From positions 17,383-81,382 of IMG/VR virus record IMGVR_UViG_3300033153_003354: 64,000 nt of DNA. The stretch is one strand, 5' to 3'. Origin of the DNA: a virus. The notes beneath the pieces were generated by a model. The model was not told the DNA's origin and made no database searches. It saw nothing but the letters and a program-made list of their open reading frames with translations. Below, piece by piece: positions 1-64,000 of this stretch. The position numbers and the translations under genes were made by a program. Each line of letters starts with the position of its first letter. Positions within the stretch are counted from its first letter, which is position 1.

Positions 1-450
1 CTTGAGTTGGTTAGTGAAGGTGAACTTATCGATAATATAGAACCAATCATTTATGATCTTGAAGAAAAACCAGCAATAAATGAATATTTTGCTGGAAACA
101 GAAAATCCCTTGATGTGGATCCAGGAAAAGTTATATTTTATCTTCACGATAGTCATCACTACATGGATTTGATACCATCCTTGGATATAATTAAAGGAAG
201 AATAAAGGGAACTGACTATAGACCATGGAAATATTTATTTGGTATTTATAAAATGTTAGAAATAAATGAACCCATGAATGTCCCACGAACATTTTGGGAT
301 ATGAGTCGAGCACGAACAAAGGTAGCCGGAGATCAACCAAAGATGGAAAAAGAAGATGAAATAAAGATTAGTAAAGTTCAAATAGTAAAAGAAGTATTAG
401 GTGTTAAAAAGAAAGAATCTGATTCCAAAGGTTTAGATAATTTCTTTTAA
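1..450 (+). CDS. Probable replication factor C large subunit, C-terminal part (5' partial)
   Basis: The frame is open at the left edge, so the gene begins outside the window; about 150 residues remain. The segment IIKGRIKGTDYRPWKYL resembles the collar helices of archaeal clamp-loader large subunits, and the protein ends KGLDNFF, a PCNA-interacting (PIP-like) tail such as archaeal RfcL carries. If right, the full protein would be an AAA+ ATPase that loads the sliding clamp for viral DNA replication. The ATPase domain is not visible here, so another PCNA-binding replication protein remains possible. A tRNA-like sequence begins 2 bases after the stop. Confidence 0.45.
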   Translation, partial: LELVSEGELIDNIEPIIYDLEEKPAINEYFAGNRKSLDVDPGKVIFYLHDSHHYMDLIPSLDIIKGRIKGTDYRPWKYLFGIYKMLEINEPMNVPRTFWDMSRARTKVAGDQPKMEKEDEIKISKVQIVKEVLGVKKKESDSKGLDNFF

Positions 451-451
451 T

Positions 452-513
452 GGGCATGTAGTCTAAACAATTGGCTTCGTCCATCGTGGGTTCAAGTCCT
501 ACCATGCCCGCCA
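452..513 (+). tRNA. Truncated tRNA-like element (CCA encoded)
   Basis: A perfect 7-bp acceptor stem (GGGCATG with CATGCCC), a 5-bp T stem closing the loop TTCAAGT, a discriminator G and an encoded CCA are present. The whole element is only 62 bases, about 14 short of a normal tRNA, and no convincing D arm plus 5-bp anticodon stem can be drawn between the acceptor and T arms. It is either a degenerate tRNA, a minimal tRNA or a tRNA mimic that keeps the end recognised by CCA-binding enzymes. It sits between two closely spaced genes on the same strand. Confidence 0.55.
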
Positions 514-533
514 AAATATAGGAGAGCGAAAAT

Positions 534-821
534 ATGACACAACAAAAAATAACAAGACATCATGAAATAGCAGAAACTGAAGGACCAACAAAAGAAATAC
601 TCATTAAAATTAGTAGTGATGAGATTATTAAAAATGGAGGGTGTCCATATCAAATAATAACAACAAAATGGTCAATACAAAGAGATGAAATTACTGATGA
701 AATTACTATACAAGATAGTACATATACAGTATTAAGCAATCATCCAAATGCAATACATTTAATGAAAAAAATATTTCATGAATTAATGACAGTTGATTTT
801 TTTAAAGGAATAATGTATTAA
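534..821 (+). CDS. Hypothetical protein, 95 aa
   Basis: Starts at ATG 534 after the ribosome-binding site AGGAGAG. The product is small and soluble, rich in isoleucine and threonine, with several short beta-strand-like runs such as ITDEITIQDSTYTVL. No known motif or domain is recognised. It lies between the two tRNA-type genes, so all three are probably on one transcript. Confidence 0.75.
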   Translation: MTQQKITRHHEIAETEGPTKEILIKISSDEIIKNGGCPYQIITTKWSIQRDEITDEITIQDSTYTVLSNHPNAIHLMKKIFHELMTVDFFKGIMY

Positions 822-828
822 ATTATTT

Positions 829-907
829 GGCCTCGTAATCTAGTTAGAGAGAGGGTTGTTGACTTCGAATCAACTGTTCATGGGTTCGAATCCCATCATG
901 GCCTCCA
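829..907 (+). tRNA. tRNA-Arg(UCG)
   Basis: The anticodon arm is clear: stem GTTGA/TCAAC around the loop CTTCGAA, giving anticodon TCG (reads CGA, Arg). The T arm ATGGG-TTCGAAT-CCCAT is perfect and CCA is encoded at 905-907. The acceptor stem pairs GGCC with GGCC but has two mismatches (positions 5 and 6), and the D arm is slightly long. CGA codons are used in the small viral genes, so the tRNA may supplement the host supply. Fold-based confirmation is needed because of the acceptor mismatches. Confidence 0.8.
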
Positions 908-927
908 ACCAAAAGGAGAAAGATAAA

Positions 928-1038
928 ATGGCAACAAAAGGAAAACCAAAGAAAGATGGAAGCGGAAAAGGAACAAGAGATAATAGAGGTCGTGGTGGGT
1001 GTAAAACCACAAATAAAAAAGGTAAAGGTAAAAATTAA
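928..1038 (+). CDS. Short basic glycine/lysine-rich protein, 36 aa
   Basis: ATG 928 follows the site AAGGAGAAAG. The 36-residue product is very basic and contains GRGGC, similar in flavour to short conserved Gly/Arg/Cys peptides found in phages and prokaryotes. It overlaps the helicase gene by 83 bases in another frame, an unusual degree of overlap, but its ribosome-binding site is better than that of the helicase start. No function is known. Confidence 0.6.
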   Translation: MATKGKPKKDGSGKGTRDNRGRGGCKTTNKKGKGKN

Positions 1039-3064
1039 AGATAGGTTTATATACCACTATCACTATGTGGTACTTGCAACAGGTGAAACATTGCGAGTAC
1101 CACGAATCGAAATTAAAAATGATAAGTTGGCCATTTATGCTCCATATCAACAAGATTTCATAAATGAATTAAAATATGAAACAATAACTAGAACATGGAG
1201 AAATGATTATTGGGAAGTTTCAATGTTAGAAGCTACCATAGCCATAGACATTGTTAAGAAACACTGGCCAAGAATCAAAGATGTTCCAGAAGTAGATGAT
1301 TTATCAACAATGCCTTTGGGATCATTGAACATCTCTGGAAATCAATTTATTATTATAGATTATCATGGAATAAATTGCCCAAAATTTAGAACAGAACTTC
1401 AGAATGTATTTTCAAGAACATTTTATTCTAAAGGAAATTGGACAATTAATATCATTAACAAAAATGTTTTAAAGATTATCATTGGGTTTTGTAACAAATT
1501 CAGGATTGCAATATCACGAAAAATAAAAGATGAAATACAATTCAGACTAGATGAATACAATTTAAATAAAGAAAAACGAAAAGAATTCATGGAAGCATCC
1601 AAAGCTACCAGATCAGCAGATGCAATAGATATTCCTAAACTTGGTGGAACTCTATATCCATTTCAATCTGCTGGTGTAAGATATATTGATAAAACAAGAG
1701 GACGTGCTCTCATCGGAGATGAAATGGGACTAGGAAAAACAATAATATCTTTGGCGTGGACACAACTTCATAATGAACAAACACCAGTGATTGTTGTTTG
1801 TCCAGCTTCACTAAAAAATAATTGGGCAAGAGAAATATTAAAATGGACAGAAGCAGATAAAGTAATAATAATTAATGGATCCACCAATATACGAAGTATT
1901 ACCAAAGATGATTTTAAAGGAAAAATAATTAAGGGCGATACCCCATTAATGGGTCACAGATACATTATTTTGAATTATGAAATGGTTAGTAAATGGAAAG
2001 ATAAAATTCTTGAGATCGACCCAAAGTGCATCATCCTTGATGAATGTCATTACATTAAAAATTATAAAGCAAAACGAACTATAAGTACAATAGATTTAGC
2101 AAAGTCTATTCCACATCAGATTGCATTAAGTGGAACTCCAATGTTAAATAAACCAATTGAATTATGGACAACGGTTAACCTACTTTCTCCAACAGTGTTT
2201 GATAATTTCATGGATTTTGCATACACCTACTGTAGTGCAAATCGTGGTGGATATGGATGGGATTTTAATGGTGCATCTAATTTGAATGAATTGCATGTTA
2301 AACTTGCAGAAAATTGTATGTTACGAAGATTGAAGAAGGATGTATTGGATGAACTTCCTGCAAAAACAAGAAACACAATCATCCTTGGTATGGGTGGTGA
2401 TGGTGAAAGACAATATAATAAAGCATATCATAATTTGTTAGATTTTTTGATAGAAGAAAAAAAAAAAACAAAAAAACAAGCAGATAGATCAATGACTGCT
2501 GAAGTTCTCGTTAGAATTGGTGCATTAAGACAAACAATCGCAAAAGCCAAACTTCCAGCAGCAAGAGAGTGGTTACACAACGCACTAGATAGTGGAATGG
2601 AAAAAGTTGTTGTGTTTGTTCATCATCACGATACCGTTGATGCTTTGTATGAAGAATTTAAAGATATTGCTGTTAAGGTTACTGGTCATGAATCAATTAA
2701 TGATAGGGATTCAAATGTACAAGCATTTCAAATGAACGATGATATACGAATGTTAATTGGGACATTTGGTGCTGCTGGAATTGGACTGACTATGACAGCT
2801 GCCTCTGATGTTGTAATGTTGGAACTTCCATGGAGGCCATCAGATTTAACACAAGCTGAAGATCGACTTCATAGGATTGGTCAAGAAAAGAAAGTTACTG
2901 CGTGGTACTTGTTAGCAAGTGACACCATAGATGAATATATGGCAGATTTACTTGAACGAAAAATGGCAATCGCATCACAAGTATTAGATGGAACTTCTGA
3001 TGAAGTAGTTGAGAATCTCAAAGGAGAATTCATTAAAATGTTAATGGATAAAGCAGAGGAATGA
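956..3064 (+). CDS. SNF2-family (SMARCAL1/HARP-like) helicase
   Basis: Superfamily 2 translocase of 702 residues. Motif I GDEMGLGKT is at about 254-262, motif II DECH at about 362-365, motif III LSGTP follows, and motifs V-VI read GAAGIGLT and LHRIGQ near the C-terminus. The N-terminal 200 residues carry a region with the pattern seen before the ATPase in SMARCAL1-like proteins. Such enzymes remodel or anneal branched DNA, suggesting a role at replication forks or in recombination. The first ATG (956) lies inside the preceding small gene; a start further downstream is possible. It is followed by an ATGA overlap with the next gene. Confidence 0.9.
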   Translation: MEAEKEQEIIEVVVGVKPQIKKVKVKIKDRFIYHYHYVVLATGETLRVPRIEIKNDKLAIYAPYQQDFINELKYETITRTWRNDYWEVSMLEATIAIDIVKKHWPRIKDVPEVDDLSTMPLGSLNISGNQFIIIDYHGINCPKFRTELQNVFSRTFYSKGNWTINIINKNVLKIIIGFCNKFRIAISRKIKDEIQFRLDEYNLNKEKRKEFMEASKATRSADAIDIPKLGGTLYPFQSAGVRYIDKTRGRALIGDEMGLGKTIISLAWTQLHNEQTPVIVVCPASLKNNWAREILKWTEADKVIIINGSTNIRSITKDDFKGKIIKGDTPLMGHRYIILNYEMVSKWKDKILEIDPKCIILDECHYIKNYKAKRTISTIDLAKSIPHQIALSGTPMLNKPIELWTTVNLLSPTVFDNFMDFAYTYCSANRGGYGWDFNGASNLNELHVKLAENCMLRRLKKDVLDELPAKTRNTIILGMGGDGERQYNKAYHNLLDFLIEEKKKTKKQADRSMTAEVLVRIGALRQTIAKAKLPAAREWLHNALDSGMEKVVVFVHHHDTVDALYEEFKDIAVKVTGHESINDRDSNVQAFQMNDDIRMLIGTFGAAGIGLTMTAASDVVMLELPWRPSDLTQAEDRLHRIGQEKKVTAWYLLASDTIDEYMADLLERKMAIASQVLDGTSDEVVENLKGEFIKMLMDKAEE

Positions 3065-3180
3065 AAAACATGTCCATAAACGAAGAATACGGAAAGCAAA
3101 TGATAAACATGATAGATTGTGTATGTAAACAACCAGAATTGTCTTATTCTCGTTGTTTGATATGTCAAATGAAGAAATAG
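3061..3180 (+). CDS. Small putative zinc-binding protein, 39 aa
   Basis: The start codon overlaps the helicase stop (ATGA), a sign of translational coupling. The product has C-x-C near residue 21 and C-x-x-C near the C-terminus, enough for one zinc site. It is too short for family assignment. Confidence 0.55.
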   Translation: MKNMSINEEYGKQMINMIDCVCKQPELSYSRCLICQMKK

Positions 3181-3190
3181 AGGGATAAAA

Positions 3191-3628
3191 ATGGTTAGAG
3201 TTGGAACATTAACTGGCGCAAGAAGAGAACGGATAGGAAAAATAACAATGAAAGAATTTTTCAGATTGGGAGAACAAATCAATGGTAAATTGACTGATGA
3301 TTTCCTTGATCCATTAAATTTTGATGAACAAATACATCTACAAATATTCATAGGAAATGAGGTAATATCGACAATGAAAGAAGATTTTGATACATCTACT
3401 GTAGAATCAATTTGTAATGAATTGATAAAAGAAATGGATTATATGAAAATACACAGAGAATTATTTGATCTTGGTAAAATAAATTATCAATTTGCTCCAA
3501 GACAAATTAACATATTCATTAAGAGAAACATACCAAAACAATTACTACATACTCGAAAAAACAAGAAAAATTTGTTGTTATTCAGTCCAAAGGGATTTAT
3601 GAATGACACTCTAGGAATTGAGGACTGA
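3191..3628 (+). CDS. Hypothetical protein, 145 aa
   Basis: Starts at ATG 3191 after AGAGGGATAAAA. Predicted soluble alpha/beta protein with a basic C-terminal half. It is the last gene of the left plus-strand cluster and converges with the tail hub gene, overlapping its 3' end by 18 bases. No motif is recognised. Confidence 0.75.
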   Translation: MVRVGTLTGARRERIGKITMKEFFRLGEQINGKLTDDFLDPLNFDEQIHLQIFIGNEVISTMKEDFDTSTVESICNELIKEMDYMKIHRELFDLGKINYQFAPRQINIFIKRNIPKQLLHTRKNKKNLLLFSPKGFMNDTLGIED

Positions 3629-4693
3629 TACTAAATTGTATCTTTCTTCTCCAAGAACCAAATCACAAAACCAACCAGAAGAAGAATATTCATGGGTCAT
3701 AGAAACTACACGATATATTCTAGATGGTAATCGTTGTGTTCCATATAATCTATCATCTATGTAAACTATGGATCCAACTTCAACATCGTTCATTCCCCAA
3801 GTTTGTAACTCAACATTATATAATGGAACAGCAAAAATGTCAATGAATGAATCGGCAGCTAATTGTAATCCACTTTGACTTTGGATAGTATCATCATTGA
3901 TTGTTTTTTCTCTCCAGAATCCATATACATCATGTGAATTTTGTGAATATGAAACAACATCTGTCAAACCAGAAGATGTATATTTAATTCTATTAATGAT
4001 TGAACTAATATCCAAAGTTACTTTATCGGAAATCATTTGTGCATAATTTTCAGATGGTAAATAATTATAATATTTTTTACTTCCCAAGATCAATGATTTT
4101 GTAACATTTGTTTCAATAAGTTCCAGTGGTTCTCTTAATAGCATTGTTCCAACCAAAAAAGAATAAAACCACTCATACCCACCAATAGATGCCAATTTTT
4201 GAATTATATCCAATGATGCGTCTCTATCTGTAAAATCATAAGTAATTGAAATGTCTATTCCAGATGCCGAAGATAATAATGATGCTGGTCTTGATGTTTG
4301 TGTGTTTATATATTCAATGATTGTTTGGATTGTTCCGATTTGTTGTGAATATGGAACCATTAAATCATCTACAGTTAATTCTTTTTCCCAAACTTCTCCA
4401 ATTCCTTCTAATGGAACAGATAAAAAAGATCCACCAGAATCTATTGGTATTTCAATGGTTGATATTATTCCTTCAAATATTTTTTGTGGTGTTCCTGGTT
4501 CCCATCCAGCATATATTTTTACCGTTTCTCCACCTATTAATCTCACAGAATTTCTGCCCTTTGTATTATCAATTACTAGTGTGGCATCAGAAAGGGCATT
4601 TAAAGTATTATTAACAGTAAAAGAAACAAAATCAAAAAATGGGTCATCATCAATGAATATTTGTATTTCCGAAACTACTGCTAAATCACTCAT
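3611..4693 (-). CDS. Tail hub/baseplate protein (gpD/gp27-like)
   Basis: 360 residues. The N-terminal part contains a beta-rich module with VKIYAGWEPGTPQKIFEGII, the pattern of hub proteins of the late-control-D/gp27 group (value, then FxGxI). The C-terminal portion has VGSIVYIDD, as in hub proteins where a final beta domain closes the ring. It is the last gene of the structural block, downstream of tape measure and fibre genes, the usual place of the hub that closes the tail tube and holds the receptor-binding apparatus. It overlaps the upstream gene by 4 bases. Confidence 0.65.
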   Translation of the reverse strand: MSDLAVVSEIQIFIDDDPFFDFVSFTVNNTLNALSDATLVIDNTKGRNSVRLIGGETVKIYAGWEPGTPQKIFEGIISTIEIPIDSGGSFLSVPLEGIGEVWEKELTVDDLMVPYSQQIGTIQTIIEYINTQTSRPASLLSSASGIDISITYDFTDRDASLDIIQKLASIGGYEWFYSFLVGTMLLREPLELIETNVTKSLILGSKKYYNYLPSENYAQMISDKVTLDISSIINRIKYTSSGLTDVVSYSQNSHDVYGFWREKTINDDTIQSQSGLQLAADSFIDIFAVPLYNVELQTWGMNDVEVGSIVYIDDRLYGTQRLPSRIYRVVSMTHEYSSSGWFCDLVLGEERYNLVSVLNS

Positions 4694-7128
4694 AGTCCAT
4701 ACACCGTTAATCTTTCTGGATCAATTTCATGAACTTCTACAGAATATACATACACCAGGGGATCATCACTGGATATATCTGATGTATAATTCATCAACAC
4801 ACCCTTTATATCTCCATATCCTTCCAAATACCAAATTATTAATTTTCCGTTTGATTCTAGAAAATCAAATAAATCTCGCTCTGTTTCCGCTTGTTCTTTC
4901 ATTGCTGCATCTACTTCATTTCTAGATAATGTTGTAAAATTACAACTACTTCCATGATGTTCTCCACTTACAGAAAATATTCTTCCTCCACTTTTTGTAT
5001 GTTGTACCAAAGATTGTGTTGTTTCTGGTAGGTTTGTGTTTGATCCACCGGGATTACGAGATAATTTAATTCCCATTGGTGCAAATGCAGGGTCTATTCT
5101 AATGAATATTCCTTCGGAATCAAAAATATATATTGTACCAAATATATGTTCACTGTCTTGATTAGTATCATCTTGTACCCAAAATTCCCATGTAAATCCA
5201 ACATTATTTGGGGATTCCAACAATGGGTTGTTTGCTGTTTGATATACATATGTAATTAATGGATTGTTTGTTACTATAACACCCGACCCATCTCCTGGAT
5301 CGAAATAATAAATCAACGAACCACCTTCTGGATCTTCGGACAAAATTCCATTAAAAAAGGTATCTTGGTCAACAAATCCCGTGATTGGTGCAATTAAATT
5401 AGCTACTGGAATTTGATTTTGTACCCAAAAACTTCTTCCAATATATTGTGATGTTGCCATGAATGTTGGTGAATTATATTTATCAGTAACATATATTTGT
5501 AGTGGGAACACAGAAGTAATTGCATTTTCTTCAGATGTATAAGCATGTGTAATAGAAGGACTTGTTTGCCAACCATCTGTTATATCATCTCCCCAATCAA
5601 AATAAAAGCCTTGGTTCTCAAGTGGATCACCAGTTTCTAATTGTCCATATAGATTTATTTCATCTACTAACCATTCATCTTTTAATACATATGATGTACT
5701 CGTTTCTCCATCATATTCTAATCTTCCATGCCATAAACCAAATAATCCTCTTGATGGATAAGCATATTCAGATAAATCAAAAGATATAATGGGTGTTTTT
5801 GGATCGAGTGTTCCATCATCTACATAAATTCTAATTAAATCTATGGTGAATTTTACTATAAGTGTAAATGCACCAGATGTATCAATATCTCCTAATGTAT
5901 CACTTATTTTTGTTCTTGCATCGGGTCCATTTATGATCGATATTTCTGCATAATCACCCCACCAAAGACCTAAAAATATTCCAGTGTGCATACCACGATT
6001 TGGATAAGATGAAAGAACGGTTGTTCTAAATCCGGTTATTGTGTCTGGATTTCCAACGTGTAATGCTATTCCAGTGAATGGATGTTCTGCTATAGATTCA
6101 TTTATCGTGCATTCCATTTCAACAGTATAAAATCCAGAATCTAATCCTATATCTGTTTGCTCTATTGTTCTAATCATCCATTTATCTGTACTTGCGGTAC
6201 TTGATACTTCTGGAAATGTGATTTCACTTAATATTGGATTTGCCACAGTTTGATCAATTGGTTTATGAATAACATTTTCAAATTTACCCAAATCAGCACC
6301 ATCAAATAATTCTGTTAATGATGGTGTCGGTGAATTTGCTTGTATTGTTTGACTTGCATCAAACGTTTCTAACACACCGCCTTCTAATACAGTTGGAGAA
6401 CTTAAATGATTCCAAAATGATATTTTTGTGGATCTTGGTAAAACTGGAGCAAGACCAAAATTTCCTCTTCTCAATTCTGTTGGAACTTCCAAGGATGTAG
6501 CATATAAATATTGCCAAGGATATACTGCATAATCATTACCACCAGTATCTGCTGCTGTATTATCGGTTTCTATAAATATAGTTAATTTTCCAGGGTTTAT
6601 TCTTCCATCTATTTTGATGTTTCTCCATTCATCTTCTGGAATACCACCATCAGAACGAGCTTCACCCAAGTTAGAAACCGGAGAATCTGGGAATTGTAAT
6701 AAACTATTAAATTCGTGATAATAATAAAACGTTTCTGTTAGTGAGAAATGAATTCTCATTGCAGTAAATGGTTCATCATCACCAATATATCCAATTATCA
6801 CCCATAAATCTTTATCTTCAACTCCACCAGATACAAAATTCAATCCAAATTCCAAAGATGGATTCCAATTATCATATATATATGGTGATGTTGGTGTGTT
6901 TGATTCTGTTATTTTTGTTGTATCATCTGTTCCCCCGGTGATTGTTAAATATCCAGATCCTTCAACATACGAAGCACCACCAAGAACATCATAATCCCAT
7001 ACGGCTGTGTCTGGTGCTCCTGTTCCACCAAAATCATCATATACTATTATGTCTTTTTCTGTGTTATTCCATCCAACAATAGGTTGGACACTAGAAGTAG
7101 TTTCTACATAGTCTTTGGTATATGCCAT
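4690..7128 (-). CDS. Tail tip/fibre protein with lectin-like and PKD-type domains
   Basis: 812 residues. Two concanavalin-like jelly-roll segments appear likely in the first 490 residues (paired aromatic beta strands such as SLEFGLNF and GLFGLWHG). From about 500 there are two PKD-type modules, one with YFDWGDDITDGWQTSPSITH followed by AYTS, the other YYFDPGDGSG. The last ~150 residues (GIKLSRNPGGSN onward) look like a conserved tail-tip attachment domain. It probably binds surface glycans of the host and connects to the hub encoded next. It overlaps both neighbours by a few bases, so translation is coupled. Confidence 0.7.
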   Translation of the reverse strand: MAYTKDYVETTSSVQPIVGWNNTEKDIIVYDDFGGTGAPDTAVWDYDVLGGASYVEGSGYLTITGGTDDTTKITESNTPTSPYIYDNWNPSLEFGLNFVSGGVEDKDLWVIIGYIGDDEPFTAMRIHFSLTETFYYYHEFNSLLQFPDSPVSNLGEARSDGGIPEDEWRNIKIDGRINPGKLTIFIETDNTAADTGGNDYAVYPWQYLYATSLEVPTELRRGNFGLAPVLPRSTKISFWNHLSSPTVLEGGVLETFDASQTIQANSPTPSLTELFDGADLGKFENVIHKPIDQTVANPILSEITFPEVSSTASTDKWMIRTIEQTDIGLDSGFYTVEMECTINESIAEHPFTGIALHVGNPDTITGFRTTVLSSYPNRGMHTGIFLGLWWGDYAEISIINGPDARTKISDTLGDIDTSGAFTLIVKFTIDLIRIYVDDGTLDPKTPIISFDLSEYAYPSRGLFGLWHGRLEYDGETSTSYVLKDEWLVDEINLYGQLETGDPLENQGFYFDWGDDITDGWQTSPSITHAYTSEENAITSVFPLQIYVTDKYNSPTFMATSQYIGRSFWVQNQIPVANLIAPITGFVDQDTFFNGILSEDPEGGSLIYYFDPGDGSGVIVTNNPLITYVYQTANNPLLESPNNVGFTWEFWVQDDTNQDSEHIFGTIYIFDSEGIFIRIDPAFAPMGIKLSRNPGGSNTNLPETTQSLVQHTKSGGRIFSVSGEHHGSSCNFTTLSRNEVDAAMKEQAETERDLFDFLESNGKLIIWYLEGYGDIKGVLMNYTSDISSDDPLVYVYSVEVHEIDPERLTVYGL

Positions 7129-10100
7129 TATGGTCCCTCCGCTGAAAATCTCTTTAATCCACCTGTATCTACACCCACTACACCAACTGTGATGTAATCG
7201 AATGGATTATCTGTTGTTAAAATACCTTCTGAATCTTCTCCTACATCTGACCATGTAGATGTTGTTCCCAAAATAGGACTATCTATTATTGGAACCAATG
7301 TTTCTTCTATTACACCAACCAAATCCCATCTAACAAAATCTTCTTCTGGTGTTACATCATCTGTCCAATCCCATATAGCCCTTGTTTGTCCAAATGCAGT
7401 TGCATACCATGGAGTGGCATCTATTGCCACTGGTTGAATTGGAATATTTGTTTGCCAATTTTCAATATCAGAATCTATATTGTTTCCACTTCCATCTAAC
7501 AGTTTTACATAATATTCCATGTCTCTTCCAGATGGCCAAGTATCTTGTGTTGGATCAAATTCATGAATATCTGTTTGTAAAACAATCTCATGATAAAATT
7601 CTTCATAATATGTTGGTTCTATTTCTATGTTTTTAATATCCATATATTTGAAAACAGAATATGAATTTCTGGCATTAAATAATAATCGTCCTTTTGAATC
7701 ACTAATATTTGATGCATCAATATCAATATATTTTGTACTGTTTGCCCATATTTCAAAATGATCTTCTTTTTTTATGTATTCTATGGATATGAATCCAGCA
7801 ACTGGATCCAAAGGAATTGTTCCAGCAATTATGAAAGAAGAATCAATACCAGTTCTTAAATATCTTACAGTAAATGTATTATTATTATTTACAGTAAATC
7901 TAACATAAAATGATGGGGTTACATCATTATCAAAATCATCATCTGTTTGTAGTTGCAAAATTGTTGCTCCTGATTCAGCTTGCCAATCAAATGTTAAATT
8001 AAAATCTCTCATTTGTGATGTGTGTGTCATATATTTTTTTGGTGCAACAATAATATTATTTATATCAATAGCACCCTTTGCAAATAATCGTATGGTATCT
8101 ACTGCATTATATTCAAAATATCCTACTCCAGTGATAGTTAATTGTTCAATTAATTCTAACATTGCATCTTCATTTGCAAAATCAATATTCCAATTAGTAA
8201 ATGTCGTCCATCCCGGAGCACCAACATCACGAAAATATATTTCTGTTGTATCTGATTCTCCAGAAAAAGCACCCCATTCAATATTTATAAACGCAGAATT
8301 TATATCTAATAATACTAATGTTGGTTTTGAAGGATCGAAATTTGCTAATATACTAAACGAACTTAATCCAATTTCCCATTTATGTGTATTATTATCATAC
8401 GGAACTATTGCATACCAATATGTATTTCCAGAAATAGCAGAACTATCTTCCCATGTTTTATTTGTTGCTCCAACTATAGTATAAATTGGTGTCAATAAAC
8501 TAACATCACTGAAACTTCCATTTTCTCTATAAATTAAATAACCACCTGTATCAGAATCATGTGTATATATATTCCAATCTAATTCTACTTCGTTTGAAAA
8601 TATATTATTTGATAATATCAATGAAGTTACTCTTGGTGGTTTGAAATCTGTTGTTAAATTAAATGTTGTTAGTCCAGTAATGTGTTTATTTGTTTCATCA
8701 TCATATGGAACAACAGCATAATAATAAAGTGTTGCGTCAGATGGTGGGAAACCAGTTCCTTGATCGTTCAAATAAAGTTTCAAACTACCAGGAGTTATTG
8801 TATCAATTAATGTAGCCCCTGATGTGGCACTAAAATTTATTGTGTTTCTATATACTTCATACCCCAATACATCAGAATCTTGGGAATATCCACCCCAATC
8901 AAGATAAACACCATCTAATTCACGTTCATTTGTTATTATTAAAGAAGTTATCTTTGGTGGGCTAAAATCAGATGTGATGTTTACATTAGTTAATCCTTCA
9001 TCTATATAATTTCCTGAAGTATCATATGGAATTACTGCATAATAATAAATCTGATTATTATTTGGTCCATCTATAGCTGATTGTAAATCTTCAAATGTTT
9101 TAGTATTTGGGTTTGTTATATCTAGTAATTCTCCAGACATGGGAGTTGGTACAGTTGAAAATGGTGAAGTATCACGATATATATAATAACCATCTAGATC
9201 AGCCAAAGATGAATCGTATGTTGTCCAAGAAAGAACGAGTTTATTATCATCCCTATCATTGGTCAATATCATATCAGTTACTTTTGGGGGACTCATTTCA
9301 GCAAGAACTGATTTTGTTTCAAGTAAATCTACATGTTTATAACCATCTATATCTATTGGTATAATAGCATAGTAATATAAAGTTCCATTCACTGGAGTTG
9401 TATCTGTCCATTCTTTATCTGGTGGTGTTGCTGGACCAACAGTATGTATTGGTGTTAATACACTAGGAGTTGTGACATCTATGAAATTTGTTGTTTCTCT
9501 ATAAATTTCATAACTTCCAGTGTTCATATCAGATGGTGGTGAATATAATGGCCACTCTAAAAGAATTGAGTTTGTTCCATTCTGAACAGTTGGTTCTATT
9601 TGAGTAGAAGTCATTCTTATTGGTGACCAATCTGTTAGAACTTCCTCTACATTTAAATCTGTTAAATGTACCCCACCTTCTAAATCTTCACATACAACAG
9701 CAATATAATAATATTTATCATTATCAAATGTATCTAGATTTGAATTCCAAACAACACCAGCATCAATATCATATGTTTTTGTAGCTGGATTTGTTATTGT
9801 ACTTCCAGTAACTTCATATACTCCAGAATCAGTAGTAGCACTAAATGATGATTCACTCATATAAAGTCGATAATGATCGAAATCAGCTGGTGGTGTGTAT
9901 GTAGACCAAATAACTGTAACTTTATTTTCATCATTCACATTAGTTGCTGTTGGATCTACTCTGTCTGGAGCTGGATCTGTATATGTTATTTTTATGTATG
10001 GTTTAAGTACTGCATTTTCTTTGGTATAAAAATAAGCATTATTATTTATCAAAACATCTTCTGATTCAGATTTAATTAAAACAAAATATTCATCTTCCCA

Positions 10101-10553
10101 GTCTGTTATTATATCTGTTATGTCAAAAGACACCCAAGTATCACTAGGAACAACAATTGGATTATCCATAGCAACTGAAGCAAAATCTCCACCAGCAATT
10201 ATCCAATTTTGTGATGATGTACTTTTATTCCAAGTTACTTCATCTTCAACAAAATCTTTTGTGATTCCAACATTTAATTCATATATTCCTAAAGTTATAC
10301 TTGTTGCAATTTGATCTCCACCTTTATATATGAATAATTCTACTTTATCAATTGTTGCATTTGGTGCTGGAATTGATGGAATTTCTCCACGTAATACAAG
10401 TCTTGATTTGGATGTTCCAACACCAAAATGACCAACATACATTGTATTAAGAGTTCCAAAATTAGTATCTGGATTGATTGATTGAATATATGAATCCGCT
10501 AATATATATGCTGTTCCGGTGAGTTCTTTTTGTGGTGGTACTGGTGATGCCAT
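7128..10553 (-). CDS. Tail protein with DNRLRE domain and fibronectin type III repeats
   Basis: 1141 residues. Residues about 10-195 form a DNRLRE-type domain (ADSYIQSINPDTNFG, later SFDITDIITDW), a fold frequent in methanogen surface and disaggregatase-related proteins. Residues about 195-780 hold five or six fibronectin type III repeats, recognisable from repeated Y-x-I/V-YR and YYYA-VPYD patterns. A beta-rich domain of ~190 residues and one more module follow. It lies between the tape measure and tail-tip genes, so it is likely a large tail-tip or side-fibre adhesin for host attachment. Confidence 0.75.
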   Translation of the reverse strand: MASPVPPQKELTGTAYILADSYIQSINPDTNFGTLNTMYVGHFGVGTSKSRLVLRGEIPSIPAPNATIDKVELFIYKGGDQIATSITLGIYELNVGITKDFVEDEVTWNKSTSSQNWIIAGGDFASVAMDNPIVVPSDTWVSFDITDIITDWEDEYFVLIKSESEDVLINNNAYFYTKENAVLKPYIKITYTDPAPDRVDPTATNVNDENKVTVIWSTYTPPADFDHYRLYMSESSFSATTDSGVYEVTGSTITNPATKTYDIDAGVVWNSNLDTFDNDKYYYIAVVCEDLEGGVHLTDLNVEEVLTDWSPIRMTSTQIEPTVQNGTNSILLEWPLYSPPSDMNTGSYEIYRETTNFIDVTTPSVLTPIHTVGPATPPDKEWTDTTPVNGTLYYYAIIPIDIDGYKHVDLLETKSVLAEMSPPKVTDMILTNDRDDNKLVLSWTTYDSSLADLDGYYIYRDTSPFSTVPTPMSGELLDITNPNTKTFEDLQSAIDGPNNNQIYYYAVIPYDTSGNYIDEGLTNVNITSDFSPPKITSLIITNERELDGVYLDWGGYSQDSDVLGYEVYRNTINFSATSGATLIDTITPGSLKLYLNDQGTGFPPSDATLYYYAVVPYDDETNKHITGLTTFNLTTDFKPPRVTSLILSNNIFSNEVELDWNIYTHDSDTGGYLIYRENGSFSDVSLLTPIYTIVGATNKTWEDSSAISGNTYWYAIVPYDNNTHKWEIGLSSFSILANFDPSKPTLVLLDINSAFINIEWGAFSGESDTTEIYFRDVGAPGWTTFTNWNIDFANEDAMLELIEQLTITGVGYFEYNAVDTIRLFAKGAIDINNIIVAPKKYMTHTSQMRDFNLTFDWQAESGATILQLQTDDDFDNDVTPSFYVRFTVNNNNTFTVRYLRTGIDSSFIIAGTIPLDPVAGFISIEYIKKEDHFEIWANSTKYIDIDASNISDSKGRLLFNARNSYSVFKYMDIKNIEIEPTYYEEFYHEIVLQTDIHEFDPTQDTWPSGRDMEYYVKLLDGSGNNIDSDIENWQTNIPIQPVAIDATPWYATAFGQTRAIWDWTDDVTPEEDFVRWDLVGVIEETLVPIIDSPILGTTSTWSDVGEDSEGILTTDNPFDYITVGVVGVDTGGLKRFSAEGP

Positions 10554-10557
10554 TTTA

Positions 10558-13134
10558 TTATCTCCCTATATTTCCTAGTCCTCTTTTCTTTTTTCTATTT
10601 ACATCTTCGGCTATTTTATCACCTAGTTTTTCAATATCTGTGTTATTATCCAAGGATTTTACATTTATTTCCACTTTAATAGTATCATGAGAATCTATTG
10701 TTTGTGTTGTTGATGGTGAAGTCAATGGAACATTAACACCATAACCAATTGGTTGTGGCATTATTGTCATTTCCATTCCAGTAGATATAGCACCCAAAGT
10801 ATTAAATAGTTGTGGTAACGCAGAAGTTATTCCTTGTGTAAAAAATTCCATCATGTCTGATCCTTCTTTAACTTTTTGTCTATCATTTGATGGTTTATCA
10901 TAATCCATAACATTACCAATTGATCCACCAATTTTAGATAATACATTTTCCAATCTATGAAATGGTTTCAACATACCATCTATGAAATTATCAAGCAAAT
11001 CTTTTCCCCAATCAAATGCACTATCTACCATATCTGTAAACACATTTCCAACAGTAATCCAAAATCCTGTTATTTTATCTCCTAACCAGAATATTGAATC
11101 TCCAACAGATAACAACACATTTCTTGCAATTTCACCAAACCATTCAAACATATTACCAAGGATTGACATTATATCGTTCCATTCTTTTATAATGATTATA
11201 ATTGACCATAATGGTCCACCAATCAGGAACAAAAGAATTTTTGATAATGCCTGGTTTCCACCAGTTAATTTATTTGTTATATTAACTAGATCATCATACC
11301 AAACCCACATTATTGCAAATATTGCAATCAATGCAACAAGTGCTAAAACTGTTGCTCCTATGGGATTTGCTAGCATTGCAAAATTTAAATTCCATTGTAA
11401 ACCAGTTGTTACCTTTGTTGATATTCCTAATGCAATCATTCCTCCTTCAACTGCTTTTATTAATGATAAAATTCCCATTGCGCCCTTTAATCCAATATAT
11501 GAATACATTAATAATTCAACAGCTCCTTCATGTTCATTAATCCATTTTGTTAATGGTCTAATCGCCCTTGATATATCTATTATGGCAGTTGCAAATGCAA
11601 CAAATAATGGAATTCCAACCTCTTGAATCAATGGAAACAAGTCTTCTTCCATTATTGGCATTAATTCTTCAAGTGCAGGAAATAGTGCTTCACCAATTGA
11701 TATTTGTAATGCTTCTACTGCTGACGTGAATTTTTTCATTCTTAACCCAGCACCATCTTCCATTATTTTAAATGTTTTATCTGCTACACCAGCAGAATTT
11801 TCTAAATCTTCAGTAAAACCAGCAATTGCATCTGATCCGGTTCCATATGCTTCTATTGTTGCACTCATCATAACTTGCATTGCAGCCAAGGATCGAACAT
11901 TAAATATTGTTCTCAATGATTGTGTTTCTTCTGCAACAGACAAATCTTCCATTGCAGTTGTAAAGTTACGAACAATCTCGGATAAAGGAAGGAGTTCTCC
12001 TTTTAAAGAATTAAATTCTGCTTCATTTTCCTTGATTGTTTCTTTTTGTGTATCCATTGATCTTGTATTTTCTTCAATTACTATTCTTGCTTCATCTCGT
12101 TCTATAGATAATTCTGTTTCAGATTCTCTTAATCTATTATTTTGAATTTCTAAACTTCGTATTTTTCTTTCTTCTGACGCTGTTAATTCTCTATTTGATT
12201 CCATTGCATCATTACGAATTTTCATTATTTCTAAACTATTTTTTTTCTGATCGAGTGCAAGTTTAGACATAGCATCATCCAAATCTTTGGTTGCATTTTC
12301 TAAATCTTCTGTTGCCATTTTTGTTTCATCTAATCTTATTCTATTTTGTCTTAATGTTGTTTGAACATCTCTTGCTGCACCATCTAATACAAACAATTCT
12401 ATATTTAATTTATCAATCATTGCTGCTGCACCACCAGACGGAGCTTGTAATGATAATAAAATTTGTCGCAACATAACACCAGAACGAGATCCTTTGATAC
12501 CAGCATTTCCCAATATACCAATGACTGCTGCTACTTCTTCGAGTGATATACCAGCATTTCTAGCAATAGGAGCAATGTAACTCATGGATTGTGCTAATTC
12601 GCCCATTGTTACATTAGATGAAGTAAATGCTAATGCCATAACATCAACAACGTGTGCCATATTTTCTGCATCAAGACCAAATCCTCTTAATACATTAGCA
12701 GAAAAATTAGCAGCTTCGCTCATACTCATCATACCAATTTGTGCAAGTTTTAAAACTTGTGGTGTTGATATTAAAACTTCATTAACTTCAAATCCAGCAA
12801 ACGATAAAATTTTCATGGATTCAGCAGCTTCTGTTGCAGTAAAAGCACCCATTGTTGCCCCCAACTTTTTGGCCAATCCATCTAATTGAGCAAATTCTCC
12901 TGATGTTGCACCAGTAGTTGCTTGAACTGCTTGCATCTGATTACTATAATTTCCCCAAAGCTGAATACTTTCTTTCAAAAAACTAAATGCTGCTAATACA
13001 GCTAATCCCTTTAATTGTGCAGAAACCTTGGAAATTGCTGAACCAAATCCTTTTAATCCACCATCAGCTTTGTTGAAAGCATCTGCTCCCTTGAATACAG
13101 TAGAAATTATCAAAGCAAGTTTAAGATCGGTCAT
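10558..13134 (-). CDS. Tail tape measure protein (TP901 type)
   Basis: 858 residues. The region around residues 70-240 (ATTGATSGEF, SFAGFEVNEV, AAVIGILGNAGIKGS) matches the conserved TP901-type tape measure core. Residues about 245-390 form a long charged coiled coil, and hydrophobic membrane-active segments follow at about 560-660. The protein sets the tail length and is ejected with the DNA. Its ATG overlaps the stop of the chaperone extension (TAATG) just after a GGGAGG ribosome-binding site. Confidence 0.93.
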   Translation of the reverse strand: MTDLKLALIISTVFKGADAFNKADGGLKGFGSAISKVSAQLKGLAVLAAFSFLKESIQLWGNYSNQMQAVQATTGATSGEFAQLDGLAKKLGATMGAFTATEAAESMKILSFAGFEVNEVLISTPQVLKLAQIGMMSMSEAANFSANVLRGFGLDAENMAHVVDVMALAFTSSNVTMGELAQSMSYIAPIARNAGISLEEVAAVIGILGNAGIKGSRSGVMLRQILLSLQAPSGGAAAMIDKLNIELFVLDGAARDVQTTLRQNRIRLDETKMATEDLENATKDLDDAMSKLALDQKKNSLEIMKIRNDAMESNRELTASEERKIRSLEIQNNRLRESETELSIERDEARIVIEENTRSMDTQKETIKENEAEFNSLKGELLPLSEIVRNFTTAMEDLSVAEETQSLRTIFNVRSLAAMQVMMSATIEAYGTGSDAIAGFTEDLENSAGVADKTFKIMEDGAGLRMKKFTSAVEALQISIGEALFPALEELMPIMEEDLFPLIQEVGIPLFVAFATAIIDISRAIRPLTKWINEHEGAVELLMYSYIGLKGAMGILSLIKAVEGGMIALGISTKVTTGLQWNLNFAMLANPIGATVLALVALIAIFAIMWVWYDDLVNITNKLTGGNQALSKILLFLIGGPLWSIIIIIKEWNDIMSILGNMFEWFGEIARNVLLSVGDSIFWLGDKITGFWITVGNVFTDMVDSAFDWGKDLLDNFIDGMLKPFHRLENVLSKIGGSIGNVMDYDKPSNDRQKVKEGSDMMEFFTQGITSALPQLFNTLGAISTGMEMTIMPQPIGYGVNVPLTSPSTTQTIDSHDTIKVEINVKSLDNNTDIEKLGDKIAEDVNRKKKRGLGNIGR

Positions 13135-13331
13135 TATTTACCTCCCTTGTTTTGTTGTTTTTTGATTTCTCTTGCTTTGGTGTGTTCTATTGTGTTGTGT
13201 ATATACAGTAATATATCTACTTTACATAGGGGTTGTTCTTCGGCTACGTCTATTGACCAACCGAATTTCTCGCACAAGAGGTACAAGTCAATTTCTGGAT
13301 GGTGTTTCCCTCGTTTTATTGCTGATACCAG
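13134..13331 (-). CDS. Tail assembly chaperone, frameshift extension (T part)
   Basis: An open frame of 65 codons plus stop in the -1 frame relative to the upstream chaperone gene; it has no good start codon of its own. It begins LVSAIKRGKHHPEIDLYLL and ends KKQQNKGGK just before the tape measure ATG. This is the arrangement of the lambda G-GT type chaperones: a short product G, and a minor G-T fusion made by -1 frameshifting. The fusion would be about 221 residues. T recruits the tape measure and tail tube protein during assembly. Confidence 0.85.
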   Translation of the reverse strand: MVSAIKRGKHHPEIDLYLLCEKFGWSIDVAEEQPLCKVDILLYIHNTIEHTKAREIKKQQNKGGK

Positions 13332-13798
13332 TTTTTTCGGTCTGCCAGGGATAACATTCCTTCCTTTATTGCGAAAATTCCAGGTTGCATCAATTTTATA
13401 GCGTCTGTATATTCAAGTTCCTCTTCAAGAACAGTTGCATTGATTGTTTTGAATGGAGATTCTTTTAATGTACACAATAAAATTTCAGTCAATAGATCAG
13501 ATACCTTTTCAATATCATTATTAGAAGATAAAATTTCCTTTTCCGTTTCTGAAAACTTATCTTCATCAACAGTATCTAACTCATCAACATCAACACCATG
13601 AGTATCCGCAATCATTTTTAATTGTTTTGTTGTTTCGGGACTTGGTTGTATAGATTTTAGAATCTTCGCAACCAATTTTCTATGTTTCAACTTTGGTCGT
13701 CCAAAAACAAAATCACCCACGTTTGGTAATGTAACATGAATGTTTCCATTTTCATCGGTTTTCCAATCTTCTTTTATTTCAGTTACTTCATCAGTCAT
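13316..13798 (-). CDS. Tail assembly chaperone (G part)
   Basis: 160 residues, acidic, mostly helical, with the N-terminal beta motif (NIHVTLPNVGDFVFGRP) typical of tail assembly chaperones. It lies between the tail tube and tape measure genes, as in siphoviruses. The zero-frame product ends five codons after the slippery heptamer at 13331-13337. The chaperone coats the tape measure before tube polymerisation. Confidence 0.85.
   Translation of the reverse strand: MTDEVTEIKEDWKTDENGNIHVTLPNVGDFVFGRPKLKHRKLVAKILKSIQPSPETTKQLKMIADTHGVDVDELDTVDEDKFSETEKEILSSNNDIEKVSDLLTEILLCTLKESPFKTINATVLEEELEYTDAIKLMQPGIFAIKEGMLSLADRKNWYQQ
13331..13337 (-). promoter_or_regulatory. Programmed -1 frameshift slippery heptamer
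   Basis: Read on the minus strand the bases are A AAA AAC in the zero frame (codons CGA AAA AAC), a canonical X XXY YYZ slippery site, located 5 codons before the zero-frame stop. Shifting -1 opens the chaperone T extension. Position between chaperone and tape measure genes is where tailed phages place this signal. Confidence 0.88.
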
Positions 13799-13811
13799 TT
13801 ATTTATCCTCC

Positions 13812-15008
13812 TTACCAACCAGCAGGAACATCAAACATTTTAATGTCTTTTGCTGTATAATCCAAAGATTCATCTATTAAATCTGCTTCTGTAAGTGGTG
13901 GCGGTGTTCCAGAATTCCATTTTGCATATGTTGGACACACTAATTTTAATTGTCCAAGTTCAATGAAAACATGAAAATCTTCATTGTTATACAGTTGTGT
14001 GAATTGTTCTATTCCAGTAAAGTTTAATGTTAAACTTCCAGTAACATCAAATCCTTGAACTCGAATTTCACCAGGAACCGATAATCCATTATCTAAATGG
14101 TATCTTCCAAGAGTGTTGTTGTTTCCTGCAATTGTATATGCAGAAGCATTTATAAATTTATCAATATAATGGTATGTAACTAAAACAGTAGTAGCTCCAC
14201 CAGGTGGTGCAGATAATGTAATTGTATTATCTGTAATATCTGTAACTGTAGCTGGTGTTCCATCTACTGTAACTGTAATATCTGTAACTTGTGCATCCGT
14301 TGGATCTGCTTCACTTAAAGCCCAATTCATTGGATCATTTACAACATCACATGAAGATTCCGATCCAGTAAATTGTGAACTTACATCTTCATTTTGAATC
14401 CGTCTTGTAATTTTGATCGCACCTTCATAGAACATTAATACTCCACAATCGGGTTTGAGTGGCATTGCACCAACAACAACACTCTGATAATCAGCATAAG
14501 TTACTGTATCACTTGGTTCCATATAAACACCAACAACTTCTTCGGAGAATTTCACAGATTCATCCAAAGAACATTCTATTGTCCATGAAACAGTTTTGCA
14601 TCCATTAAACAAAAAATGTCTTTCTTTTGCGTTTGGTGCAACTCTATTCCAAACAAGTTCAATTGAATTTGATGGAAGATAATTTAATCTTTCTGTTGCA
14701 CTACCAATCATATATGCGATTCTATTCATGTTGGTGGGCCAATATGAAATAGACAACATAGATTCATATCTACCATGATTAATACAATTTATTGTTCTTC
14801 CGCCAACTCCACGTTTTGTTGAATTATTTGGATTAAAATTTGGGGTAGCATTTTCTACCAATCCAAACGACCAAAACCGTTTTGTTCCATCACTATCATC
14901 ATACTCCGTTCCCGGAGTCACATCTGGAGTCACTGCACAGTCTGTTTCGGGAACGTATCCTATCATTCCGTCAAAACCAGCAAATGACTCAACACATCCT
15001 TCTGCCAT
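13812..15008 (-). CDS. Major tail tube protein
   Basis: 398 residues, almost all beta strand, with an Ig-like insertion (VTDITVTVDGTPATVTDITD) at about residues 245-285 typical of decorations added to tube proteins. The position directly upstream of the chaperone pair and downstream of the gpG-like and terminator genes is the standard place for the tail tube subunit. There is no tail sheath gene nearby, so the tail is inferred to be non-contractile. Family assignment rests on position and composition. Confidence 0.7.
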   Translation of the reverse strand: MAEGCVESFAGFDGMIGYVPETDCAVTPDVTPGTEYDDSDGTKRFWSFGLVENATPNFNPNNSTKRGVGGRTINCINHGRYESMLSISYWPTNMNRIAYMIGSATERLNYLPSNSIELVWNRVAPNAKERHFLFNGCKTVSWTIECSLDESVKFSEEVVGVYMEPSDTVTYADYQSVVVGAMPLKPDCGVLMFYEGAIKITRRIQNEDVSSQFTGSESSCDVVNDPMNWALSEADPTDAQVTDITVTVDGTPATVTDITDNTITLSAPPGGATTVLVTYHYIDKFINASAYTIAGNNNTLGRYHLDNGLSVPGEIRVQGFDVTGSLTLNFTGIEQFTQLYNNEDFHVFIELGQLKLVCPTYAKWNSGTPPPLTEADLIDESLDYTAKDIKMFDVPAGW

Positions 15009-15009
15009 T

Positions 15010-15261
15010 TTATTCTACCTCCTCATCGGATTTTTCCTTTTTGGGTTTTTTCTTTTTTGGTTTTTTAGAAGTTTTCTCTTCTTTTGGTACTGGTTTTTCT
15101 CCTGCACCAGATTCTATCTTTGGTTTTTCTTTTCTAAAACCAAGTTTAAGTTCTATTTGTTCTATTCTCGATTCTAAATTTTTCTTTTGTTCTTTATCAA
15201 CAGTTGTATTTAATGTAAATCTCAATCGTTGCAACTGTTGAATATCGTGTTGTTTCGTCAT
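15010..15261 (-). CDS. Small lysine-rich protein of the tail module
   Basis: 83 residues. The first half is a predicted coiled coil (QLQRLRFTLNTTVDKEQK) and the C-terminal half is a run of lysine, proline and glutamate repeats (SKKPKKKKPKKEK). It sits between the tail terminator-like gene and the tube gene, overlapping the former by 4 bases. Function is not known; an assembly or DNA-contact role is only a guess. Confidence 0.65.
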   Translation of the reverse strand: MTKQHDIQQLQRLRFTLNTTVDKEQKKNLESRIEQIELKLGFRKEKPKIESGAGEKPVPKEEKTSKKPKKKKPKKEKSDEEVE

Positions 15262-15752
15262 GTTCCTCCCTCCGAATTTCTTTTAACTAGAAGTGTAATT
15301 ATACATTCACTGATTACTATTTCATTTTCCATGAATGGATTAAATTCAACATTTGTTACAGATGTACTAATTACACATACCAAACCTAATCTTCTATTAT
15401 TACGAATTAATCTTTGAACAACTTCAGCAAAACATTCTAGTTCTTCTAATTTATATCTCATTAAATGTTTTGCATAATATGTAATCCTGATTTGAATATT
15501 TGCACGATCTGTGTTTGCTGGTGCTCTTTCTGGTGTATCGTTTTCCGAACCTGTAAATACAGTTGGAAATTGTTCATCTGATACTACCAAAACAGGGTCA
15601 TCAAACCATGTACTAACATGGTCTAATTCACCAGATTCTTTCATTAATGTTATAAGTGCTTGTCGAATGGGTTTGTAATATGTGCTAACCAAAGATGATT
15701 GATAACCATCTTCTGGTGGTGTTGCATCTGGATCTTCAATCAGTTTCGGCAT
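15258..15752 (-). CDS. Putative tail terminator/minor tail protein
   Basis: 164 residues, alpha/beta. The N-terminal half has a helical start followed by alternating strands (DPVLVVSDEQFPTVF, IQIRITYYAK), and the C-terminal strand (NEIVISECIITLLV) fits tail-terminator type folds. It lies between the gpG-like completion protein and the tube protein. Assignment is from order and predicted fold, not from a motif. Confidence 0.5.
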   Translation of the reverse strand: MPKLIEDPDATPPEDGYQSSLVSTYYKPIRQALITLMKESGELDHVSTWFDDPVLVVSDEQFPTVFTGSENDTPERAPANTDRANIQIRITYYAKHLMRYKLEELECFAEVVQRLIRNNRRLGLVCVISTSVTNVEFNPFMENEIVISECIITLLVKRNSEGGT

Positions 15753-16287
15753 TTTTCTTGGCCTCCTTTGTTACATCATTTATATACCAATCAACAGTTT
15801 TTTCAATTTGTTTGAGATCTTTATTATTAAGATAAAAGAATTTTCTTGCTGGCACATTGATGTTTTTCTTGAATGGACTCAATGTAACCCCTTGATGTTT
15901 GAACCATCCCCACATTTTTGGGGTAACTGGAATTGTTGCACCATAATTTTGTGCTCTTGCATATTTAACTCTTGTTCCAAAATGAAATCTGGTTTTATAT
16001 TTCCTTCTAAATCTCCACTTTCCATTTGATAAACCTAAAGACCCTTTCAACATACCACTATCAACCAATGGTTTATGTTTTTGTTTTGCAATTAAATTTG
16101 TAATTGGATTAAGTGCCAACCATTTTTCTGGATTTTCAAACCTTCTCATAAATATCTGTTGCAAGGTTATTTGTACTGTTGGCCATGCACCACGAAAATC
16201 TTTTAAATTATCTTCGGTCAGTTTTATCGTCTTTAAGGCCGTTTCTTCGCCTTCCAGGGTTATACTCATGTCAGGCATCTTCAACAT
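15736..16287 (-). CDS. Virion morphogenesis/tail completion protein (Mu gpG-like)
   Basis: 183 residues. The pattern LVDSGMLKGSLG followed by GTRVKYARAQNYG and VPARKFFYL is that of the phage virion morphogenesis (Mu gpG, P2 gpS) family, which completes the neck or tail so that it can join the head. It overlaps genes on both sides, in an operon with the connector gene. Confidence 0.85.
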   Translation of the reverse strand: MLKMPDMSITLEGEETALKTIKLTEDNLKDFRGAWPTVQITLQQIFMRRFENPEKWLALNPITNLIAKQKHKPLVDSGMLKGSLGLSNGKWRFRRKYKTRFHFGTRVKYARAQNYGATIPVTPKMWGWFKHQGVTLSPFKKNINVPARKFFYLNNKDLKQIEKTVDWYINDVTKEAKKNAETD

Positions 16288-16829
16288 CCATAAATTGCAC
16301 GCAAGAGTGACCAGTAGTCATATATTCCTAATCCATCTATTCCCTCAACTGATTCCAATCCATCCATTCCATGTACAGATTCGACAAAAGCAGCATCTTT
16401 GTATGGTCCAAGATCAAATATTGCCATTGTATGTTGAGTGTTTGTTATAATTGATGGGGTTGAATTCAGTACAACTTGACCAGGAAGGTTTTCTTCACCT
16501 TCTGCTAATCTTTTAAGTTGTGCCATAGATTTATCAAAAAGAATTTTTCCATATGGTGTTTCATTTGGACTCATTCCGGTATAAACTTTAGCAAGGATAA
16601 TTGATGCTGCCAAATCTGAACACAACCATCTTATCTTTGGTGGTATGTTCCCATAAGTGAATGGAACTGCATATGTATCATACAAAAAAGAATCTATTTC
16701 TGCCTGTGCATTTAATATCGCAAGGATAAAATCATCCGGTGATGATTCATCAATTTTAAGATTGGCTTTCCATCTTGCATCTGATGTAGTACAATAATAT
16801 GCTTCTTCAATTAAATCCATTTCAGGCAA
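16281..16829 (-). CDS. Head-tail connector (DUF1320/Mu gp36-like)
   Basis: 182 residues. Helices with AILNAQAEIDSFLYDTYAVPF and IRWLCSDLAASIILAK match the head-tail connector family that includes Mu gp36 (DUF1320): an N-terminal helix bundle with a conserved A-x-x-x-ID-x-x-L. The family forms the adaptor ring beneath the portal. It overlaps the genes on either side by 7-8 bases. Confidence 0.8.
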   Translation of the reverse strand: MPEMDLIEEAYYCTTSDARWKANLKIDESSPDDFILAILNAQAEIDSFLYDTYAVPFTYGNIPPKIRWLCSDLAASIILAKVYTGMSPNETPYGKILFDKSMAQLKRLAEGEENLPGQVVLNSTPSIITNTQHTMAIFDLGPYKDAAFVESVHGMDGLESVEGIDGLGIYDYWSLLRAIYGC

Positions 16830-17421
16830 CTATAACACCTACCGAATCTACTCTTTCAAAATTCCATTTATAGAAATTAATTGTATATGTACCAGCTAAC
16901 AAATAAAGAATGAAATTACCATTTGCATCTGATAATGTTTCATCTGCAATATTATCATCTGTATCCATTGCTCTCACACGAACATTTATTACAACAATTC
17001 CATCATTTTCTGTTTTTCCACCAACACCAGTATAATCTTGATTAACTTGTGTTCTTGAACCTTCTGGTGATATTGTTCCAACACCAACAACAGAAATCAT
17101 AGTATATGCAACGATTGCACCAGTTACATTTTCTGTCCAGTTAATTTCTGCTCTATAAAATCCAGGTTCAACAAATTCATCTGAATCATCTTTGGAATCC
17201 CAATCAACCTCAAATGATGAAACTGAACCAGGATCTGCTAATGTTATTGTTCTAACCAATGCATCTAATGAATCATATATATTAACTGTTATTCCAGATC
17301 GTATATCTGTTGATATTCCAGCAGCACCACCAAAAAATAATACTCTTATTTTGTAAATTGTTGATTCTAGTCCATATGGTATATTCCCTTCTCCTTCTAC
17401 TTTAAATGATGTAAATGACAT
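16822..17421 (-). CDS. Ig-like/carboxypeptidase-regulatory-like domain protein
   Basis: 199 residues with two beta domains. The second, about residues 115-195, has the pattern NVRVRAMDTDDN then DANGNFILYLLAGTYTINFYK, characteristic of carboxypeptidase regulatory-like (CarbopepD_reg) modules. Such domains usually decorate capsids or tails. Located directly upstream of the connector gene. Confidence 0.7.
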   Translation of the reverse strand: MSFTSFKVEGEGNIPYGLESTIYKIRVLFFGGAAGISTDIRSGITVNIYDSLDALVRTITLADPGSVSSFEVDWDSKDDSDEFVEPGFYRAEINWTENVTGAIVAYTMISVVGVGTISPEGSRTQVNQDYTGVGGKTENDGIVVINVRVRAMDTDDNIADETLSDANGNFILYLLAGTYTINFYKWNFERVDSVGVIVA

Positions 17422-17424
17422 ATT

Positions 17425-17868
17425 TTATCCTCCAAATATTCTTGGTAATGCTTCTGTTATAACAAAATATCCTATTGTTCCTGCTCCGCTTGAACCACTA
17501 ACTACGATAAATGTAAATAAATATGGGTGTCTTTTTGCCCAACCCCATTTTCCATCTAAATCTGGATCTCTATAATGTTCCTTTTCATTGTTCATGTGAC
17601 CTTCTATTGAATCAGAAACCCCTTTATTTATTACTGCTTGTTTCCCTTTATCTTTTTCTGTTTTTAATCTCATATTATCAATTTTAGAATCTTGGTTTTC
17701 AGATTTTCTTCGGAGTATATGTATTTCTTGTTTTGATGTTTTACTTACTTCTCCTTGGGCTTTTATGAATGTTTCAAGGGTTCCTTCAATATTGGCAACC
17801 GAAGATGATATATCACTTATATCCCCTTTCATATCGAGTATTTCTTTTATTGGGTCAACCTTATTCAT
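17425..17868 (-). CDS. Coiled-coil protein with C-terminal membrane segment
   Basis: 147 residues: coiled coil over about residues 10-75, a hydrophilic linker, then one hydrophobic span around residues 117-140 (FTFIVVSGSSGAGTIGYFVI). The order coiled coil then membrane segment recalls some phage holin-like or minor head proteins, but no family is recognised. It is in the structural operon, overlapping the next gene by 8 bases. Confidence 0.65.
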   Translation of the reverse strand: MNKVDPIKEILDMKGDISDISSSVANIEGTLETFIKAQGEVSKTSKQEIHILRRKSENQDSKIDNMRLKTEKDKGKQAVINKGVSDSIEGHMNNEKEHYRDPDLDGKWGWAKRHPYLFTFIVVSGSSGAGTIGYFVITEALPRIFGG

Positions 17869-18082
17869 CTTTGTCCACCACTTTAACTTTTAATTGGATT
17901 TTTTTATTCCCTGCATTAAATAATACATAATCATTGAACATTTCAACGTTGTGTATTTTGTCAACTTTCATATCTAATTCTGTTTTTTCTTCCAGTATAA
18001 TATTCAATGCACCGCCCATAATTTCATCTTTGGTTGGTATCCTATGGACATATACTACAAAGTTAACTTCTTCAACATTCAT
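17861..18082 (-). CDS. Small hypothetical structural-operon protein, 73 aa
   Basis: Short beta-rich protein with the C-terminal strand KKIQLKVKVVDKDE. It overlaps both its neighbours and is therefore translationally coupled with them. It lies directly after the GC-rich LamG gene. No function is assigned. Confidence 0.6.
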   Translation of the reverse strand: MNVEEVNFVVYVHRIPTKDEIMGGALNIILEEKTELDMKVDKIHNVEMFNDYVLFNAGNKKIQLKVKVVDKDE

Positions 18083-19275
18083 TAGCTCACCCCATTTATT
18101 TTGGATATATTTCCAGATAAAATTGAATTTACTGATGATGGATTTGTAACTCCGTTAACTTTGCCAGTCCATCCTGCCCCTGTTGGTGTATCGTTCCACT
18201 CTATCTCTGTGACCGTTGGTGTGTTGTCCCCGTCACCCACCATGTAAACTTTAATTGTGAAATTTGCATTTACGTCATCAAACGAGCCACTTGTAGGTGT
18301 CGTTATTGTTGTTGATGCTCCTGTGATGATGTTGGTATCGTAAGTTGCCTTGACCACGTCTGAAACGAGCCATTCAATCTTGTCGATGTAGTAAGTTGCA
18401 GATAGTCCTGAATGTGTGATAATTGAGTTGAGTAATTTGGAGGATGCCGTGATGGTCTGTTCGAGAGATTTCCATAGACCTGTTGAAGTGTGTTGTTTGT
18501 TTGAATTGTAAAGTGCGGTTATTTCTGCCGGTGAAAGTGCCGTGTCGTACATCTTCATTTCATCAATGATACCATCAAAAAATAAATCCTCAGAACCCGC
18601 ATTATATCTGGCTCCCATCGAGCAATGTTCTGTAACATTAGCAATACTCGTTGGCGAACCGTCGCCCGTAACCGTGCCATGCGTAAATGTCTTAGATACC
18701 CCATTAACATACAGTGATGCCGAGCTTCCGCCACTCCACACTACGGCGACCATCTGCATACTCGTACTCAACTCACCATTCCCACTATCCCAGCGGGCGA
18801 AGTTTGTTCCGTCATATACCATTAATTTCATACCTGTGAACGGCGAACCAACGCTCGTGTCTACAAGCCCTATACTAAAAGCCCAAGAACTCGATTTTAA
18901 TTTTCGAAGTATAGCTGCATCAGCGGTGAATGTATCGGGTTTAATCCAAAACACCCATGTGGCAGCGGTTTTTCCATCCATACTCGTAATATCACCCATA
19001 TCAATGATGTCGTCTATCCCGTCAAAATCAAAAGCACCATCAAATCTTCCTGATGGCGTATAAGTTGCACCACTCACATTACCATCATTGTTTCCAGTTT
19101 CGTCTGTGGCATTATTCTCTAGTCGCCAATACGACATCAAGTTAGCACCTTTCTTTGCATAGGGGAATGATAGTTTCAACTGTCCGGTTGTTACATCATA
19201 CTCATCTGATGGGTCGGCTGTGTCGGTGTACGTGCCACCGCTAAAGTCGGTTATCGTTCCACTACCCAAGTTCAA
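18082..19275 (-). CDS. LamG/concanavalin-like lectin domain protein (acquired module)
   Basis: 397 residues. Residues about 45-245 are a LamG-type jelly roll: YWRLENNATDETGN, GAFDFDGIDDIIDMGD, then FDGIIDEMKMYDTALSPAEI, the standard order of this fold. The C-terminal 130 residues are a further beta domain. Such lectin modules bind polysaccharide. The DNA from about 18160 to 19265 is visibly richer in G and C and uses codons rare in its neighbours, so the gene seems recently transferred. Confidence 0.85.
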   Translation of the reverse strand: MNLGSGTITDFSGGTYTDTADPSDEYDVTTGQLKLSFPYAKKGANLMSYWRLENNATDETGNNDGNVSGATYTPSGRFDGAFDFDGIDDIIDMGDITSMDGKTAATWVFWIKPDTFTADAAILRKLKSSSWAFSIGLVDTSVGSPFTGMKLMVYDGTNFARWDSGNGELSTSMQMVAVVWSGGSSASLYVNGVSKTFTHGTVTGDGSPTSIANVTEHCSMGARYNAGSEDLFFDGIIDEMKMYDTALSPAEITALYNSNKQHTSTGLWKSLEQTITASSKLLNSIITHSGLSATYYIDKIEWLVSDVVKATYDTNIITGASTTITTPTSGSFDDVNANFTIKVYMVGDGDNTPTVTEIEWNDTPTGAGWTGKVNGVTNPSSVNSILSGNISKINGVS

Positions 19276-19480
19276 TTACCTCGCATGGTTTATTTTCTTC
19301 GTGATAGTGAATGTGTATTCTTGCAATATGATCAATGCCTTCAAAAATAGGTTTGTAAATTTCATACCATTCTCGTCCCATCTCTTCATCAACTACCTCT
19401 AAACACAACATCTGTGGTTGTGGTTGTAGTGAATCATCTATACCCAAATTTTCTTTAAATTCCAAATAATATTGCATCAA
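19262..19480 (-). CDS. Hypothetical protein, 72 aa
   Basis: Short acidic protein beginning MMQYYLEFKENLGID; predicted alpha/beta. It overlaps the LamG gene start by 14 bases and returns to the AT-rich composition of the operon. No recognised family. Confidence 0.6.
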   Translation of the reverse strand: MMQYYLEFKENLGIDDSLQPQPQMLCLEVVDEEMGREWYEIYKPIFEGIDHIARIHIHYHEENKPCEVIELG

Positions 19481-19525
19481 ACTTTCCTCCCATCATATTT
19501 TTCATTTATTCAACTCCTTTATTAT

Positions 19526-20251
19526 TTATGCTGACACCTCAACTAAACTTAATCCTGTTCTAAAATCAATTCTGTCAGCATGAGTAGCTATACCAACAAC
19601 CTGAACTTGATCTCCAGTAGCAGATGGTGCTGTTTGTGTCATTGCCCCAGGGGTTCCAGAAGCATATAAAATTCCACCAACTGTCCATGCCCATGTATCA
19701 TCCCTAGCAAAACCAGTTCGCAAAAATGTTCCAGATGCATCTGCATTTATTGTACCAAGTGCTAAATACATCCCTGGCATTGTTGCAACAGCATTTGCAT
19801 CCGATTTCCAGTTTTTACCATCTGATTTCATGTAACACAATTCACCAAAAACCAAATTTTCTCCTGCTGTAAATGTAACAACATCCCCGGACCATGTATG
19901 GTCACTAGATAGGGATTCAGTTAATGTTCTAAAAAATGTTTTAAGTGTAGATATTAATGTTTTCTTTTTGTTGTTTCCATCTGCTTGATCTTCGATTAAA
20001 AGTATATCCGAAGATGTTACTGTTGTTTTTTCAGTAACTCCAGCAATTTCTCCTGCAATATTCGTAAAAAAAGCTGTTACATCACTAACTTTTGTAATTA
20101 GATTGGCAAGAGTATCAGAACCATGCTCGGAACCACCAAGATTGTGTGTTTTTGGTGGCTGTGCATCTGCTAATTCACCAGAAAGTCCGGCCACACTAAT
20201 TTCGTCTTCTCCGCTGTTTTCATGTTCACTTGCGTGATATTCTTCGTGCAT
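19526..20251 (-). CDS. Fibre/appendage protein
   Basis: 241 residues. The N-terminus EISVAGLSGELADAQPPKTH then LGGSEHGSDTLANL is the collagen-like/fibre linker pattern common in phage and prokaryotic virus fibres. Residues about 110-235 form a compact beta domain. It follows the repeat-containing fibre gene and probably contributes to the same appendage. Confidence 0.7.
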   Translation of the reverse strand: MHEEYHASEHENSGEDEISVAGLSGELADAQPPKTHNLGGSEHGSDTLANLITKVSDVTAFFTNIAGEIAGVTEKTTVTSSDILLIEDQADGNNKKKTLISTLKTFFRTLTESLSSDHTWSGDVVTFTAGENLVFGELCYMKSDGKNWKSDANAVATMPGMYLALGTINADASGTFLRTGFARDDTWAWTVGGILYASGTPGAMTQTAPSATGDQVQVVGIATHADRIDFRTGLSLVEVSA

Positions 20252-20280
20252 GATTCTTCAACTCCTTATTCTACTCTATT

Positions 20281-21582
20281 CTACGACAATTGTACTGTTA
20301 CAATTACTTCTGCTCCAGTTTTTCGTACCAGCCAAACTGTGCTGTCCAATCCTATTCCCATTCCGGTATCTCCAACAGCCCAACCAGAAAAATCACCATG
20401 AACTGGTGTATTTCCTGCACATGATATATCTGCTCTTAAATGTAGAGCATAAGCACCAGAATATCTTTGGTTTTGCACATCATCATGATCTACATCTGCA
20501 CTATTTATCATGGTAGCATCTATGTCACCATCCGCATCCAATTTCACTGGTTTTCCTGCATCGCCAGCTCCGGCAGATACATTCAAATGTTCACTTTCTT
20601 GGAAATACTGATTGTCCAATTGTCCTGCATCAAGTTCCGTTTCGGTGTAATACCTTGCATCCCCACGTGTATCATTATGATACTGTGAATGGTCATCGTC
20701 AGCTAATCCACCAACTGATCCGTGGTCAATATCAGCATCGTTCACCATAGTTGCGTCAACATTTCCGTCAGCATCTAACTTAACAGGTTTTCCAGCATCT
20801 CCGGCTCCTGCTGAAACATTGATGTGTTCAGATTGTTGGAAATATCTAGCATCTCCTCTTGTATCATTATGATATTGAGTGTGATCATCATCTCCAAGTC
20901 CAAGGAGGTTTCCATGGTCTGTTGTTTGACCCCAATATTTGAACTCAAGAGCATCGGTATTAACAATATCAGAAGCACTATTATTGATACATCTGAATGT
21001 TGAATCCCCATTCAATGTTCCAGCTTCAACTGCCAAAAATGCACCAGCAGCACTATCTCCACCATCTAAATCTGATCTTCGTGTTAAAGCCCATGGTGTT
21101 TCTGCATCTCCGAGTGTGGTAAGTGTATAAATACCATCATTGATATGACTTGCTCCACCACCTTCATCTTTTACAAGATATTCTTGGTTAAGTGCTGGTG
21201 GAATGGCATCAACTGTTGGAAATGCTCCATTAGCGGAAGCAGTAAGAACATCTAATGTTCTTGTATTTGCTGGTAATGCTTCTGTTGTAGCAACATCCAC
21301 ATTATCTTTACTCACCATCGCTTCTATACTAGCAGCAACATAATCTTCCATCTGTTTAACAGATGAAACATCTTGTGTTCCTGCTCCACCATCACCAAGA
21401 TTGGTAATTTTCTTCGTTCCGGCACTCAAATCCCCAGACAATGCACGTGAACCATCTTCTAGAAGGTATTGTGTGTGATCGTCATCGCCCAGACCTTGGA
21501 CATTTCCATGGTCTATGACACTGTGTATGTCATCTTCTTCGCTTACTCCATGCTTTGTTGCATGTTTATCTGTGTGTCCCAT
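20281..21582 (-). CDS. Fibre protein with DDDHTQY repeats
   Basis: 433 residues. The motif GLGDDDHTQYLLEDGSRALS near the N-terminus is a widespread fibre-shaft motif. Two longer repeats follow, each with DDDH-x-QYHNDTRGDARY, then SEH-x-NVSAGAGDAGKP and VKLDADG. A globular tail of ~70 residues ends the protein, the likely binding tip. The repeats are almost identical in protein but differ at many third codon positions. Confidence 0.82.
   Translation of the reverse strand: MGHTDKHATKHGVSEEDDIHSVIDHGNVQGLGDDDHTQYLLEDGSRALSGDLSAGTKKITNLGDGGAGTQDVSSVKQMEDYVAASIEAMVSKDNVDVATTEALPANTRTLDVLTASANGAFPTVDAIPPALNQEYLVKDEGGGASHINDGIYTLTTLGDAETPWALTRRSDLDGGDSAAGAFLAVEAGTLNGDSTFRCINNSASDIVNTDALEFKYWGQTTDHGNLLGLGDDDHTQYHNDTRGDARYFQQSEHINVSAGAGDAGKPVKLDADGNVDATMVNDADIDHGSVGGLADDDHSQYHNDTRGDARYYTETELDAGQLDNQYFQESEHLNVSAGAGDAGKPVKLDADGDIDATMINSADVDHDDVQNQRYSGAYALHLRADISCAGNTPVHGDFSGWAVGDTGMGIGLDSTVWLVRKTGAEVIVTVQLS
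20505..20925 (-). repeat. Two internal protein repeats in the fibre gene
   Basis: Two tandem units encode DTRGDARY and AGAGDAGKPVKLDADG with little amino acid change. The underlying DNA has diverged mainly at synonymous sites (for example, tcgccagctccggcagat versus tctccggctcctgctgaa on the plus strand), which points to old duplication with selection on protein. Confidence 0.75.
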
Positions 21583-22065
21583 TTAACTCATCTCCATTTT
21601 TCGTTGATCTTCGGATGCTACCTTAAAGATGATCCACATTGTATCATCATTGGTATCATACCAATAGCACCAATCATCGACCAACGTGATAACTGGTTCT
21701 GTGTCTTGTCTAAAAACCTGTCCTCTCAATACTACATCATTTGTATTTGGTGAATCTACCAATGTACCTTCATGTTCACAACACTGACAATCGGTTGGTT
21801 CTAACAAAGATGGTATGTGTTGTACTAAAGCACAACATCGACAGAATTTCTCATAATAGATTGGTGGCTGTCCATCATGACTTGATATTAAACTATCTAA
21901 TGAAATTTCTTCCTCACCAGATAATTCCCCATCAAAAAATATAGAAAGATTTGGATCGGTGTAATTTGTGTATTGAAGTGTTGTAACTATTGTTTCATCT
22001 GCTTCAATTTCCAGTTCTAATTTAGTTAGATTTACTGGTGTTATTTCATATTGATATTCAGTCAT
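21583..22065 (-). CDS. Cysteine-rich structural-operon protein, 160 aa
   Basis: N-terminal half is beta-rich; the middle has CRCCALVQH and CQCCEHEG, six cysteines in two pairs of pairs that could bind one or two metals. The last 40 residues are beta-rich again (DWCYWYDTNDDTMWIIF). It starts two bases upstream of the fibre gene start region and belongs to the appendage gene group. Family unknown. Confidence 0.65.
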   Translation of the reverse strand: MTEYQYEITPVNLTKLELEIEADETIVTTLQYTNYTDPNLSIFFDGELSGEEEISLDSLISSHDGQPPIYYEKFCRCCALVQHIPSLLEPTDCQCCEHEGTLVDSPNTNDVVLRGQVFRQDTEPVITLVDDWCYWYDTNDDTMWIIFKVASEDQRKMEMS

Positions 22066-22066
22066 C

Positions 22067-22576
22067 TTATTCCACCACCTTTGATATTATCAACCTTTTT
22101 CTTCTGACATTTACAGAAGTTCCAGTTTCACTCCAGAAATAAAAATCAAAATCATAATCACCAGCAGTAGCATCAAGAAAGAAAATCCCCGACTGAATAG
22201 AATATTCGGAACTTAAATTAGCAAAACGTGCAACCTCAACAGAATCAATTTCAATAGAACCAAAACAGCATCGTTCAGTAAAACCAGAGGTGATTCCATC
22301 TCCTTCCATCTCCATTTGATATTCAACTTTATATTTGGCTGTTTCAAGTGTCTTGGTTGTGGTCCACGCTAGTTGAGGAGACGTAGAAGATGTGCTATCA
22401 ACAGCATCTTCACTATCTTGAATTATTTTAGTGCCAAGATTTTGAATGTCTCCACTATGTTGTGTTACCGAAGATGAACTGATTTGTGCATCAGGAACTT
22501 CAACACTAGCATTTAATTCTGCTATACCATTTGCTACACCTTTAAGTGCATCCGTTAAAATTGTTACTAAACTCAT
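22067..22576 (-). CDS. Hypothetical appendage-group protein, 169 aa
   Basis: Short N-terminal helix (ILTDALKGVANGIAELN), then a beta-sandwich-like region ending NVRRKRLIISKV. This form, a helical lead and a C-terminal jelly roll, is frequent in small fibre or head-decorating proteins. It overlaps the gene upstream by 4 bases. Confidence 0.65.
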   Translation of the reverse strand: MSLVTILTDALKGVANGIAELNASVEVPDAQISSSSVTQHSGDIQNLGTKIIQDSEDAVDSTSSTSPQLAWTTTKTLETAKYKVEYQMEMEGDGITSGFTERCCFGSIEIDSVEVARFANLSSEYSIQSGIFFLDATAGDYDFDFYFWSETGTSVNVRRKRLIISKVVE

Positions 22577-24150
22577 ATTATCTCTCCTTCATTAACAAAC
22601 GCAAAGATGTTGATGGTAACATCGTCAGTGGCACATTCTTCAACAGCCAACCCGCCAACACCATCATCGTACATTTTATTCACTCTCACATTAGTTTCCC
22701 AATGATCTGTGACCCAATTGTTCTTGATAATAGGTACAAACATTAACTGATCATCATATGTAAGATTCTTAGGTTCTACTGTTACATACACACTGAACAA
22801 CTCATTGGCAATCAGACCCGTGAGTTGACTATTATAATCAATGGTAATTCCTGTTGTTTTGACATAATCAAATATCCCGAATCGGGTTTCAATATCGTCT
22901 GCAATCACGCCATCCATTGTCTTTGCAAGAACTATATAATCATCAATTCTATCAAGTGCTTTCTGGACAGTGTCTTCACTGGCAGTTAGCACCCTATTGA
23001 AATTACCAACAGTAGTATTAATCTGACTAGCAAGATAATCACCAGCCACAGCAATAATTGCACCGATACGTCCAAATACAGAACTTACTGCATGAGAATT
23101 AAGAATCTTCTCATAGGTTGTTCCATTATGTAACGCCCAGTCACCCACATCAAATGAGATGTTACCAGAACCAAGATCTTGTGTTCCAGCTACATTAACG
23201 ATGTAGAACCACCCTGCACTACCAGTAGCATCTGCAATTGCTGGTGTGTTAGTTGTAGCGTTCCATCCTCCTTTGGGTTCGAGTTGGTTTAAAATTGCAT
23301 CTGGAATGTTGGCAGTGGGTATAAGTGCAGCAGCATCCAACGGACAATAACCATTAGCAACATCACGTTCACTCTCTTTTTGATATTGAATATGTGGGTC
23401 AGATAATGCAACGTGATCGGCCACAGAAGCATCAGCAACAACATCTGCTTCTGCATCTGTATATCTCTGACCAAACGCCATACCATCATCCAATGCTGTT
23501 CCATCTGTTACTTTCTCTACTTTTCCGTTGGCTTTTATCCCACCAGTTGTCACAATTTTACCTGTTGATGGTACTATAAAAAATCCTGATTTGGTTGCAA
23601 AAAACATACTCGTCCATACAGATTCAGTCATTAATGTGCCAAAGAAATGTGCTTCAACATTTGGATTATTATGTACCGAACCCTGCACAGTCCCACCATA
23701 CATCCAAATCTCTGCCCATGTAACAGAACCAGATTCGGAAGAATTTTGAAGAATCACATTATGGTTTATAGTGATTGACCAGTTATTCCCAAAAGTGAGT
23801 GTACTGATGCCACCCCACCAAGACGTTGAAAGTATTGATGCGGATTTATAAATTCCGGCATCTGGTAGTGTGACATTTTGTGAAGAACTTCCTTCATCAT
23901 CATCAACCATGATGTTTCTGTGTTCGTTTTCAGCTATCTGGTCAATGGCGTGTTGAATTGTTTCATACGGTTTATAAAGTGTCCCTTCTCCATCTACATC
24001 ACTACCCCTTGATTGTGAACACCATACAAAACTTGAAGGATCACCAAATTTGTTACCATCTATTGATGTATCAACTGGAAAAGCAACTGAATCAGTATAA
24101 GTGTGTGGCAATTGATCTTCAAAATGTGTCCACCCATGAAATTTAACCAC
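22573..24150 (-). CDS. Large fibre/appendage protein, 525 aa
   Basis: Residues about 35-190 look like a beta-helix or pectin-lyase-like entry (GDPSSFVWCSQSRGSDVDGEG, then ETIQHAIDQIAE). The middle holds the fibre linker ANGYCPLDAAALIPTANIPD, a pattern found in many phage fibres, and the C-terminus is a separate beta domain. The gene is between the capsid genes and the connector, an unusual site for fibres, so the appendage may be on the head. Confidence 0.7.
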   Translation of the reverse strand: MVKFHGWTHFEDQLPHTYTDSVAFPVDTSIDGNKFGDPSSFVWCSQSRGSDVDGEGTLYKPYETIQHAIDQIAENEHRNIMVDDDEGSSSQNVTLPDAGIYKSASILSTSWWGGISTLTFGNNWSITINHNVILQNSSESGSVTWAEIWMYGGTVQGSVHNNPNVEAHFFGTLMTESVWTSMFFATKSGFFIVPSTGKIVTTGGIKANGKVEKVTDGTALDDGMAFGQRYTDAEADVVADASVADHVALSDPHIQYQKESERDVANGYCPLDAAALIPTANIPDAILNQLEPKGGWNATTNTPAIADATGSAGWFYIVNVAGTQDLGSGNISFDVGDWALHNGTTYEKILNSHAVSSVFGRIGAIIAVAGDYLASQINTTVGNFNRVLTASEDTVQKALDRIDDYIVLAKTMDGVIADDIETRFGIFDYVKTTGITIDYNSQLTGLIANELFSVYVTVEPKNLTYDDQLMFVPIIKNNWVTDHWETNVRVNKMYDDGVGGLAVEECATDDVTINIFAFVNEGEII

Positions 24151-24153
24151 GTA

Positions 24154-24705
24154 TTAACCCCCAGAAACTTCCATAACATCACTGGCAGTACCAATAACAT
24201 ATATCATATCAGTATTATCAACTTTAATATCTTTGGATTCTCCTGGCATTAATTCAATACCATTTGAAGCACCAGTTAATCCTGCACTAAATGAATAATA
24301 CATTGGCAACGAATTTCCTACTCTTGCAGATAATGTTATTTCTTTATGAATTTGATTTGGAGGAACTTGATTTGCACTACCATTAGCTGTCATTATTTCT
24401 ACAATTCCAGCAGTTGGTAATTCATCTACACCAAAGATGCTTCCATTTGCATTTCCCTTAACGACAAAATATGTTGTTCCTCCATCATTGGATACCCATA
24501 TTCCAACACCATCTTCATCAGCAACACTTCCACCAGGTGGTTGTAAATTTACTGTACCCGAAAACGTTGCGGATGTTTTTATAGCCCCAGTAACTTCATC
24601 TATAGTTATTGGATATAAACTTCCATCTGAACCAACTGCTACAGCACCCACAAATTTCTTTGCTTGGTTTTCTATTGGTTGTGTAGGATCTATAGGGTAT
24701 CCCAT
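24154..24705 (-). CDS. Hypothetical structural protein, 183 aa
   Basis: All-beta protein: an N-terminal strand-rich section (SDGSLYPITIDEVTGAIK), a glycine-rich linker, then a second beta domain. It sits directly downstream of the capsid genes and terminators, in the group of appendage genes. It may be a capsid-associated or fibre-base protein. Confidence 0.65.
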   Translation of the reverse strand: MGYPIDPTQPIENQAKKFVGAVAVGSDGSLYPITIDEVTGAIKTSATFSGTVNLQPPGGSVADEDGVGIWVSNDGGTTYFVVKGNANGSIFGVDELPTAGIVEIMTANGSANQVPPNQIHKEITLSARVGNSLPMYYSFSAGLTGASNGIELMPGESKDIKVDNTDMIYVIGTASDVMEVSGG

Positions 24706-24706
24706 T

Positions 24707-25105
24707 TTATTCCACCACCCTTATTATAATATGGCGTTTTATAGCCATTTGAATATTAGTTGTAATTCTTTTTGGTAATTCAAATTTACTATCTTTAGTA
24801 ATAAACATCTCTAAACCACCACCATCTTCTGTTCTACATTTTAAACAGTAATCATCATCTCTAAAATCTGGATTTAAAATCCAGTATTCTATATCTGGCG
24901 TAACTTCTTCTATTACCTCTACATTTTCCTCTTCAGTAATTTCATTTTCTATTTTCTCATCTATTACTTCAATTTCTTCATCTTTAACATCATCTTTATC
25001 AGATAGTTCAAATGAATTATATTCATCCATGGTTAAACTATGAGTTCCTACATGACTTGAAGTAATTTTTTTGTATTTCTTTCCGCAAACTTTGCATTTT
25101 TCCAT
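24707..25105 (-). CDS. Zinc-finger protein of the capsid region
   Basis: 132 residues. The N-terminus CKVCGKKYKKITSSHVGTHS then LTMDEY is a single C2H2-type finger of the kind found in MucR/Ros-like and phage proteins. A long acidic linker follows (about residues 35-80) and the C-terminus has C-x-x-C-like cysteines and a basic end. ATG 25105 follows AAAAAAGGAGGCGTAACC. It is the first gene after the capsid terminators and therefore may have its own expression level. Confidence 0.7.
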   Translation of the reverse strand: MEKCKVCGKKYKKITSSHVGTHSLTMDEYNSFELSDKDDVKDEEIEVIDEKIENEITEEENVEVIEEVTPDIEYWILNPDFRDDDYCLKCRTEDGGGLEMFITKDSKFELPKRITTNIQMAIKRHIIIRVVE

Positions 25106-25123
25106 GGTTACGCCTCCTTTTTT

Positions 25124-25181
25124 AAAAAAAAGAAAAGGGAAGACTTATTGCCTTCCCTAAAAACGGTGCTTAAATCACCGT
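25124..25181 (-). terminator. Tandem hairpin-plus-T terminators after the capsid gene
   Basis: On the minus strand the first hairpin ACGGTG/CACCGT (25163-25181) overlaps the capsid stop codon and is followed by TTTTT. The second, GGGAAG/CTTCCC (25137-25157), is followed by a T-rich run (25124-25136). Two such structures right after the capsid gene would end most transcripts there. Confidence 0.7.
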
Positions 25182-25616
25182 CCCATCGATAACATATGCA
25201 GCGTCTGTTTGTACTGCCTTTGTTTTGAAGAACTTTCTCATGTATGCCAAATCGACACCACGTGAGCCAACTCTTTCAAGTTCAATAGATGTTGCTCTTT
25301 GTGAGAAAACAGCATACGCTGGTTTATCAAAGACCAAAATTTCATCTACTGGAGTAAACAATACAACAGCATTTCCATCTTTATCCTTGTAAGAAACCTT
25401 TTTTGTTCTTACAAGTTCCATGTCCCAAACTTCTTTAATGTAGTCTTTTGCTAACATTTTAGAATTAATAACCCATTCGAATTGAGAAATTCTATTATAT
25501 TGAGCTGTGTTTAGGCATATATGAGATGCATCGAATCCAGCATCTTCAATAGTAAGTTGTGCTGCTGTTATGTCATCCAATATATCTTGATCTGATGCAG
25601 TAACCCATGAATTCAT
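25170..25616 (-). CDS. Major capsid protein, C-terminal part (HK97 fold)
   Basis: 148 residues. The pattern ILDDITAAQLTIEDAG then HICLNTAQYNRI corresponds to the HK97-fold A-domain segment 'x-D-x-I-x-x-A-x-x-x-I-x-x-A-G ... N-x-x-x-Y', and the C-terminal strand is typical of capsid P-domains. The ATG at 25616 lies within the upstream reading frame (ATGA overlap). The frame stays open upstream of this ATG to the poly-A run at 25648-25651, where the two halves would join. Confidence 0.7.
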   Translation of the reverse strand: MNSWVTASDQDILDDITAAQLTIEDAGFDASHICLNTAQYNRISQFEWVINSKMLAKDYIKEVWDMELVRTKKVSYKDKDGNAVVLFTPVDEILVFDKPAYAVFSQRATSIELERVGSRGVDLAYMRKFFKTKAVQTDAAYVIDGTVI

Positions 25617-25975
25617 AGCTGCAACAGGTGTTGGTCCACCATAGTAATTTTGGCTTCATCGGTGATTGCAATTCTTTCTTCCCACTGTTCTAGCTGATAA
25701 GTAACCCCTTCTTCGAGATTAACTTTCTGTTCTCCAGTTTCTGCTCCTTCTGGCTTTTTCATTGCAGTTAGATTTGACCAAATTACAAATTTACCAATCA
25801 ATCCCATTGATGGGGGTAGTGGGTTATTAATTGTAATATTCCCAATTATACTATAGTCTGCTGCAACTTTAAGTACACTGTCCAGCATTTGAGAAAACTG
25901 CGCTCTAGTTCTTTTGTCCACGGCATCTGCATGTAGCCATTTGCCAGGAACTCCTTCATTTCCACTTGTAGGCAT
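25613..25975 (-). CDS. Major capsid protein, N-terminal part (HK97 fold)
   Basis: 120 residues. It begins with an N-arm, then a P-domain strand and the E-loop region ending WEERIAITDEA, the pattern that normally leads into the long spine helix of HK97-type capsid proteins. The reading frame stops after KITMVDQHLLQL. Even if joined to the next frame, the sum (about 268 residues) is short and the spine helix is not obvious, so a deletion, an indel or a two-chain capsid must be considered. Confidence 0.65.
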   Translation of the reverse strand: MPTSGNEGVPGKWLHADAVDKRTRAQFSQMLDSVLKVAADYSIIGNITINNPLPPSMGLIGKFVIWSNLTAMKKPEGAETGEQKVNLEEGVTYQLEQWEERIAITDEAKITMVDQHLLQL

Positions 25976-25978
25976 TTA

Positions 25979-26383
25979 TTACACCAACCTTATTTCTAGC
26001 TCACCAGTAGTAGCATCAACAATACGTTCTACATATGCATATAATACATCTGCTGTATCTGCGCCACCAACCCACAAGGCTAGTTCTCCTGCTGCACTTG
26101 GCTTAACAGGGTCATCATTCGCAAGGGTTCCAGGAGTATCATCCCACCCTTTTACTATTCCAGTGTGTAATACAGCAAGTTCTTCATTAATATCTGGATC
26201 TGCTTGTGCAGTTCCGTAAGGCTTAATACTAGCAGTACACAAAATAACTGGATTGAGTTTTCCTAGATTACTAACAGAATCAGTAACACCCTCTCTGGAA
26301 ACCACTAGGCCTTCCACAAAGTCTGTTGCTGTCGCTGAAGAATCTACAACTCCCCCAGTTGCTTTTCCAATTTCATAAGACAT
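25979..26383 (-). CDS. Capsid decoration protein (DUF2190-like)
   Basis: 134 residues, beta-rich. The central segment HTGIVKGWDDTPGT then NDDPVKPSAAGELALWV resembles the small capsid-decorating family DUF2190, where 'G-x-V ... GDPV' recurs. It lies between the protease/scaffold gene and the capsid gene, the usual position. Ribosome-binding site AAAGGAGAGATG precedes the ATG. Confidence 0.65.
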   Translation of the reverse strand: MSYEIGKATGGVVDSSATATDFVEGLVVSREGVTDSVSNLGKLNPVILCTASIKPYGTAQADPDINEELAVLHTGIVKGWDDTPGTLANDDPVKPSAAGELALWVGGADTADVLYAYVERIVDATTGELEIRLV

Positions 26384-26397
26384 TTTTCATCTCTCCT

Positions 26398-28008
26398 TTA
26401 TGTTACGGTAAATTTACCGTCTTCTTTTGTTTCTTCATCTTCTTTAACATCCTCGTTTAATGATTGTTCCATAAACAAATCATTTTGTCCAGCTGTTAGG
26501 ATATTAATGAATGATGGTTTGTCTTCGTCACTCATAGACAACAAGAGCTTTTTTGTGTCCTCTGCTTTTGTTGGTGGTATTACACCATTATTTAATAGAG
26601 ATTCAACTACCTCATCTACTTCTTTTGTAGATAGTGCGTTCTCAAGCTCCTTTATTCTACTATCCTTTTCCGACAAAGATGTAGTTACATCATTGAGTTT
26701 TGATTCAAATTCCTTTCTCAATAATTCAACTGCATCTGGCGTTTCAGATAGTTTTTCTTCTTTTGTCACATCAGGTGTTTCCTGAACATCTTCTTCCTTT
26801 GAGACTTCTTCGGACATTTCTTCCTCCCGTTCTTCGGGTTTTTTAACATCTTCTGGTTCACCTTTGGTGACGTTAAGTGTTGATTCTAAAGTTGCAATGA
26901 AAGAATCTGGTTTGCCTTCGGTTTTAGCTACCTCGATTGCTTGTTTTATGCAATCGGTTGAAGACAACTTTGCTTCTTCCTCCTTTTTTTCTTCTACTGA
27001 TTCCTTTGTTTCCTCTGGAGTTTCATCAGTTTCAGAAAGTTGTTCTTTAGTTTCTTGCTCATCGTCCTCCGGTGTTACCTTTGTTTCAGTTTCAGAAAGT
27101 TTTTCTTCCTTAACTTCTTCAACAATCTCTTCCGAAGTCTCTTCCTTTTTCTTTTCATCGGACATTTCCCGATCTCCTTTGTTTTCGCTCAACGTTCTTA
27201 TTATTCCACCATCAATATGACAAATTGTACATGCTGGTGAAGTTGTAAGACTAATTTCATCATATTCAAAATTAGATCCTACCCAAATCCCGTCTTGCTT
27301 TGTTGCTTGACATCTTACTGTCACTGAAAATCCTAAACTCTTATTTTTAAAGAATTCTGGATTTCCTGATTTTAATTCTTTTAATTTATTGACAAACCAT
27401 CCATCAAAAATAAGAACTGTTGCTCTTATTCCTAGAACAGTATCGTCCCATCTAACATTTGATAAGAATCCCTTGACTTTGTCTTTGGATCCATCTTCAT
27501 GTTCATATAAAGTGTGAATACGTAGCATTTTAGACATTGATTCCTTTAAGTCTTGCCAAGGATAGAATAACCCCTTCCATGTCCCTTCTGCCAAAGCGAT
27601 TCCAGTTAATTCTGCTACCTCGATACCATCCTGCTCTGTAATACTTATATCAACACTACCAAATGACAATTTATCATTTAATTCAAATGTTTCTTCTTCA
27701 TTGCTGTTTTTAGCAAATATTTCACATGGAGTGCATCCTTCATTAACATCATTATTTGACACCTCTTTTGCTGCTTCGAATTCAATTGGTCTAAATTCAT
27801 GATCCTTCAACCATTTTTTAGCTTGTTCTGGAGTAAATTTACTTGAGTCGAATCTAATTGTTTGAATTTCACTTATTTTCTTTCCACCTTTTGTGAATAT
27901 TCCAAAGATAACATCTATACCAGAACCAAATTTATCATTAACTCTTCTAAATTCATCGTATTTAGATGGGCTGTTGATTCTTGCTGCGTGTTCTCCTTTC
28001 AATGGCAT
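26398..28008 (-). CDS. Prohead protease fused to scaffold
   Basis: 536 residues. The first ~80 residues (EHAARINSPSKYDEFRRV) match a domain common in front of phage head genes. Residues about 130-270 form the maturation protease: candidate catalytic His in HTLYEHED and Ser in KSLGFSVT. From about 282 on the protein is acidic and helical (long Glu/Lys runs), the scaffold. The protease would cleave the scaffold and capsid arm during maturation. Two internal start sites may give scaffold alone. The start codon overlaps the portal stop. Confidence 0.85.
   Translation of the reverse strand: MPLKGEHAARINSPSKYDEFRRVNDKFGSGIDVIFGIFTKGGKKISEIQTIRFDSSKFTPEQAKKWLKDHEFRPIEFEAAKEVSNNDVNEGCTPCEIFAKNSNEEETFELNDKLSFGSVDISITEQDGIEVAELTGIALAEGTWKGLFYPWQDLKESMSKMLRIHTLYEHEDGSKDKVKGFLSNVRWDDTVLGIRATVLIFDGWFVNKLKELKSGNPEFFKNKSLGFSVTVRCQATKQDGIWVGSNFEYDEISLTTSPACTICHIDGGIIRTLSENKGDREMSDEKKKEETSEEIVEEVKEEKLSETETKVTPEDDEQETKEQLSETDETPEETKESVEEKKEEEAKLSSTDCIKQAIEVAKTEGKPDSFIATLESTLNVTKGEPEDVKKPEEREEEMSEEVSKEEDVQETPDVTKEEKLSETPDAVELLRKEFESKLNDVTTSLSEKDSRIKELENALSTKEVDEVVESLLNNGVIPPTKAEDTKKLLLSMSDEDKPSFINILTAGQNDLFMEQSLNEDVKEDEETKEDGKFTVT
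27163..27182 (-). promoter_or_regulatory. Internal start with strong ribosome-binding site (scaffold alone)
   Basis: On the minus strand AAAGGAGAT lies 6 bases before an in-frame ATG (27165) that begins MSDEKKKEETSEE, exactly where the acidic scaffold region begins. This matches the lambda C/Nu3 design, where scaffold is made from a nested start. A similar GGAGGAAGAA-ATG occurs at 26817. Confidence 0.65.
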
Positions 28009-30056
28009 TATAATCCCGCCTCTATTGCTCTTTCAAATCCCTCTTGGGGGGATGTTTCTCCTTCTGTCCAATCCCATACCACATTTTCATCAATCACTGT
28101 AACTGCTATCCAATATGATCTACACTGAAAATGATTTGGTGGTGTTACTTCTTGAACCCTTGGTGAATTTAATGGTAATGTCATACCATCATGTTCAACA
28201 CAAAATGGTGTGGTTCTGGTATCTATGATTGCAGAATATTGTACACCCCTAACAAAATCTGAATTTTCATTATACATTCTTAATCTTGCTTCATTAAATG
28301 CAGCATTTATATTTGTTCTTGTTATTGCTCTAATTCCTTGTGGAGATGTTTTTCTAAATTCAACTCTTTCTGCTAATTGTGAACTTAATTCATCAACCGA
28401 TGTACCTTCTTCAATAGCAAGATTTATTATAATCATTGCATCTGCCGTCATTGTTATATTAAATTGATTAAGAATTAATGCTGCTCGTATTGAAGCCCAT
28501 TCCTCTTCTCCCTGCAAAGATAATTTTACATTTCCTTTTAATTGTGAAATTGCATTTGCTGCTAAAATAGTTCCAGCAATTTGAGTATCCAATAAACTAT
28601 CTTTAACATCATCCACCAAAGATTGTTTTGCTTTTGGTATGACTACTTTTTCATCATCCAATATTTTTTGAGCATTATCTTTGAGATATTTCTTTACAAA
28701 ATTAATATATTTTAAAAGGGGTTGCTTTAATTTATTTTCACCAGAATCCATGACAGATTCAACTTTTCTAACATCTTCGGGCCATTTTAAAGAAGTTAAT
28801 TTTGCAGACAAGCCACTATCTGGATTCCCTGTTACGTCCTCTTGTTCTGGTACATCTGCAATGACGGGTGGTTTATCATCAACATCTGTTATTGGACTAG
28901 TACCATCATTTTTCTTTTCTGGAATACCAAGTTCTTTTCTAATCCATTTTTCATCTGGACTTATTACTTGTCCATCAATAAGAACTTTAATAACATCTGC
29001 CATTTCTTTCTTTTCCCTGATAGTAAAATCTGGAAATACCAATTCTGGATATTTGTCTATTTTTCCATAATTTAAATCAACTAATAATCTAATAAGTTGT
29101 TGCATCATATCAGATGCCATTTTTTGAGCACGTTGAATTCTCCACATAAATATTTTCAAATGGGTTTCACCAAGTGCTCTTGCTCCAACATCTTCCTGAC
29201 CCAGAAGTAAAGTAGGAACTAACAATCCTCTCATAATCATTGTATCGTGATAACCAACAGCACGTGAAAAATTTTCACCTTCTGATACTGCATCGATCTT
29301 TTTAACGTCGTCACCTTTTAAAACTGAAAGATTTGTTTTTGTTCTAACACTATCTAACGCAGAATTCATTGATGCTAAATCATTTTTCTTACGAACAAAA
29401 CCAATGAGTAATGGTGTTCCATACCTTTCAAGTGCAATGTTCCAAAATTTAGTAACAACATCTTTGATGAACCAGTGTTTGTACACTGATTGTAATTGAC
29501 TTCTGCCAAGTGAAATTAATAATTTATCTGGATTTAATGGAACAGCACCAGAAAGATCTTGTTTAACTGATGTTACATTTCCAAATTTATCCCGTTTAAT
29601 ACCAGTTTCTATTGTTTCTGGATTAATAACTTTAAGTTTATCTAAATGAACTTGTTTATCTTCTTTGGAATAGGATAATACTGGTTCTGATACAGCCAAA
29701 CCATAAGATATTCTATTATCCATTATTTCTTCAAGAACTTCTTCTAATCCAGATACCATATAATTAGAACACGAATTAACATTTTCAAATTCACCTTCCA
29801 AATATTCTACAATCTCTGATCCACGTTTATCGTTACCAGTATAATAAATCTTATACCCTTTTGATAATGAAGCTAAAACAATTACTTGAACAGCTGCTTT
29901 AACTTGAGCGTCTTCATATCTCATTTCAGTATAAGAAGCAAAGGTTATATCGTCATCGATTGAACCAATATTATTTACTCCCCAATAATCATTATACACA
30001 AATGATTGTTCTTCGTAGTAACTACGATCAACATTTGGTCTTTCATCTTTTAGCAT
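28008..30056 (-). CDS. Portal protein fused to MuF-type minor head protein
   Basis: 682 residues. Residues about 1-400 are the portal (Mu gp29/DUF935-like; ERYGTPLLIGFVRKK and LLGQEDVGARALGETH), the dodecameric ring through which DNA passes. The C-terminal ~170 residues carry the phage Mu gpF/SPP1 gp7 domain (RTNINAAFNEARLR, then FCVEHDGMTLPLNSPRVQ and PPNHFQCRS). The two functions are usually separate genes, so this is a fusion. The gene follows a double promoter at 30078-30130. Confidence 0.88.
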   Translation of the reverse strand: MLKDERPNVDRSYYEEQSFVYNDYWGVNNIGSIDDDITFASYTEMRYEDAQVKAAVQVIVLASLSKGYKIYYTGNDKRGSEIVEYLEGEFENVNSCSNYMVSGLEEVLEEIMDNRISYGLAVSEPVLSYSKEDKQVHLDKLKVINPETIETGIKRDKFGNVTSVKQDLSGAVPLNPDKLLISLGRSQLQSVYKHWFIKDVVTKFWNIALERYGTPLLIGFVRKKNDLASMNSALDSVRTKTNLSVLKGDDVKKIDAVSEGENFSRAVGYHDTMIMRGLLVPTLLLGQEDVGARALGETHLKIFMWRIQRAQKMASDMMQQLIRLLVDLNYGKIDKYPELVFPDFTIREKKEMADVIKVLIDGQVISPDEKWIRKELGIPEKKNDGTSPITDVDDKPPVIADVPEQEDVTGNPDSGLSAKLTSLKWPEDVRKVESVMDSGENKLKQPLLKYINFVKKYLKDNAQKILDDEKVVIPKAKQSLVDDVKDSLLDTQIAGTILAANAISQLKGNVKLSLQGEEEWASIRAALILNQFNITMTADAMIIINLAIEEGTSVDELSSQLAERVEFRKTSPQGIRAITRTNINAAFNEARLRMYNENSDFVRGVQYSAIIDTRTTPFCVEHDGMTLPLNSPRVQEVTPPNHFQCRSYWIAVTVIDENVVWDWTEGETSPQEGFERAIEAGL

Positions 30057-30077
30057 AGATAAATTAAAAATTCAATT

Positions 30078-30130
30078 TCATACTATATAAAGGTTTGGGA
30101 AAGGTTTATATCCTACTATATAAAGGTTTT
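30078..30130 (-). promoter_or_regulatory. Tandem TATA promoters of the head-tail operon
   Basis: On the minus strand the element AACCTTTATATAGTA occurs twice, at about 30113-30127 and 30082-30096, with no gene between terminase and portal. Each is a typical archaeal TATA box with upstream purine-rich element. They should drive the portal and all structural genes to the left. Confidence 0.7.
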
Positions 30131-30132
30131 GG

Positions 30133-31713
30133 TTAACCCTTTCTGAAAAATTTATCTATTTTACTGGAAACACCATTTCTTATTCCCGGCAACATTGCAG
30201 AGATTAAATTAGATCCGGCTGTTCCTGCACTCATGTCTGTACCCAAAGCAAATTCTGAAGATGAATCATTCCACAAGTTATGACCATGAACCATTAAAAT
30301 AACAGCGTTTACAATATCATCTCTATATCCTTTTTCATGTTTATACCTAAATCTTCCAGAAGGGAGTTTTTTCTTTGTGAATTTCTCAAATTGATTGGTT
30401 TGTTCTTCATCCATCATTAAATTAATCCCTGGTTGTGGTTGTTGCTCTGCCAAAATTGTAAATTCATCTACCATCATTGCTTTTAATTCATTATTATATG
30501 TTATTGGTTCCAAATAATCTATTTTTTCATCTAACAAATCATAAACTGGAGTACCAACACCAGTATAATCAACACATGCAACAACAGGATTATACATATT
30601 CAAATCTTCTTCGATCTCATCAATTATCCTTGCATAAGATTTATCACCTATTCTATTTAAATATATTTGATTTAATGAAAATTTATCATTTGGTAACTTT
30701 ACTTTTTTACCAATTGATACAACTGTTTCTGCTGGTGATTTACCTATATCAATTCCAGCATAATATTCTTGACCATCTATATATGGTTCTTCACAATTGA
30801 TTGTAGTAAGTTCTTTTAATAATAAATATCTCCAAACATTACCAACATCAAAATTCCATTTAAGTAAAAATTCCTGATCAAAAGATGCTTTTGGCGTGGT
30901 TGCTTTCATCGTGTTAACATAATTTAAATTTGTAAGAGGACTTTCTAAATATGTTTGTGTAACAACTCTCATGTCTGTTTTTCCTGCTCGTTCTGCTTTT
31001 TGATATTCGATAAATGTATCATGAAAATGATTTTTCCCAGCGGGTGTTCCTGTTTCAAAAACACGTGCATTAGTAGTTGAACCAGACGGTTTTATATCTT
31101 CATGATATACCCTATCTGATATATCCTGGGATTCGTCCAGTCTTATTTTTGTTGGTGAAAATCCCCTAACATGTGATTGATCTGAAGCAGAAAGAACTGT
31201 AATTTTATTTCCATTTCTAAACTGAACCAATTCTTTAGTGAATTCTTCTGTAAATCCCATTAATATATTGTTCCCCTTTATAAACTTTCTAATATGCCCA
31301 AAGATGATGTCTGCTTGTTTTTTTATTGGAGCATATATGATGGTTTCTTCTGTATCATCTTCGGCATAAATATCTTCATGTATTTCATCTACAGCAACAA
31401 TAAATGATTTTCCGCCTTGTCTATTAAATAAAAACAAACCAAACTGACAATTTCTAGTAACATTTACAACATCCATTTGTTTTGGTGTTATTTCTACTGG
31501 TTTATTTCTTACAGTTAATAAATTTCTAGCAAAAACATCAATATAATTTTCCATACTATCTAAAAATATTTGAAAATCATCTTTGGTTATAGAGTGTTTT
31601 GTATTTGGTATATGACTTCCTTTAACATCTCTAACATCAAAGTAATCAGCAAATTCCTCATCTTTACTAGCTTCTGCCACCGCACGTGGAACATCGTTGG
31701 TTCTAAAACTCAT
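30133..31713 (-). CDS. Terminase large subunit
   Basis: 526 residues. ATPase part: Walker A variant NRQGGKS at about 97-103, Walker B IRLDE at about 190-194, coupling motif ETGTPAGKNHF. The nuclease part (RNase H fold) begins AGIDIGKSPAETV with aspartates continuing in CVDYTGVGTP and the terminal DDIVNA. The enzyme packages DNA into proheads through the portal. The start codon overlaps the upstream small gene by 4 bases. Confidence 0.95.
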   Translation of the reverse strand: MSFRTNDVPRAVAEASKDEEFADYFDVRDVKGSHIPNTKHSITKDDFQIFLDSMENYIDVFARNLLTVRNKPVEITPKQMDVVNVTRNCQFGLFLFNRQGGKSFIVAVDEIHEDIYAEDDTEETIIYAPIKKQADIIFGHIRKFIKGNNILMGFTEEFTKELVQFRNGNKITVLSASDQSHVRGFSPTKIRLDESQDISDRVYHEDIKPSGSTTNARVFETGTPAGKNHFHDTFIEYQKAERAGKTDMRVVTQTYLESPLTNLNYVNTMKATTPKASFDQEFLLKWNFDVGNVWRYLLLKELTTINCEEPYIDGQEYYAGIDIGKSPAETVVSIGKKVKLPNDKFSLNQIYLNRIGDKSYARIIDEIEEDLNMYNPVVACVDYTGVGTPVYDLLDEKIDYLEPITYNNELKAMMVDEFTILAEQQPQPGINLMMDEEQTNQFEKFTKKKLPSGRFRYKHEKGYRDDIVNAVILMVHGHNLWNDSSSEFALGTDMSAGTAGSNLISAMLPGIRNGVSSKIDKFFRKG

Positions 31714-31937
31714 ATTAGACCAAATTTAAATGCTAATCCAACACCAATAGATATTGCAACTATTACACCAGTTACAATAGCAACTATTTTTTTGTTTTTA
31801 GTTGTCAATGTAATTTCTGGTTCTGGATCATCATCAAGATTTATTTTAAATCCAACTTCATCTTCTGTACTTATAACTTCTATTGATGGATCAATTCCAA
31901 TATCTTTCAATTCTTCTGATATAGTTTTATCTGTCAT
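31710..31937 (-). CDS. Small membrane protein, 75 aa
   Basis: Acidic N-terminal 50 residues followed by one membrane span near the C-terminus (IVAIVTGVIVAISIGVGLAF). It is between the terminase subunits, overlapping the large subunit gene by 4 bases. Function is unknown; single-span tail-anchored proteins in this place are not standard. Confidence 0.65.
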   Translation of the reverse strand: MTDKTISEELKDIGIDPSIEVISTEDEVGFKINLDDDPEPEITLTTKNKKIVAIVTGVIVAISIGVGLAFKFGLI

Positions 31938-31945
31938 TTTATCAC

Positions 31946-32077
31946 CTATGTTATCTCACAGCTTGGATTCCATTGTTCCTTTTTTCTTTTCTTATGTCCT
32001 TGACTTATCATTTCACCTTTAGTTTGTTGGACATAATCACTTAAAGAAATTGTTCTATTTTCCTTTTTCTTTGTCAT
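31946..32077 (-). CDS. Small basic protein, 43 aa
   Basis: Begins MTKKKENRTISLSDYVQQTK after GGTGATGGAA, within the end of the small terminase gene (23 bases overlap). The basic C-terminus (GHKKRKKEQW) suggests nucleic acid contact. Short and overlapping, so coding is likely but not certain. Confidence 0.4.
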   Translation of the reverse strand: MTKKKENRTISLSDYVQQTKGEMISQGHKKRKKEQWNPSCEIT

Positions 32078-32465
32078 TTCCATCACCCCGAACATTAAAA
32101 TATTGTGACATTGCTGTTGCCATTAATTCTTTGAAATCTTTTGATGGGTCGATCTCAACTCTGCTTTTATCTCCTCTAATGGAACGGATTGATACTTGCA
32201 TTTGTTCTTGAACTCCTGCTAAATGTGATCTTTCTTTTGATAGATGTTTTAATGTAGCTGTTCCTTCAGTATCATTTGCTACCATACGTTCCAATCTATC
32301 TATTATAATTTCGCTGCGTGCTATTTGAGTAATATACCAATCATGTAATACTGAATCATATTCTCCATAAAGTTCAATGAATTTGTTTTTTAGTTCATTA
32401 ATTCTATTAATATATCGTGATTGTTCATCTGGATCATCAAAAAAATCATCATCCGTGTTGACCAT
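32055..32465 (-). CDS. Putative terminase small subunit
   Basis: 136 residues from the ATG at 32465. An upstream in-frame ATG at 32495 exists, but the TATA box at 32496-32505 would place the transcript start near 32475, downstream of it. The protein is largely helical with an acidic start (DDDFFDDPDEQSRY), long central helices (ARSEIIIDRLERMV) and a charged C-terminus, typical of small terminase subunits that recognise the packaging site. Assignment rests on its place, first in the packaging operon. Confidence 0.6.
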   Translation of the reverse strand: MVNTDDDFFDDPDEQSRYINRINELKNKFIELYGEYDSVLHDWYITQIARSEIIIDRLERMVANDTEGTATLKHLSKERSHLAGVQEQMQVSIRSIRGDKSRVEIDPSKDFKELMATAMSQYFNVRGDGNDKEKGK

Positions 32466-32495
32466 TTTTATCAGTGAAACAGTATTATAACTCAT

Positions 32496-32554
32496 ACTAT
32501 ATAAACTTTTTGGTTAAAATGGGATAAAGTTTTAATACTTGTTATATATTACCA
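32496..32554. promoter_or_regulatory. Divergent promoter region
   Basis: A 59-base gap between the leftward packaging operon and the rightward genes. Minus-strand TATA: AAGTTTATATAGT at about 32496-32508. Plus-strand TATA: AAAGTTTTAATACT at about 32526-32539, 25 bases before ATG 32555, so that transcript would be leaderless. Confidence 0.65.
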
Positions 32555-33178
32555 ATGTTAATGATTGGAAATACCATTCTTAAACTAACAGATTCAGAAT
32601 TCTTGGAAAAACTAGAAAAGATAATACAACTTCTTGGTAATGATAACAAACTAGAATTTATTTGGCTAACTTCATCAAATAAAGAAATCAGTACTGATTT
32701 CCCATTAATTGTTTTTGAAGAAAAAGATTCTGGTGATATGAAAACAATGAAATATACAGAATTTTCAACATGGCAAAGTGCTAGACATGAAAAGAAAATT
32801 AGAGTAAAACTTAAAAACACAAGATCAGAATATAGTACATTAAAACCATCTTCGGTCAAATTAAAAATTATATCAACAAAGTTAAAATCATCAATTTCTA
32901 AACCAAAGATGAATAAATATGTTTGTAAAAAATGTCAATCTATACGAACATATTATAAAGAACAAGAAGGATTATATAGGGTTTTGAAACCAGAAGATGA
33001 TGTTGTTAAAGGTATTATACCCAAACGATGCCATTCATGTTTAGATTGGTTATTTAGAGGATCACAAATGACTGAAGGAACATGTCCCTTACCTAGAATA
33101 CTTGAACGATATACACCACAATTAATGTTTGAATACGAAAAAGACATTGAAGAAAATGAAATGTCCGATTTTTTCTAG
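32555..33178 (+). CDS. Zinc-binding protein with C-terminal PIP-like tail, 207 aa
   Basis: N-terminal 110 residues are alpha/beta with no match known to me. Around residues 128-170 are two cysteine pairs, CKKC and CHSC, forming a zinc knuckle. The protein ends ENEMSDFF, which fits the PCNA-interacting pattern (hydrophobic residue at position 4, FF at 7-8). It may be a DNA-binding protein recruited to the replication fork or a sliding-clamp-dependent late regulator. Promoter position supports the start at 32555. Confidence 0.7.
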   Translation: MLMIGNTILKLTDSEFLEKLEKIIQLLGNDNKLEFIWLTSSNKEISTDFPLIVFEEKDSGDMKTMKYTEFSTWQSARHEKKIRVKLKNTRSEYSTLKPSSVKLKIISTKLKSSISKPKMNKYVCKKCQSIRTYYKEQEGLYRVLKPEDDVVKGIIPKRCHSCLDWLFRGSQMTEGTCPLPRILERYTPQLMFEYEKDIEENEMSDFF

Positions 33179-33198
33179 TTCCACCACTAATTAGGAAA

Positions 33199-33212
33199 GG
33201 TTTATATAGTTT
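33199..33212 (+). promoter_or_regulatory. TATA promoter for abrB-tnpB pair
   Basis: GGTTTATATAG lies about 28 bases before ATG 33231 and is preceded by a purine-rich BRE (AGGAAA). The geometry predicts a leaderless transcript. Confidence 0.75.
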
Positions 33213-33230
33213 GAAGTATATACAACATTT

Positions 33231-33368
33231 ATGGTATCATATATCAAAAGAGCAAGAAAAATAGGAGGATCCTTGGTTGTAACAATACCAATGGAAATAG
33301 CAGAAATATTAGAAATAAAAGATCGTGACTTTGTTAAAGTTGTATTGGAAAAGGTAAATGAAAAATGA
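33231..33368 (+). CDS. AbrB/SpoVT-type DNA-binding protein, 45 aa
   Basis: The pattern IGGSLVVTIPMEIAEIL then DFVKVVLEKV is a swapped-hairpin AbrB domain, the fold of many antitoxins and archaeal regulators. It is leaderless, starting about 28 bases after a strong TATA box, and its stop overlaps the tnpB start (ATGA). The tight coupling suggests that it controls tnpB or the shared promoter. Confidence 0.8.
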   Translation: MVSYIKRARKIGGSLVVTIPMEIAEILEIKDRDFVKVVLEKVNEK

Positions 33369-34375
33369 TATTGACATTCAAGATTAGACATAACCGAGAT
33401 TTCACTGATGAATTGGTAAAAGCCAAAAAGATAGCAGAATTTGGAATAAAAACAAAGGCTTTATCTTCTGCTGCTGTTAAACATATTGGGTTAAAATCTG
33501 CAATAGCATGTCAAATTTTACGTAAATATTCTAAAAATAAAAAATGTAAATCTGCATCAAACGTATTATTAACAATCCCTGGACAAGTTATAAAACACGA
33601 TAAAGAAAAACAAACAATATGGATTGCTTGTTTAAAACTGAATTTGGATTATTATTTTCGTAATGATTTTGAAAAAATAAATCAAATTGAAATTAATGAT
33701 AAATATGCATTTGTATCAATAACAATACCAGATGAAAAACAAATAAAACCAGAGGGATATATTGGTGTAGATCTAAATACAACTGGTCATTCGGTTGTTA
33801 TTGGAAATCCAGAAACAGGAAAGGTTGTCAAGATGGGTAAAAATGCTCATCATATTCATAAAAAATATAGTAAGATAAGAAAAAATTTACAGAAAAAAGG
33901 CAAATTTGGGAGATTGAAAAAACACAAAAATAAAGAAAATAGAATAATTAAAGATATGAATCATAAGATGAGTAGAAAAATTGTCAATATGGCAAATGAA
34001 AATAATAATGGTATAAAATTGGAAGATTTAAAAGGAATAAAAAATAGAGTTAAATCATCAAAATCATTCAAATATTCTTTGAACAGTTGGTCATTTTATC
34101 AGTTACAGAAAATGATAGAATATAAAGCCAAGATGCTAGGAATACCAGTAATTTATATTGAACCACAATACACAAGTCAGTTGTGTTCAAGATGTGGTCT
34201 TATAGGTAACAGAAATGGTAAGAAATTTAAATGTCCAAGTTGTAACCATGTTGATAATGCCGATGTAAATGCTTCATTCAATATAGCACTACGTCCAGAA
34301 GGTATGTATCAATTCGATGCAGACAGAGATGTATCGGAAGGGTTTAATGGTAATCCTAAAGAGGAAATGGTATGA
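33365..34375 (+). CDS. tnpB: TnpB-family RNA-guided nuclease (IS200/IS605 OrfB)
   Basis: 336 residues. The split RuvC domain seems complete: first Asp in IGVDLNTTGHSVV, Glu in GIKLEDLKGI and last Asp in NADVNASFNIA. The zinc ribbon is CSRCGLIG and CPSCNH. There is no tnpA transposase beside it, so the element can't move on its own unless helped in trans. Related proteins use a guide RNA from the 3' end of the gene to cut DNA. It is coupled to an AbrB-like gene upstream. Confidence 0.93.
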   Translation: MILTFKIRHNRDFTDELVKAKKIAEFGIKTKALSSAAVKHIGLKSAIACQILRKYSKNKKCKSASNVLLTIPGQVIKHDKEKQTIWIACLKLNLDYYFRNDFEKINQIEINDKYAFVSITIPDEKQIKPEGYIGVDLNTTGHSVVIGNPETGKVVKMGKNAHHIHKKYSKIRKNLQKKGKFGRLKKHKNKENRIIKDMNHKMSRKIVNMANENNNGIKLEDLKGIKNRVKSSKSFKYSLNSWSFYQLQKMIEYKAKMLGIPVIYIEPQYTSQLCSRCGLIGNRNGKKFKCPSCNHVDNADVNASFNIALRPEGMYQFDADRDVSEGFNGNPKEEMV

Positions 34376-34393
34376 ATGATACTAACCTTAAAT

Positions 34394-34415
34394 ATTGATA
34401 AATTAATTTATCAAT
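34394..34415. repeat. Perfect 22-bp palindrome downstream of tnpB
   Basis: The half-site ATTGATAAATT is followed at once by its complement, giving a perfect AT-only-core palindrome 19 bases after the tnpB stop and 16 before the next gene. It could be a subterminal hairpin of the IS end, a terminator-like structure or an operator for the next gene. Confidence 0.7.
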
Positions 34416-34430
34416 GAACCATTTGTTTAC

Positions 34431-34769
34431 ATGAGACACCCAGAAATAATTTTTAAAATTTACGCAATCTGCGGAGATGATGTTTTTAATACGAATGATA
34501 TTTTATTAGATTTGAAGGATACTGGATATACAAGAACACCAACAAGTAAGGCTTTGGGTAGACACTTGAGGGGTTGTCCACTTTTTGAATTTAAAGGACA
34601 TATAAGATATGTAAAATCACACAGAACATATCAAATTTCAACATGGAAAAGAATCAACATTGATGAATTAAATGGAAAATATGATAAGGAAACAATAAAT
34701 GAATGGAAAAGGAAAATTGCAAAAACCCCCAAAGCGGGGTCTTCTTCTAAAAATAACACCAGAAGATAG
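34431..34769 (+). CDS. Putative winged-helix DNA-binding protein, 112 aa
   Basis: N-terminal helix-turn-helix pattern: DILLDLKDTGYTRTPTSKAL then GRHLRG, followed by a beta wing (FEFKGHIRYVKSHRTYQIS). The C-terminus is basic. Possibly a regulator; it follows a palindrome at 34394-34415 that could be its operator. Confidence 0.65.
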   Translation: MRHPEIIFKIYAICGDDVFNTNDILLDLKDTGYTRTPTSKALGRHLRGCPLFEFKGHIRYVKSHRTYQISTWKRINIDELNGKYDKETINEWKRKIAKTPKAGSSSKNNTRR

Positions 34770-34857
34770 AAAATTATTAGATGAAGGATATACAATAATG
34801 TTTGAATTTGCAAATGGAATGAATATAGGAATAAGGATAGAAGATGAACAATTTTGA
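34699..34857 (+). CDS. Small protein overlapping two genes, 52 aa
   Basis: ATG 34699 lies within the previous gene and the stop is inside the next. The product begins basic (MNGKGKLQKPPKRG) and continues with a strand-rich acidic end (EGYTIMFEFANGMNIGIRI). A GC-rich hairpin, ACCCC/GGGGT followed by CTTCTTCTT, lies at 34725-34748 inside the overlap. The protein-like composition supports coding, but the overlap lowers certainty. Confidence 0.45.
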   Translation: MNGKGKLQKPPKRGLLLKITPEDRKLLDEGYTIMFEFANGMNIGIRIEDEQF

Positions 34858-35383
34858 AATTAATAATCTTTTAAACATACCAAAACGAATGGGTGTACAA
34901 ATAGATTTAATAGATTTTGATGCTCATATAGATTCTACTCTTTCTTATAATGAAAATAAATTAATAATTACAAATTTATGTATTCCACTTTCTGAACAAC
35001 CAATTAATAATAAATATTTAGATCGACAAAATTCAAAAATTGTTCGGGCAATGAATAAAATAGTATGTTGTGTATATTGTAATGAAATTACCGAGAAAAC
35101 CAAAGATGGATATAAACACCGTCTTGGGTGTCAGATGATACACACAGCATGTAAAAAATTTAATGTTCCAAAAATTATAGAAGAACAAATTCGTGAAAAA
35201 ACAATTGATTGTTTTGAAGAATTGAAACCAAAAGATTGGAAACAGAAAAAGATTATTATAGGTGTACTTCTTTGGCAACTTGGAAACATCAAACAAAATG
35301 CAATAAAACGCAGGATTGATGTTTCACCAAGATCCCTCTCAAGATGGAGGGATAAAGTGATGAAAATAGTCAACGGGGAATAA
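34844..35383 (+). CDS. Possible TFB-like (cyclin-fold) transcription factor, 179 aa
   Basis: Residues about 70-95 hold two cysteine pairs or Cys/His pairs (CCVYCN, HRLGC), a weak zinc site. The C-terminal half (ACKKFNVPKIIEEQIREKTI then IIIGVLLWQLGNI and DVSPRSLSRWRDKV) follows the helical order of one TFIIB cyclin repeat, ending in a helix-turn-helix. A single-repeat TFB relative could redirect host RNA polymerase to viral promoters. The similarity is faint. Confidence 0.45.
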   Translation: MNNFEINNLLNIPKRMGVQIDLIDFDAHIDSTLSYNENKLIITNLCIPLSEQPINNKYLDRQNSKIVRAMNKIVCCVYCNEITEKTKDGYKHRLGCQMIHTACKKFNVPKIIEEQIREKTIDCFEELKPKDWKQKKIIIGVLLWQLGNIKQNAIKRRIDVSPRSLSRWRDKVMKIVNGE

Positions 35384-35385
35384 AA

Positions 35386-35790
35386 ATGTCTAAAACAGCA
35401 AAAGAAGAAGATAATTTTGCAGAAGTTAGAAAAAAATTATTGGAAAAAGGATTTACAGAAGATGAAATTGAAGCAACAATACAAAAATATAAAGATGATG
35501 GTATTGTTTATTTAAATAATCCAGATACCATTGATGCCTTGAAAGCTAACTTGGAACCAATTGACGAAGAAGATGTTGATCCAGAACACACAGAACAATC
35601 AACCCATCCACAAACAGAAAAGAATTTTGTATCATTATCAATTTCTTTTGGTGATATAGAAATTGGAATACATGAACAAAGCGATGATGAAGTTGAAGAA
35701 CTTATGGAAATTGCTGTTAATGGTGTTGCTAAAATAATGAAATTAATTCCTAAAAAAGAATCTCCAGAGTTCGACCCCATGTATGTGTGA
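35386..35790 (+). CDS. Acidic hypothetical protein, 134 aa
   Basis: The N-terminus (KKLLEKGFTEDEIEATIQKY) is a UBA-like helical segment. The remainder is acidic with one beta-rich part (NFVSLSISFGDIEIGI). It is in the operon with the TFB-like protein, 2 bases apart. No family assigned. Confidence 0.7.
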   Translation: MSKTAKEEDNFAEVRKKLLEKGFTEDEIEATIQKYKDDGIVYLNNPDTIDALKANLEPIDEEDVDPEHTEQSTHPQTEKNFVSLSISFGDIEIGIHEQSDDEVEELMEIAVNGVAKIMKLIPKKESPEFDPMYV

Positions 35791-35926
35791 TGTTATGAGA
35801 TGTGCTGGGTGTGGGAAAAAATTAAAACCCACAAAGGAACCCAAAGATGCTGTTGTTTACTGTGTTCGTTGTAGCAGAGATGAGTTTCAATCTTTGGAAA
35901 AAGAATTACACGATATGCAATATTAG
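35783..35926 (+). CDS. Zinc-ribbon protein, 47 aa
   Basis: ATG 35783 overlaps the end of the previous gene by 8 bases. CAGCGKKL and CVRCSRD form a four-cysteine zinc ribbon, followed by a short helix (SLEKELHDMQY). Member of the large set of mini zinc-binding proteins in this genome. Confidence 0.65.
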   Translation: MCDVMRCAGCGKKLKPTKEPKDAVVYCVRCSRDEFQSLEKELHDMQY

Positions 35927-35939
35927 TCCATCTTTGGAA

Positions 35940-35952
35940 AACTTTATATACT
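35940..35952 (+). promoter_or_regulatory. TATA promoter
   Basis: AACTTTATATACTT about 36 bases before ATG 35982; transcript start expected near 35970, leaving a short leader with GTGA. This argues against the GTG at 35964 as the start. Confidence 0.65.
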
Positions 35953-35981
35953 TATAATAGTATGTGACATTACGTGAAACA

Positions 35982-36785
35982 ATGAAAGTTTGGAAAAGAC
36001 CACATGACAATCTCACTTACCGAGATAGGTGTGTTGAAGATACTGCTCGGCATCAATGTGAAATCATTAATCGACCTAACAAAACATTATTTTTTGCGTG
36101 TGAAAACGGAAGTAGAACATATGGATTTATGCGTGAAGATAGTGATGTTGATATTCGTGGTGTATATTTGGAATCTTCTAGTTCACTAATTGGATTACAC
36201 AAACCAAAAGACACCATCACTGGTATAGATCAAACTGGATATTTGGATTGGCAATTATTTGAAATTCGTAAATTTATGAATTTAATTCTGAAGTCAAATT
36301 TAAATTGTTTAGAGTGGATATTTAATCATCAATCTTACGTTAATCTTCAATGTCACAATGAATTTAGAGATCTGATGAAACTTTCAAAACAATGTATTAC
36401 TCGAAAATTAGGAAATCATGCCAGAGGATGGGCATATCAAATATATAAAATGGATTGGAATGAACCAAAAAAGTGTCTATATGCCATTCGACCTCTTATG
36501 TTATATATTATTCTAATGAGAGATGAACTATTCATATCGGACATTAGAGAGCTTGGTAGGCGAATGGAAATAGAAGATCATATCAACAATCTGATTAATG
36601 TTAGAAATGAAAATCTACCAACACCAAGACATTTAAAAGATAAGAATGTCAAAATATATGAAGAATTTGTTGAATTGAGTAGAAAATTAGAATCAGATTG
36701 TTGGATCCCGAAAAAACTACCAGACAGTATTGAAAATGAAATGAATGAACAACTTCTTTGGTTAAGAATGAAACCATTTACGTAG
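35982..36785 (+). CDS. RlaP-type nucleotidyltransferase (COG3541)
   Basis: 267 residues. The catalytic motif GSRTYGFMREDSDVDIRGVY (G-S then D-x-D, about residues 43-62) defines this DNA polymerase beta-like transferase family; YcgL and RlaP are members, the latter found with RNA repair enzymes. It adds nucleotides to RNA ends or other acceptors. With the RNA ligase at 62809 it suggests tRNA or RNA repair after host nuclease attack. GTG 35964 is an alternative start but the promoter favours 35982. Confidence 0.85.
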   Translation: MKVWKRPHDNLTYRDRCVEDTARHQCEIINRPNKTLFFACENGSRTYGFMREDSDVDIRGVYLESSSSLIGLHKPKDTITGIDQTGYLDWQLFEIRKFMNLILKSNLNCLEWIFNHQSYVNLQCHNEFRDLMKLSKQCITRKLGNHARGWAYQIYKMDWNEPKKCLYAIRPLMLYIILMRDELFISDIRELGRRMEIEDHINNLINVRNENLPTPRHLKDKNVKIYEEFVELSRKLESDCWIPKKLPDSIENEMNEQLLWLRMKPFT

Positions 36786-36793
36786 GTGAAAAA

Positions 36794-37954
36794 ATGAGTA
36801 GAAAAATGAGTGAAGAAAATGCATCTCCATCAAAAGAAAAAATGGAAGATATAATTTTAATTAAATCTAATAGTCAATTTCTTATTGAAAATATAGAATA
36901 TATTAAAGATAAATATAAACCACACATTAAAAACAAACCAATAATAAATGCTATAAATAATTCACCTTCTTTGATAGGTATAATTAAGTGGGCGATTAAA
37001 AATACAAAAGAATTACATGATGTTATATATAGAAATTATGAAGATTCATATGGAAACAAAACTCTACCGACACATTTTGTTGCGGTTGGGGACAATTGGA
37101 CATTAATTATATCTCCAATGTATCATGAAAGAATATCACTTTTGTTTACAGATACCAAAGAAACATATGATAAAATAACAGATATTACACCAGAATATTA
37201 TAATCCTGGAAACTACCGCATTAATAGTTGTATTGGTGGTTTTTATTTAGACCCAATTGATATAAAACCTGGAACATCACCAATTTTAGATAATGATTTG
37301 CAAACAACTGTAATCGAAGATATAAAAAGATTTTATGATTTTGCTGATTTTTACAAAGAACACGAATTACCACATATGCGTGGTATTTTGTTTCATGGTC
37401 CACCTGGAAATGGAAAAACCAGTTTAATTTTATCTACAATTAAGGAAATAAAAGATTCTTATAATATAATAATGCCACTTGATATTGTTGGTCTTGATGT
37501 TATGAAATATTTATCAACGGTTTTAAAACCAGAAGATAAAAAAATCATTATATTAGAAGATATAGATGGTGTAGATAAATATGAAAGAAGTAACATTTTA
37601 AATTTTCTTGATGGTATAAATGGCATGGAAAACACAATTATCCTTGGAACAACCAATTATATTCACTTGGTAGATGCAGCAATGGTAGATAGACCAAGTA
37701 GATTTGATAGAATATATCATATTGATCTACCATCTGCCAGTTCTAGAAAGAAATTAATAAAACAATTCTTTCCTGATGTTACCGAAGATGAACTTAAATC
37801 TGCTGTTATTAACACAGATGAATTTCCTGGTTGTTTTTTTAAAGAGATTTTCCTTGTTTCTAATTTACAAAACCTATCATTGGGAGAAGCGATTAAAGAA
37901 CTGAAAATACATTTACAAAATCATAAGAAAAACACCAGAGTTGAATGTGTATGA
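36794..37954 (+). CDS. AAA ATPase (BCS1-like)
   Basis: 386 residues from ATG 36794 (GGTGAAAAA before it). Walker A GPPGNGKT is at about 202-209, Walker B IIILEDID at about 251-258, sensor 1 ILGTTN and an arginine finger in RPSRFDR follow. The arrangement matches BCS1/Rubisco-activase-like AAA proteins of viruses. The N-terminal 190 residues look like a substrate-binding domain. Likely a protein-remodelling or translocating ATPase; target is unknown. Confidence 0.85.
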   Translation: MSRKMSEENASPSKEKMEDIILIKSNSQFLIENIEYIKDKYKPHIKNKPIINAINNSPSLIGIIKWAIKNTKELHDVIYRNYEDSYGNKTLPTHFVAVGDNWTLIISPMYHERISLLFTDTKETYDKITDITPEYYNPGNYRINSCIGGFYLDPIDIKPGTSPILDNDLQTTVIEDIKRFYDFADFYKEHELPHMRGILFHGPPGNGKTSLILSTIKEIKDSYNIIMPLDIVGLDVMKYLSTVLKPEDKKIIILEDIDGVDKYERSNILNFLDGINGMENTIILGTTNYIHLVDAAMVDRPSRFDRIYHIDLPSASSRKKLIKQFFPDVTEDELKSAVINTDEFPGCFFKEIFLVSNLQNLSLGEAIKELKIHLQNHKKNTRVECV

Positions 37955-37987
37955 CAAAATGGAAAGATATAACAGATGGAGAATAAA

Positions 37988-38071
37988 ATGTTACCAATAC
38001 AATATGATTATGAAACATTATATGTGTATAGCATATCAGTTGGATGGCCGGAGGATGATGAAGATGAGTAA
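37988..38071 (+). CDS. Possible mini-protein, 27 aa
   Basis: MLPIQYDYETLYVYSISVGW then an acidic end. It follows GGAGAATAAA and bridges the gap between the ATPase and phosphoesterase genes. Evidence is limited to the ribosome-binding site and spacing. Confidence 0.25.
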   Translation: MLPIQYDYETLYVYSISVGWPEDDEDE

Positions 38072-38597
38072 CATCTTTTTTGTGGCAGATGAACATTACC
38101 AGCATCACAACATAATCGGCTACACGAATCGACCATTCAAAGATTTGTCAACAATGCACAACGCATTGATAAGAAATTTCAACGAATTCGTATCCGAAGA
38201 TGATTTGACATATCATCTTGGGGATTTTTCTGTAACAAGACAAGTGGAACAAGAACACAAGCTAATGAAAATCCTAGATCGACTGAATGGAAGACATATT
38301 CTTATCATGGGGAATCATGATTATCTGAAAGCCCAACATTATATTGATATTGGTTTTCAAGAATTTCATTCATATCTATATCTTGAAGAGTATAAGTTAC
38401 ATTTAACACACGATCCAGCAGTTACCCAAGTCTTACCAGATGCCAATTGGCTCTGTGGACATGTCCACGGACTGTTCAAGCAAGTTGGTAATGTTATCAA
38501 TGTTGGAGTAGATGTTTGGGATTACAAGCCCGTATCGTTGGAAGTAGTGCAGAGTATGTTAATGTTTGCGGAGGATGAATATGGCAACATGTTATAA
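38064..38597 (+). CDS. Calcineurin-like metallophosphoesterase
   Basis: 177 residues. Metal-binding motifs are intact: DEHYQHHN (D-x-H), LGDF, GNHDYL, and GHVHGL. This small family (YfcE-like/phage phosphoesterase) hydrolyses phosphodiesters or acts on nucleotides and RNA ends. I chose ATG 38064 because GGAGG sits 9 bases before; ATGs at 38055 and 38058 are alternatives. It may work with the RlaP-like enzyme in RNA end processing. Confidence 0.88.
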   Translation: MSNIFFVADEHYQHHNIIGYTNRPFKDLSTMHNALIRNFNEFVSEDDLTYHLGDFSVTRQVEQEHKLMKILDRLNGRHILIMGNHDYLKAQHYIDIGFQEFHSYLYLEEYKLHLTHDPAVTQVLPDANWLCGHVHGLFKQVGNVINVGVDVWDYKPVSLEVVQSMLMFAEDEYGNML

Positions 38598-38781
38598 ATC
38601 CCCAAACCCGACATGTAAATGCGGAAAACACATGAAGGTAGAAATGTATTTACATGAAAAACCCAATCAAATAACTAGAATTGTGTGGAAATGTAAATGT
38701 GGTTTAGCAACCAAAGAAGATAGAGATGAATATATTGAACGAATTAACAAAATTATAGATGAACAAATGGTGAGATCATGA
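38581..38781 (+). CDS. Zinc-ribbon protein, 66 aa
   Basis: Begins MATCYKSPNPTCKCGKHMKV, six bases after GGAGG. Cysteines C-x-C-G at the start and CKCG near residue 38 form a ribbon; the tail is a helix. Overlaps the phosphoesterase gene by 17 bases. Confidence 0.7.
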   Translation: MATCYKSPNPTCKCGKHMKVEMYLHEKPNQITRIVWKCKCGLATKEDRDEYIERINKIIDEQMVRS

Positions 38782-39038
38782 ACGAAGGAGATATTAAAAT
38801 AGAACAGGTGTCAAATGGATTTATAGTATCGTATATGTGTGTAGATTGTGAAGAAATTCCTTATGTTAGAAAAGAATTGTTCACCGATGATAAAGATGAA
38901 TATACCAAAAATCTACCAGAAGACAACATCTCTGGATACAAATTATTACATGCTATAATGGAGCATTTTTGTTTTGGTGGATCCAAGCACGATAAAGCAC
39001 GAATACAAATAGAAATTGAACAACTGGAGAGTGAATAA
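38778..39038 (+). CDS. Hypothetical protein, 86 aa
   Basis: Overlaps the preceding stop by 4 bases. It has CVDCEEIPYVRKEL, two cysteines, and ends with a helix (ARIQIEIEQLESE). Alpha/beta, no known family. Confidence 0.65.
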   Translation: MNEGDIKIEQVSNGFIVSYMCVDCEEIPYVRKELFTDDKDEYTKNLPEDNISGYKLLHAIMEHFCFGGSKHDKARIQIEIEQLESE

Positions 39039-39039
39039 A

Positions 39040-39195
39040 ATGACAGAAGAATATAAATCAAGTGTATATTTAGAAGAAACAGAAAGAGACGCTGCTACAG
39101 GAATGATAATGAAACAAAAAGCATGTGTTTTGAAAGGTCAAGAAGATACTAAAAAACTTCTTAAAATGGCCAAGAAAGAGATAAAATGGAAGTGA
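39040..39195 (+). CDS. Helical hypothetical protein, 51 aa
   Basis: Follows the previous gene by one base with GAGAGTGAATAAA before the ATG. Highly charged helix (ATGMIMKQKACVLKGQED). Too short for assignment. Confidence 0.55.
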   Translation: MTEEYKSSVYLEETERDAATGMIMKQKACVLKGQEDTKKLLKMAKKEIKWK

Positions 39196-39199
39196 TATA

Positions 39200-39742
39200 A
39201 TGTGGCCGTTTAGTAAGAAAGAAAAAAAGGAAACTCGACAAATGTTCAGTGATAGAAAAGATAAAGAAGATAAACCAAAGAAAGACAAAATCACTGGTAA
39301 TTATGTTAAATTTAGTGTTGAAACAGCAAAAGTTAATCCAGATATGATCTTGGATGCTTATAAAAAACTGATAGATGAAATTACTAATAAAATTTTAAAT
39401 TTGTCTGATGTAAAGAAATTTAAAATGTGTATTTCCTCTGAAAATTTTGATGAAATAAAACAATTAATGGAAAATCCAAATGAAGATGATAATCAAGATA
39501 TAAACGAAAATGACGGATTTATAAAATGTTATATTGATGTTTCTAAATTTATATATTCTAAAAAAGCTAACCACAATGGATATGGTGGTATGTATTTTAC
39601 TAATATAACAGCAGATAGAATAAAACAACTGATAGACGATGAAACAACATACAAAGCAATTGAAATAAATAAATTAATTGTTAAATTAAAAAATGTAGAG
39701 AAAGAAAAAGAATGGTTTTATAATACATATAAAAGGTGGTAA
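39200..39742 (+). CDS. Hypothetical protein, 180 aa
   Basis: A basic start (MWPFSKKEKKETRQMFS), then a helical region and an alpha/beta core. The MWPFSKK start followed by a basic linker is sometimes seen in membrane-associated phage proteins. No catalytic motif is visible. Confidence 0.7.
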   Translation: MWPFSKKEKKETRQMFSDRKDKEDKPKKDKITGNYVKFSVETAKVNPDMILDAYKKLIDEITNKILNLSDVKKFKMCISSENFDEIKQLMENPNEDDNQDINENDGFIKCYIDVSKFIYSKKANHNGYGGMYFTNITADRIKQLIDDETTYKAIEINKLIVKLKNVEKEKEWFYNTYKRW

Positions 39743-39744
39743 GT

Positions 39745-39924
39745 ATGGTAAATACTGATGAATTTAATTATCTGATAGATGGAATTTATTTGGCTTTTGA
39801 CGAAGAAGGTAGTGTCTACTTCAGATGTGATTGTAAAATGCCCGAAACTAGATTGTGCCAATCCTGCCAATTAAAGATCGGTAGATTTTTAGGTAATGGA
39901 ATTCATTTCTATGGGAGAGAATAG
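39745..39924 (+). CDS. Zinc-binding protein, 59 aa
   Basis: ATG 39745 follows AGGTGG. Cysteines: CDCKMP and CQSCQLK form a compact zinc site. Belongs to the small Cys-rich set. Confidence 0.65.
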   Translation: MVNTDEFNYLIDGIYLAFDEEGSVYFRCDCKMPETRLCQSCQLKIGRFLGNGIHFYGRE

Positions 39925-39937
39925 GAGGAGAAATAAA

Positions 39938-40180
39938 ATGACAGAAGAAACAAGTGAAACAATTAATACCGAAGATAGATGTAAAACATGTGGATTGCTG
40001 AAATATTACATAGGAGATGCCACAGATTCTCAAATTTTATGTCAGTGTAACACAACCAATCTTGGGTGGATATGTCCCGTTTGTGGAGCTGATAATTCTC
40101 CTTGGACATCAACATGTCCATGTGTAACAGTTACTAATTATTCATGGTCATACATAGATGGTACTTGGTATCAAGAATAG
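39938..40180 (+). CDS. Double zinc-ribbon protein, 80 aa
   Basis: AGGAGGAG precedes ATG 39938. CKTCGLLK, CQCN, then WICPVCGADNSPWTSTCPC give two zinc sites; the second resembles RanBP2-like or rubredoxin-type knuckles. Predicted protein or RNA adaptor. Confidence 0.7.
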   Translation: MTEETSETINTEDRCKTCGLLKYYIGDATDSQILCQCNTTNLGWICPVCGADNSPWTSTCPCVTVTNYSWSYIDGTWYQE

Positions 40181-40190
40181 GAGAGATAAT

Positions 40191-40468
40191 ATGGATGAAG
40201 ATAGAGATAAAATCAGAGAATACAGAAAAATACCAGTAAAGATACACGCAGTTCGATGGAATGGACAGAATCTTGATGAAGTTAAAAAACTCAATACTCT
40301 TGGAAGGAAAATTAAAAGAATGATGGGTCAGGATGGAATTTTGTTAATTGAAACCCTTGAAGGAATACATGAATGTAAAAAGGAAATTGGGTGATCCGAG
40401 GAGTGGCAGGAGAAATCTATCCTTGTAGAGATGATATTTTCAAGAAAACATATAATTTGGTGACTTAA
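40191..40468 (+). pseudogene. Phage-type 'YRKKPV' protein, interrupted by a -1 frame change
   Basis: The first 67 codons read REYRKIPVKIHAVRWNGQNL to TLEGIHECKKEIG, then stop at 40394. This is the N-terminus of a well-known small phage family (YRKKPV-x-I-x-A-x-x-W). The usual C-terminus, WVIRGVAGEIYPCRDDIF then KKTYNLVT, is present in the -1 frame and ends at 40468. The frames join at the run of five A at 40377-40381 (codons TGT AAA AAG). It may be a sequencing indel, a real mutation or -1 recoding. Confidence 0.75.
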
Positions 40469-40629
40469 TGACTGAAAAAAGTGATACTAAAATATGGGAG
40501 ATAAAACAAAACATCATTGCTACTTATTGTAGAATTTTTAATAAATGTAATGGGTGTAGAGGTAGTGGCATATACAAACACTTATTATATGGTAAAAAAA
40601 CATGTCCTCGTTGTGGAGGTAAAGGATGA
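40468..40629 (+). CDS. DnaJ-type zinc-finger protein, 53 aa
   Basis: Overlaps the previous stop as TAATG. CNGCRGSG and CPRCGGKG are paired C-x-x-C-x-G-x-G knuckles, as in DnaJ zinc fingers. Similar to the gene at 52677. Confidence 0.7.
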   Translation: MTEKSDTKIWEIKQNIIATYCRIFNKCNGCRGSGIYKHLLYGKKTCPRCGGKG

Positions 40630-40633
40630 TAAA

Positions 40634-40780
40634 ATGACTAAAATTTGCACACGATGTAAGAAAGAACGTGGTCCAGTGATATTAGATAATAATGCTCTAT
40701 CAATTGCCTATCATTTAGATTTTATGGAAGATAATCCAAAGGAATTGTGCATAGATTGTTGGTTGAAGGATCGTGAATAA
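40634..40780 (+). CDS. Zinc-ribbon protein, 48 aa
   Basis: MTKICTRCKKERGPV and LCIDCWLKD supply four cysteines spaced as in small treble-clef fingers. Ribosome-binding region GGATGATAAA. Confidence 0.65.
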   Translation: MTKICTRCKKERGPVILDNNALSIAYHLDFMEDNPKELCIDCWLKDRE

Positions 40781-40781
40781 A

Positions 40782-40988
40782 ATGACAATACAAACACAAA
40801 AACTAATAGACAAGATCGAGGACAAATTAAAATCATTCTTTTCATATTTAAAAGAAAAATGGAATGATAAATGGTATTCATTCAATCATTGGACAAGAAT
40901 GCTGGAAAGAAATTATCCATATACTTCATTACTTACCTTAATAGGCATAGCTATTGTTTTATCAATTATATTTTGGGTGACCTTATGA
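40782..40988 (+). CDS. Small membrane protein, 68 aa
   Basis: Amphipathic N-terminal helix rich in Lys and Trp, then a membrane span at the C-terminus (LLTLIGIAIVLSIIFWV). Tail-anchored topology; possibly holin-like or a membrane-targeted inhibitor, but nothing specific is visible. Confidence 0.65.
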   Translation: MTIQTQKLIDKIEDKLKSFFSYLKEKWNDKWYSFNHWTRMLERNYPYTSLLTLIGIAIVLSIIFWVTL

Positions 40989-40998
40989 GGTGAATAAA

Positions 40999-41385
40999 AT
41001 GGATGTATATATACCATATGAAAAGACTGTCAAGGAAATAAAAGCACCAACAGACGAAAGTGTGAAATTATTGAATGAAATGTCAGAGGAAGTTATTAAG
41101 AATATTATGCATGAATATAAAGTAGAAAATACGAATATTGATACTGCTATTCTTATCCATGATGATCCAAAGAGAAGAATGAAAGTTGTTGTCCTGAAAA
41201 TTGTTGTAAATGGAGAAGAAAGAATATATTCAACTGGAATGAATGACGTTAGTATCATTGAAGAGGGTGTTGAGATCTTTCAACTTGCTATATTTGATTT
41301 GGTTAAGGATGCTGTCACAGATATTGTCAGTGGATTGGTAGTGGAAAACATGACTGAATATAATAAATTATTTAAGAGGTTTTAA
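40999..41385 (+). CDS. Hypothetical protein, 128 aa
   Basis: GAGGTGAATAAA precedes the ATG. Alpha/beta protein with a central sheet (MKVVVLKIVVNGEERI) and a helical end. No family is recognised. Confidence 0.7.
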   Translation: MDVYIPYEKTVKEIKAPTDESVKLLNEMSEEVIKNIMHEYKVENTNIDTAILIHDDPKRRMKVVVLKIVVNGEERIYSTGMNDVSIIEEGVEIFQLAIFDLVKDAVTDIVSGLVVENMTEYNKLFKRF

Positions 41386-41386
41386 A

Positions 41387-41569
41387 ATGAATGAAGAAGA
41401 CAAACGATTTTTTAAAATAATTGATGATATGAGTGATGTAAAACTCACCGACTTGCAAAAAGAGCAGATATTGGAGATGGGCAAACGAGAGGAGCGAAAG
41501 CTGGTTTTCATGAGAAGAGGACCAATGCGGTGGATGAACATAGGAGGAAAAAAGAATGACCGATTTTAA
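41387..41569 (+). CDS. Helical protein, 60 aa
   Basis: Charged helical N-terminus (KRFFKIIDDMSDVKL then TDLQKEQIL), basic end with GPMRWMNIGGKK. Overlaps the next gene by 14 bases. No family. Confidence 0.6.
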   Translation: MNEEDKRFFKIIDDMSDVKLTDLQKEQILEMGKREERKLVFMRRGPMRWMNIGGKKNDRF

Positions 41570-41957
41570 CCTGAAGTGCGAGAAGGCGTTTGAGTATTTG
41601 TTGCCAGATAGGGATAGGTGGTTTGACGGTGATAAATTCATTATGAAAAGCCACCCGAACAAGGTCAATACATTCTGCACGGAATGTGATTCAAAAAATA
41701 TACCAATGAATGATAGTGAATGGGTATACATTTTCACACAGGAACAGTTGCAGGAGATGGCATTTAATCATTATTCCAAAATGTATCCAAGATGGGAAAA
41801 AGAAGCAATATTTGACCTTGTATTAGTTATGTTTAGAAAATTTACTGAAAGATTAGATACTGGTCATATTCACAATTGGAATAAGATGTGGTTATGTTTT
41901 GTTATGGAAATTATACATGGAAAATCATGGTCATGCGAGAAGGAGGATTGGATATGA
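41556..41957 (+). CDS. Tandem paralogue A, 133 aa
   Basis: Starts MTDFNLKCEKAFEYLL after AGGAGG. Shares with the next gene the order M-x-DFN, K-A-x-EYL, TQEQLQ-(E/D)-M, a helical middle, and the C-terminus SCEKEDWI/SDEKGDWI. It contains two central cysteines (CTEC) that paralogue B lacks. Function unknown. Confidence 0.75.
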   Translation: MTDFNLKCEKAFEYLLPDRDRWFDGDKFIMKSHPNKVNTFCTECDSKNIPMNDSEWVYIFTQEQLQEMAFNHYSKMYPRWEKEAIFDLVLVMFRKFTERLDTGHIHNWNKMWLCFVMEIIHGKSWSCEKEDWI

Positions 41958-42301
41958 GTGATTTTAATATGATGATGGATAAGGCGTATGAATATCTGGG
42001 TTTATGTGAGGACAAAACACTCATGAGTACGGAGCCACTAACACAACAGAGGATAGATGAATGGGCGAGGAGTATATTCGAAAAAAGATATGGTGGAAAA
42101 TACACCCAAGAGCAGTTGCAAGATATGGTAATGGATAAGAAAGGTTGGAACTCATATACAACGCTGAATTATTTCATTGATTTCATGTCTATACAATCTG
42201 CATCAATGATAATATCTGAAATGTGGTTACGATTTGCTATGTATGTTCTTCACAGGAAACAATGGTCAGATGAAAAGGGAGATTGGATATGCAACACATA
42301 G
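41954..42301 (+). CDS. Tandem paralogue B, 115 aa
   Basis: Starts MSDFNMMMDKAYEYLGL, overlapping gene A by 4 bases, again after AGGAGG. The shared landmarks with A show a tandem duplication. The pair may form heteromers. No family known. Confidence 0.75.
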   Translation: MSDFNMMMDKAYEYLGLCEDKTLMSTEPLTQQRIDEWARSIFEKRYGGKYTQEQLQDMVMDKKGWNSYTTLNYFIDFMSIQSASMIISEMWLRFAMYVLHRKQWSDEKGDWICNT

Positions 42302-42516
42302 ATCAAGAAACTGGATGGAGCATCGAGGATATAACCTATGGTGGTATTGTATGGAGAGTTATAACATCAAATAACCAACCAAGAGGATTCATTTTTCGAC
42401 CTACCAAAGATGTGCCTTTTGCATATCGACCAGGAAGTGAATACGAATTATTGCAAGAAGAAGATTTGATTGCTATATCCAAACTGTTTAAATTTGTTAA
42501 TGGGATGATAAAATGA
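42289..42516 (+). CDS. Hypothetical protein, 75 aa
   Basis: ATG 42289 is in the end of paralogue B. Beta-rich (YGGIVWRVITSN) with a helical end. It overlaps the methyltransferase gene by 4 bases, so it may be a partner or regulator of it. Confidence 0.65.
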   Translation: MQHIDQETGWSIEDITYGGIVWRVITSNNQPRGFIFRPTKDVPFAYRPGSEYELLQEEDLIAISKLFKFVNGMIK

Positions 42517-44657
42517 AAAGTGAATATTTAATTGGTGATGCCAAAGATGTGTTGAAAACACTACCAGATAAACATTTTCAGTGTGTTGTTACAAGTCCTC
42601 CTTATTGGGGGTTGCGATCATATTTGCCCGATGATGATGCAGAGAAAAAGAACGAACTTGGTACTGAACAAACACCAGAAGAATATGTTGCCAACCTAGT
42701 TGATGTTTTTCGTGAAGTAAAAAGGGTGTTACGTGACGATGGAAATGTTTGGTTGAACCTGGGCGATAGTTATGCTTCATCTGCTACTGGATCATTTAAT
42801 GGAGGAGGATTCAAAGATTCTTCTGCAAAATCGGGTGGTAGAAATTTATCTGGAGTAGAATCAAGTGGAAAAATGGATAAATTAAAAGCAAGTGGACTCA
42901 AACCAAAAGATTTGGTTGGAATCCCGTGGCGTGTCGCATTTGCACTTCAGCAGGACGGTTGGTGGTTACGCCAGGATATAATATGGTGTCTATCAGGAGG
43001 AACCTATCTATACGTCAAATCACAGAAGGGAATCATGCCGATGACGGTGAAAGATTTATACCGACTCGATTTGACAAAATGTCAATTATGGAACGGTGAT
43101 AAATGGACTAATATACTCGGTATGAACAAATCTAAACGAAAAGGCGATGAGTTGGAAATGGTTTTACGAAGCGGAGAAAGAATATCATGTACACCAAATC
43201 ATAAATTCCCAACCGAAAGAGGAAATATAGAAGCATTGGAAATCGAAATTGGGGATGTAATTGAATCTGTTATGTTGCCCGATGGGAACACACCAGAATA
43301 TATCAATGCTGAAATGGCATGGTTTATTGGCATCTATTTGGCGGAAGGGTCTAAAAGCGGAAGTGCGTTGCAGATAGCGGGACATGTCAAAGAAAAAACT
43401 CGGTGGGAACGCATACAGCAAATGGTGAAGTATTATGGGGGCTCTTGTACCCGTACAATATCCGGCAATAAAATGGACATCCGGGTTTATGGTAGAATCA
43501 TTCATGCTATCATAACTGAACATATTTCTGGAAGAATAGCAAAGAACAAAGGACTGTCTAATAAATGTTGGCAATACGATAACAAGTTTTTGGATAACTT
43601 ACTAACTGGGTATCTGGAAGGTGACGGTCATTGGGACAAGGAAAATAAAAGGTGGCGACTCGGATTCACACGAAACTATAATCTTGAACGTGATTTGAGA
43701 TCGTTGTCTGCAAGGCTGGGATATTCCATAACATTAAAACCCAACATATCGGAAAATACCGTAACAGGGAAAAAACACCCATCATTCAGAGGCGAAATTA
43801 GGAAAACCGTATCTAATCACCACAATAATAAATCAAGAAATGAAGTGGTTGAAATTCGTAAAGCAAGATGTAGGTATGTGTATGACTTGGGTGTTGAGGA
43901 TTACCCACATACATTTTCGTTGGCAAGTGGTATATTAACACACAACTCAAAGCCCAATCCTATGCCAGAAAGTGTTACCGACAGATGCACAAAATCCCAC
44001 GAATACGTCTTTTTGTTGACTAAATCGGCAAGATATTATTACGATTCTGATGCAATAAGGGAAAACCACGACCACCCATCAATAAATCATAAATCGGATA
44101 GAAAAACCACTGAACAAGAAAAATCGTTCATCGGAAAAGCACCAACAAATTTAGGTAGATGTGGTAACAACCCAAACGGCAGAAACAAACGCTCGGTGTG
44201 GACAATTAATACAAAACCGTATAAGGAAGCTCATTTCGCAGTATTTCCGCCAGAATTACCAGAACTGTGCATAAAAGCTGGAACAAGTGCCAAAGGACAA
44301 TGCTCGAAATGTGGAAATCCTTGGATTAGAGAAATTGAGAAAATACAAACCAACAAAAGCAACGAAAAAGGTATAACTGAAATGATAGAAAAAGGTGTTC
44401 CAAGACAAAAAGCAAATTTATATGTTACACAAAAAAGAGGAACAAATAAAACAATCGGATGGAAACCAACATGTGATTGCAATGCAAAAATCGTACCACA
44501 AATCGTTCTAGATCCCTTTGCCGGAAGTGGGACAACAATTATGGTTGCAAAGGAACTTGGCAGACATGGTATTGGAATTGATCTCAATGATAAATATCGT
44601 GAAATTGCTGTCCGAAGATGTAATTTAGATGTTGAATCAGTGGAGGATTTCTTTTGA
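42513..44657 (+). CDS. DNA methyltransferase (class beta) with intein
   Basis: 714 residues before splicing; about 394 after. Catalytic motif TSPPYW is at residues 27-32 and the AdoMet-binding DPFAGSGTT at about 667-675, the beta order of amino-group (N6-adenine or N4-cytosine) DNA methyltransferases. CSKCGNP and CDC give an inserted zinc knuckle. The protein ends VESVEDFF, a PIP-like tail that would couple methylation to replication by PCNA. An intein interrupts the conserved IIW-SKPNPMPES. Likely protects viral DNA or regulates it. Confidence 0.93.
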   Translation: MKSEYLIGDAKDVLKTLPDKHFQCVVTSPPYWGLRSYLPDDDAEKKNELGTEQTPEEYVANLVDVFREVKRVLRDDGNVWLNLGDSYASSATGSFNGGGFKDSSAKSGGRNLSGVESSGKMDKLKASGLKPKDLVGIPWRVAFALQQDGWWLRQDIIWCLSGGTYLYVKSQKGIMPMTVKDLYRLDLTKCQLWNGDKWTNILGMNKSKRKGDELEMVLRSGERISCTPNHKFPTERGNIEALEIEIGDVIESVMLPDGNTPEYINAEMAWFIGIYLAEGSKSGSALQIAGHVKEKTRWERIQQMVKYYGGSCTRTISGNKMDIRVYGRIIHAIITEHISGRIAKNKGLSNKCWQYDNKFLDNLLTGYLEGDGHWDKENKRWRLGFTRNYNLERDLRSLSARLGYSITLKPNISENTVTGKKHPSFRGEIRKTVSNHHNNKSRNEVVEIRKARCRYVYDLGVEDYPHTFSLASGILTHNSKPNPMPESVTDRCTKSHEYVFLLTKSARYYYDSDAIRENHDHPSINHKSDRKTTEQEKSFIGKAPTNLGRCGNNPNGRNKRSVWTINTKPYKEAHFAVFPPELPELCIKAGTSAKGQCSKCGNPWIREIEKIQTNKSNEKGITEMIEKGVPRQKANLYVTQKRGTNKTIGWKPTCDCNAKIVPQIVLDPFAGSGTTIMVAKELGRHGIGIDLNDKYREIAVRRCNLDVESVEDFF
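42987..43946 (+). mobile_element. Intein with LAGLIDADG homing endonuclease, 320 aa
   Basis: Begins with Cys (CLSGGTYLYVKS), has block B GERISCTPNHKF, endonuclease motifs WFIGIYLAEGS and LLTGYLEGDGHW, block F VYDLGVEDYPHTF, and ends ASGILTHN followed by Ser+1 of the extein. All splicing residues (Cys1, block-B Thr/His, final Asn, +1 Ser) are present. The insertion point is inside a catalytic-domain motif, typical of inteins. Confidence 0.93.
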
Positions 44658-44688
44658 AAATAATAGAATTATTTAATATAAGGTGAAA

Positions 44689-45642
44689 ATGAAAGTTCTT
44701 TTGATACAAATTGATGGGAAACTCCCAAATCTAGCCCTTATGAAGTTATCACAATACCATAAAGATCGTGGTGATATAGTTGTTCTTGAAAAATATAATC
44801 GTGCTCCAGGATGGGATATTCATAACCCAGATATGGTATATATTTCTTGTATTTGGAAAGAAAATCGTTTAGGTGCATTGGATGCACGAGATTTTTACCA
44901 ACAACGTGGGATAAAAACAATCATTGGTGGATCCGGTGTTGATTTAACTACAAAACTTGATCCAGACATTGAAAGATTGAAACCCGACTATTCATTATAT
45001 CCAGACAACGACAAATCAATGGGCTTTACAACGAGAGGGTGCATAAGGAAATGTGGTTTTTGTATAGTGCCAAAGAAAGAGGGCAAGATATGTAAATGGC
45101 AACATCCGAGAGAGTTTCATAACGAGGACTTTAACAAGATAACTTTACTTGATAGTAATGGTTATGCTATGAAAGATTGGTTCTTTGAGGTTACAGATTG
45201 GTATATGGAACAAGGATTAAAAATCGCTTACAATCAAGGGTTTGATATTAGGATATTGACAGAAGAAATCGCAGGAAGATTGGCAGATTTAAAATATTAT
45301 GAAACCTTACATTTTGCCTTTGATGGTATGGAGTATGAAGAAAAGGTGGTTGATGGTATTCAAATGTTGAAAGATGCAGGGATAAATATAAGATCAATGG
45401 TTCAATTTTTTGTATTGGTAGGTTACAATACCACCAAAGATGAAGATAAATATAGATGTCGATTATTGAAGGAATTAGGTACTGGTGCGTATGTCATGAG
45501 ATATAAAACCACTCCTTGGACAAAGAAAATATATCGTTGGGCTAACAGAAAAGAATTGTTTTGGTCTATTGATATAGATGATTACGATAGAAATCCAAAA
45601 CCAATTATCCCAGAAGCAGATAGTATAATGGAATTTATGTAA
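44689..45642 (+). CDS. Radical SAM protein with B12-binding-like N-terminus
   Basis: 317 residues from ATG 44689 (AAGGTGA before it). N-terminal ~100 residues have a Rossmann-like pattern similar to B12-binding domains (KTIIGGSGVD). The cluster motif is GCIRKCGFC (C-x3-C-x2-C) at about 119-127. Viral homologues of such proteins are known but their substrate is unknown; candidate roles are nucleotide or RNA modification. It lies 31 bases after the methyltransferase. Confidence 0.88.
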   Translation: MKVLLIQIDGKLPNLALMKLSQYHKDRGDIVVLEKYNRAPGWDIHNPDMVYISCIWKENRLGALDARDFYQQRGIKTIIGGSGVDLTTKLDPDIERLKPDYSLYPDNDKSMGFTTRGCIRKCGFCIVPKKEGKICKWQHPREFHNEDFNKITLLDSNGYAMKDWFFEVTDWYMEQGLKIAYNQGFDIRILTEEIAGRLADLKYYETLHFAFDGMEYEEKVVDGIQMLKDAGINIRSMVQFFVLVGYNTTKDEDKYRCRLLKELGTGAYVMRYKTTPWTKKIYRWANRKELFWSIDIDDYDRNPKPIIPEADSIMEFM

Positions 45643-45678
45643 TTTGATTTATAGATTTGAAAAACCTACAAAACAACA

Positions 45679-45692
45679 TAAAAGTATAAATA
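45679..45692 (+). promoter_or_regulatory. TATA promoter
   Basis: AAAAGTATAAATAGAAG is followed about 35 bases later by TTAGGTGAGAAA and ATG 45724; the spacing gives a short leader with a ribosome-binding site. Confidence 0.65.
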
Positions 45693-45723
45693 GAAGTTAA
45701 CCAATGATGAATTAGGTGAGAAA

Positions 45724-46044
45724 ATGACTAAAAAAGTAATTGAAGGTATATTTTGCAACATGTGTGGTCGTTTTATTAAATATACATATGATAAATATAC
45801 AAAATCTTCAGAATGTATAGGATGTGGAAAACATCTATGTGAAAAGTGTACTTGTGAGATCAATGTAACAACAATCAAAAGACATTGGAAAGAATCTACT
45901 GGTACACTGCCTTATGGAGCTGGTGGTACAATAACATCACCATTTAGAGAGATAAAAATATGTGAAGATTGTCTTCCTAGTGACAACGAGGTTTTGGATG
46001 CAATCACTACATATATCAAAGGCGTTGGTGAGAATGATGACTGA
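45724..46044 (+). CDS. Zinc-binding protein, 106 aa
   Basis: CNMCGRF, CIGCGKHLCEKCTCE and a C-terminal CEDC make a cross-brace-like set of cysteines suited to two zinc ions, resembling small FYVE/RING-type treble clefs. Its own promoter lies upstream. Probably an adaptor or inhibitor rather than an enzyme. Confidence 0.75.
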   Translation: MTKKVIEGIFCNMCGRFIKYTYDKYTKSSECIGCGKHLCEKCTCEINVTTIKRHWKESTGTLPYGAGGTITSPFREIKICEDCLPSDNEVLDAITTYIKGVGENDD

Positions 46045-46200
46045 AGATTGTAAATCATCTCTTAATAAATTTATTCGCAAACTTACTCATAGACCACTCC
46101 TTACCTATGTAAATATATAAAAGAGTTACTTCACACGTAAGGAGAAATTAATCGCCTTGCAAAGTCGAGTAACCCGAAGATGTATAAATATGTTTAGAAA
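46045..46200 (+). other. Intergenic region with weak RNA-like signals
   Basis: No gene. A TATA-like ATATATAAAAG lies at about 46108-46120, followed by an imperfect stem GTTACT/AGTAAC (46122-46174) that encloses AAGGAG and CCTTG. It may encode a small RNA, but evidence is thin. Confidence 0.3.
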
Positions 46201-46212
46201 AGTTTATATAGT
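46201..46212 (+). promoter_or_regulatory. TATA promoter for putative ncRNA
   Basis: AAGTTTATATAGTTTG, the same element as before the abrB-tnpB pair. No gene follows within 410 bases, but a nested stem structure begins about 30 bases downstream. Confidence 0.65.
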
Positions 46213-46230
46213 TTGACAACATACTTGTTT

Positions 46231-46300
46231 TGATATAACGGGAAACCAACATGTCGCTTGGTTCATTGTTTCACCTCAACTTAATTTTATCCCGTTATGT
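46231..46300 (+). ncRNA. Putative structured small RNA
   Basis: Starts near the predicted transcription start. An outer stem ATAACGGGA/TCCCGTTAT (46235-46243 with 46290-46298, 9 bp perfect) encloses a hairpin AACCAA/TTGGTT (46244-46249 with 46258-46263, loop CATGTCGC). A terminator-like hairpin lies 25 bases further on. No open frame of note runs through it. Confidence 0.5.
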
Positions 46301-46322
46301 CTACTATATGATCTTGTGAGTT

Positions 46323-46345
46323 ACACCACTAACAAGTGGGTTTTT
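46323..46345 (+). terminator. Hairpin followed by T run
   Basis: CCACT-AACA-AGTGG followed by GTTTTT, placed right after the putative small RNA. The same 18-base sequence ACACCACTAACAAGTGGG occurs again at 49316-49333. Confidence 0.55.
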
Positions 46346-46620
46346 CAAAAATTGACCTCACGGTTTTTCTAGGGTGACAATGACAAGGAAAAAGCTGTCG
46401 AGAAAAAGTGAATTTAATAATAAGATATTAACATTTAAATAATCTTGGATCGAGAGATTTAATTAACTTCAACTTTCAAGTTCACTTTCACCCTACTTGC
46501 TTCCAAAATGAAGTGGAACTTATTTTTATGTGTTTGACTAGGGATCATCAACCTTGAATTGGAACTTAAAGGATATACTATTATATAGTCACACAGGTAT
46601 AGAGTGGTAGAGGTGTAAAA
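46346..46620 (+). other. Intergenic region with hairpin and promoter
   Basis: No gene. An imperfect long hairpin (AAGTTC-ACTTTCA with TGAAGTGGAACTT, about 46478-46530) is followed by ATTTTTAT. A TATA box (ATACTATTATATAG) at about 46573-46587 and the leader GTAGAGGTG serve the next gene. Confidence 0.45.
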
Positions 46621-46622
46621 AA

Positions 46623-46814
46623 ATGTCCAAAGATGAAACCCAATCGAACAACGAAACGATAAATGCAGTGTGCCAGCTGATAGAGAGGATAATGTTGGAG
46701 GGTGATGATCCATTCGCTCCGCATGTATATCTATCCTCATATCCAGAGTTGGCGATATATAATTTATCGGAATCCGAAATAAAAGAGATATGGGAAAAAG
46801 AGGTGATTAAATGA
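46623..46814 (+). CDS. Acidic hypothetical protein, 63 aa
   Basis: ATG 46623 follows GTAGAGGTGTAAAAAA. Helical, acidic, starts MSKDETQSNNETINAVCQL. The start region carries the CCAAAGATG word. No family. It begins a four-gene cluster. Confidence 0.65.
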   Translation: MSKDETQSNNETINAVCQLIERIMLEGDDPFAPHVYLSSYPELAIYNLSESEIKEIWEKEVIK

Positions 46815-46903
46815 ACATAAAAACAACAAAGACAAAGACCGGATACGAGATAAGAGTGAACGGAAAGATCGTATATAGTGACGATATAGAGGAGGAAATT
46901 TAA
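46811..46903 (+). CDS. Mini-protein, 30 aa
   Basis: Overlaps the previous stop (ATGA-type). MNIKTTKTKTGYEIRVNGK then an acidic end. A beta hairpin with acidic tail is likely. Short, but has coupled translation and coding-like composition. Confidence 0.45.
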   Translation: MNIKTTKTKTGYEIRVNGKIVYSDDIEEEI

Positions 46904-46944
46904 ATTTTCTATTTGTTTTTCAAATAAAAAGAAGAGGTGAAAAA

Positions 46945-47220
46945 ATGGTCGATAGCACATTGGTCGCTCTTGGGATCACGAGTGGAATTATCGGTTCGGC
47001 AATAATATTAAAAGGACCGATAAAAGATTTGTTTTTATCCCTGGGTGAGAATTTAAAACCTACTCCCCCGACACCAGAGATAACAGTCGAATTTAAATCT
47101 CCGGTTGAGATAAAAAACACGGATATAAATTTCTCGACACCGATAGAAATCCATACATACTCGATGCCTAGGAAGAGAGATAAAAATCCAAAACCGGAGA
47201 TAAAAGAATACTTGCTATGA
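46945..47220 (+). CDS. Membrane-anchored hypothetical protein, 91 aa
   Basis: N-terminal hydrophobic segment (LVALGITSGIIGSAIILKG), proline-rich linker (PTPPTPEITV), beta strand and basic C-terminus. GAAGAGGTGAAAAA precedes the ATG. Function unknown. Confidence 0.65.
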   Translation: MVDSTLVALGITSGIIGSAIILKGPIKDLFLSLGENLKPTPPTPEITVEFKSPVEIKNTDINFSTPIEIHTYSMPRKRDKNPKPEIKEYLL

Positions 47221-47229
47221 GGTGGAAAA

Positions 47230-47427
47230 ATGAAAAAAATATATAAAAAACTATTGGTCGATGAATGGCAAAAAGAATTCTCGGTTATTGAGGTATCCAA
47301 AGAGTGTTTTGATATTAGCCCAGAAATTGAAACTGTCGGAACGATGATCGGAATAAAAATTTATTCATTGGAGGATTTAAATTTTCGAATGAATATATTG
47401 ATCGAAAAAGGATTCTCTTTATATTGA
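47230..47427 (+). CDS. Hypothetical protein, 65 aa
   Basis: GAGGTGGAAAA precedes ATG 47230. Alpha/beta, starting MKKIYKKLLVDEWQKEF. Last gene before the repeat-rich non-coding region. Confidence 0.6.
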   Translation: MKKIYKKLLVDEWQKEFSVIEVSKECFDISPEIETVGTMIGIKIYSLEDLNFRMNILIEKGFSLY

Positions 47428-47688
47428 GGTTAAAAAATAATTATTTTCAAAATTTTTGGATTTTTTCGATCCGCATTAAAATTTTTCAGAAAAAATAAAA
47501 ATAAAAATAAAAATAAATATCGAAAAATCTCTACCAATTGACGACCTTTTATATTTCCGAAAAGTTATAAATATATTTCTCTGGAGCTAGAAATCTCTAC
47601 CAATTGAGTCAATTACGTTTTGGTTTAATTATTTGTCGTTCCGATAAAAAATAAACCAAGTTCCAAAAAATCTCTACCAATTGAGGGT
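47428..47688. other. AT-rich non-coding region
   Basis: No gene. It holds A-rich runs (AAAAATAAAAATAAAAATAA), a TATA box (AGTTATAAATATATTTC, about 47562-47578) and three of the four 17-base direct repeats. Confidence 0.5.
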
Positions 47689-47950
47689 GCTGGGACACAA
47701 AAAAGAGGTGATTTTGTCCAACCGAGCTGTGTCCCAGCGAAGTGATACAGGTCTGCCCGGTTTCTTACAGTGTTTCCATCCGTTTGTAAACCACTATATG
47801 ATGCACGTAGTATAAATACTTTCCTACCCCAAAGATGTTTTGCTGGACAAATGTCCAAATAACCACTTGGTTAAGAGTAAAATGACCGATTATAACACCG
47901 AAATAACCACTAAATTAAATTTTCGTCTGGTCAAAATCCCTACCAATTGA
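47525..47950 (+). repeat. Four direct repeats of AAATCTCTACCAATTGA
   Basis: Copies at 47525-47541, 47591-47607, 47668-47684 (identical) and 47934-47950 (one mismatch, CCC for CTC). Spacing is 66, 77 and 266 bases. The common core is 17 bases and flanks do not match. They could be iterons of an origin, protein-binding sites, or remnants of a CRISPR-like array. Confidence 0.8.
47689..47762 (+). ncRNA. Putative pseudoknotted RNA element
   Basis: A perfect 11-bp inverted repeat GCTGGGACACA/TGTGTCCCAGC (47689-47699 with 47728-47738). The last 8 loop bases AACCGAGC (47720-47727) can pair with GCCCGGTT (47755-47762) with one mismatch, giving an H-type pseudoknot with no gap between stems. It follows directly after repeat copy 3. 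Confidence 0.45.
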
Positions 47951-48142
47951 ACAATTTAATAATTATATTGTTTTTAATTATCAAAATGTTATTTCACTAT
48001 GATCTCAAATGTAATCCATAGACGGTGTCATAAACTATCCTTAAACCCACCATAACGCCATTCAAATCTTTAAAACGTATCAAACCATACCAAATCATCT
48101 TTGTTGGCCCAGGATTGACTGTTTGATACCTTAAACGGCGTT
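47763..48142. other. Intergenic region before the histone-fold gene
   Basis: No gene seen. It contains a palindromic TATA-like GTATAAATAC (about 47810), the fourth direct repeat, one CCAAAGATG word (47830) and the 3' flank of the minus-strand histone gene. Confidence 0.4.
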
Positions 48143-48586
48143 TTAATCATCCTCATCCAGCTCATTATCATCCAAGATGTCATATTTGTCTAACAATGAT
48201 TTGATCTCACCAGTTTCTTCAGCTTCCTTAACCTCTTTGATAGCTTGGCGCACCAAATATTGTACCATTTTCTTACTTGCCCTCTGACTTACCTTCTTTA
48301 CATGGAAGGATCCAACATTTATGTTTATATTTTGTCGTAATTCCAATATCATCTGTATATCTTGGAAGGCAATTGTCTTTCCCGGCATTTTCGCAGCACA
48401 TCCAGCCACATCCTCAACAATCGTATTCACAACCAGGTTGATCGCATCAATAACTTCAGCAGAGATACGTTTGCCACTCCCATCCTTGAGAGCTTTCCGC
48501 ACCAAAGATTTGTTAATCATCATTGGGAGATCCTCTGCTCGTTGCTCGTCCATGCCTTTCTCTAATATCTCAAATACTTCCATCAT
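48143..48586 (-). CDS. Histone-fold protein
   Basis: 147 residues. Residues about 23-85 follow the archaeal histone order: helix 1 INKSLVRKALKDGSGKRIS, long helix 2 AEVIDAINLVVNTIVED, loop MPGKTIAFQD and helix 3 IQMIL. A helical extension (VSQRASKKMVQYLVRQAI) and an acidic tail follow. It would bind and compact viral or host DNA, or act as a regulator. It stands alone in the gene-poor region; a minus-strand TATA (GGTTTTTATACATC) lies near 48664-48678. Confidence 0.75.
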   Translation of the reverse strand: MMEVFEILEKGMDEQRAEDLPMMINKSLVRKALKDGSGKRISAEVIDAINLVVNTIVEDVAGCAAKMPGKTIAFQDIQMILELRQNININVGSFHVKKVSQRASKKMVQYLVRQAIKEVKEAEETGEIKSLLDKYDILDDNELDEDD

Positions 48587-49757
48587 ATCACCCCGATTTG
48601 TGGTTTTATCGGATTTTCGACAAATCCAGAAAACGGATCACCAACAATCTATGTCAAAGATGTATAAAAACCTTTCCCAAGGATGATTTTATAGACCCCA
48701 TGGGTCTATCGCCCAAAATACTCCAAAAGTCAGGGGAAGTATATAATCTATTATTATTATATACAATACTGAAACGAAATATTTATCAGTGGTGGTATTT
48801 AAACTTCCACTACTAGAAGTTTAAGTTTATATACTTACATAAATAACAAGTCAAATAAACAAACCATATATTAGAATAATATATGGTATAGTATGCCTAA
48901 ATATCCAAACCTTCTATATATACCTTGACATGTCAGTTGTGGTAGTTCTATTATTACCACTACTGTGAAGTGATAGAATTAAACTATATAAACTTGCACT
49001 GCCAGCCATGTTGTCGTATTATATTATGTATATAATATAGGGATCTGCTTGTTATCTTTCTATTATATATATTTTATGGAGTGTTACTTTTCCATATTTT
49101 GCAATTCTGTGGACCGATTTTAAATTTGATATCCGTTAAACCTCGAAATACTCCATATATTCAATAAAAAGGGGTCAAAACTATCACGGAATCGAAAACC
49201 ACCCAAAATCGAAAAAAAGGGGGGTCATATATATAGATGAAGGAAAAAATAATGTTTTTTTGATAAAGTGTGTTTTTTTACAATATATATAATAATTTCT
49301 ATTACTAGTCAGATAACACCACTAACAAGTGGGATTACAAATGGAATTGTTAGTAAATTAACCAAAGATGGAAATGTAAATTTGACTATCAATCGACTAT
49401 TAAATTCATCATTTTGTTGTTCTGTGTAACTTGCAGTGACATAGATCAACCATATCATCTTTGGTATAGATTACTATAGAAATAAGATTGATGATAAAGT
49501 GGAAAGGACACCCGTGAGTGTTTAAGAATAAAGTGTTGTGATCGTCTGTGTCCTATTCCAAAGATGAATGTACTTGTATGTATATAAATGTATTGGTCGT
49601 TTGATTGTCCGGTTGTTCCGTTAATCCTACGGAGTAATGGATCAAACGGCGTACATATACTAACCATCACAAATCATCTTTGGGTCGACACATGGACCTG
49701 TATGGGTGGTTTCTGTGGACAATAAATACTTATACATCTTTGGATATAACATATTAT
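48587..49757. other. Long non-coding region dense in inverted repeats (candidate origin/control region)
   Basis: About 1.1 kb without a convincing gene. Perfect inverted repeats: ATAGACCC/GGGTCTAT (48691-48709), TTAAACTTC/GAAGTTTAA (48799-48824), ACCATATATTA/TAATATATGGT (48863-48887), TGACATGTCA (48926-48935), GTGGTA/TACCAC (48939-48960) and CGTTTGAT/ATCAAACG (49598-49648). TATA boxes occur at about 48828, 48975 and 49581. Five CCAAAGATG words fall in 49362-49743. Confidence 0.55.
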
Positions 49758-50306
49758 ATGATTCCAAAGAGGGATGAAAAACGAGAACAACGAATAATAA
49801 AACGATGTATTAAATTACTTAAATATTATAATATTACAAATGTAAACGTGGTGTTTGATGGTAGGTTGAAACATATGTCTTATTATAATCAATTAAGTAG
49901 AAAGATAGTTTTAAATTCAACCTGGTTATATGCTAATACCCAAACTATGTTTTGGACACGTGTTGTTCTACATGAGATCGCACACGTCATCCATTGGGAT
50001 GAATATATTTGGTTGCAACCATCACAATTTCATAATAATATGTTTAAAGAAATATTCTTTTCTATTGGTGGAACAGGATGTGGGAATGAAACACAAGATG
50101 GAGATTTTAAAAACTTATATAATGTATATAAATGTAATAAATGTGGTTATAAATGGTATTCACCAACAAAATTTATAGACAAAGAACACCCACATATATC
50201 TGATACTTGTGATGGTATGGTAATACATATAGGATCAAAAATACTTTCCACTGGAAGTGTAGACTCAAAGATGAAGTTGAAAACTATTTCCACTGGAAAT
50301 CAATAG
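49758..50306 (+). CDS. SprT-like zinc metallopeptidase 1
   Basis: 182 residues from ATG 49758; a TATA box (AATAAATACTT, 49721-49731) predicts a transcript start near 49750. An in-frame ATG at 49692 is less likely. The motif VVLHEIAHVIH is the HExxH zinc site, followed by a distal zinc ribbon (CNKCGYKW and a later Cys). SprT/Spartan proteins cleave DNA-crosslinked proteins or act at replication forks. A second family member is at 60142. Confidence 0.82.
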   Translation: MIPKRDEKREQRIIKRCIKLLKYYNITNVNVVFDGRLKHMSYYNQLSRKIVLNSTWLYANTQTMFWTRVVLHEIAHVIHWDEYIWLQPSQFHNNMFKEIFFSIGGTGCGNETQDGDFKNLYNVYKCNKCGYKWYSPTKFIDKEHPHISDTCDGMVIHIGSKILSTGSVDSKMKLKTISTGNQ

Positions 50307-50364
50307 TGAAATGTACAACATGGTCTATATATCATTGGTTTGGTGTCCCACTTTGTACACTCGA

Positions 50365-50733
50365 TTATAACACAAAAGATTTGGTTGTTGTTTTGTTTGA
50401 CTTGTGTATTGTCTTTATATTGGTATGTATGCCATTCCCATGGAGTAACTTCAAATTTGGTCGTGATGATGTGACTAGTAACATTCCTTTACGTCTGGCA
50501 CTATCTAACACTGCCATATATTCAAGGAATTCCTCTGGTGTTTTATCTGCCTTCAAATAGTTGCATATAGAACACGAACAAACAAGGTTGTCATCGTTAT
50601 CTTTTCCTCCTCCTCTCGATATGGGTGTCAGATGGTCCACAGTCATTATGACGGAATTTATACTACCACAATAATAACAAGTATAATCATCACGTTCCAT
50701 GATTTTGAATTTCTTATTTTTTGAAAGACACAT
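50365..50733 (-). CDS. HNH endonuclease
   Basis: 122 residues. IMERDDYTCYYCG, VDHLTPISRGG and CSICNYLK give the complete HNH fold with its zinc cysteines. A basic extension follows (SSRPNLKLLHGNG). It is either a free-standing homing or defence nuclease or has a role in packaging. It is in a four-gene minus-strand island among plus-strand genes. Confidence 0.92.
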   Translation of the reverse strand: MCLSKNKKFKIMERDDYTCYYCGSINSVIMTVDHLTPISRGGGKDNDDNLVCSCSICNYLKADKTPEEFLEYMAVLDSARRKGMLLVTSSRPNLKLLHGNGIHTNIKTIHKSNKTTTKSFVL

Positions 50734-50737
50734 TCAA

Positions 50738-51076
50738 TCACCCAACAATAATTATACCTGTAGTTGGAGACATAACCTCAATAACTTCGATCTTTGATTG
50801 TTTTATTTGTTTGTCGGGTCTGTATTGGTCCACAAGATCTATTGGTTTAATCATTCTTCCAACATTAAATTTATAAAACTTCCAACAATCATTGATTGGT
50901 TTGAATGCCCAAATCTTGTTATCATGACCACAATTAAATCGTGCGAATATAAATCCATCCTTTCCTATATAAATACAAGGAGCATGTAATATATCACCAA
51001 ATAATCTATCCATGGTTGCCTTTATATTTACCTTTATATATCCTCTTAACTTATTGGCTGTGAATTTCATTTCCAA
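50738..51076 (-). CDS. Hypothetical protein, 112 aa
   Basis: Alpha/beta protein with aromatic strands (IYIGKDGFIFARFNCG) and a C-terminal beta part. Overlaps the upstream zinc protein gene by 10 bases. No family. Confidence 0.65.
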   Translation of the reverse strand: MEMKFTANKLRGYIKVNIKATMDRLFGDILHAPCIYIGKDGFIFARFNCGHDNKIWAFKPINDCWKFYKFNVGRMIKPIDLVDQYRPDKQIKQSKIEVIEVMSPTTGIIIVG

Positions 51077-51318
51077 TCCTCCACATCATCTGAAAATGCT
51101 TTATGTTTTCCTTTGTGTCCTTCTCCTCTGATACATTGACGACCATCTTTGTTTTCATCATCACACCGATCTACAAATTTAGAAATCTTTCTCCCACATA
51201 CACAACAATAATTATCATCTTCGGTAATGTAATCATTGTCACATTTATCACATTTATAAAAAATTGTATATAGTTCTTCTAATCCATCTTCTATTGCTAT
51301 TGTTGTTTTGTTTTTCAT
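51067..51318 (-). CDS. Zinc-ribbon protein, 83 aa
   Basis: CDKCDND and CCVCGRK form a zinc ribbon around residues 23-42; a second motif, CDDENKDGRQCIRGEGHKGK then H, matches the Cys/His pattern of a small 'C..G..GHxGxH' module. Part of the minus-strand island. Confidence 0.7.
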   Translation of the reverse strand: MKNKTTIAIEDGLEELYTIFYKCDKCDNDYITEDDNYCCVCGRKISKFVDRCDDENKDGRQCIRGEGHKGKHKAFSDDVEDWK

Positions 51319-51322
51319 TTAA

Positions 51323-51457
51323 TCACCCAGGACCGTCTTTGCCAGCAGATCCATAAGGACCGACATATTCATCTTCATTCTTCGCTTCTGATATAGTAAT
51401 CTTACCATCAGAGAATGTGATTTCCACCGTATGTTCATCTATTATATTTACTTTCAT
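51323..51457 (-). CDS. Small acidic protein, 44 aa
   Basis: ATG 51457 follows AAGGTGAACC; the start codon is the end of a CCAAAGATG word. MKVNIIDEHTVEITFSDGK is a beta-rich start; the rest is acidic with a glycine end. First gene of the minus-strand island. Confidence 0.55.
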   Translation of the reverse strand: MKVNIIDEHTVEITFSDGKITISEAKNEDEYVGPYGSAGKDGPG

Positions 51458-51487
51458 CTTTGGTTCACCTTACAACTACATATCAGT

Positions 51488-51502
51488 AGTAGTATATATA
51501 AG
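51488..51502 (-). promoter_or_regulatory. TATA promoter of the minus-strand island
   Basis: On the minus strand TACTTATATATACTA lies 35-45 bases before the first ATG (51457). Transcript start near 51473 leaves a short leader with AAGGTGA. Confidence 0.6.
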
Positions 51503-51639
51503 TATCTACCCAAAGATGAATTTAACATTTTATGATTATATGTAGTGATAAATTATTATTTTGTATTCATAAATGATTTATTGGTCCGTTGGTTTTACAA
51601 ATCAATGGATCAAAATGTAACACATCTTTGGATAACAAA

Positions 51640-51653
51640 GTTTATATATTTCT
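51640..51653 (+). promoter_or_regulatory. TATA promoter
   Basis: AAGTTTATATATTTC; about 31 bases to ATG 51684 after the start site, with TTAGGAGATTAG as leader. A CCAAAGATG word (51623) lies immediately upstream. Confidence 0.7.
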
Positions 51654-51683
51654 TGGGTGTTGTTACAATTAGGAGATTAGAAA

Positions 51684-51869
51684 ATGGAACTAATATGGAC
51701 AATATTCGTAGGCGTGTTACTTGCAAATGTAGTTGGATCAGTGGTGACTTTTCTTTTGGTAATGTTGCCATTATCACTATTACAATATGTATTGAAAAAG
51801 AAACTAAATGAACAACTAGTGAAATTATGTGTAGATGCCAAACTAAATCATGTCATTATAGAAAAGTGA
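51684..51869 (+). CDS. Small membrane protein, 61 aa
   Basis: N-terminal half is one long hydrophobic region with one or two spans (IWTIFVGVLLANVVGSVVTF). The C-terminus is hydrophilic and basic. GGAG lies 9 bases before the ATG. Unknown function. Confidence 0.65.
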   Translation: MELIWTIFVGVLLANVVGSVVTFLLVMLPLSLLQYVLKKKLNEQLVKLCVDAKLNHVIIEK

Positions 51870-51882
51870 AAGGTGGAACAAA

Positions 51883-52299
51883 ATGACCAAAGATGAATTT
51901 AATTGGACCGAAGATAAAGTGATGGATTTTATTGACAAACAAGATGAATTCAAAAAACATTGTCGAGAAGTGGTAGTAACAATTCAAGAAATAAGAACCA
52001 GTAATAATTTCAATTATAAATTCAAAGAATATGATTCTATATCAATTGAAGAAGGAACGGTATTTGTTGAATATGAAGAAGATTTATGTGGTTGTTGTGA
52101 TAATAGAATGTCAATTACATTTCCTATTAAATATCTTTGGGCAACCATAGAGGATTTTGAACAATATGAAAAGGATCTTGAAAAGGCTGCTATGGCAACA
52201 GAAGCATATAGGAAAACGATGCTTGAAGCGGCCAAGTTAAAAAAAGAAATTCTGGAAAAACAAGAATATGATCGTCTTCGGGAAAAGTTTGGTGATTAA
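51883..52299 (+). CDS. Hypothetical protein with CGCC motif, 138 aa
   Basis: AGGTGGAAC precedes the start. Alpha/beta N-terminal domain with YEEDLCGCCDNRMSIT, then a long coiled-coil C-terminus (EKAAMATEAYRKTMLEAAK). Start region overlaps a CCAAAGATG word. No family. Confidence 0.7.
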   Translation: MTKDEFNWTEDKVMDFIDKQDEFKKHCREVVVTIQEIRTSNNFNYKFKEYDSISIEEGTVFVEYEEDLCGCCDNRMSITFPIKYLWATIEDFEQYEKDLEKAAMATEAYRKTMLEAAKLKKEILEKQEYDRLREKFGD

Positions 52300-52300
52300 G

Positions 52301-52486
52301 ATGGGTATATATGAAAAATGTTACAAAGAACAATACGGAGAAGAGTTTGAAGCATGGAAATCAGATACATCCGATACATATAATGAATGTATGGATAAAT
52401 TGATTAATTCAGGAGTTGGCATAATGGATGCTTTCATATTTGTAGAAGAAATAATTTCCGCCACTAGGGAAGAATATGGTGATTAA
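52301..52486 (+). CDS. Hypothetical protein, 61 aa
   Basis: Helical protein MGIYEKCYKEQYGEEFEAWK, one base after the previous stop with GGTGATTAAG. No known family. Confidence 0.6.
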   Translation: MGIYEKCYKEQYGEEFEAWKSDTSDTYNECMDKLINSGVGIMDAFIFVEEIISATREEYGD

Positions 52487-52672
52487 ATGGAACATCAACA
52501 TAGATTTTATCGTGTGACAACAAAAGATGGACTCAAGGGACCATTTGAACCAATAGAAGAACTAATACTAACAATAGGTAGTATAAATATAGAGGATTAT
52601 CCATTATCAATAGAATTAAAAGAAATGACATTTGAAGAATATGAAGATCTACCAGTATGGTTAGGATGGTGA
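52487..52672 (+). CDS. Hypothetical protein, 61 aa
   Basis: Immediately follows the prior stop. Small alpha/beta protein (HRFYRVTTKDGLKGPF), acidic. Likely in one operon from 51684 on. Confidence 0.6.
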   Translation: MEHQHRFYRVTTKDGLKGPFEPIEELILTIGSINIEDYPLSIELKEMTFEEYEDLPVWLGW

Positions 52673-52676
52673 GTGA

Positions 52677-52838
52677 ATGATAACAGTAACACATTGTAAT
52701 AAATGTAAGGGCGATGGATCTTATCTAACTGGTGGAAACAGAGAACGAAAAATATATGGTCCAGGTGGATCACAAACGTTTAAGACATGTAGTAAATGTA
52801 ATGGAACTGGTCATGTTGTTAAAGAGGTGAGTAAATGA
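52677..52838 (+). CDS. DnaJ-type zinc-finger protein, 53 aa
   Basis: CNKCKGDGSY and CSKCNGTGHV are two C-x-x-C-x-G-x-G motifs, separated by a glycine-rich arm as in DnaJ zinc modules. It resembles the gene at 40468. May bind unfolded proteins or be a structural zinc adaptor. Confidence 0.7.
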   Translation: MITVTHCNKCKGDGSYLTGGNRERKIYGPGGSQTFKTCSKCNGTGHVVKEVSK

Positions 52839-52924
52839 CATGTTTAGAATGTGGATGCCCAATGATAAGAGAACAGTATGGAAGATGTCAATGTGATTGT
52901 GAGTGGTGCGATCCTGATTTATAG
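52835..52924 (+). CDS. Cysteine-rich mini-protein, 29 aa
   Basis: Overlaps the previous stop as ATGA. MTCLECGCPMIREQYGRC then QCDCEWC: seven cysteines in 29 residues, a metallothionein-like or compact zinc-knuckle design. Confidence 0.5.
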   Translation: MTCLECGCPMIREQYGRCQCDCEWCDPDL

Positions 52925-52931
52925 GACCAAT

Positions 52932-52943
52932 AAGTTTATATAC
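52932..52943 (+). promoter_or_regulatory. TATA promoter
   Basis: AAGTTTATATAC, followed by the leader ACCATCATTATTAGG and AAGGTGAAA before ATG 52980. Similar leaders occur at 56748 and 62552. Confidence 0.68.
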
Positions 52944-52979
52944 TACCATCATTATTAGGTTGTTAAGGTGAAACCAAAG

Positions 52980-53210
52980 ATGGAAAACAAAGTGAAGGTG
53001 GAACATGTGATTAATCATATAAAAATAAAAGAAGAAATACAAAGATTAATAGAATTGGACAAGCAAGAAAGAGAAATACTTCTTGATATTACTAATAAAA
53101 CAGAAAAAGTAATTGCTGATATTAAATTTTTAAATGGTAGAATGCATGCATATAATATGGTATTACATTTAATGGATAAACAAGAATTTCAATATGTGGA
53201 GGATTTGTGA
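52980..53210 (+). CDS. Coiled-coil protein, 76 aa
   Basis: MENKVKVEHVINHIK; a heptad-rich helix covers most of it. GTG 52968 is another possible start, but AAGGTGA sits at proper distance from ATG 52980. Next gene also begins MENKV. Confidence 0.65.
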   Translation: MENKVKVEHVINHIKIKEEIQRLIELDKQEREILLDITNKTEKVIADIKFLNGRMHAYNMVLHLMDKQEFQYVEDL

Positions 53211-53399
53211 ATGGAAAACAAAGTGACAAAGGATGATTTACGAGTATGTGAAGTAATGATTCCAAATGAATTATGTGTGCTGAAGGCAAATAATCATATT
53301 GGTGATGATGTATATATTGTCAGACCACACTCTACCAATTATGATACAAAGATATGTAAGAATTGTACATTTCAACAAATGTGCAGGAATTCACAGTAG
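53211..53399 (+). CDS. Zinc-binding protein, 62 aa
   Basis: MENKVTKDDLRVCEVMIPNE; cysteines at C-terminus CKNCTFQQMC with one earlier. Adjacent to prior stop. Unknown. Confidence 0.6.
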   Translation: MENKVTKDDLRVCEVMIPNELCVLKANNHIGDDVYIVRPHSTNYDTKICKNCTFQQMCRNSQ

Positions 53400-53409
53400 G
53401 TGAAACAAA

Positions 53410-53814
53410 ATGATAACATGGTTACTTCTTTGGTTTTTAGGATACCGTAGACTAATTGTAAACAGTAAAGAAACTTGTTTTAAATCCAAAGGTACAGTCA
53501 TTTGGATAGGTAAAGATGGAGTTTTATATTCATGGATGACAGATAGATATTCTATGTTTGGATATTCATGGTTCCGTAAAAAACCAAGTAGAAAATATTG
53601 GGGCGGGTATATTTCTGGTGGATGCTGGGAAAGTTATATTTTAGATGATCTTATTGGATATATAATAAAAGATCGTCCATCAAAGATGAAGGAACAAACA
53701 GAAATACTAGTTATAAAATGCGTTCCAACATTTAGATGTGAATATGGTTTTGAAACAGATAACGTTCTTATAATGAACGATCATCATGTGGAGTGTTACA
53801 CATATGAAGGATAA
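53410..53814 (+). CDS. Hypothetical protein, 134 aa
   Basis: Hydrophobic N-terminus (ITWLLLWFLGYRRLIV), possibly a signal anchor, then aromatic beta-rich sequence with YWGGYISGGCWESY. Overlaps the next gene by 11 bases. Confidence 0.6.
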   Translation: MITWLLLWFLGYRRLIVNSKETCFKSKGTVIWIGKDGVLYSWMTDRYSMFGYSWFRKKPSRKYWGGYISGGCWESYILDDLIGYIIKDRPSKMKEQTEILVIKCVPTFRCEYGFETDNVLIMNDHHVECYTYEG

Positions 53815-54088
53815 ACGAATTTTTAAATACAAATTAAACATAATCGATAGTCAATATATTCCAATGCCACAAGGTTCACAAATTCTATCAGTCAAAGAAC
53901 AAAATGGAACATTAAATATATGGGCAATAGTAGATATAAATAATGATAATATCAAAAATAGATGGTTTTACATCTTTGGAACAGGAAATGAATTTGATAT
54001 ATCTCTTGATGATGCTAAATTTATTGGCACTGTGGTAATGTCAAATGGTCTAGTATGGCACGTTTTTGATGGTGGAGAAACACAATGA
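53804..54088 (+). CDS. DUF7352-like phage protein, 94 aa
   Basis: The protein follows a widespread small phage family: KYKLNIIDSQYIPMPQGSQI, LSVKEQNGTLNIWAIVD, IFGTGNEFD, and the terminal GLVWHVFDGG. Function of the family is not known. ATG 53804 chosen by alignment to the usual start (W/F-KYxL). Confidence 0.8.
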   Translation: MKDKRIFKYKLNIIDSQYIPMPQGSQILSVKEQNGTLNIWAIVDINNDNIKNRWFYIFGTGNEFDISLDDAKFIGTVVMSNGLVWHVFDGGETQ

Positions 54089-54113
54089 ATAAAAATGAAC
54101 AATATCGACACAC

Positions 54114-54205
54114 CTCCCACCTGACCCAGACAGGTGTAAATTATTCTGGGTGGAGCGGGGATCTCTCGGTCCCGTCACCGAGTCCAGGCGGTGAGTATCC
54201 TGGAC
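54114..54205 (+). ncRNA. GC-rich block of interlocked inverted repeats (pseudoknot-like RNA)
   Basis: GC content is far above the surroundings (57 of 95 bases in 54111-54205). Interlocked pairs: CACCTG/CAGGTG (54118/54131) with ACCCAGA/TCTGGGT (54124/54145), the latter extendable by CTCC/GGAG; CGGG/CCCG (54156/54171) with CTCGGT/ACCGAG (54165/54177); TCACCG/CGGTGA (54175/54189) with GTCCAGG/CCTGGAC (54182/54199). The geometry suits tandem H-type pseudoknots or mutually exclusive hairpins. An open frame (54085-54249) also crosses it, so coding cannot be excluded. Confidence 0.5.
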
Positions 54206-54223
54206 ATCATCTTTGGGTCCATA

Positions 54224-54236
54224 AACTATATATACT
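54224..54236 (+). promoter_or_regulatory. TATA promoter
   Basis: AAACTATATATACTTCC, preceded by a CCAAAGATG word on the minus strand (54208-54216), followed by a leader with TTAGAGGTG before ATG 54270. Confidence 0.68.
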
Positions 54237-54269
54237 TCCACTACTATAGGGTATTAGAGGTGTCACAAA

Positions 54270-54476
54270 ATGAACCAAGAAACAAACCATAAAAGTGAGC
54301 CACACGACAAGTTCATAGTAAAATGGGTCCAGGAGGAGAATGATGGAAATCTTGTTGAATTAAAAGATGATTTCAACTCACTTCATGATGTAAACGAACA
54401 CATCACTCAACTACGACTCTATGCAGAACATACAGGAAAAACTTTCAAAGTAATATCTATTACAGAGGTGATCTAG
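54270..54476 (+). CDS. Hypothetical protein, 68 aa
   Basis: Small alpha/beta protein with HDKFIVKWVQEENDGNLVEL; promoter and AGAGGTG leader support the start. No family recognised. Confidence 0.65.
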   Translation: MNQETNHKSEPHDKFIVKWVQEENDGNLVELKDDFNSLHDVNEHITQLRLYAEHTGKTFKVISITEVI

Positions 54477-54629
54477 ATGATCGAAGATGATGTTAAATAC
54501 ATATGTCCAGATGCACCAGGTGGATGCAAATCATTGCATTGTTATCACAAAAATCCACATCAACATATAGATTATTATTGTGACACAGATGGAAAAATAT
54601 GTGGTCATGTTTGTGAGAAGGTGGAATGA
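54477..54629 (+). CDS. Cysteine-rich protein, 50 aa
   Basis: Six cysteines and several histidines (CPDAPGGCKSLHCYH, then YYCDTDGKICGHVC) suggest two metal sites. Overlaps the next ATG. Confidence 0.6.
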   Translation: MIEDDVKYICPDAPGGCKSLHCYHKNPHQHIDYYCDTDGKICGHVCEKVE

Positions 54630-54835
54630 TGAAAGGAACAATATATTTTCTAACACATGGAAACGAAAAACCAGAGATAATAACTTATGATGAAGTTGAA
54701 AATGAGGATCATTTCATGAATATGATGGTTGCAGCAGTAATAATCGGAAAAGAAGATGGAATATTCACGGATAAGGCGGTTGGATATTTCAATGGTGTGT
54801 GGTATCATGCCATACCTGAAAAGGAGGCCGAATAA
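54629..54835 (+). CDS. Hypothetical protein, 68 aa
   Basis: MKGTIYFLTHGNEKPEIITY; alpha/beta. ATG 54626 or 54629, overlapping the previous stop. AAGGTGG is upstream. Unknown. Confidence 0.62.
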   Translation: MKGTIYFLTHGNEKPEIITYDEVENEDHFMNMMVAAVIIGKEDGIFTDKAVGYFNGVWYHAIPEKEAE

Positions 54836-54939
54836 TAGCATGTTCAGAGTGTCCACACTGTGGTTGGATGGGTAATCAAATGACTTGTCCAGAATGTGGA
54901 TGGATTTGTGTATATGATGAAAGGGAGGAAGATCAATGA
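54835..54939 (+). CDS. Zinc-ribbon mini-protein without a standard start codon, 34 aa
   Basis: The frame reads ACSECPHCGWMGNQMTCPEC then GWIC, a good double zinc knuckle. AAGGAGG is correctly spaced, but the codon at the start position (54835) is ATA. The neighbours use AATAAAATG or TAATG in the same place, so a G-to-A change of the start codon is likely; ATG 54873 would leave a stub. It may be a decaying gene. Confidence 0.4.
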   Translation: MACSECPHCGWMGNQMTCPECGWICVYDEREEDQ

Positions 54940-55703
54940 AAACAATAGAAGAAATCAGAGAATTTCTAGTGTCTAATGGGTATGAAATGAAAATAAATTC
55001 TACAAAATATATACAAATAAAACCAAATCAACACGAAGAATATCCCAAAACAATCTTTGGTTTGTCAAATAATGATTCTATTTATGGATCAGTTTGTGAT
55101 GGTTTTTCATGTACACGTGATGATAATCATGAAGGACCGCATGAGGCTGGATTTGAAACTGTAGCAGTTGCGTGGTGGACAACTAAAAATGTACCCAAAG
55201 ATGAATATATGGGTCCATTAGGTGATATGAGAGAACCAATGGTCGTTATATGTCCGAAATGTAAAGGACACGAATTTAATGTTGAATCATGTGATTTTTG
55301 TGAAAGAACTGGTACGATAATCTCATGGATGTTGGTTTCTGATCTTATGAAATGGTTAGAATATCATGCGTGTTATTACGGTTTTGTAAAGAAGGCGGTG
55401 CTTGCTATAGAAACAATAAACCACAAAAACGAAGATGAACAAGTGGATCCAAGTGAAGATAAAATATCATCATCAAAGTGTTCGAAATGTGGTTTTCTTT
55501 ATGAAGGAGAAATTCGAATATCTTGTCCCAACTGTGGATTAATCATTCCACAAGATTGTTTGATAAATAGTGTTGAATTAGATGAACATGACAAGTTAGC
55601 ATTAACACAGTATAAAGACAATGATCTTCAAAAGGAAATCAAAGTCGGAAAAAAGCAAGCAATAAAAAATATAAAATGTTTCTCTAGGAGAACGTTTGAT
55701 TAA
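54936..55703 (+). CDS. Zinc-ribbon protein, 255 aa
   Basis: N-terminal alpha/beta region with CDGFSCTRDDNHEGPHEAGF, the Cys/His pattern 'C..DxxHxGxH' also seen at 51067. Middle: CPKCKGHEF and CDFCERTG; C-terminal: CSKCGFLY and CPNCGLII. At least three zinc sites. Probably a multi-zinc adaptor protein; similar C-terminal ribbon in the gene at 59841. GGGAGGAAGATCA precedes the ATG. Confidence 0.75.
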   Translation: MKTIEEIREFLVSNGYEMKINSTKYIQIKPNQHEEYPKTIFGLSNNDSIYGSVCDGFSCTRDDNHEGPHEAGFETVAVAWWTTKNVPKDEYMGPLGDMREPMVVICPKCKGHEFNVESCDFCERTGTIISWMLVSDLMKWLEYHACYYGFVKKAVLAIETINHKNEDEQVDPSEDKISSSKCSKCGFLYEGEIRISCPNCGLIIPQDCLINSVELDEHDKLALTQYKDNDLQKEIKVGKKQAIKNIKCFSRRTFD

Positions 55704-55713
55704 AGGTGATTGA

Positions 55714-55887
55714 ATGAAAATTGCATGTGAAGAATGTAGATTTTGGTTGAAAAATGAGCCGGATATAGGCAATTGTAAAAAATTACCTCCAACACCAAAT
55801 TTTGATTTTAGTGGACCAATATCACTGTGGCCCAGAACACGATCCAGAGATTGGTGTTATTCTGGTGAATATAAGGAGAGTGAATAA
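55714..55887 (+). CDS. Cysteine-rich phage-type protein, 57 aa
   Basis: Pattern C-x-x-C-RFW, GNCKKLPPTP, SLWPRTRSRDWC is that of a common small phage/prokaryote protein with four cysteines. Paralogue at 59603. AAGGTGATTGA before the start. Confidence 0.72.
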   Translation: MKIACEECRFWLKNEPDIGNCKKLPPTPNFDFSGPISLWPRTRSRDWCYSGEYKESE

Positions 55888-56091
55888 ATGAAAATCATCA
55901 TTGAAGAAGATATTAAAGGAACAGGAACAGTAATAGATATAACAAAAAATGCCATAGTCATTGGATCTGGAAGATATGATATTATCATTTGTACCAATGC
56001 TTGGTTTGAAGATGTGTTTGAATGGGTTATGGATGATATAGATTGGTTGTTACCATTCTTTGGATATATTCAGTGGAATGTGGAGGAATAA
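55888..56091 (+). CDS. Hypothetical protein, 67 aa
   Basis: MKIIIEEDIKGTGTVIDITK: a beta-barrel-like start, then an aromatic acidic helix (WFEDVFEWVMDDIDWLL). Starts right after the prior stop. Unknown. Confidence 0.62.
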   Translation: MKIIIEEDIKGTGTVIDITKNAIVIGSGRYDIIICTNAWFEDVFEWVMDDIDWLLPFFGYIQWNVEE

Positions 56092-56147
56092 AATGACAAC
56101 AGATAAAGTTTTTATAGAAGTATGTTATTGTATTGATAGGTGAAAAT

Positions 56148-56503
56148 ATGAGTTATGACATATATCTAATGGATCCACACACCGGAAAAAACCTTGAAAT
56201 TAAAAACAAACATACCATCTCTGGAGGAACATATTGTGTTGGTGGAACTGAACGTCTATGGTTGAATGTGACTTATAATTATGTCAAACATTTTAAAAAA
56301 GTTTTTGGAAAAAAGGAATTAGAATTATCTATGGGAAAACTGCTGAAGAAACAATTCCCATACTTAAGGATGCGATTTCAAAACTCGGAGATGATGTGGA
56401 TGATGATTATTGGAAATCAACCGAAGGAAATGCCAAAGATGCATTGAAAAATCTTCTTAAGTTAGCTGAACTTGCACCTGACGGAGTATGGAATGGTGAT
56501 TAA
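56148..56503 (+). CDS. Conserved phage protein with -1 frame change at a slippery heptamer
   Basis: Frame 0 encodes MSYDIYLMDPHTGKNLEI, GGTYCVGGTERLWLNVTYNY and HFKKVFGKK, then drifts to non-family sequence and stops at 56447. The family C-terminus, GIRIIYGKTAEETIPILKDA and PDGVWNGD, is in the -1 frame ending 56503. The frames join at A AAA AAG (56309-56315), in frame as GGA AAA AAG. So it is either programmed -1 frameshifting or loss of one A. Joined length is about 118 residues, normal for this family. ATAGGTGAAAAT precedes the ATG. Confidence 0.75.
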
Positions 56504-56743
56504 ATGAAAATATCAGCAGGAGTATTCTTTTTATTCGGTTTCCTTTGTGCTACATTTGCATATGCAATACTTTCATTCCTCAACCCATCTGTGGATCCAT
56601 TGTTGATTTTGTGCAGCATTGGGTTTGTTGGTGGTATGTTTGGTATGATCTTCGAGAAAGGTTATGTTTTGTATAACGAAAACAAAGATGAAATAAAAAT
56701 ATTGTATGATAAATATAAATCAAAGATGAATATTGACCAATAA
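56504..56743 (+). CDS. Small membrane protein, 79 aa
   Basis: Two hydrophobic spans (VFFLFGFLCATFAYAILSFL and LLILCSIGFVGGMFGMIF) joined by a short Pro/Asp turn, then a charged tail (ENKDEIKILYDKYKSKM). Two-span topology with charged end is compatible with a class II holin-like role, but there is no lysis gene nearby. Confidence 0.65.
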   Translation: MKISAGVFFLFGFLCATFAYAILSFLNPSVDPLLILCSIGFVGGMFGMIFEKGYVLYNENKDEIKILYDKYKSKMNIDQ

Positions 56744-56756
56744 GTATAAATAGTAA
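56744..56756 (+). promoter_or_regulatory. TATA promoter
   Basis: AATAAGTATAAATAG, then leader ACATCATTATGTAG and TAGGTGAAATAAA before ATG 56787; same design as at 52932 and 62545. Confidence 0.62.
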
Positions 56757-56786
56757 CATCATTATGTAGTTAGTAGGTGAAATAAA

Positions 56787-57023
56787 ATGACCGACTTGAA
56801 AATAGATTTGAATGTTGTTGTTGAATGCAAAAACTGTGGCAATACACTTGATGTAGATTGTGATTTAGATGCACACCATCTTTGGATAAGTATGAAACCA
56901 TGTAAACATTGTATTTCAATTCTTGTTGAAGAATCAAAAGATAGAATTCAAGAACTTAATTCGATTGGACGAGATCAAGAAGAACGAATACGAGAAATGG
57001 AAGATGAATTAAGTAATAGATAA
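56787..57023 (+). CDS. Zinc-finger plus coiled-coil protein, 78 aa
   Basis: CKNCGNTLDVDC and CKHC form a zinc site in the first 45 residues; the rest is a coiled coil (KDRIQELNSIGRDQEERI). Might dimerise. A CCAAAGATG word on the minus strand crosses codons 31-33. Confidence 0.68.
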   Translation: MTDLKIDLNVVVECKNCGNTLDVDCDLDAHHLWISMKPCKHCISILVEESKDRIQELNSIGRDQEERIREMEDELSNR

Positions 57024-57062
57024 GGAACACAAAAAAATAACCAAACAAAAGGAGAAAAAAAC

Positions 57063-57410
57063 ATGAATGCAAAAGAAATAAAGGATTTGAAGTGGGTCGA
57101 GCTGAACGGAAAAAGATATTTGGCAAATGTCAACAAGGACGAAAGTGGAGTTACAACACTTGATAATTCTCTAGAAATCTATTCCATTGGTGGACATGAT
57201 AATAGGGAAGATTTGAGAAAGTATCTTGAAGTTAAGAATGTTGATGAACTCAAGACAATCACTGTAAGTGGAAACATCACTCTATCAGTCCAGGATCTCA
57301 CGGCACTACAGGTTGAACAGATGACAATGTTCGCAAGTGCAATGAAGAGAGCAAAAGACATTGATACCAAGATGTCTGAGAATGACCGTTATAGATCGTT
57401 CACGAATTAG
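57063..57410 (+). CDS. Hypothetical protein, 115 aa
   Basis: AAAAGGAGAAAAAAAC before the ATG. Alpha/beta, ends with a helical segment (TALQVEQMTMFASAMKRAKD). A terminator follows directly, so it may end a transcription unit and be well expressed. No family. Confidence 0.7.
   Translation: MNAKEIKDLKWVELNGKRYLANVNKDESGVTTLDNSLEIYSIGGHDNREDLRKYLEVKNVDELKTITVSGNITLSVQDLTALQVEQMTMFASAMKRAKDIDTKMSENDRYRSFTN

Positions 57411-64000: not shown

What the first reader, a model, noticed from the sequence alone, without database searches (positions are those of the whole stretch)
49362..56885. Over-represented 9-base word CCAAAGATG throughout the genome
Reading both strands I find at least 39 exact copies of CCAAAGATG: 337, 1902, 6852, 9203, 15689, 17187, 18025, 24431, 31298, 31578, 32903, 35100, 35841, 35929, 42404, 42541, 45434, 46627, 47830, 49362, 49456, 49558, 49675, 49735, 51455, 51510, 51623, 51887, 52974, 53971, 54208, 55195, 56433, 56877, 58908, 61019, 62014, 62398, 62984 (left ends). 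A back-of-envelope estimate at about one-third GC gives fewer than one expected. It occurs in genes in several frames, in both orientations and between genes, with 15 copies in 49.3-56.9 kb, several right beside TATA boxes or start codons. Codon bias cannot explain that. Possibilities: binding site of a viral DNA-organising or packaging protein, a Chi-like or uptake-like sequence, a methylation site, or an operator of a global regulator.
Basis: seen in the sequence. Interest (0 to 1): 0.9.

Follow-up and report, generated by a model that had tools for sequence, protein, structure and literature searches.

The report
Dispersed nine-base word in archaeal virus
The genome of an unclassified tailed virus, probably of archaea, carries the same nine-letter DNA word (CCAAAGATG) about ten times more often than its proteins and codon habits predict, scattered in genes, between genes and on both strands, so something that reads DNA (most likely a protein of the virus) seems to have selected it; what reads it is unknown.

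Summary
Confirmed: 39 exact CCAAAGATG in the window (one listed coordinate is off by one), 46 in the 81,382-base IMG/VR virus record, 0 for the reversed word. It is the top repeated 9-mer under a third-order Markov model (46 vs 3.2). Synonymous codon shuffling gives 3.4 copies in genes; 35 are there. At [S/T/P/A]-Lys-Asp sites read xCN-AAA-GAT-G, the free base is C in 20 of 21 (9% genome-wide). One-mismatch forms are 2x enriched, giving CC-RRR-GATG. Copies lie in both orientations, 3x denser between genes, clustered at 49.4-56.9 kb; four sit exactly 17-18 nt 3' of a TATA box. The word is not enriched in 300 Thermoproteota genomes, unrelated viral contigs or distant relatives, so it looks private to this virus; other archaeal phyla could not be searched. 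Best reading: dispersed sites of a sequence-specific DNA-binding protein, probably viral, used as operator at some promoters and silencer/organiser elsewhere. Lead: HF1-group haloviruses (distant PolB relatives) carry another dispersed word (CTCGATG, evenly spaced), switched to CTCAATG in a related contig.

The parts
337..345 (+). word CCAAAGATG
   Evidence: in gene, sense, PKM
1902..1910 (+). word CCAAAGATG
   Evidence: SNF2 helicase gene, sense, TKDD
6852..6860 (+). word CCAAAGATG
   Evidence: antisense in gene
9203..9211 (+). word CCAAAGATG
   Evidence: antisense in gene
15689..15697 (+). word CCAAAGATG
   Evidence: antisense in gene
17187..17195 (-). word CCAAAGATG
   Evidence: sense in gene, SKDD
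18025..18033 (-). word CCAAAGATG
   Evidence: sense in gene, TKDE
24431..24439 (+). word CCAAAGATG
   Evidence: antisense in gene, IFG
31298..31306 (+). word CCAAAGATG
   Evidence: antisense in terminase gene, IFG
31578..31586 (-). word CCAAAGATG
   Evidence: sense in terminase gene, TKDD
32903..32911 (+). word CCAAAGATG
   Evidence: sense, PKM
35100..35108 (+). word CCAAAGATG
   Evidence: sense, TKDG
35841..35849 (+). word CCAAAGATG
   Evidence: sense, PKDA
35929..35937 (-). word CCAAAGATG, intergenic, downstream of a TATA box
42404..42412 (+). word CCAAAGATG
   Evidence: sense, TKDV
42541..42549 (+). word CCAAAGATG
   Evidence: sense in DNA methyltransferase gene, AKDV
45434..45442 (+). word CCAAAGATG
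   Evidence: sense in radical SAM gene, TKDE
46627..46635 (+). word CCAAAGATG, codons 2-5 of a small ORF
47829..47837 (+). word CCAAAGATG, intergenic, 18 nt after start of a TATA box
49362..49370 (+). word CCAAAGATG, cluster A
49456..49464 (-). word CCAAAGATG, cluster A
49558..49566 (+). word CCAAAGATG, cluster A, intergenic
49675..49683 (-). word CCAAAGATG, cluster A, intergenic
49735..49743 (-). word CCAAAGATG, cluster A, directly 5' of TATAAG
51455..51463 (-). word CCAAAGATG overlapping a start codon, cluster B
51510..51518 (+). word CCAAAGATG, cluster B, 17 nt after start of a TATA box
51623..51631 (-). word CCAAAGATG, cluster B, 17 nt after start of a TATA box
51887..51895 (+). word CCAAAGATG, codons 2-5 of a gene
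52974..52982 (+). word CCAAAGATG, intergenic
53971..53979 (-). word CCAAAGATG
   Evidence: antisense in gene, IFG
54208..54216 (-). word CCAAAGATG, intergenic, 18 nt after start of a TATA box, 5' of a GC-rich candidate RNA
55195..55203 (+). word CCAAAGATG
   Evidence: sense, PKDE
56433..56441 (+). word CCAAAGATG
   Evidence: sense, AKDA
56877..56885 (-). word CCAAAGATG
   Evidence: antisense, HLW
58908..58916 (+). word CCAAAGATG
   Evidence: sense, SKDE
61019..61027 (-). word CCAAAGATG, intergenic
62014..62022 (+). word CCAAAGATG
   Evidence: sense, PKM
62398..62406 (-). word CCAAAGATG
   Evidence: antisense in gene
62984..62992 (+). word CCAAAGATG
   Evidence: sense, PKDE
46174..46182 (+). 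variant CCGAAGATG directly 5' of TATAAATA (one of 12 CCGAAGATG copies in the window)
10602..10610 (-). variant CCGAAGATG
17799..17807 (+). variant CCGAAGATG
20008..20016 (+). variant CCGAAGATG
22468..22476 (+). variant CCGAAGATG
28772..28780 (-). variant CCGAAGATG
31356..31364 (-). variant CCGAAGATG
32847..32855 (-). variant CCGAAGATG
37782..37790 (+). variant CCGAAGATG
38194..38202 (+). variant CCGAAGATG
44612..44620 (+). variant CCGAAGATG
51216..51224 (-). variant CCGAAGATG
47811..47816 (+). TATA box TATAAA paired with the word at 47829
51493..51498 (+). TATA box TATATA paired with the word at 51510
51643..51648 (-). TATA box TATATA paired with the word at 51623
54229..54234 (-). TATA box TATATA paired with the word at 54208
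49362..49743 (.). cluster A: five words within 382 bp, mostly noncoding
51455..51631 (.). cluster B: three words within 177 bp between divergent genes

Best explanation
CCAAAGATG (more loosely CC-RRR-GATG) is the recognition site of a sequence-specific double-stranded-DNA-binding protein, most likely encoded by this virus, with sites scattered over its whole genome. Shown: the word is selected as DNA, independent of protein sequence and codon usage, on both strands, with near-misses also enriched. Supported but weaker: at a few promoters it sits at a fixed place between the TATA box and the expected transcription start, where a bound protein would block or steer transcription, and it clusters in two noncoding stretches.
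For: 46 copies vs 3.2 by third-order Markov; 35 in genes vs 3.4 by synonymous shuffle, 300 shuffles, max 10. xCN before AAA-GAT-G ends in C in 20/21, vs 15.7% before AAA in other contexts, p = 1.5e-15. Mismatch halo: 10.5x at distance 0, 2.0x at 1 (controls 1.01 +/- 0.22, max 1.55), 1.16x at 2, 0.99x at 3. Intergenic copies 11/46 in 8.2% of the sequence, p = 0.001. Four copies 17-18 nt 3' of a TATA start, P = 0.005. Clusters P = 0.004 and 0.00025. Density 5.7e-4 per base against at most about 3.3e-5 in 300 Thermoproteota genomes, and baseline in unrelated viral contigs, so it is a property of this virus.
Against: No reader protein is identified and no close relative is available to test conservation of positions. 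Most copies (35/46) are inside genes in either orientation, not where a classical operator works. The TATA-linked set is small (4-5). Gaps between copies show no regular spacing. A density-driven word (uptake, packaging, Chi) would give much the same statistics.
Confidence: 0.45

Rival explanations
1. Density-driven word: the virus is enriched in a signal that favours its DNA in transfer, packaging or recombination (uptake-sequence-like, packaging-like or Chi-like). Copies accumulate wherever proteins tolerate them.
For: The distribution resembles bacterial uptake sequences as described in PMC1939737: mostly in ORFs, enriched in noncoding DNA, not palindromic, mismatched forms enriched, both orientations.
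Against: Fixed spacing from TATA boxes is not expected. Strand bias is only marginal (30:16, p = 0.054), weak for a Chi-like word. Tailed viruses package from a terminase site, so a dispersed word has no known role there (own knowledge).
Confidence: 0.22
2. The word belongs to the host: the host chromosome is rich in it (as HIP1 in cyanobacteria) and the virus has adapted.
For: The host is unknown. Only Thermoproteota could be searched; the 59% identical TnpB in a Marsarchaeota genome is a weak hint at host group.
Against: None of 300 Thermoproteota genomes exceeds about 3.3e-5 per base, against 5.7e-4 in the virus. The TATA-linked copies suggest a viral function.
Confidence: 0.15
3. The word is the target of one of the virus's own DNA methyltransferases, kept abundant as a self mark.
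For: Four N6/N4 methyltransferase-domain genes in the record; asymmetric sites of this specificity are known for some methyltransferases (own knowledge).
Against: No link between any of them and the word. A graded mismatch halo and TATA-linked copies are not expected for an enzyme site.
Confidence: 0.1
4. Artefact of repeated protein motifs or codon bias.
For: 20 copies encode [STPA]-Lys-Asp; TKD and KDE are about 2x over chance.
Against: Synonymous shuffles, the 20/21 third-base choice, 12 antisense and 11 noncoding copies.
Confidence: 0.01

Closest known systems
Stoperators of cluster A mycobacteriophages (L5, Bxb1; PMC6550527, PMC9283540)
   Same: Asymmetric word, tens of copies across one tailed-virus genome, some at promoters and most not; word differs between viruses.
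   Different: Stoperators are oriented with transcription and number 20-30; here both orientations occur (23 sense, 12 antisense) and most copies are embedded in genes. No repressor identified.
DNA uptake sequences (USS/DUS) of Haemophilus and Neisseria (PMC1939737)
   Same: 9-10 base word, about one per 1-2 kb, both strands, mostly in ORFs (Haemophilus) but enriched in noncoding DNA, graded enrichment of mismatched forms.
   Different: Those are cellular genomes with natural competence; here a virus, with clusters and TATA-linked copies; no uptake known.
Dispersed word CTCGATG of HF1-group haloviruses (found here, not known to be described)
   Same: Short asymmetric word, both strands, far above synonymous expectation (HF2: 143 vs 35), absent from a Halorubrum plasmid slice (16 vs 13.7), in a distant PolB relative.
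   Different: Different word, denser (2 per kb), evenly spaced (CV 0.73, 0/3000 simulations), not in HF2 intergenic promoter repeats; virus only about 30% identical in PolB.
Chi sites and HIP1
   Same: Over-represented octamer-type words (own knowledge).
   Different: Chi is strand-biased with replication; HIP1 is palindromic and cellular (own knowledge).

Membership tests
stoperators | tens of asymmetric copies of one word dispersed in a phage genome | tested here: met
   46 exact copies
stoperators | one orientation relative to transcription | tested here: not met
   23 sense, 12 antisense in genes
stoperators | some sites are operators in promoters | tested here: inconclusive
   four copies 17-18 nt from TATA, P = 0.005; no assay
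stoperators | cognate repressor that terminates elongation | not testable with these tools
   no candidate repressor found
uptake sequences (USS/DUS) | over-represented in coding and noncoding DNA on both strands, with a mismatch halo | tested here: met
uptake sequences (USS/DUS) | the cell takes up DNA carrying the word preferentially | not testable with these tools
   host unknown
Chi-like | strand bias following replication | tested here: inconclusive
   30:16, p = 0.054; origin unknown
HIP1-like cellular word | word abundant in the host chromosome | tested here: inconclusive
methylation target | modified base in the word | not testable with these tools
   needs long-read signal
HF1-group word CTCGATG | even spacing along the genome | tested here: not met
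   CV 1.14 vs 0.97 expected at random

The most novel reading that the evidence does not exclude
Several lineages of archaeal tailed viruses each carry their own genome-wide DNA word, read by a fast-changing viral protein that marks, organises or silences viral DNA; words switch in concert between relatives (CTCGATG to CTCAATG), and CCAAAGATG is the word of an unclassified lineage.
Probability: 0.25. Interest if true: 0.85.

Novelty: new variant of a known kind. Interest (0 to 1): 0.62.

Why it matters
Dispersed recognition words are known for bacterial competence, recombination and a few phage repressors; I found no report of one in an archaeal tailed virus (library searches only). If real it gives a direct handle (a nine-base bait) on an unknown archaeal viral DNA-binding protein, and raises the question whether such viruses tag their genomes with private words. 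The HF1-group halovirus lead makes it testable in cultivated virus-host pairs.

Tried and rejected
Codon bias and repeated peptides: rejected. Baseline word common in viruses: rejected. The one dense other hit, L049, is gene-duplicate repeats. Word of Thermoproteota hosts: no enrichment. Terminase relatives in Thermoproteota (25-29% identity): no CCAAAGATG enrichment and no strong word of their own. Relatives by terminase, portal and PolB in IMG/VR and phage records: nothing closer than about 30-37%. Host by RFC: nothing; by TnpB: only a weak Marsarchaeota hint. Palindrome, GATC and CTAG avoidance as cause of the HF2 word: explains only 45-53 of 143. Even spacing in this virus: absent. Rfam: only the tRNA.
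Full report
The window is bases 17,383-81,382 of an 81,382-base IMG/VR virus record with 46 copies, 30 on one strand and 16 on the other, and no copy of the reversed word. Under a third-order Markov model 3.2 are expected (z 24); no other repeated 9-mer comes close apart from its own variant CCGAAGATG and its overlapping neighbours.

The virus. It has a large terminase subunit, a Mu-type portal-MuF fusion, tape measure and tail genes, family B DNA polymerase, two RFC-type ATPases, an ERCC4 nuclease, an SNF2 helicase, four N6/N4 methyltransferase-domain proteins and a TnpB. Its polymerase is nearest to haloarchaeal tailed viruses (28-29% identity by tblastn), and TATA-like boxes precede genes, so I take it for a tailed virus of archaea. 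That is an inference; the host is unknown. No close relative was found.

It is DNA that is selected, not protein. I called 128 genes (92% coding). Twenty-three copies read sense in genes, 12 antisense, and 11 lie wholly or partly between genes, which make up 8.2% of the sequence (p = 0.001). Shuffling synonymous codons leaves 3.4 copies in genes on average (max 10 of 300) against 35. Where a codon xCN is followed by AAA GAT G, its free third base is C in 20 of 21 cases, although C is used in 9% of xCN codons and in 15.7% of those before AAA elsewhere (p = 1.5e-15). One-mismatch forms are enriched 2.0-fold (random neighbourhoods 1.01 +/- 0.22), two-mismatch 1.16-fold, three-mismatch not. Tolerated changes (CCGAAGATG 14 vs 0.7, CCAGAGATG, CCAAGGATG, CCAATGATG) give CC-RRR-GATG, 59 in genes vs 5.5 expected.

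Placement. Copies are densest at 46-64 kb (1.22 per kb) and rarest in the structural genes (0.28 per kb). Five lie in 382 bp at 49,362-49,743 (mostly noncoding), three in 177 bp at 51,455-51,631. The largest counts in a 400-bp and a 7.6-kb window both exceed chance (P = 0.004 and 0.00025). Four copies (47,829; 51,510; 51,623; 54,208) begin 17-18 nt after the start of a TATA box in the same orientation (P = 0.005); in HF2 promoters the TATA box begins at about -26 from the transcription start (PMC8707807), so the word would lie just upstream of or over the start site. Two further copies abut a TATA box on its 5' side (46,174 variant; 49,735). Gaps are otherwise random.

Private to this virus. 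The word is at background in 35 viral records fetched because they hold two copies close together and in 429 fetched loci. It is at most about 3.3e-5 per base in 300 Thermoproteota genomes against 5.7e-4 here. Other archaeal phyla could not be searched, so a host-imposed word is not excluded.

What it most likely is. Both strands, nearly all frames, a graded halo and a fixed relation to some promoters point to a double-stranded-DNA-binding protein. I favour a viral regulator/organiser with dispersed sites (0.45). Stoperators are the nearest known arrangement, but their orientation rule (PMC6550527) is not met here. Uptake sequences match the statistics well (PMC1939737), but not the promoter-linked copies. 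Methylation cannot be tested here.

A lead from relatives. Among polymerase relatives, HF2 has CTCGATG 143 times in genes vs 35 by synonymous shuffle (45-53 when its avoided palindromes, GATC and CTAG are kept out). Its 160 copies are more evenly spaced than random (CV 0.73 vs 0.99; 0 of 3000), the lowest CV (tied) among 101 frequent 7-mers. A Halorubrum megaplasmid slice is not enriched (16 vs 13.7). Serpecor1 (L115, identified by its 74,196-base length given in PMC7230728) shares the word. A 72.5%-identical contig (L094) instead favours CTCAATG (31 vs 7), and 7 of 26 aligned CTCGATG copies are CTCAATG there, about 0.3 expected by my estimate. Codon-pair effects in HF2 are not fully excluded (phase bias), and this word differs from ours in spacing and frame use, so it is a parallel, not proof of one system.

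Noticed in passing
Halorubrum phage HF2 (L172, L173), Serpecor1 (L115), L094: HF1-group haloviruses carry an over-represented, evenly spaced word CTCGATG on both strands; a related contig prefers CTCAATG, with 7 of 26 aligned sites switched.
   Followed up: partly
48143-48583 (-): 146-aa protein with histone-fold-like sequence (Pfam CBFD_NFYB_HMF E = 0.029, below cut-off; short-long-short helices in a low-confidence model): possible virus-encoded archaeal histone, next to word cluster A.
   Followed up: partly
54080-54205 (-): GC-rich stretch with several stems in an AT-rich genome, behind a TATA box with the word: candidate noncoding RNA, no Rfam match; folding z only -1.5.
   Followed up: partly
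47502-47950: Four direct repeats ending AAATCTCTACCAATTGA (one copy AAATCCCTACCAATTGA) in a gene-poor region; possible origin or iteron-like element.
   Followed up: no
42513-44657 (+): N6/N4 DNA methyltransferase interrupted by an intein; the 703-aa methyltransferase at L009:8782-10893 also seems to carry an insertion.
   Followed up: no
33365-34375 (+): TnpB, 59% identical to one in a Marsarchaeota G1 genome, otherwise at most about 42% to plasmid or phage TnpBs.
   Followed up: partly
L127, L136: Two viral contigs strongly enriched in words containing TGCGCA beyond synonymous expectation.
   Followed up: no
L176 (Halorubrum tailed virus 25): GGCAGGAAG (10 vs 0.5) and related CGGCRRGAA words over-represented: perhaps another virus-specific word.
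   Followed up: no

What the first reader, a model, noticed from the sequence alone, without database searches (positions are those of the whole stretch)
54114..54205. Triple interlocked inverted repeats in a GC-rich island
A 95-base GC-rich stretch in AT-rich DNA carries three consecutive pairs of overlapping inverted repeats in A-B-A'-B' order, the signature of H-type pseudoknots: stems 6+7, 4+6 and 6+7 bp, with zero or one base between stems. The middle and last share bases, so they would be exclusive. Repeated pseudoknots recall antitoxin RNAs of type III toxin-antitoxin systems, viral tRNA-like ends or decoys, but the units do not share sequence. The block ends next to a CCAAAGATG word and a TATA box.
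Basis: partly seen in the sequence, partly recalled or inferred. Interest (0 to 1): 0.8.

Follow-up and report, generated by a model that had tools for sequence, protein, structure and literature searches.

The report
Tandem pseudoknot RNA in archaeal virus
A short GC-rich stretch between two early genes of an uncultured archaeal tailed virus is very likely a non-coding RNA element that folds into two compact pseudoknots in a row; what it does is unknown, because no relative could be found to compare it with.

Summary
The block is the most GC-rich 95-mer of a 33% GC window. Its two outer units are the two strongest H-type pseudoknots in the whole 64 kb (both strands, simple energy model). A chain this strong arose in 0 of 20,000 dinucleotide shuffles and 0 of 11,520 GC-matched real viral strand-windows. 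Refined, both units have one architecture on the + strand: 6-bp stem 1, a single A as loop 1, 6-7-bp stem 2, no junction base. The middle unit is weaker and excludes the third. Coding is unlikely: codon fit is the worst of 577 segments. The TATA box and CATCTTTGG word belong to the next gene's strong archaeal promoter, so the element lies at the 3' end of the preceding early operon. No ToxN-like toxin, Rfam family or homologue was found; searches gave only chance matches, so covariation is untestable. Most likely it is a 3'-UTR structured RNA that blocks exonucleases or is released as a small RNA; the structure is well supported statistically, the function is inferred. Type III antitoxin membership is not supported; a decoy role is not excluded.

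The parts
54110..54205 (+). GC-rich non-coding island carrying the pseudoknot chain
   Evidence: richest 95-mer of the window; lowest codon adaptation of 577 segments
54118..54150 (+). PK1: S1 CACCTG 54118-54123/CAGGTG 54131-54136; L1 A54124; S2 CCCAGA 54125-54130/TCTGGG 54145-54150; L3 TAAATTAT 54137-54144
   Evidence: -16.2 kcal/mol against -9.3 for the best nested fold; second strongest H-type pseudoknot of the window
54151..54174 (+). middle segment: nested hairpin, or alternative pseudoknot with 54156-54182 (CGGG/CCCG crossed with CTCGGT/ACCGAG), exclusive with PK3
54175..54205 (+). PK3: S1 TCACCG 54175-54180/CGGTGA 54189-54194; L1 A54181; S2 GTCCAGG 54182-54188/CCTGGAC 54199-54205; L3 GTAT 54195-54198
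   Evidence: -20.5 kcal/mol against -9.6 nested; strongest H-type pseudoknot of the window
54110..54117 (+). ACACCTCC, single-stranded 5' lead in the refined fold; its first 7 bases are complementary to SD GAGGTGT 54257-54263 of the next gene
   Evidence: I2; inference
54219..54252 (+). archaeal promoter (BRE/TATA 54219-54235, start site inferred near 54252) of the gene at 54270; upstream word CATCTTTGG 54208-54216
   Evidence: top-scoring promoter of the virus by a matrix that includes this site among its four seeds
53786..54088 (+). DUF7352 gene, last gene of the upstream early operon
   Evidence: PF24043 5.8e-25, phrog_3848 3.6e-25
54085..54249 (+). 54-codon open frame through the island, judged not to be a conventional gene
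   Evidence: no Pfam hit; codon fit lowest of 577
54270..54476 (+). next gene, 68 aa, own promoter

Best explanation
The island is a + strand, non-coding structured RNA element of two architecture-matched H-type pseudoknots separated by a hairpin. It lies at the 3' end of the early operon that starts from the promoter at 52935 and ends with the DUF7352 gene, directly before the promoter of the next transcription unit. Most likely it works as a 3'-UTR element: the compact pseudoknots fold as the operon is transcribed, stop host exonucleases, and so fix and stabilise the 3' end of the operon mRNA, or remain as a released small RNA once the rest is degraded. Shown computationally: the arms, the excess of pseudoknots over chance, the + strand geometry, the poor coding fit and the position relative to the promoter. 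Inferred: transcription through it, folding in the cell, exonuclease blocking.
For: Chain energy 0/20,000 shuffles and 0/11,520 GC-matched viral strand-windows. Pseudoknotted form -46.3 against nested -35.5 kcal/mol (simple model). The two units rank first and second in the window; no further such site was reported in the other 17 kb of the record. Geometry: one A crosses the deep groove of stem 2, and 8 or 4 nt cross the shallow groove of stem 1; the minus strand would need 1 nt to cross a 7-bp stem, and the geometry-filtered chain falls to -30. Codon adaptation 0.32, below all 577 coding segments, against 0.54-0.75 for neighbouring genes. Strong promoters at 52935 and 54227 bracket the operon. 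The 181-nt gap is large where the median gap is 0.
Against: No homologue, so no covariation. No transcript data. No U-rich terminator after the block. A 54-codon frame with a coupled ATGA start runs through it. Energies come from a simple home-made model (9.6 kcal/mol initiation penalty, no tertiary terms). The exonuclease role has no direct support.
Confidence: 0.4

Rival explanations
1. Trans-acting pseudoknot RNA that binds and neutralises a host protein, for instance a ToxI-like decoy against a host type III toxin-antitoxin or another RNA-binding defence protein.
For: Two pseudoknots of matched architecture with weakly shared core sequence, p = 0.02. Phages are known to carry pseudo-ToxI repeats that suppress ToxN (PMC5086642).
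Against: Units differ in sequence and in L3 length; no ToxN-like gene among 54 scanned proteins or by PF13958 in the whole record (whose control did not ring); no own promoter on the + strand.
Confidence: 0.17
2. Cis-regulator of the next gene (54270) in read-through transcripts: the 5' lead ACACCTC pairs with the SD GAGGTGT when the pseudoknots are melted or bound.
For: Perfect 7-nt complementarity 54110-54116 / 54257-54263; island directly upstream of that gene.
Against: The gene has its own very strong promoter downstream of the island, so its main transcript should lack it; 7-nt complementarity to an SD is not rare.
Confidence: 0.12
3. DNA-level element: clustered GC-rich palindromes bound by a regulator next to the promoter at 54227, or a recombination or insertion relic.
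For: Immediately upstream of the virus's best-scoring promoter; several perfect interrupted palindromes.
Against: The other strong promoters follow AT-rich coding sequence with no such block. The repeats interlock with near-zero junctions and good RNA loop geometry on one strand only, which DNA operators do not require.
Confidence: 0.12
4. Minus-strand non-coding RNA starting near 54203 from the near-palindromic TATA at 54226-54235 and ending in the T-run at 54091-54098.
For: Spacing of TATA to the block end fits a start near 54203 (sequence, inference); oligo-T after the block on that strand.
Against: The minus-strand site does not score as a promoter; pseudoknot geometry is poor on that strand.
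Confidence: 0.08
5. A real 54-aa protein gene acquired from a GC-rich source; the inverted repeats are incidental.
For: Open frame with an ATGA-coupled start and GGTGG upstream; in-frame codon score better than the other two frames (-0.18 against -1.04 and -0.59).
Against: Codon adaptation the lowest of 577 segments; no protein match; frame runs into the promoter; an open frame of this length is likely by chance at this GC (inference); pseudoknot chain at p < 1e-4.
Confidence: 0.06

Closest known systems
Type III toxin-antitoxin RNA antitoxins (ToxI, CptI, TenpI)
   Same: Compact RNA pseudoknots in series; phage escape mutants can carry pseudo-ToxI repeats (PMC5086642).
   Different: Here two sequence-diverged units, no toxin gene, no terminator, no near-identical tandem repeats.
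T4-type gene 32 mRNA H-type pseudoknot
   Same: From general knowledge: a short loop 1 across stem 2 and stacked stems with no junction base, in a tailed virus.
   Different: Two in series at an operon 3' end rather than one in the 5' leader of an Ssb gene; no Ssb gene was recognised next to it.
3' pseudoknot chains of plant RNA viruses (tobamovirus upstream pseudoknot domain)
   Same: From general knowledge: consecutive H-type pseudoknots at a 3' end, thought to stabilise RNA and aid translation.
   Different: DNA virus of archaea; no tRNA-like end, no sequence match in Rfam.

Membership tests
Type III toxin-antitoxin antitoxin RNA | two or more near-identical tandem repeats | tested here: not met
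   two units with only weak similarity, shuffle p = 0.02
Type III toxin-antitoxin antitoxin RNA | ToxN/CptN/TenpN toxin gene directly downstream | tested here: not met
   no such family among 54 proteins of the region; PF13958 absent from the record, but the control did not ring
Type III toxin-antitoxin antitoxin RNA | Rho-independent terminator between repeats and toxin | tested here: not met
   no + strand terminator-like site in 52800-54600
Type III toxin-antitoxin antitoxin RNA | repeat folds as an H-type pseudoknot and binds the toxin | tested here: inconclusive
   fold predicted; binding not testable
H-type pseudoknot RNA element (structural class) | two crossing stems with sterically feasible loops, beyond chance | tested here: met
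   0/20,000 shuffles, 0/11,520 real windows
H-type pseudoknot RNA element (structural class) | compensatory changes in related sequences | not testable with these tools
   no relatives in viral contigs, phages, plasmids or 398 genomes
tRNA-like structure or tRNA decoy | tRNA fold with CCA-type end | tested here: not met
   ARAGORN and Rfam find only the tRNA-Arg at 829
any Rfam family | score above the gathering threshold | tested here: not met
   best sub-threshold hit E 1.7, 16 of 47 bits

The most novel reading that the evidence does not exclude
A new class of viral non-coding RNA: a tandem H-type pseudoknot RNA of archaeal tailed viruses, acting either as an exonuclease-blocking 3' element or as a protein decoy against host defence, neither of which I know to be described for archaeal DNA viruses.
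Probability: 0.35. Interest if true: 0.7.

Novelty: new variant of a known kind. Interest (0 to 1): 0.45.

Why it matters
Structured non-coding RNAs of archaeal viruses appear little described; a search of the open-access library for archaeal virus, pseudoknot and non-coding RNA together gave two papers, neither with such an element in its title or the opening of its abstract. If this one is real it offers a small, testable RNA for how archaeal viruses protect mRNA ends or disarm RNA-binding defences. It also shows that GC-rich islands in AT-rich viral genomes can flag RNA genes.

Tried and rejected
Relatives: exact PK3 20-mer, degenerate two-unit pattern (120 unrelated hits, scan stopped at its limit), degenerate PK1 pattern (two hits in GC-rich contigs, inside long open frames, without the same fold), adjacent protein, terminase and RFC (none), alignment-guided radical-SAM and RFC scans: best identities 49% and 46%; among the radical-SAM loci none shared the region around the island except a DUF7352 homologue in two contigs. 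An HCTV-16 28-nt DNA match lies inside a phosphoesterase gene with no pseudoknot: chance. Tandem-pseudoknot scan of 1.27 Mb of other viral loci gave mainly GC-rich hits chosen after the fact; not used as evidence of relatives. TnpB guide RNA considered and dropped: the TnpB gene is 20 kb away. tRNA, tRNA-like and Rfam riboswitch/ribozyme identities rejected.

Full report
What the window is. The window is part of an 81,382-bp virus record. Its translated genes include terminase and portal and, by my reading of the sequences, an archaeal-type replication set (PolB, PCNA, primase, XPF-like nuclease); tblastn puts RFC and PolB closest to haloarchaeal tailed viruses at 27-36% identity. Together with archaeal TATA boxes followed by GGTG ribosome-binding sites, this makes it a tailed virus of an archaeon. 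The host is not established: the radical-SAM gene is nearest a Methanomassiliicoccales virus and the TnpB gene nearest a Marsarchaeota genome at 59%.

The observation. It is the most GC-rich 95-mer of the window (60% against 33%).

Is it more than chance? Nested folding is unremarkable (z -1.1). With a simple H-type pseudoknot energy model (stacking energies, coaxial stack, 9.6 kcal/mol penalty, steric minimum loops), PK1 (54118-54150) scores -16.2 and PK3 (54175-54205) -20.5 kcal/mol, where the best nested folds of the same pieces give -9.3 and -9.6. These two are the strongest H-type pseudoknots in the whole window on either strand; the next on the + strand outside the island scores -13.7. 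The best chain in the block, -44.0, was not approached in 20,000 dinucleotide shuffles (best -33.3) nor in 11,520 strand-windows of 55-64% GC from other viral contigs (best -32.4). The pseudoknotted form of the block totals about -46 against -35.5 kcal/mol for the nested fold. No such site was reported in the other 17 kb of the record.

Anatomy. PK1 and PK3 share one plan: stem 1 of 6 bp, loop 1 a single A, stem 2 of 6 or 7 bp, no base at the junction, and loop 3 of 8 (TAAATTAT) or 4 (GTAT). Loop 1 of one nucleotide across the deep groove and a longer loop 3 across the shallow groove is the sterically favoured arrangement (general knowledge), and it holds only when the + strand is the RNA; read from the other strand PK3 would need one nucleotide to span a 7-bp stem, and the geometry-filtered chain falls to -30. 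The two units also align weakly in sequence (CACC..GA..CCAG..C.GGTG...TAT.CTGG, p = 0.02), so they may be diverged duplicates; this is suggestive only. The middle unit (54156-54182) is weaker and shares bases with PK3, so in the favoured fold the middle is a hairpin.

Not a conventional gene. A 54-codon frame crosses the block, but its GC-rich part has the lowest codon adaptation of 577 segments tested (0.32; neighbouring genes 0.54-0.75), although the in-frame codon score is better than the other two frames. It has no Pfam match and only chance matches in phage records, and it runs into a promoter. An open frame of this length is not unlikely at this GC (inference).

Context. The island lies after the DUF7352 gene (PF24043), the last gene of an operon whose promoter is at 52935, and just before the virus's best-scoring archaeal promoter at 54227, which serves the 68-aa gene at 54270 (that promoter is one of the four seeds of the matrix, so its top rank is partly built in). 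The transcript of that gene should start near 54252 and lack the island. Other strong promoters follow directly on AT-rich coding sequence. No intrinsic terminator is seen on the + strand nearby.

Relatives. None was found. All eight IMG/VR scans, phage and plasmid blastn, 398 archaeal genomes of one phylum (which lacks a positive control) and Rfam gave no homologue of the island. One 28-nt match in HCTV-16 is inside a coding gene and has no pseudoknot. Hence covariation, the decisive test, could not be done.

Interpretation. I favour a 3'-UTR element of the early operon that blocks exonucleases or persists as a small RNA (confidence 0.4 for the whole statement; about 0.8 that the pseudoknot chain is a real RNA feature). 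A protein-binding decoy of the ToxI kind comes second: the architecture fits, but membership in type III toxin-antitoxin systems fails on repeats, toxin and terminator (features from PMC5086642). Cis-control of 54270 through the 7-nt complementarity ACACCTC/GAGGTGT, a DNA-level operator, a minus-strand RNA and a small protein gene are less likely for the reasons given under the rivals.

Noticed in passing
whole window, e.g. 54208 (-), 51455 (-), 35929 (-), 52974 (+): The 9-mer CCAAAGATG occurs 39 times on both strands against 2.6 expected by an order-3 Markov model, with 7 more in the other 17 kb. Its reverse form lies about 14-19 nt before some TATA boxes and the word itself overlaps some start codons; function unknown.
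   Followed up: partly
47527, 47593, 47670, 47936 (+): Four copies of ATCTC(C)TACCAATTGA at irregular spacing in an intergenic region, next to a perfect hairpin GCTGGGACACA...TGTGTCCCAGC near 47688-47738; the hairpin's 5' arm could also pair with TTTTGTCC. Possible origin or RNA element; folding z-score only -0.2.
   Followed up: partly
54227, 52935, 60100 (+), 51500 (-): Four near-identical strong archaeal promoters, with conserved sequence from TATA box down to the SD, possibly marking an early regulon.
   Followed up: partly
42513-44657 (+): DNA methyltransferase-like frame with a long central insert that reads like an intein (sequence impression).
   Followed up: no
25170-25975 (-): The probable major capsid region is split into two overlapping frames (148 and 120 aa) joined by ATGA (sequence impression).
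   Followed up: no
TGGATCCA, 11 sites in the window: Palindrome over-represented (22 strand counts against 4.0 expected).
   Followed up: no
48143-48586 (-): 147-aa protein that looks like a histone-fold protein (sequence impression).
   Followed up: no
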